Part shown: positions 1 through 17,674 of the stretch, piece after piece
Layout of the letters: every line of letters begins with the position of its first letter
How positions within the stretch are numbered: the first letter of the stretch is position 1
NCBI RefSeq assembly: GCF_014925405.1
Contig: NZ_AQHJ01000015.1
Coordinates: 1 to 17,674, forward strand
Length of the DNA stretch: 17,674 bases
Direction of reading: 5' to 3'
Source of the DNA: Pseudoalteromonas ulvae UL12
GTDB lineage: Bacteria > Pseudomonadota > Gammaproteobacteria > Enterobacterales > Alteromonadaceae
Program-made: the position numbers and the translations under genes
Notes under the pieces: model-generated
What the model was told of the DNA's origin: nothing
Databases searched by the model: none
Seen by the model: only the letters and a program-made list of their open reading frames with translations

Positions 1-364
1 TTTCATTCAAGGCGCGCTCGGCTCTAGTAACATCAAATTGCCCTACGACTTCGTACGCCGAAACCATGTTGTACGCGTCACTTCCGCCACCAAATTCATT
101 CACAAACCAAATTCGTTGCTGGGCGTAACCCAATGGCAAAACTTCTGGTCTTTCGTTTGGTGTAATTGTGGCTATTTGAGGTTTTGCGCTAGTACCACCT
201 TGTTCCAAAAATGCTATTAATTCCTCTTTGTGACTTAATACTTTGCTTTTCAGCTCGGCAGGAAATACGTCACCTTTTAGCTTGAAGCCAAGCTTTCCTT
301 CTTTTGAAAAAAGCAGGACGCCTTGTTGGTATGCTTCTTCAACAAGATCTATCATTAAACTCAT
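1..364 (-). CDS. NRPS subunit 2, 5' end only: TubC-type docking domain then start of a condensation domain
   Basis: Reading leftwards from ATG at 364-362 gives 121 codons without a stop before the window edge. Residues 1 to about 55 (MSLMIDLVEEAYQQGVLLFS, then a KLGFKLKG beta-hairpin segment and KEELIAFL) look like the N-terminal TubC docking domain, the fold that receives the C-terminal tail of the preceding synthetase. A proline-rich linker follows, then LPLGYAQQRIWFV at about residues 76-88, which is the C1 core motif of an NRPS condensation domain, and the typical DAYNM. The start codon overlaps the stop of the upstream NRPS as ATGA, and AAGGAG lies 10 bases upstream, so translation is probably coupled. 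It should condense the peptide handed over from module 3 with its own first amino acid. Everything after the beginning of the C domain is outside the window. A second ATG is codon 4, but codon 1 fits the overlap and the ribosome site better. Confidence 0.88.
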   Translation of the reverse strand, partial: MSLMIDLVEEAYQQGVLLFSKEGKLGFKLKGDVFPAELKSKVLSHKEELIAFLEQGGTSAKPQIATITPNERPEVLPLGYAQQRIWFVNEFGGGSDAYNMVSAYEVVGQFDVTRAERALNE

Positions 365-3300
365 AACCACTCTTCTCCTTCTGTGCTTTCCAACTCTTGC
401 TGAATCTTCACTTGTAAGCTCAATTTGCTCACCTGTGCAGCAAGTTCGTCTAAAGCAGGAGTATCAAAAACCTGCGTCACTTCTAGTTCGATATCAAATT
501 GCTTAGATACTAGGGAGGCTAGCTTAATGACTAGCAATGAGTGACCACCAAGGGCGAAAAAATTATCGAAACGGGAAACCTGCGGGACACCTAATAACTC
601 CTGCCAGATCTGCGCTAATTGACTTTCTGTGCTTCCGTGTGGTGCGACAAACTCCCCTGTAGTGGCTACCGAATGATCAGGCTTAGGTAGTGCGATTCTG
701 TCAATCTTGTCAGCAGCATTAAGTGGCATAGCCTCCAATTGCATATAAACGGCAGGAACCATATGCTCAGGTAGCTCTTGCAACATATTCTGTCTTAGCT
801 CTTGCAGATCAACTTTCTCTCCAGTGGTAGCGACAAAGTACGCTACTAGAAATGCATCTTTGTCTGTCGGTTGTTCCAATAATACAGCCACATCTTTCAA
901 GCCCGCTTGACGAGCTAGTACTGCTTCTACTTCTCCCAGCTCGATTCTAAAACCACGGATTTTTACCTGATTGTCGAACCGCCCAGAGAAATACAATCTT
1001 CCCTCTTTGTCGTAGTAACCTAGATCACCCGTACGATACAAAATAGTGTCGTCTAAATGGGCATGACCTTGCCCTGTGTAAGGGTTTGCAACAAAGCTTT
1101 TTTCCGTTTTCTCAACATCATTCCAATAGCCTAAGCCAACACCAACACCTGTCACGCAAATTTCACCTGGTACACCAACAGGTACCAATTGTTGATTGTC
1201 ATCCATAACATAAATAGCCAAGTTGGGAAGGGCTTTACCTATGGGGTATTCATCCATATCTGACGGAAATTGCTCTGATTGAATAAAATAAGTCACGTCA
1301 TCAGACGCTTCACTTGGTCCGTATCCGTTCATTATTTTTAGATGCGGATACAACTTAAGCACGTGATTAAGCAAGTTAACTGACGTAGCTTCACCTGTTG
1401 TCATTACACAAGACAAATCATTTAACTGTCGATTCTCTCTAATTAATGTTTCAGCATATTCCACTATCGCTTGCAGCATTACCGGTGCAACTTCTATCAG
1501 GTCGACCTTGCGTTCTTGTAATGTTGTAAACAATGTTTCCAGATCAAGCAGGGAGTCTAGAATGACCGTATGACCACCACATAAAATAGGCGCTAAGAAT
1601 TGCCATACTGAAATATCTGAAGAAGCGGCTGCGCTTTGTAAAATAGAACGTGGTTGTAATTTGCTATTATCAATCCAGCCAAGTACATCGAACTCTGCAT
1701 CAATGTGGTTAATACACCCAGCATGATGAAGTAACGCGCCTTTTGGCTTACCTGTGGAGCCAGATGTATACAGCATGTATGCGGGTTGCTCCGGAGAGAC
1801 CTCAATTAGGTCTAACGCTTCGGTGTCAGGAACTAGTTCAAAAGAATCCGGCATCAACACGAGCGATTTAACACTAAGTTTATTTGCTAGGTCAGCTTCT
1901 GTTAACACCAGCTTCAAAGCTGAATTCTCGATCATGTACTGGACACGCTTCTCTGGATTACGAGGGTCCAACGGCACATATATTGCGCCAATTTGCATGA
2001 TGGCTAACATTGCCGTTAAAAACTCAGGACTGCGACTCATGTATACGCCAATCAGTTCTTCTTGATTCACGCCATTTTCTAGTAGTAAATGAGCTACACA
2101 ATTAACCCTATGCTCAAGTTCTGAATATGTTAGTACACGGCCATTGTGATAAACGGCTACATTATTAGGAGTATCTGCTGCTTGCGTCTTAAACCTAGAC
2201 GGCACAGTACGCGCTAACTTGTAGTCATGAGCCTCAGGGTTAAAGTCCAACAAGATCTGTCGTTTTTCATCTTCTTGAATAAGTGCATGTTCTGCTATTG
2301 TTTTATTCGGTGTATCAAGCAATTGCTCAAGTAAATGAACAAAATGTGACATCATTCTTTCAATAGTTTCAGCCTTGAATAATGCCGCGCTGTATTCCAT
2401 GTCGAAATGAATACCATCCGGAGTTTCAATAGCGTTTAATGTCAGATCGAATTGCGTTGCAACATCTTGCTGGCTTCGTCCGGTAAATTGAACACCGTCT
2501 ACGTGCAACTCAGATATTTCATTGGTTTCCATCGCAAACATAACTTGAAATAGTGGCGAATAACTGGTGCTACGTTCCGGGTTAAGACGCTCGACTAACA
2601 TTTCAAATGGTACATCTTGATGCGCTTGCGCTGATACATTCACATCTTTTGCTTGTTGCAATAGCGTCGAAAACGTATTTTCGCCATCACAATCAAGCCT
2701 TAGCACTAATGTGTTTACAAAAAAGCCAACCATATTCTCTAATTGGGTATTGGTTCTGTTCGCAACAGGCGTCCCCAACACAATATCTTGCTGGTTGCTG
2801 TATTTAGCCAACAGCACACTAAATGCTGCGTGAAGTACCATAAATGGCGTTACGCCACATTCTTTGGCAAGGCTGTATACATTTTTAGTTTGCAAGCCGC
2901 TAATGTTAAAACGATGAACCGCACCTAAATGGCTTTGTCTGGCTGAGCGCGAGAAATCAGTTCTCAAACCATGAATAGCGGGAATACCCTGTAGCTGACT
3001 TTTCCAATACCCTAGTTGCTCATCTAAGAATGACGGTGTAAACCTTTGACGCTGCCAAAGAGCAAAGTCTGCATACTGCACATCCAATTTTGGCATGCTA
3101 AGTTCTTTGCCGTTACTATAGGCTTCATAGTAAGAGACAAAGTCTCGAATGATGATGTCTTCCGACCAGCCGTCAGATGCAATGTGATGCGTATTAAACA
3201 GCAACACACCTTTCGATTCACCGCACTTGATGAAGCTAGCTCTGATCATGAGATCTTGAGATAGATCGAAAGACAACATCATGTCTTCATTGATCAGACT

Positions 3301-6300
3301 TTCAATTTTCACTTGCTGTTCAGGCGTAGAAGCGTTTGACAAATCCTGAAAATTCACTTTAAGCGTTGGTTTTTGGCGAATGAGCTGTCTAGGTACTTGT
3401 TGTTCGACCACATAATTTGTTCGTAGAATTTCATGACGCTCAACTAATGCATTCAATGCTTTCTCAGCAGCTTCAATGTCAAAGTTTCCATCAACATCAA
3501 GCGCAATTGGCATATTGTACTCAGCACTTCCCTTACCAATTTGGTCCAAGATCCACAAACGTTCCTGCGAGAATGACAGTGGGATATCACATGATGATTC
3601 TCGTTGATGAATTGGCATATCAGCAATGTCGTTACACACTGATTGAGTCTCAATGTAGTTAGCCAATTCACCTAGTACTGGATACTCAAATACCGTTTTA
3701 ACATTCAATGACTTTTCTAGTTGCGTTTTAACTATCGACACCAATCTCATTGCGGTAAGCGAGTGACCACCTAAGTGGAAAAAGTTGTCTGCATTACCCA
3801 CACGTTCGACTTTTAGTAAATTTTGCCATATGTCTGCCAATGCTTTTTGTAGCTCACTCTCTGGCGCGACGAAATTATTTGCAACAGCGTTGAAATCAGG
3901 CACTGGTAGCGCATGGCGGTCAATTTTATCTGCGGCATTTAATGGCATGCTATCAAGCACCTGAATGTATCCAGGTATCATGTAGTCGGGCAATTGATCT
4001 GCTAACTTATTGCGCACACCCTCTTCAAACTGTTCATTATTAAAGCTTTCATGTGCAACTAAATAGGCTATTAGGCAATTTTGACCATCAGTGTTTTTGT
4101 GGACTAACACGGCGGCTTCAGATACCTCAGGTATCCCAACTAATGCTGACTCAATCTCGCCGAGCTCAATACGAAACCCTCTCACTTTCACTTGGTTGTC
4201 AATTCGACCAAGTAGTTCCAATGTGCCGTCTGGTTGCCATCGACCTAAATCGCCCGTTCGATATAGCATGTCGCCATGTCCACCTATAGCTTGATGCGGA
4301 TTAACTTTGAAACTTTCAGCAGTTTTTTCTGGATTGTTCCAGTAACCCTTTCCAACTCCCACGCCACTAACACACAACTCACCGACAACACCTACAGGCA
4401 GCAATTGCTGACGACTATCTAACACATACATAGTTAAATTAGGTAGCGGCTTACCAATAGGGATAGAGCGTGTTTGCGAATCTAGTGTCTGGTTCATTAT
4501 ATGGAAAGTAATGTCGTCCGATGCCTCGCTAGGCCCATAGCCATTCATCACTGGTATACCAGGATAGGTCTCTATCCACTGATTAAGTAATGGCACAGGA
4601 CAAGGTTCTGCGATGATCATTAGCCACTTAAGTGCTGGTAAAGCTCTACTTTTCTCAGGTAATGAAAGTAGCTTATCCAACAATAATTGAAGCACCGACG
4701 GCGCTGTTTGAATTAAATGCACGTCTTGCGACTGCAACAATTCGATATACAAGTCCAAGTCCATCGCGTCTGGTAGTACAACCGTTGTTCCACCGCTCAG
4801 CACTGGTGCCAAGAATTGCCAGACCGATACATCTGATGACGAAGCGGCTGTTTGTAAGAAGTTATGAGGCTTAAGTGCTTTGTTACTGTGTGAAAAGCCC
4901 AGTAAATCGAACTCTGCGTCGATATGATTCAGTGCACCAGCGTGGTGCACCAAGGCGCCTTTAGGTTTGCCTGTAGAACCAGACGTATAAATCATATATG
5001 CCAGATCATCTGGTGCAACTACATTTTCGAGATTTTGCTCACTAAAGTGACTTAACGAAGACCAATCACTGTCTAAGTTAAAGCGCTGTTGATTAGCGCT
5101 TACTTCCAGTTGCGCTGAAAGATCTTTCTGACTCAAAATAACTTTTGCGTCACAGTGCTCCGCCATATAACGTAAACGGTCTTTAGGGTTCGTTGGGTCA
5201 AGTGGGACATATGCTCCACCCGCTTTAAGAATTCCCAATATTGCTATCAAGAACAGCTCTGAACGTTCGGCGTGAATAGCAACAATTTGATTTGCTTCAA
5301 CACCACATTTAATCAGATACCTTGCAAGCTGATTTGCTTTTGAATTTAGTTGCGCATAAGAAAGTTGCTTATTTTGGCAAACCACTGCGACTGCTTGAGG
5401 ATTCGCACTAGCAACTTGCTCAAATCGCTTATGAACCGTATTAGCCCCGGGGTAATCAACTACAGGGCTGTTAAAGTCATTTAACAGGGTTTGAAACTGC
5501 CCTTTGGGAGCAATAGAAAAGTCTAGTATTGAGGTGTCTGGTCGAGTTATCAGTCGCGATGAGACTTCATCCACTGCCACTTCGATGTAAGCAATAATGT
5601 CCTTCGCGCATAGCTGATTATCGACATTAATTTCAATCTTAGTTCCAGCTTCAGACACATCGACACAAAACTCTAAGGGATAATTACTATATTCCTGCGC
5701 TTCTATAACGGATAAGTCTCCCCAATCTCCGTTATATAATTGAGTATCATCATATCGATAGTTAATAATGCTTGAGAACAACGGCACGCCAGCAGGTAAA
5801 CTACATGCCTGTTGTACCTCAGCAAGCGGCGTCTGCTCATGCTCAATTAGACGATGTAATTGTGCCTGTATTGACATTAAAGCCTCTGGCAAGTTTGAGT
5901 TTGCCAAATTTGCTCGCAATGGAAGCACATTGATAAAAGGCCCTATTGCATTAACCCCAAGATCCGCCGCACTCAACCTTCCAGATAATACTGAGCCGAT
6001 TACGACATCCTCTGCAAAGCTTGCCTTAGCCACAACTACTGACCATATGAGGTGGAATACAGCAGCTTCACTTACACCATATGATTCACTTATTTGTTTA
6101 AGCTGCGATATTTGCAGTTTAGTCAGGTGCTGTGATGCACTGTCTACCTTTGAGATATCTTGATTAATATCCTTTAAACCGAAAGGCGAAGTAGACTCTG
6201 TTATTCCTTGTAATGTAGCGTCAAAGATCTTCATTGCCTGCTGCTTCTTCTCTTTGTTATTAAGCAGACTATTAACTAAGTTTCTATATTGCGAAGGTGC

Positions 6301-9300
6301 TGGTAACTCAGTTGTTGGCGATTTCATCAATGCTAGGATTTCTTTTAACTGGATACCAATTGAGACCCTGTCTGTTGTCATGTGATGTTGTTGCATTAAC
6401 ACATAAACAACACCATCTTGCGGATTAACAATATGCGCAAGTTTGATAAGCGGAGCTTGATCTAATGGAAATACCTGTTTTGCTATGCTACGCAGTAAAT
6501 CTAGGTTTTGCTCAAGCGGTTGCTCTTGCTTAAAACTTAACTCGATTGACTTAATATGAACTTCTTTTAGCACAACTTGCAGTGGCACTTCTGCCACGCC
6601 TTCAATCACCGCGCTCCGTAATATTTCATGACGTGAGATAACGTTATTTAGCGCCGTATTGAACGACTCAAATGCACTACTATTTTTGAATCTCAAAATA
6701 ATTGGCAGTGCATAGGGATCATGTGTGGGATTTAACTGGTGGTGATAGAACATACCTTCTTGAACAGGCGTTAAGGCGTGTATATGTTCAATGTTGTTCT
6801 CACCACCTTTGACCCGTTCTGCAATTGCCATGCGCTGTGAGTCGCACAACTGAACAGCTTCTGTTGCCTCTTGCTTTTCTGAGAGGGAATCAATATTTAA
6901 CATTAAGGCTAGCTTTGCTAAATTCTCAGCTTTAAAAACAGCCATGGTCGGCAACTCAATACCGTGCTCTTTTAACATGGAGAACATAGGTAAAATTAAG
7001 AGTGAATGCCCGCCTAGTGCAAAAAAGTTGTCATTTCGGTCAATCTGCTCTTTGCCTAGTATTTGCTGCCAAATATTTGCTAGTAATGTTTCAACTTCTC
7101 CTTGAGGAGCTTCAAAACTAGTTTCAGCTGATACTTCAAATACTGGAGCGGGTAGCGCATTAATATTGACTTTACCGTTGACGGTTAGCGGTACCTGATT
7201 AATCTGAGTGACTACTGCTGGCACCATGTAATCGGGTAATGACTTGCCTAAGGCAGCTTTTAAATTTGGTACATCGATGAGTGAACTTGCGACAACATAC
7301 GCCACAAGCAGAACTTGATCATTCACTTTATGTGTTGTCACAATGGCTTCTTGAATTTCGGGCAGTTGCGCTAAACGCGACTGAACTTCGCCCAATTCAA
7401 TTCGAAAACCTCGAATTTTTACCTGACTATCGTTTCTGCCTATATATTGCAGATCTCCATTTGGTAGTACTTTAACCAGATCTCCGGTTCGATACAGCAC
7501 ATCACCTTCAGAAGAGTATGGATTTCTAACAAATTTTTCCTCAGTCAGCTCAATCTGACCTAAGTAGCCCCGAGCAACACATGCACCACCAATATATAGC
7601 TCACCGACAGTACCATTGGGCACACACTTTTGTTCAGTATCCAAAACGTAAAGCTGTGTATGAATATTGGCTTTTCCAATAGGTATTGACCCTTCAACGA
7701 CTGGCATAGACGTCATTCGATAACCAGACGCAGTCACCGTTGCTTCTGTAGGACCATAGGTATTAAATAAGACTGGTGCGTTGGGCTGTGAGAACCATTT
7801 CTCAACCTGAGGCAGCTGCACTGCTTCACCACCAATCACCATTAGCCTAAGTGATGACGGATAACCTGTATCTATGCCAGCATTAGTTAATTGATGCCAA
7901 TAGGCGGTCGGAAGACTTGCAACAGCGATATCATTGTTCCGGCAGAACTGCCAGAAATAGACGGGATTGCTTACACACTCTTCATCGCGCATGACTAATG
8001 TTGCGCCGTTAGATAAAGCACCAAAAATTTCTTCTACAGAAATATCGAAGTTAAATGTAGAAAACTGTAATACGCGATCAGAGTGTGTCAGTTCATACTG
8101 TTTAGTTATATTGTCAACAAAGTGACTCAGTTGACTATGTTCAACCATAACGCCTTTTGGCAACCCAGTTGTTCCTGAGGTGTACATTACATAGGCTAGT
8201 TGATTAGCTGCAGGCTCTTGAGGTTCAAACATAGTTGTTGAATCCTGTACTAACTCCGATATTTCGTCTAAGCATATGATCGTGCCACTACATAACGTTT
8301 CTATCTGCTCTTTTAAACGAGACAAAGTCAGAATGACTGCAGGCTTAGCATCATTGAGTATGTGTTCTTTACGTTCGATTGGATATTCAGGATCAACAGG
8401 CAAATAAGCAGCACCAGCCTTTAACACTGACATTATACTCAATGGCATATCTGCGGTTCTCGGCAAATGAAGTGCAACCAGAGATTCACTATCAATACAG
8501 TAAGGCTTCAATACTTGTGCTAGCTGTGAGGATTTGTGATCCAGCTCTTTGTAAGACAATTCCGTTTCGCCATCCACAATTGCAGGGTGCTCAGGAAATT
8601 CATTCACTGCTTGTTTAAAGCGACTTACTACATCAACAGCGCGTGTTTTTTCAGGTGCACACGGGGGTGAAGGTTGCAACTGCGCTTTGTCTATTAATTC
8701 TAGGCTATTAACCGAAGAGTCTGTTTCTTCAACAAAACTCGACACCAAGTTAAGTGTCGCTTCTAGGATATTGACTGCTTCGTCTTTGCTAAAATATGCA
8801 TGATTGTAATCAAGCTGAAATTGCACAGGTTGCTGGTCACCGTATTCACAAATAGTGAATTTAACCGGAATGGCTTCACGCCCGTGACTAAGATATTGAG
8901 TTTCAGCAGTTACACCATGTTCACTAAAATCAAAGTCTATTTGTTGATAGTTAAAGTAAACACTAAATAAATTGTCAACACCTTCTTGTCTTAGGTTCAG
9001 ATCATTATAAATATTGTTTGCAGAGTAATCCCTAAACCTAAAGTTCCTTTTGATTCGAGAGGCTGTGGCTGCAATAAATGATGAGACACTTTGCTCTTGA
9101 TTATTGTCGATCAATACCGGAAGCATCGACATATACGAGCCAACTACACTGCGTTGTTTTTCAGCCGTTCGGTTATGCAATGGCGTACCTACTACTAGCC
9201 CATCAACACCATAAATACGGAAAAAATAAGTAGACAAAGCTGATATGAAAGCAGGAAGAACACCGAGCTTTTTGTTGCTCATAGCCTCAACAAGTGACTT

Positions 9301-9993
9301 GAAATCAGCTGCTGGCATTTCATGAATAAGCTTTGAACTTTCGTCACTTTGCTCTAGCCGTTTATTGAATGGCGAACCTGGAAAATTAGCGAAATGTTCC
9401 ATCCAATGTTTCTTTGCACGTTCTTTTTTCGCTTCAGTTTGTTTTTGCGTAGTGACATCAATGTAGTCAAGAAATGTATGATCAGCATCTACAACTTCAT
9501 TCACCCCATCATTGGCCAATTTGGCGAAAATATCCCTTATCCAATTAGCATATCCCCAGCCGTCTACTATGAGATGATGAGTAATGAAAAATAGCCAAAA
9601 CCTATCTTCAGCGAGCTTGACAATACCCGTTCTAAACAAGATTTCATTTTTGATATCGAAGGGCTTAAGAAACTGCTCCGCTACCCATTTGCGTGCTTGC
9701 TCTTCTGGCTTTGCATCATCGGAAAAGTCCACTCGATTAAACTGATGTTTTTCATTACTTAAGACCAAGTAGGGTTCGCCCTGATTTTCGGCGACACGGA
9801 GTTTAAGCGCGGTGTTTTGCATAACGCTCTGCTCCATAGCCTTTTCCAAAGCGCTTTCGGATACAGATTGTTTAATGTCGACGTAACCTCCAATGTTATA
9901 CAAAGGAGACGACGTATTCTTAAGTTGACCAAAATAGAAGTCCCTCTGTTGAGGTAACAAAGGAAAGTATGTTTCGTTAATACCACTTAGCAT
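361..9993 (-). CDS. Three-module nonribosomal peptide synthetase (C-A-PCP)x3
   Basis: 3210 residues. Domain order and key residues: C1 about 10-430 with HHLIVDG at 139-145; A1 about 450-945 with YTSGTTGLPKG near 605 and A10 Lys941; PCP1 with LGGHSL, phosphopantetheine Ser997; C2 about 1065-1490 with a changed motif HHMTTDR at 1203-1209; A2 about 1516-2025 with YTSGSTGKPKG near 1665 and Lys2023; PCP2 Ser2078; C3 about 2132-2560 with HHIASDG at 2269-2275; A3 about 2595-3100 with YTSGSTGKPKG near 2738 and Lys3096; PCP3 Ser3152. There is no epimerase or thioesterase domain. The acidic tail ending EGEEWL may dock to the TubC-type domain of the next subunit. Pocket residues aligned by eye to GrsA: A1 DIESVGTVTK, A2 DVWQMIGDDK, A3 DIWEMTGDDK. 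A3 is close to the recalled Dab code DIWELTADDK. A1 resembles codes for basic residues. A2 is unassigned. C1 at the very N-terminus could be a lipid-starter C domain or could accept from an upstream subunit; the sequence does not decide. A2 and A3 are close paralogues, A1 is of another clade. The ATG at 9993 has only a weak ribosome site. Confidence 0.97.
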   Translation of the reverse strand: MLSGINETYFPLLPQQRDFYFGQLKNTSSPLYNIGGYVDIKQSVSESALEKAMEQSVMQNTALKLRVAENQGEPYLVLSNEKHQFNRVDFSDDAKPEEQARKWVAEQFLKPFDIKNEILFRTGIVKLAEDRFWLFFITHHLIVDGWGYANWIRDIFAKLANDGVNEVVDADHTFLDYIDVTTQKQTEAKKERAKKHWMEHFANFPGSPFNKRLEQSDESSKLIHEMPAADFKSLVEAMSNKKLGVLPAFISALSTYFFRIYGVDGLVVGTPLHNRTAEKQRSVVGSYMSMLPVLIDNNQEQSVSSFIAATASRIKRNFRFRDYSANNIYNDLNLRQEGVDNLFSVYFNYQQIDFDFSEHGVTAETQYLSHGREAIPVKFTICEYGDQQPVQFQLDYNHAYFSKDEAVNILEATLNLVSSFVEETDSSVNSLELIDKAQLQPSPPCAPEKTRAVDVVSRFKQAVNEFPEHPAIVDGETELSYKELDHKSSQLAQVLKPYCIDSESLVALHLPRTADMPLSIMSVLKAGAAYLPVDPEYPIERKEHILNDAKPAVILTLSRLKEQIETLCSGTIICLDEISELVQDSTTMFEPQEPAANQLAYVMYTSGTTGLPKGVMVEHSQLSHFVDNITKQYELTHSDRVLQFSTFNFDISVEEIFGALSNGATLVMRDEECVSNPVYFWQFCRNNDIAVASLPTAYWHQLTNAGIDTGYPSSLRLMVIGGEAVQLPQVEKWFSQPNAPVLFNTYGPTEATVTASGYRMTSMPVVEGSIPIGKANIHTQLYVLDTEQKCVPNGTVGELYIGGACVARGYLGQIELTEEKFVRNPYSSEGDVLYRTGDLVKVLPNGDLQYIGRNDSQVKIRGFRIELGEVQSRLAQLPEIQEAIVTTHKVNDQVLLVAYVVASSLIDVPNLKAALGKSLPDYMVPAVVTQINQVPLTVNGKVNINALPAPVFEVSAETSFEAPQGEVETLLANIWQQILGKEQIDRNDNFFALGGHSLLILPMFSMLKEHGIELPTMAVFKAENLAKLALMLNIDSLSEKQEATEAVQLCDSQRMAIAERVKGGENNIEHIHALTPVQEGMFYHHQLNPTHDPYALPIILRFKNSSAFESFNTALNNVISRHEILRSAVIEGVAEVPLQVVLKEVHIKSIELSFKQEQPLEQNLDLLRSIAKQVFPLDQAPLIKLAHIVNPQDGVVYVLMQQHHMTTDRVSIGIQLKEILALMKSPTTELPAPSQYRNLVNSLLNNKEKKQQAMKIFDATLQGITESTSPFGLKDINQDISKVDSASQHLTKLQISQLKQISESYGVSEAAVFHLIWSVVVAKASFAEDVVIGSVLSGRLSAADLGVNAIGPFINVLPLRANLANSNLPEALMSIQAQLHRLIEHEQTPLAEVQQACSLPAGVPLFSSIINYRYDDTQLYNGDWGDLSVIEAQEYSNYPLEFCVDVSEAGTKIEINVDNQLCAKDIIAYIEVAVDEVSSRLITRPDTSILDFSIAPKGQFQTLLNDFNSPVVDYPGANTVHKRFEQVASANPQAVAVVCQNKQLSYAQLNSKANQLARYLIKCGVEANQIVAIHAERSELFLIAILGILKAGGAYVPLDPTNPKDRLRYMAEHCDAKVILSQKDLSAQLEVSANQQRFNLDSDWSSLSHFSEQNLENVVAPDDLAYMIYTSGSTGKPKGALVHHAGALNHIDAEFDLLGFSHSNKALKPHNFLQTAASSSDVSVWQFLAPVLSGGTTVVLPDAMDLDLYIELLQSQDVHLIQTAPSVLQLLLDKLLSLPEKSRALPALKWLMIIAEPCPVPLLNQWIETYPGIPVMNGYGPSEASDDITFHIMNQTLDSQTRSIPIGKPLPNLTMYVLDSRQQLLPVGVVGELCVSGVGVGKGYWNNPEKTAESFKVNPHQAIGGHGDMLYRTGDLGRWQPDGTLELLGRIDNQVKVRGFRIELGEIESALVGIPEVSEAAVLVHKNTDGQNCLIAYLVAHESFNNEQFEEGVRNKLADQLPDYMIPGYIQVLDSMPLNAADKIDRHALPVPDFNAVANNFVAPESELQKALADIWQNLLKVERVGNADNFFHLGGHSLTAMRLVSIVKTQLEKSLNVKTVFEYPVLGELANYIETQSVCNDIADMPIHQRESSCDIPLSFSQERLWILDQIGKGSAEYNMPIALDVDGNFDIEAAEKALNALVERHEILRTNYVVEQQVPRQLIRQKPTLKVNFQDLSNASTPEQQVKIESLINEDMMLSFDLSQDLMIRASFIKCGESKGVLLFNTHHIASDGWSEDIIIRDFVSYYEAYSNGKELSMPKLDVQYADFALWQRQRFTPSFLDEQLGYWKSQLQGIPAIHGLRTDFSRSARQSHLGAVHRFNISGLQTKNVYSLAKECGVTPFMVLHAAFSVLLAKYSNQQDIVLGTPVANRTNTQLENMVGFFVNTLVLRLDCDGENTFSTLLQQAKDVNVSAQAHQDVPFEMLVERLNPERSTSYSPLFQVMFAMETNEISELHVDGVQFTGRSQQDVATQFDLTLNAIETPDGIHFDMEYSAALFKAETIERMMSHFVHLLEQLLDTPNKTIAEHALIQEDEKRQILLDFNPEAHDYKLARTVPSRFKTQAADTPNNVAVYHNGRVLTYSELEHRVNCVAHLLLENGVNQEELIGVYMSRSPEFLTAMLAIMQIGAIYVPLDPRNPEKRVQYMIENSALKLVLTEADLANKLSVKSLVLMPDSFELVPDTEALDLIEVSPEQPAYMLYTSGSTGKPKGALLHHAGCINHIDAEFDVLGWIDNSKLQPRSILQSAAASSDISVWQFLAPILCGGHTVILDSLLDLETLFTTLQERKVDLIEVAPVMLQAIVEYAETLIRENRQLNDLSCVMTTGEATSVNLLNHVLKLYPHLKIMNGYGPSEASDDVTYFIQSEQFPSDMDEYPIGKALPNLAIYVMDDNQQLVPVGVPGEICVTGVGVGLGYWNDVEKTEKSFVANPYTGQGHAHLDDTILYRTGDLGYYDKEGRLYFSGRFDNQVKIRGFRIELGEVEAVLARQAGLKDVAVLLEQPTDKDAFLVAYFVATTGEKVDLQELRQNMLQELPEHMVPAVYMQLEAMPLNAADKIDRIALPKPDHSVATTGEFVAPHGSTESQLAQIWQELLGVPQVSRFDNFFALGGHSLLVIKLASLVSKQFDIELEVTQVFDTPALDELAAQVSKLSLQVKIQQELESTEGEEWL
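375..380 (-). promoter_or_regulatory. Ribosome binding site of NRPS subunit 2
   Basis: AAGGAG in the minus sense lies inside the last codons of the upstream NRPS gene, 10 bases before the ATG at 364. It supports that start and translational coupling through the ATGA overlap. Confidence 0.5.
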
Positions 9994-10023
9994 TGCAATT
10001 TATCCGTGCTCATCTTTAATAAG

Positions 10024-10054
10024 TCGACGCAAAACATTTGCCATTCGACGCAAA
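10024..10054 (-). repeat. 10-base direct repeat upstream of the NRPS start (possible operator)
   Basis: TCGACGCAAA occurs exactly at 10024-10033 and 10045-10054, 21 bases apart, or two helical turns. Between them GCAAAACATTTGC forms a short inverted repeat. This lies 31-61 bases upstream of the NRPS start codon. It could be a regulator binding site or part of the leader; no function is demonstrated. Confidence 0.4.
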
Positions 10055-10068
10055 TTTAGAATTTATTC

Positions 10069-10096
10069 AAAAAAGTTTTGGGGTTAATATCCCCAA
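10069..10096 (-). terminator. Terminator-like hairpin (attenuator?) between oxygenase and NRPS genes
   Basis: In the minus sense, TTGGGG, a 7-base loop, CCCCAA, then AAC and a run of six T (10074-10069). The stem is a perfect 6 bp with four G-C pairs. It sits 32 bases after the oxygenase stop and about 75 bases before the NRPS start, so it would end or attenuate transcription entering the NRPS gene. The stem is short and the T-run is not immediately adjacent, so efficiency may be partial. Confidence 0.45.
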
Positions 10097-10127
10097 GTAA
10101 AGAATTGTCTGGCTTGCGCCGTTCGAT

Positions 10128-10994
10128 TTAAGACACATAGTTCAAATAAGGCCTGTATTTTTCAAAGAACCGAGTTCTATTCATTCCTAAAACAAGTCCT
10201 TTGAATGTAAGCCAGTTGAAGTAGATGTTCTCTCTAGGCATATTTTCTTTAATGCCTAAAAAACTGCGTGCTACACTCTGTTTAGTATGAAAATCTAAAT
10301 TGAAAGAGATGCACTCATCTAAGCTTCTTACGTGATGTAGCATTCCTGCTGGCATGAAAAACATATCACCAGCACCAACTTCCACTTGCGCCACATTCAC
10401 GCCTGCATTTTTTAGTCGCTGCTGTGTTTCGCTATCTTCTGGATCAATGTCGAACCATCGCCACCCTTTGCGCTCACATAACTTTCGGTCGCTCCATGAA
10501 ATCAACGTAAAGCGCTTTCTTCCTTTAATTTGGAAGAAAATGTTATTGGTTCGAAGCGTATCGAAATGCAAAGGCGTAACTGCACCTTTTGGCGAAACAA
10601 AAAACTGGGCAAACTTCCACCAGTCATTTCGATAAAAAGTTGGTAGCAGCTCACTAGGAAAATTTACAATGTCTTGAGTTAGCTCTTTCATCTCTAGAAA
10701 CAAAGGAACATCATGACAATAAGGCATATCTGAAACAGCAGTATTATTACGCTTGCTAAGTCCCAGGCGATTAGCAAACTCTTTCATAGTCGCTTGCTCT
10801 ATTTCAATAGCGCCGGGCCTAAAATACTTGATCGAAACTCTAACGTTCGGGCATGAATTTTCGAAGTAATTAACACTCCATTTACCTACAGCAGGCCAGT
10901 TGCTAATCGCTCCTTTGTACAACTGCGCTTTAGTTTGACAGTGCTTAGTAAACATATTTAAGTCAAAGCACTGTTCAACAAGAACTTTAGACAT
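10128..10994 (-). CDS. JmjC/cupin-8 type Fe(II)/2-oxoglutarate-dependent oxygenase, probable tailoring hydroxylase
   Basis: 288 residues from ATG 10994; a GTG at 11006 would add four residues but has no ribosome site, whereas GAAGG precedes the ATG by 5 bases. The double-stranded beta-helix signature is visible: TPLHFD supplies the first iron His143 and Asp145, IKGRKRF about 15 residues later holds the Lys that binds 2-oxoglutarate in FIH-like proteins, and MPAGMLHHVRSL supplies the distal iron His220. Enzymes of this cupin-8 group hydroxylate protein or amino-acid side chains. Lying between the Dab aminotransferase and the NRPS, it most likely hydroxylates a monomer, either free or bound to a carrier domain. 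The start overlaps the aminotransferase stop by 8 bases, so the two are probably co-translated. There is no signal peptide or membrane segment. Substrate and position are unknown. Confidence 0.85.
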   Translation of the reverse strand: MSKVLVEQCFDLNMFTKHCQTKAQLYKGAISNWPAVGKWSVNYFENSCPNVRVSIKYFRPGAIEIEQATMKEFANRLGLSKRNNTAVSDMPYCHDVPLFLEMKELTQDIVNFPSELLPTFYRNDWWKFAQFFVSPKGAVTPLHFDTLRTNNIFFQIKGRKRFTLISWSDRKLCERKGWRWFDIDPEDSETQQRLKNAGVNVAQVEVGAGDMFFMPAGMLHHVRSLDECISFNLDFHTKQSVARSFLGIKENMPRENIYFNWLTFKGLVLGMNRTRFFEKYRPYLNYVS

Positions 10995-12291
10995 AACGCC
11001 CTTCACCCGCGTCAGCAGTTTGGCTAGTATTCACCGTTTGATTGGAGAGTTTTGCAAATGCAGCATCGATTACAGCAAACCCCTGATTGAGCGTTGTATA
11101 ATCAATGGTGAGCGCTGGCATTAACTTGAATACTTCGTCATGAGGGCCACATCGCTCAACGATAACGCCATTTGCGAAGCAATCTTTTACGAGAAACTCG
11201 GAATAAGCTTCGTCTCGCATTTCAATACCCTGCATTAAGCCAATACCCTTTGTTTTGATACATAGAGCTGGGTACTTCGCAACGATTTGATTGAGATATT
11301 GGTTAATGTAAAGTGCTTTATCCGCCACTTCTAATTCGAACTTTTCATCCGACCAAAAGTGTTTAACCATTGCTGTAGAAGCTACAAACGCAAGGTTGTT
11401 TCCACGGAAGGTTCCGTTGTCCTCCGCTGGACGCCATACGTCAAGCGCACTGTCAATCAGTAATAGTGCCATCGGTAGTCCCATGCCACCGATAGACTTC
11501 GACAAACAAACCAAATCAGGCTTAATACCAGCTCTCTCAAAACTAAAGAAGCTGCCACTACGACCACAACCTGTTTGAATATCGTCGATAATGAGTAGAA
11601 TCCCAAGTTCAGAAGTCAGCAATCGCAAGTCCTGCAACCACTCTACAGACGCTACATTCAACCCGCCTTCTGCCTGAACAGTTTCAAGAATAATAGCGGC
11701 TGGAAGGTCAATTCCAGAACTTGGGTCAGTAAGTAGTTTGCGATAGTAATCAATACTATTGAACTCACTTCCGGCGTAACCTTCAAACGGAAAGCGTGTC
11801 ACATTTGAGTAACTTTGGCCTTGTCTGTGACTGTTACTACCAGTAAGGCTTAATGAAACACCAGTCATTCCATGGAAAGCATTTGTAAAACATACAACGT
11901 TCTCACGCTTTGTATATTTTCGGGCAAGCTTGACAGCAGACTCTACAACACTTGTCCCTGTCGGACTGGTAAACTGTATTTTATATTCAAGGTTGCGTGG
12001 CTTCAAAATGCATGAGCTAAACGCTTCGATAAACTCAAGCTTAGATTGTGAATGCAAATCCAAACTCATCGCGATGCCATCTTTCTCTAAATATGACATC
12101 ACACTATTTTTGATTACATCATTGTTGTGACCATAATTTAGTGCGCCCGCACCAGACAAAAAATCAACAAACTTATTGCCTTTATTGTCATAAATAAGGC
12201 TTCCTTTGCTCTGAGTAAAAACCGTCGGAAAACTCCTACAATACGAACGAGCGGAAGACTCTACCTCTTCAAACAACTTTTCTTTATTCAC
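10987..12291 (-). CDS. ectB: Diaminobutyrate--2-oxoglutarate aminotransferase (EctB-type, class III PLP enzyme)
   Basis: 434 residues from GTG 12291. A TTG at 12300 is also in frame (437 residues), but AAGG touches that codon and lies 9 bases before the GTG, so I prefer the GTG. The family makes L-2,4-diaminobutyrate from L-aspartate-4-semialdehyde and glutamate. EctB-like landmarks: RSYCRSFPTVF near the N-terminus, GAGALNYGHNN, the phosphate loop TSPTGTSVVESA, TNAFHGMTG, the pyridine-N Asp236 in IIDDIQTGCGRSG, and the Schiff-base Lys265 in LSKSIGG. Length fits the family (about 420-430). No ectA or ectC is adjacent; the following genes are an oxygenase and an NRPS with a Dab-like pocket. The product is therefore probably used as a peptide building block, as with PvdH in pyoverdine synthesis. 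A different but related 4-aminotransferase substrate cannot be excluded. It is probably the first gene of the operon. Confidence 0.9.
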   Translation of the reverse strand: MNKEKLFEEVESSARSYCRSFPTVFTQSKGSLIYDNKGNKFVDFLSGAGALNYGHNNDVIKNSVMSYLEKDGIAMSLDLHSQSKLEFIEAFSSCILKPRNLEYKIQFTSPTGTSVVESAVKLARKYTKRENVVCFTNAFHGMTGVSLSLTGSNSHRQGQSYSNVTRFPFEGYAGSEFNSIDYYRKLLTDPSSGIDLPAAIILETVQAEGGLNVASVEWLQDLRLLTSELGILLIIDDIQTGCGRSGSFFSFERAGIKPDLVCLSKSIGGMGLPMALLLIDSALDVWRPAEDNGTFRGNNLAFVASTAMVKHFWSDEKFELEVADKALYINQYLNQIVAKYPALCIKTKGIGLMQGIEMRDEAYSEFLVKDCFANGVIVERCGPHDEVFKLMPALTIDYTTLNQGFAVIDAAFAKLSNQTVNTSQTADAGEGRYV

Positions 12292-12300
12292 TTGATTCAA

Positions 12301-12967
12301 CCTTAAAGATAACTACAACAGCCTAAAAACTACTTAGAATAGTCAAATACAACTATGTAAATATGCAATTTAGTAATAACTATAATAATGTATTATTTTT
12401 TTGTAATTTTCAATAGTCAACTGCGTTAATTTTTATTTATCTTTGAAGGGTGACAACTTAACCTTTGATATGAGAAATCCTCTGAAAAATTCAAATAACG
12501 AATTAAAAACACATAAGCAACTGTTTATAATACATTATAAATTTATAGAAGTAATTTTGGATATTGGAAAATAGAGCTCAAGTAAATAGCAAACTAACTG
12601 TTGGATATGTAATTTGACTCCAGCGATCCCACGAGACATGATTAAGAATAATTTTTCTAAATATATATTAAAGAAGGAAGTTTTCAAAGTAGATATTGGC
12701 TTCATTAAGGAAACTTGATAAATAGTTCCCCCCTAAAATACAAAAACAAAAACACAACAAAAACAATGTATTATAGAAAATTTAACAGTAGCGACAGTAG
12801 ATTATGAATACCTAATGTTGAGCAATTAAAAAGTTCATTTTACACTGAAGAAGTCAATTATATTTATATACAACTAAAAAACTGTTTTTTTAGTTTAATA
12901 AAAACAACAAAAATTTAACTTATAAAATGCAACAACATATAAACACCATAAAATTGTCACTCCACCC
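12301..12967. other. AT-rich spacer between NRPS operon and IS remnant
   Basis: I see no convincing gene here: stops are dense in all frames and no recognisable protein fragment appears. Apart from the putative promoter at 12392-12420 and a repeated TTGACTATT (minus sense, at 12420-12412 and 12347-12339), it holds only short A/T-rich inverted repeats. Upstream signals for the aminotransferase operon must lie in it. Confidence 0.6.
12392..12420 (-). promoter_or_regulatory. Putative sigma-70 promoter of the aminotransferase-oxygenase-NRPS operon
   Basis: In the minus sense TTGACT (12420-12415) is followed after 17 bases by AATAAT (12397-12392). This gives a leader of roughly 95 bases before the GTG start. 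The surrounding DNA is very AT-rich, so chance matches are likely. Confidence 0.4.
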
Positions 12968-12984
12968 CAGAGTGAGATCGCGAC
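12968..12984 (+). repeat. Left terminal inverted repeat of the ISAs1 remnant
   Basis: CAGAGTGAGATCGCGAC matches the right end about 13 of 17 with one gap. It also resembles CAGGGCGGGATCG at 17358, the left end of the second remnant. Confidence 0.6.
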
Positions 12985-13068
12985 CGTATTTTAAGAAATT
13001 AACTCAGCGTATTTTGCCTTTAGGCTTCAAATATGATCGTATACTCTCTTTTTGAGTAATGCAGCATT

Positions 13069-14054
13069 ATGAGCCTTACCGCTTTGATTAAACATTTTGA
13101 ATCAATAAAAGATCCTCGCCAGCAAATTAAAGTTATTTATTCCTTACACGACGTTTTGTTTCTCACCGTAACAGCTATCATTGCTGGTTGTGAAGGCTGG
13201 GAAGATATTGAAGACTTTGCCCACTGCAAGCTTGAGTGACTGCGGAAGTATGCCTCTTTTGAACACGGCATTCCCGTCCATGACACTATTGCACGTCTTG
13301 CCAGTCGCGTTAATCCAGATGCACTTTATAAGTGTTTTGTAGAATGGATGAAAAAAACCAAACTCTCAGTGACAACCAAGTAATTGCTATTGATGGAAAA
13401 ATTCTGAGACGCTCTTATGACCCATCAGACAGGAAGTCGGCTATCCATATGGTCAGTGCCTTCGCATCGCAAAATGGCGTTGTGATGGAAAACTGAAAAC
13501 AGATGCGAAATCCAATGAGATCACTGCGATCCCCGAGTTATTGGATTTACTTGAATTGAAAGGCCATTTAGTCACATTAGATGCAATGGGATGCCAGACC
13601 AAAATAGCCAGAAGGAACATTCAGCCGCATACAGTTATCTGGAGCAACAACGTGGTCGCACCGAATATCGTAAGTATGAAGTTATTCAAGTTGACCCACT
13701 CCAGTTTACTGAAGAATGGTTAAAATTAACGACCATAGGAAGAGCTATTTACTACTGGGTAGAAAATGGAAGCTTATAGACACCAGTGATTACATCAGCT
13801 CAGCACAATTATCAGCAGAGGAGCTAGCTAAGCTTATGCGTAGCCATTGAGAATCAATTGCACTGGGTTCTTGATGTATCATTCAAAGAGGAGAGGATAA
13901 CTGCCCAATAAACCGAGGTCATGCAGCTGAAAACTTCAGTACGTTCAGGTATGTAGGACTGAATCAATTAAAAAGAGAGAGTAGCTTAAAGGCCAGCATA
14001 CGACGAAAACAACGCCGCGCTGCGATGGACACTGAATATTTAGATAAGGATTAG
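13069..14054 (+). pseudogene. ISAs1-family DDE transposase, multiply disrupted
   Basis: Translation in pieces follows an ISAs1 transposase from end to end: MSLTALIKHFESIKDPRQ, DVLFLTVTAIIAGCEGWEDI, GIPVHDTIARLASRVNP, VIAIDGKILRRSY (first catalytic Asp), [35 protein letters not shown] (second Asp), [43 protein letters not shown], and the tail RRAAMDTEYLDKD before TAG. Damage: TGA at 13237-13239 where Trp is expected; a frameshift near 13370 leading to TAA; another near 13490; a jump from GCQTKIA to a late segment near 13600 that removes central residues; and TGA where SHWGIENQ is expected near 13848. Intact members have about 370 residues. No functional product is possible. Confidence 0.9.
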
Positions 14055-14074
14055 GGTTTAACTGTTAACAAAGT

Positions 14075-14092
14075 GTTCACGCTCTCGCCCTG
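14075..14092 (-). repeat. Right terminal inverted repeat of the ISAs1 remnant
   Basis: Read inwards on the minus strand it is CAGGGCGAGAGCGTGAAC, the partner of the left end at 12968. It lies 20 bases beyond the transposase stop, a normal position for this family. Confidence 0.6.
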
Positions 14093-14452
14093 TGGGTGGT
14101 ATTAGAAAAAAGTCGTTCAAAATGATTTTGATAACATTGAATACCTGTCAATTTTAATATAGATATGACCACTTAAAATAATCTCTAAGATTAATAAATA
14201 AGGTTAATATGGTTAAAAATAATAGGTATAAGGTTAAGGTAATATTTTGTTTATTTAACTACTTGATAAATAGGTGAATAGCTATAAAACTTAGATCAGA
14301 TTTACCCGAGGTTCAGATCATACTTACAAGGCAATCAGATCAGGATCACCCTATATAAATTGATTTTGCATTAATAATATCAACATCTTATGCACATTTT
14401 TATGTTTTATTTAGTCGGGCAGATCAGATCTTAATGATCTGAAAGTTTGTTT

Positions 14453-14461
14453 TTATCCACA
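14453..14461 (+). promoter_or_regulatory. DnaA box
   Basis: TTATCCACA, a perfect match to the consensus DnaA box, between weak iterons at the left of the origin. Confidence 0.75.
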
Positions 14462-14555
14462 ATGTAGATTTGTGATGTTTAAATACTGAGCATTAATATC
14501 GTCAGGATCATATTCTTCCGATTTGGAGATCGTAGTAACCCGACTTGTCGATGAT

Positions 14556-14564
14556 TTATACACA
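14556..14564 (+). promoter_or_regulatory. DnaA box (relaxed consensus)
   Basis: TTATACACA fits TTWTNCACA. It lies about 100 bases from the perfect box in the same orientation, 47 bases before the first duplicated iteron module. Confidence 0.55.
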
Positions 14565-14610
14565 AGGAAAAAGCTCTAATTTGTTCATATCATCAGTGAA
14601 TTCAAACACC

Positions 14611-14888
14611 AGATCAGAATTACCCGATTAAAACAGTCTTCGGGATGTGTTTTGATTAATCGTTAGCCAGAGAGAGCAAAATTACCCGAGTATCAGGATT
14701 TCAAATCAAAATTACCCGAGTTAAAAGTCCAAATTACGGATTTACTGGTCCCCACTTTTAGTTTTGTACTTAAAAAGGCTGTTACAAATCAAAATTACCC
14801 GAGTTCAGCTGGGTGAACTCTATGATACAAATTAAAATTCAATGAAATAGCTCTTAAAAAAGGAATTATAAGCGGGTAAATCTGATCT
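14611..14888 (+). repeat. Iteron module A (278 bases), duplicated
   Basis: It opens with a GATC-bearing iteron (AGATCAGAATTACCCGATT), then iterons without GATC at +62, +92 and +175, and closes with an inverted GATC iteron (GCGGGTAAATCTGATCT at 14872-14888). It aligns along its length with module B at 14972-15248, including non-iteron stretches such as the flank reading CGGGATGT. Confidence 0.85.
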
Positions 14889-14971
14889 ATCACAATAAAT
14901 AGACTCATTTTTTGCTTATTACAATTCACATAAAAAATATAAATGTTTGTTTTTATTATTATAAATTTTTA

Positions 14972-15248
14972 AGATCAGAATTACCCGATTAAAACAGCCT
15001 TCGGGATGTATTTTTATTAATTGCTAGCCAGAGAGCGCAAAATTACCCGAGTATCAGGCCTTCAAATCAAAATTACCCGAGTTAAAAGTAAATATTGCTG
15101 ATTTATTGGCCTTTATTATAGTTTTGCACCCGAAAATTAGGCTCTAAATCAAAATTACCCGAGTTTATTTGAGGGGCATCCACTAAAACCTGCAAATATT
15201 CAGTGAAATGGGCCAAAAAACTTATTTATAAGCGGGTAAATCTGATCT
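14972..15248 (+). repeat. Iteron module B (277 bases), second copy
   Basis: Same order and spacing as module A: iterons at 14972, +62, +92, +174, then the inverted iteron at 15232-15248. The offset between copies is 360-361 bases. The iterons are nearly identical between copies while some spacers have diverged, which suggests selection on the binding sites. A partial third beginning lies at 15335 (AGATCAGAATTACCCGATTT). Confidence 0.85.
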
Positions 15249-15551
15249 GGAGGAGTAAACTCAATACGTCTGATTAGTTTTACAATTATCACAGTACTAT
15301 TCAAGATGTTGTTATTAATGGATTATCTCACTTCAGATCAGAATTACCCGATTTAATATATTTACTATCCTTTTAAATGTTTTTCATTGAAAAATTGAGC
15401 GTATTCTAATTAATATCCGACTTAAATTGCCCTTCTATAATGTTTCCAGATCAGATTTACCCGACTTTAGGGCGATTGAAAGCCTTGCCTCCTTAAATAT
15501 GAGATCGTATTTTTCCGACTTAAATGTGATGTGAATTGCTAAAGATCAATA

Positions 15552-15563
15552 TTAACCGGTTAA
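15552..15563. promoter_or_regulatory. 12-base palindrome before the initiator gene (possible Rep operator)
   Basis: TTAACCGGTTAA is a perfect palindrome whose halves resemble the iteron core TTACCCG. Inverted iteron halves upstream of rep are the classical binding site of autoregulating initiator dimers, for example in plasmid F repE. A role here is inferred from position only. Confidence 0.4.
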
Positions 15564-15614
15564 AATTTTTTTAAGATCATGATTACCCGAATAAAAGCAG
15601 CTATTTTGAGATCT

Positions 15615-15640
15615 GCGTAGGATTATCGCACCTTCTACGC
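15615..15640. promoter_or_regulatory. Inverted repeat in the initiator leader
   Basis: GCGTAG (15615-15620) and CTACGC (15635-15640) form a perfect 6-bp inverted repeat with a 14-base centre. TATTAT follows at 15641, a possible -10 element. It could be an operator or a leader hairpin for the downstream gene. Confidence 0.3.
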
Positions 15641-15681
15641 TATTATTTAGTGATTCAAAAACAATAAAAACACGACTAAAA

Positions 15682-16812
15682 GTGAACAATAAACTTTCAA
15701 TAAGTAATTTGCCTGACTCTCTTAAATCTGAAGTCTCTGGCATTGAGGATGCTCGAAATATCGAGCAGCTAAATTTGTTTGTAGATAATACAGCCACTGA
15801 ATTAAAGGTTGGGAATAGCATATCAAATAGCTTCAACGCTTATGATTTGTGGTCAAGATTTGTCAGGAATAAGAAAAAACAAGTCAGTATCAGTAAAAGC
15901 CCAAATAAGATTATAGTTGAAAGAATTATCTCTGAAAAAATAGAAGGCGTCACTTACACTGGCCAACTAGGCATTTCTCCAGCTATTTTGCGTGGAGAAA
16001 AGGAAGATTTACTTGCATGGCCATCAGATAGAGAAGAAAAGGTTGAGCGAGCCCTAATAAGACTAGCGAGCCAAGGAAAAATAGCCCGGATTTCTGGAAA
16101 AATGGGTGACAACTATGCTGTTTATTTTACCTTTTCTGAGCTCATTAACGAGTTAAAATCAGTTAACCAATCTTTGAATCATAAAGATCTACGAGACTCG
16201 CTTTTGATATTGAAGGGCGCGGAGCTAACACTTAGCTATGAAGCTCACAATGAAGAAGGCCTGATAGAACAAAATCAATCCAAAATGAACTTCCTCAGTG
16301 CAATTCACTTCTCGACGGCTAAAGGCCGTTCGAACGTAAGGTGTGTTGCAGTATTAAATGAGTTGATGTCTCAGCAAATCGACTCTGTTGAATATAAGGG
16401 ATATTATTTTAATAGAACCCAATCATTCAAACGCTCGTTATCAATCTGGCTTTCATTTAGGTTGTACAGGATGTTTCGATACGCCAGCCCAACCCATAGC
16501 CACCATTTTAGACTCATTAAAACTATGATTAAGTTTGGCTCCTTGGATAACGAAAGTAACGCTGCTGCAAAGCTGGTGGCTCTTAGAAGGGATATGACAT
16601 TAACAATGAAAGATTTGGAAGAGGCTGAAATCTTAAAGTCATACAAGATTGAAAGTATTAAAGATGACGCTGGAGTAATTGTTGATTATACATATACCTT
16701 ATTTCCTTCAGATAAATTTTGTAATGAAATTTTAGAGTTAAATAAACACCAGAAAAGGATCGTGGCCAAATCTGAAAAACAAATGAATGCATCCCTACAG
16801 CAAAATTTATGA
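15682..16812 (+). CDS. Plasmid-type replication initiator protein (Rep), iteron-binding
   Basis: 376 residues from GTG 15682. No ribosome site is visible and the frame stays open back to 15610 without an ATG, so the start is uncertain. I do not recognise a close named relative. The assignment rests on context: iterons and DnaA boxes directly upstream, more repeats downstream, and typical initiator size. Visible features: a Lys/Arg/Ser-rich stretch near 68-80 (VRNKKKQVSISKS); a central segment with AWPSDREEKVERALIRLAS that could belong to a winged helix; a very basic and aromatic helix region around 250-280 (FKRSLSIWLSFRLYRMFRYA) that reminds me of the DNA-binding part of Rep_3/RctB-like initiators; and a charged C-terminus. 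It would act in the cytoplasm at the adjacent origin. It is probably autoregulated through the palindrome at 15552. Confidence 0.75.
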   Translation: MNNKLSISNLPDSLKSEVSGIEDARNIEQLNLFVDNTATELKVGNSISNSFNAYDLWSRFVRNKKKQVSISKSPNKIIVERIISEKIEGVTYTGQLGISPAILRGEKEDLLAWPSDREEKVERALIRLASQGKIARISGKMGDNYAVYFTFSELINELKSVNQSLNHKDLRDSLLILKGAELTLSYEAHNEEGLIEQNQSKMNFLSAIHFSTAKGRSNVRCVAVLNELMSQQIDSVEYKGYYFNRTQSFKRSLSIWLSFRLYRMFRYASPTHSHHFRLIKTMIKFGSLDNESNAAAKLVALRRDMTLTMKDLEEAEILKSYKIESIKDDAGVIVDYTYTLFPSDKFCNEILELNKHQKRIVAKSEKQMNASLQQNL

Positions 16813-16836
16813 GTTAATATTTGGGGTTATATGGCT

Positions 16837-16845
16837 TGTGGATAA
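16837..16845 (-). promoter_or_regulatory. DnaA box downstream of the initiator gene
   Basis: TGTGGATAA on the plus strand is the exact complement of TTATCCACA. It lies 25 bases after the rep stop and just before the second repeat family. Confidence 0.7.
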
Positions 16846-16869
16846 TACGTTTTAATAATGCCAGATTGT

Positions 16870-17152
16870 GATCATATTAGTCCCTAATCCTGTTTTTTAT
16901 GGAGAATAATAGAACCTAAATATGATCAAAAATTGTGTAAATCGAAGTTAATCGTCATAACTTGTAAATAAATACTACCAAAATCAGTTTTTTAACAATC
17001 AAATTGTGAATATCTACCCTCGAAATTGTTAATAACAATAAGGATAAAAAAACAATAATGCCAAATATGGATCTTTATTAGTGCCAAAACCTGATCGTTT
17101 ATAGATCTAAAATTTGATCTTATTAGTGCCTAATAGTGATCGGTTTAGTACC
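16870..17152 (+). repeat. Second GATC repeat family downstream of rep
   Basis: Degenerate repeats of the form GATCnTTTAnTAGTnCCAAA begin at 17070, 17093, 17116 and 17138, a spacing of 22-23 bases, with an extra GATC at 17104, half a period away. Another copy starts at 16870 (GATCATATTAGTCCC) and a possible inverted copy lies at 16910-16927. Both 16870 and 17070 are preceded by AATAATGCCA. The sequence differs from the ACCCGA iterons upstream of rep, so it may be a second class of initiator or regulator site. This is otherwise a non-coding AT-rich stretch. Confidence 0.65.
17025..17039. repeat. 15-base A/T-rich palindrome
   Basis: ATTGTTAATAACAAT is a perfect palindrome about a central A, 31 bases before the 22-base repeats. 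Function unknown. Confidence 0.3.
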
Positions 17153-17264
17153 AAATTATGTTTTAAATCTAGGGTTTAAGCAATGATATCAGTTGCTTAT
17201 GGTGTTTCCCCTTTACCCATTTATTCCATTATTCTATCCCTATATTATTCCCTTCCCTAACCAT

Positions 17265-17292
17265 AGATAAAAAAACGCCTTATTTTTTATCT
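17265..17292 (+). terminator. Possible hairpin terminator
   Basis: AGATAAAAAA and TTTTTTATCT form a perfect 10-bp stem with an 8-base loop (ACGCCTTA), followed by TT. The stem is wholly A/T except for one pair, so it is weak. It could end transcripts from either side, but it lies 450 bases from rep. Confidence 0.3.
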
Positions 17293-17357
17293 TTAACTTC
17301 GAGCGAGAGTGGTTATTTGGCAGTAACAAATTTATTGTAAAATTAGCCTAAATGATT

Positions 17358-17674
17358 CAGGGCGGGATCGAAGTTTAAATTGACTCATGTTGGTGTTTTG
17401 TAATCTGATTGTGCATCGCAATTTTAAGGCCGCTACAATGAGGGTTATCACGCATTTAGACTGGATTAACTCTCATCGTGAACAAGCTCAAAAGCCACAC
17501 ATTGCGATTGATGGTAAAGTACTTCGAGGCTGCTGGAAAGGCGATGTGTACAACGCGCTCAATGTGGTCAGTGCATTTGATGTTGATAACGGCCTAGCCT
17601 TGTATCAACAAACTGCAAAGAATAAAGGCGATTTTATCATCCAAGTTAAAGCGAACCAACGCAATTTACACAAT
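17358..17674 (+). mobile_element. Second ISAs1-like remnant, left end, continues past the window
   Basis: It begins at CAGGGCGGGATCGAAG, which resembles the ends of the first remnant. It carries a truncated transposase of a different ISAs1 subgroup (IDGKVLRG and NALNVVSAFDVDNGLALYQQ, against IDGKILRR and AIHMVSAFA in the first). The right end is outside the window. Confidence 0.7.
17387..17674 (+). pseudogene. ISAs1-family transposase fragment lacking N-terminus and second catalytic Asp
   Basis: The frame is open from ATG 17387 to the window edge (96 codons). From WINSHREQAQKPHIAIDGKV onward it matches the middle of an ISAs1-type transposase, with the first catalytic Asp in IAIDGK. The usual first 90-100 residues are missing. 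After LYQQTAKNKG it jumps in frame to DFIIQVKANQRNLHN, omitting about 40 residues that in the family include the LDALHCQ segment with the second Asp. The IS end lies only 29 bases before the ATG, so the N-terminal loss is an internal deletion. Confidence 0.75.

Follow-up and report, generated by a model that had tools for sequence, protein, structure and literature searches.

The stretch of DNA analysed here (the window, 17,674 nucleotides from Pseudoalteromonas ulvae UL12) carries two similar blocks of iterons upstream of a replication initiator gene, which raises the question of whether these blocks are the replication origin or sites that act on it. A preliminary description took the origin to be built from the two blocks, as possibly two origins or as an origin plus a handcuffing or control site. 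We consider, with a probability of about 0.7, that the window holds a plasmid or plasmid-like replication region with an initiator of the chromid RepA family, and that the two blocks, modules A and B, are a duplicated auxiliary block that titrates or handcuffs Rep. The anatomy of the region, its duplication, the family-wide core geometry and the lack of consensus DnaA boxes in the modules can be read directly from the sequences, and the features are listed in Table 1.

Table 1 Coordinates of the replication region and neighbouring features in the window.
Feature	Position	Strand	Details
AT-rich element, candidate unwinding element (AAGGTTAATATGGTTAA...AGGTATAAGGTTAAGG)	14186-14250	+	Recognised by WAGGT motif and AT content
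Core iterons 1-3	14293-14357	+	Starts 14293, 14315, 14337; 22-bp pitch; each with GATC
DnaA box 1, TTATGCACA	14388-14396	+	Offset +95
Core iteron 4	14412-14431	-	Inverted; GATC at +128/+133
DnaA box 2, TTATCCACA	14453-14461	+	Offset +160
Core iterons 5 and 6	14505-14546	+	Starts 14505, 14527; 22 bp apart; weaker tails
DnaA box 3, TTATACACA	14556-14564	+	Offset +263
Module A	14611-14888	+	Iterons 14611, 14673, 14703, 14786 (+) and 14888-14872 inverted (-); middle three without GATC
AT-rich inter-module spacer	14889-14971	none	Up to 88% AT; weakly like 15249-15334 (z 2.2)
Module B	14972-15248	+	Iterons 14972, 15034, 15064, 15146 (+) and 15248-15232 inverted (-); middle three without GATC
Rep-proximal iterons	15335-15593	+	Starts 15335, 15448, 15502, 15543, 15574
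rep	15682-16812	+	376 aa; GTG start codon; assigned by homology to the initiators of the Pseudoalteromonas chromid RepA family
Second 22-23-bp array	16845-17163	-	GATC heads 17141, 17119, 17096, 17073, 16873; 16895 decayed; tail TTTGGCACTAATA; DnaA box 16845

Modules A and B measure 278 and 277 bases, and their iterons lie at offsets of 0/62/92/175/261 and 0/62/92/174/260, respectively. This agreement to 1 bp bears out the earlier claim that iteron order, orientation and spacing are the same in both. In 14101-15681 the iteron tail TTACCCGA occurs 12 times, whereas 1000 dinucleotide shuffles gave 0.04 copies on average and never more than 2. Divergence along the two copies was non-uniform, with 84 of 85 bases identical in the iterons and 144 of 201 alignment columns in the spacers (Fisher p = 3.6e-9). 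The picture of conserved iterons among drifting spacers therefore stood for the iterons, but it needed correction for the spacers: those on the left, among the first three iterons, had drifted less (51/58 identical) than the two right-hand ones (93/143, p = 9e-4), indicating that drift is regional as well as iteron-sparing.

The step from A to B is 361 bp, and an iteron of the same class comes next at 15335 (+363), so the duplicated unit may be a 361-bp tandem step. A complete third module 3' of B was not supported, since what follows this iteron resembles the rest of a module weakly at best (z = 2.0 and 3.1). The regions flanking A and B showed weak mutual likeness (z = 2.2-2.5). A duplication of this kind could have arisen by chance and neutrally, through slippage or unequal recombination, with any Rep site conserved and dosage without effect. 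A simple simulation put the probability that spacing changes by a net 1 bp or less at 0.36, 0.17, 0.06, 0.018 and 0.003 when the indel/substitution ratio was set to 0.03, 0.05, 0.08, 0.12 and 0.2, respectively. Preserved spacing, which taken alone is modest evidence, is thus not rare when indels are few, and this suits a neutral accident as the tandem step does. Nevertheless, we regard neutrality as quite improbable, since the iterons remained fixed while the spacers drifted, and even the GATC-less iteron heads kept 17 of 18 bases, compared with the 144/201 of the spacers (p = 0.048).

The iterons beyond the modules had been omitted from the preliminary description. Across 14293-15593 there are 21 iterons, six in an upstream core and 15 auxiliary ones, ten of which sit within A and B and five between B and rep. 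The last two of these, 15543 and 15574, are 31 bp apart, the latter lying 89-108 bp 5' of rep, and the rep-proximal iterons are possible candidates for autoregulatory sites. Promoter-like sites in 13800-15760 were no more frequent than in shuffled sequence (5 observed, 8.1 in shuffles), and no promoter was assigned to rep. Terminator-like sites in the same interval numbered 4, compared with 0.9 in shuffles, and two of these overlap at core iteron 4. No RNA of a known family matched the window at the Rfam gathering score.

The core origin likely lies upstream of A and B, at about 14186-14565. Its six iterons are arranged at 0/+22/+44/+128/+212/+234 and interleaved with DnaA boxes at +95/+160/+263, and the AT content of 60-bp windows reaches 0.80-0.82 at 14160-14249. 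Thus the repeated sites 5' of rep, the DnaA boxes and the AT-rich element of an iteron-controlled theta replicon are all present. The three-iteron signature never arose in 3000 dinucleotide shuffles of the region, and it occurred at two places in the strain's own 4.74-Mb genome, the window and the chromid origin (control, 0). The modules were rejected as a core origin or as twin origins because they hold no consensus DnaA box and no triple of iterons at 22 bp. Hence, the proposal that the origin is built from the modules is not supported, given that the family geometry lies upstream of them, as does every one of the region's three consensus DnaA boxes. On the same grounds, A and B are very unlikely to be two alternative origins that open at 14889-14971, even though an 88% AT window lies between them, flanked by an inverted iteron to the left and a direct iteron to the right; the core pattern fits a single place in the whole window, 14293.

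Rep had no match above the family cut-off among curated families. Its homologues are annotated as 'replication protein A', and 59 proteins, itself included, were recovered at E <= 0.001 among 3287 candidates. It is about 75% identical to a protein from a Rheinheimera MAG, 50-60% identical to Rep of Pseudoalteromonas plasmids and about 48% identical to that of chromid-sized Pseudoalteromonas records. A Rep match was present in 107 of the 196 genomes searched around the strain's own, all 107 in its genus. Outside the genus, matches of at most 30% identity were found in 2 of 394 order genomes and 11 of 395 family genomes. Single-sequence Rep scans of genome contigs and viral contigs gave nothing, while alignment scans gave 84 relatives in genome contigs (80 kept) and 1 in viral contigs. 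A second rep copy in the genome of UL12, 50% identical, is located on a 0.86-Mb contig (G000:C34) that we take to be the strain's chromid. The fold predicted for Rep was nearest to domains 2-3 of RctB and then to RepE and Pi, although RctB was missed when the Rep sequence was searched against solved structures. Rep is accordingly predicted to have a winged-helix fold of the RepE/Pi/RctB type, the kind of initiator that belongs to an iteron-controlled theta replicon.

We defined the family core geometry by comparison as 0/22/45/128/202-213/224-235, to which the window conforms. It was found at 70 of the 73 rep loci scanned, a set that is almost entirely chromid-type and includes a MAG locus, L085. 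Each of the 70 has an iteron at every one of the six places, with offsets of 0, 22, 44-45, 127-138, 201-222 and 223-244. The three misses were L056, which has a run of N, and the plasmid loci L048 and L064, in which the core is on the other strand. The same geometry was also seen at L003, L007, L008, L034, L035, L039, L040, L041, L043, L109 and L044, at three further loci of chromid type (L036-L038) and on the chromid of UL12 itself. In total, 12 distinct plasmid-type loci share it, with the window included and same or near-same plasmids (L003/L033, L008/L043, L007/L109, L006/L041, L004/L039) counted once; Rep relatives at 69-75% identity stood outside this origin comparison. In 79 of 80 loci, the WAGGT motif lies 40-90 bp 5' of the first core iteron. 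DnaA boxes are the less constant part of the core. By the consensus used, all three were present in 7 of the 70 chromid-type loci, two in 49 and one in 14, with positions near +254 in 69, near +83-107 in 55 and near +160 in 9, and the strain's own chromid has one. The core triple was absent at 8/8 distant Rep loci (22-30% identity; L122, L124, L132-L137), of which L134 and L135 begin at rep, so that their upstream side fell outside the scan.

The plasmid-type loci L044, L048 and L064 have their core on the other strand, at a distance of about 2.5-2.65 kb upstream of rep. In L044 two ORFs read as parA and parB lie in between, indicating that core and rep are separable units. The origin-region DNA gave zero matches in plasmid records, and 14200-15690 matched one of 108 genus genomes besides its own (G008), over 38 bp at 92% identity at the AT-rich element. 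No description of this origin geometry was found in the Pseudoalteromonas and secondary-replicon literature searched, a body of mainly open-access text to which subscription papers mostly did not belong.

In contrast to the core, the stretch between core and rep varies. It spans 489-622 bp with 3-6 auxiliary iterons at the 70 chromid-type loci, and 1058-1455 bp with 9-15 iterons at the eight scanned plasmid-type loci that have rep beside the origin, the window (1389 bp, 15 iterons) among them. L044, L048 and L064 have 3-5 auxiliary iterons adjoining the core, and no iteron array was found in the 1500 bp before their rep. The layout differs as well, with ten or eleven iterons at a 41-44 bp pitch in L007, L034 and L040, steps of about 100 bp in L043 and two irregular copies in the window. 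We read A and B as probably one block, present twice, of an auxiliary array of the inc type between core and rep. The combination of a fixed core and a free auxiliary array is more readily explained by dose-type control than by a second origin. The earlier suggestion of an origin plus a handcuffing or control site survives as a reading, but with A and B jointly as the control site. The notion that the exact module geometry is an essential structure is weakened, because it is the core geometry that is fixed family-wide, whereas that of auxiliary arrays is variable.

The same array could instead consist of helper iterons of a working origin, at which Rep loads cooperatively and without which the core fails to open. 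Helper iterons can be required for initiation too, and we counted this against a brake function. In favour of a helper role, A and B share iteron and strand with the core and are continuous with it, and their iterons are almost unchanged from A to B. However, chromid-type loci suffice with their shorter stretch and 3-6 auxiliary iterons, and the auxiliary layout varies among replicons while the core layout is constant, so we hold a helper role to be unlikely.

The consensus iteron consists of an AGATC-type head and a replicon-specific tail, while the three middle iterons of A and of B have the heads AAATC, AGAGC or AGCGC. All six GATC-less iterons of the window are in A and B, and 9 of its 15 auxiliary iterons have GATC. 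Over 15 loci, GATC was present in 89/89 core and 99/119 auxiliary iterons. RGATC at the first three positions had served to recognise core loci, so the later core sites alone provide a fair test, and these gave 45/45 against 99/119 (p = 0.002). At the 70 chromid-type loci, whose relatedness makes p values overstate the case, GATC was kept in 210/211 core sites beyond the triple and 213/255 auxiliary sites. Among the three sites nearest rep in these loci, 202/210 had GATC and 8/210 did not, while the auxiliary site fourth from rep was without it in 30 of 39, via several different heads, which suggests repeated selected loss. Both dam and seqA are present in the host genome. The core thus keeps GATC and auxiliary iterons lose it more often family-wide, so the GATC-less sites of A and B may be methylation-blind and, by analogy with Vibrio ori2, may serve as brake sites. 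A broader proposal for chromids and sister plasmids is a two-class iteron logic, in which the GATC core would read Dam methylation, the GATC-less auxiliary iterons would form a permanent cell-cycle brake, and the brake of the window would have been doubled by copying a whole block. We offer this proposal tentatively, and it is rather doubtful.

If A and B are a titrating and handcuffing block, initiation would start at the six core iterons that carry GATC, where Rep monomers would load together with DnaA and unwind the AT-rich element. Rep molecules on A and B would pair with core iterons in cis or in trans and would also titrate Rep, and the pairing and titration would stop initiation once the copies have doubled. 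Duplication of the block would have strengthened this brake. The six GATC-less iterons would bind Rep in any state of Dam methylation, and the core sites would be silent when hemimethylated. The family-wide core geometry, the modules free of consensus DnaA boxes, the auxiliary iterons beside the core in L044, L048 and L064, the sizes of the auxiliary arrays, the GATC split, dam and seqA, the predicted fold and the replication of two chromids by repA and ori2 support this explanation. It is weakened by the auxiliary iterons that mostly keep GATC, by the inconstant DnaA boxes and by the AT-rich stretch between the modules.

Iteron tails differed between replicons, with TTACCCGA in the window, TTTACTAAC in chromid-type loci and ACACGTTATT, CCTMTATGTT or ACACCATTT/ACACTATTT in plasmids. 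Plasmid and chromid tails differ within the cell of UL12, and they differ also in P1-9, M14-00201, 303, NCIMB 1944, CIP111854, S2607 and IPB1, the seven named strains in which a plasmid origin could be read alongside a chromid-type locus. An eighth strain, MMG009, has both reps, but its plasmid contig begins at rep. This difference would keep the two replicons compatible.

A second array is located downstream of rep, with offsets from 17119 of 0, 23, 46, 224 and 246 and a box at 274. It resembles the family core, with the +128 iteron and the other boxes missing. At up to 2 mismatches, GGCACTAAT occurs in 7 copies, 6 of them in this array, against 0.81 with a maximum of 5 in 2000 single-base shuffles. 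Among 108 genus genomes, the stricter second-array pattern occurred in the strain's own and no other. At 13 other loci, the 1500 bp downstream of rep contained no comparable GATC triple. The array is perhaps a relic or a second origin for another Rep. Downstream of rep in L003/L033, TTAGTAAAA, the reverse complement of part of the chromid-type tail, occurs in 4 copies within 1500 bp. Elsewhere in the window, the minus strand of 361-12300 encodes a large NRPS-like protein (3210 aa, by reading), a cupin-like protein and an EctB-like diaminobutyrate aminotransferase, likely a biosynthetic cluster that shares the contig with the replication region. Transposase-like remains, read as ISAs1 type, lie at 13060-13780 to the left of the origin and at 17430-17674 at the right contig end, which is perhaps why the contig stops there.

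The analysis adds an origin map with a fixed core, a variable auxiliary array and a replicon-specific iteron tail, together with an RctB-like predicted initiator fold and sister plasmids whose tail differs from that of the chromid in the same cell. With this map, the copy control, compatibility and possible methylation switch of Pseudoalteromonas chromids become directly testable. Among known systems, P1 incA and F incC are control arrays of additional iterons next to an iteron origin, which bind the initiator and reduce copy number through titration and handcuffing; they are on the far side of rep and fairly regular. The window likewise has extra iterons beside an iteron origin, but its array lies between origin and rep and contains a duplicated irregular block. 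The plasmids pTML1 (NC_015708), NZ_CP032092 and NZ_CP027525 (origin read from L003, a contig of nearly the same size) have a Rep 50-60% identical, the same core geometry and long auxiliary arrays, with tails CCTCTATG or ACACGTTATT and array layouts other than that of the window.

In Vibrio cholerae ori2, according to the accessible text of PMC6090056, the 12-mers are regularly spaced and contain GATC, and RctB binds them in a methylation-dependent manner, whereas the inhibitory 39-mers are unrelated to them in sequence, have no GATC and are bound by RctB regardless of methylation. Rep is nearest to RctB in predicted fold, without a sequence match. The GATC-less sites of A and B are instead variants of the same iteron as the core; their parallel to the 39-mers is put forward as a hypothesis, and a two-class logic would parallel 12-mers and 39-mers, but from one iteron by GATC loss.

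For Pseudoalteromonas chromids, the accessible parts of PMC7858055 report that repA and ori2 drive replication in P. spongiae and P. tunicata, and state that significant repA homologues were found neither on plasmids nor in other genera; a later paper, as far as its accessible text goes, describes relatives in Rheinheimera, Shewanella, Catenovulum and Aeromonas and argues for a plasmid ancestor (PMC8496264). Chromid repA lies beside tus and parA2B2, and no such ORF was noticed on reading the 29 ORFs of at least 60 aa in the 17.7-kb contig. The window also differs from the chromid ori2 in its tail (TTACCCGA, not TTTACTAAC), in its core-to-rep distance (1389 against 489-622 bp) and in its auxiliary iterons (15 against 3-6). 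With the chromid ori2/RepA it has in common a homologous initiator (about 48-50% identity), the six-iteron core geometry, an AT-rich element and DnaA boxes.
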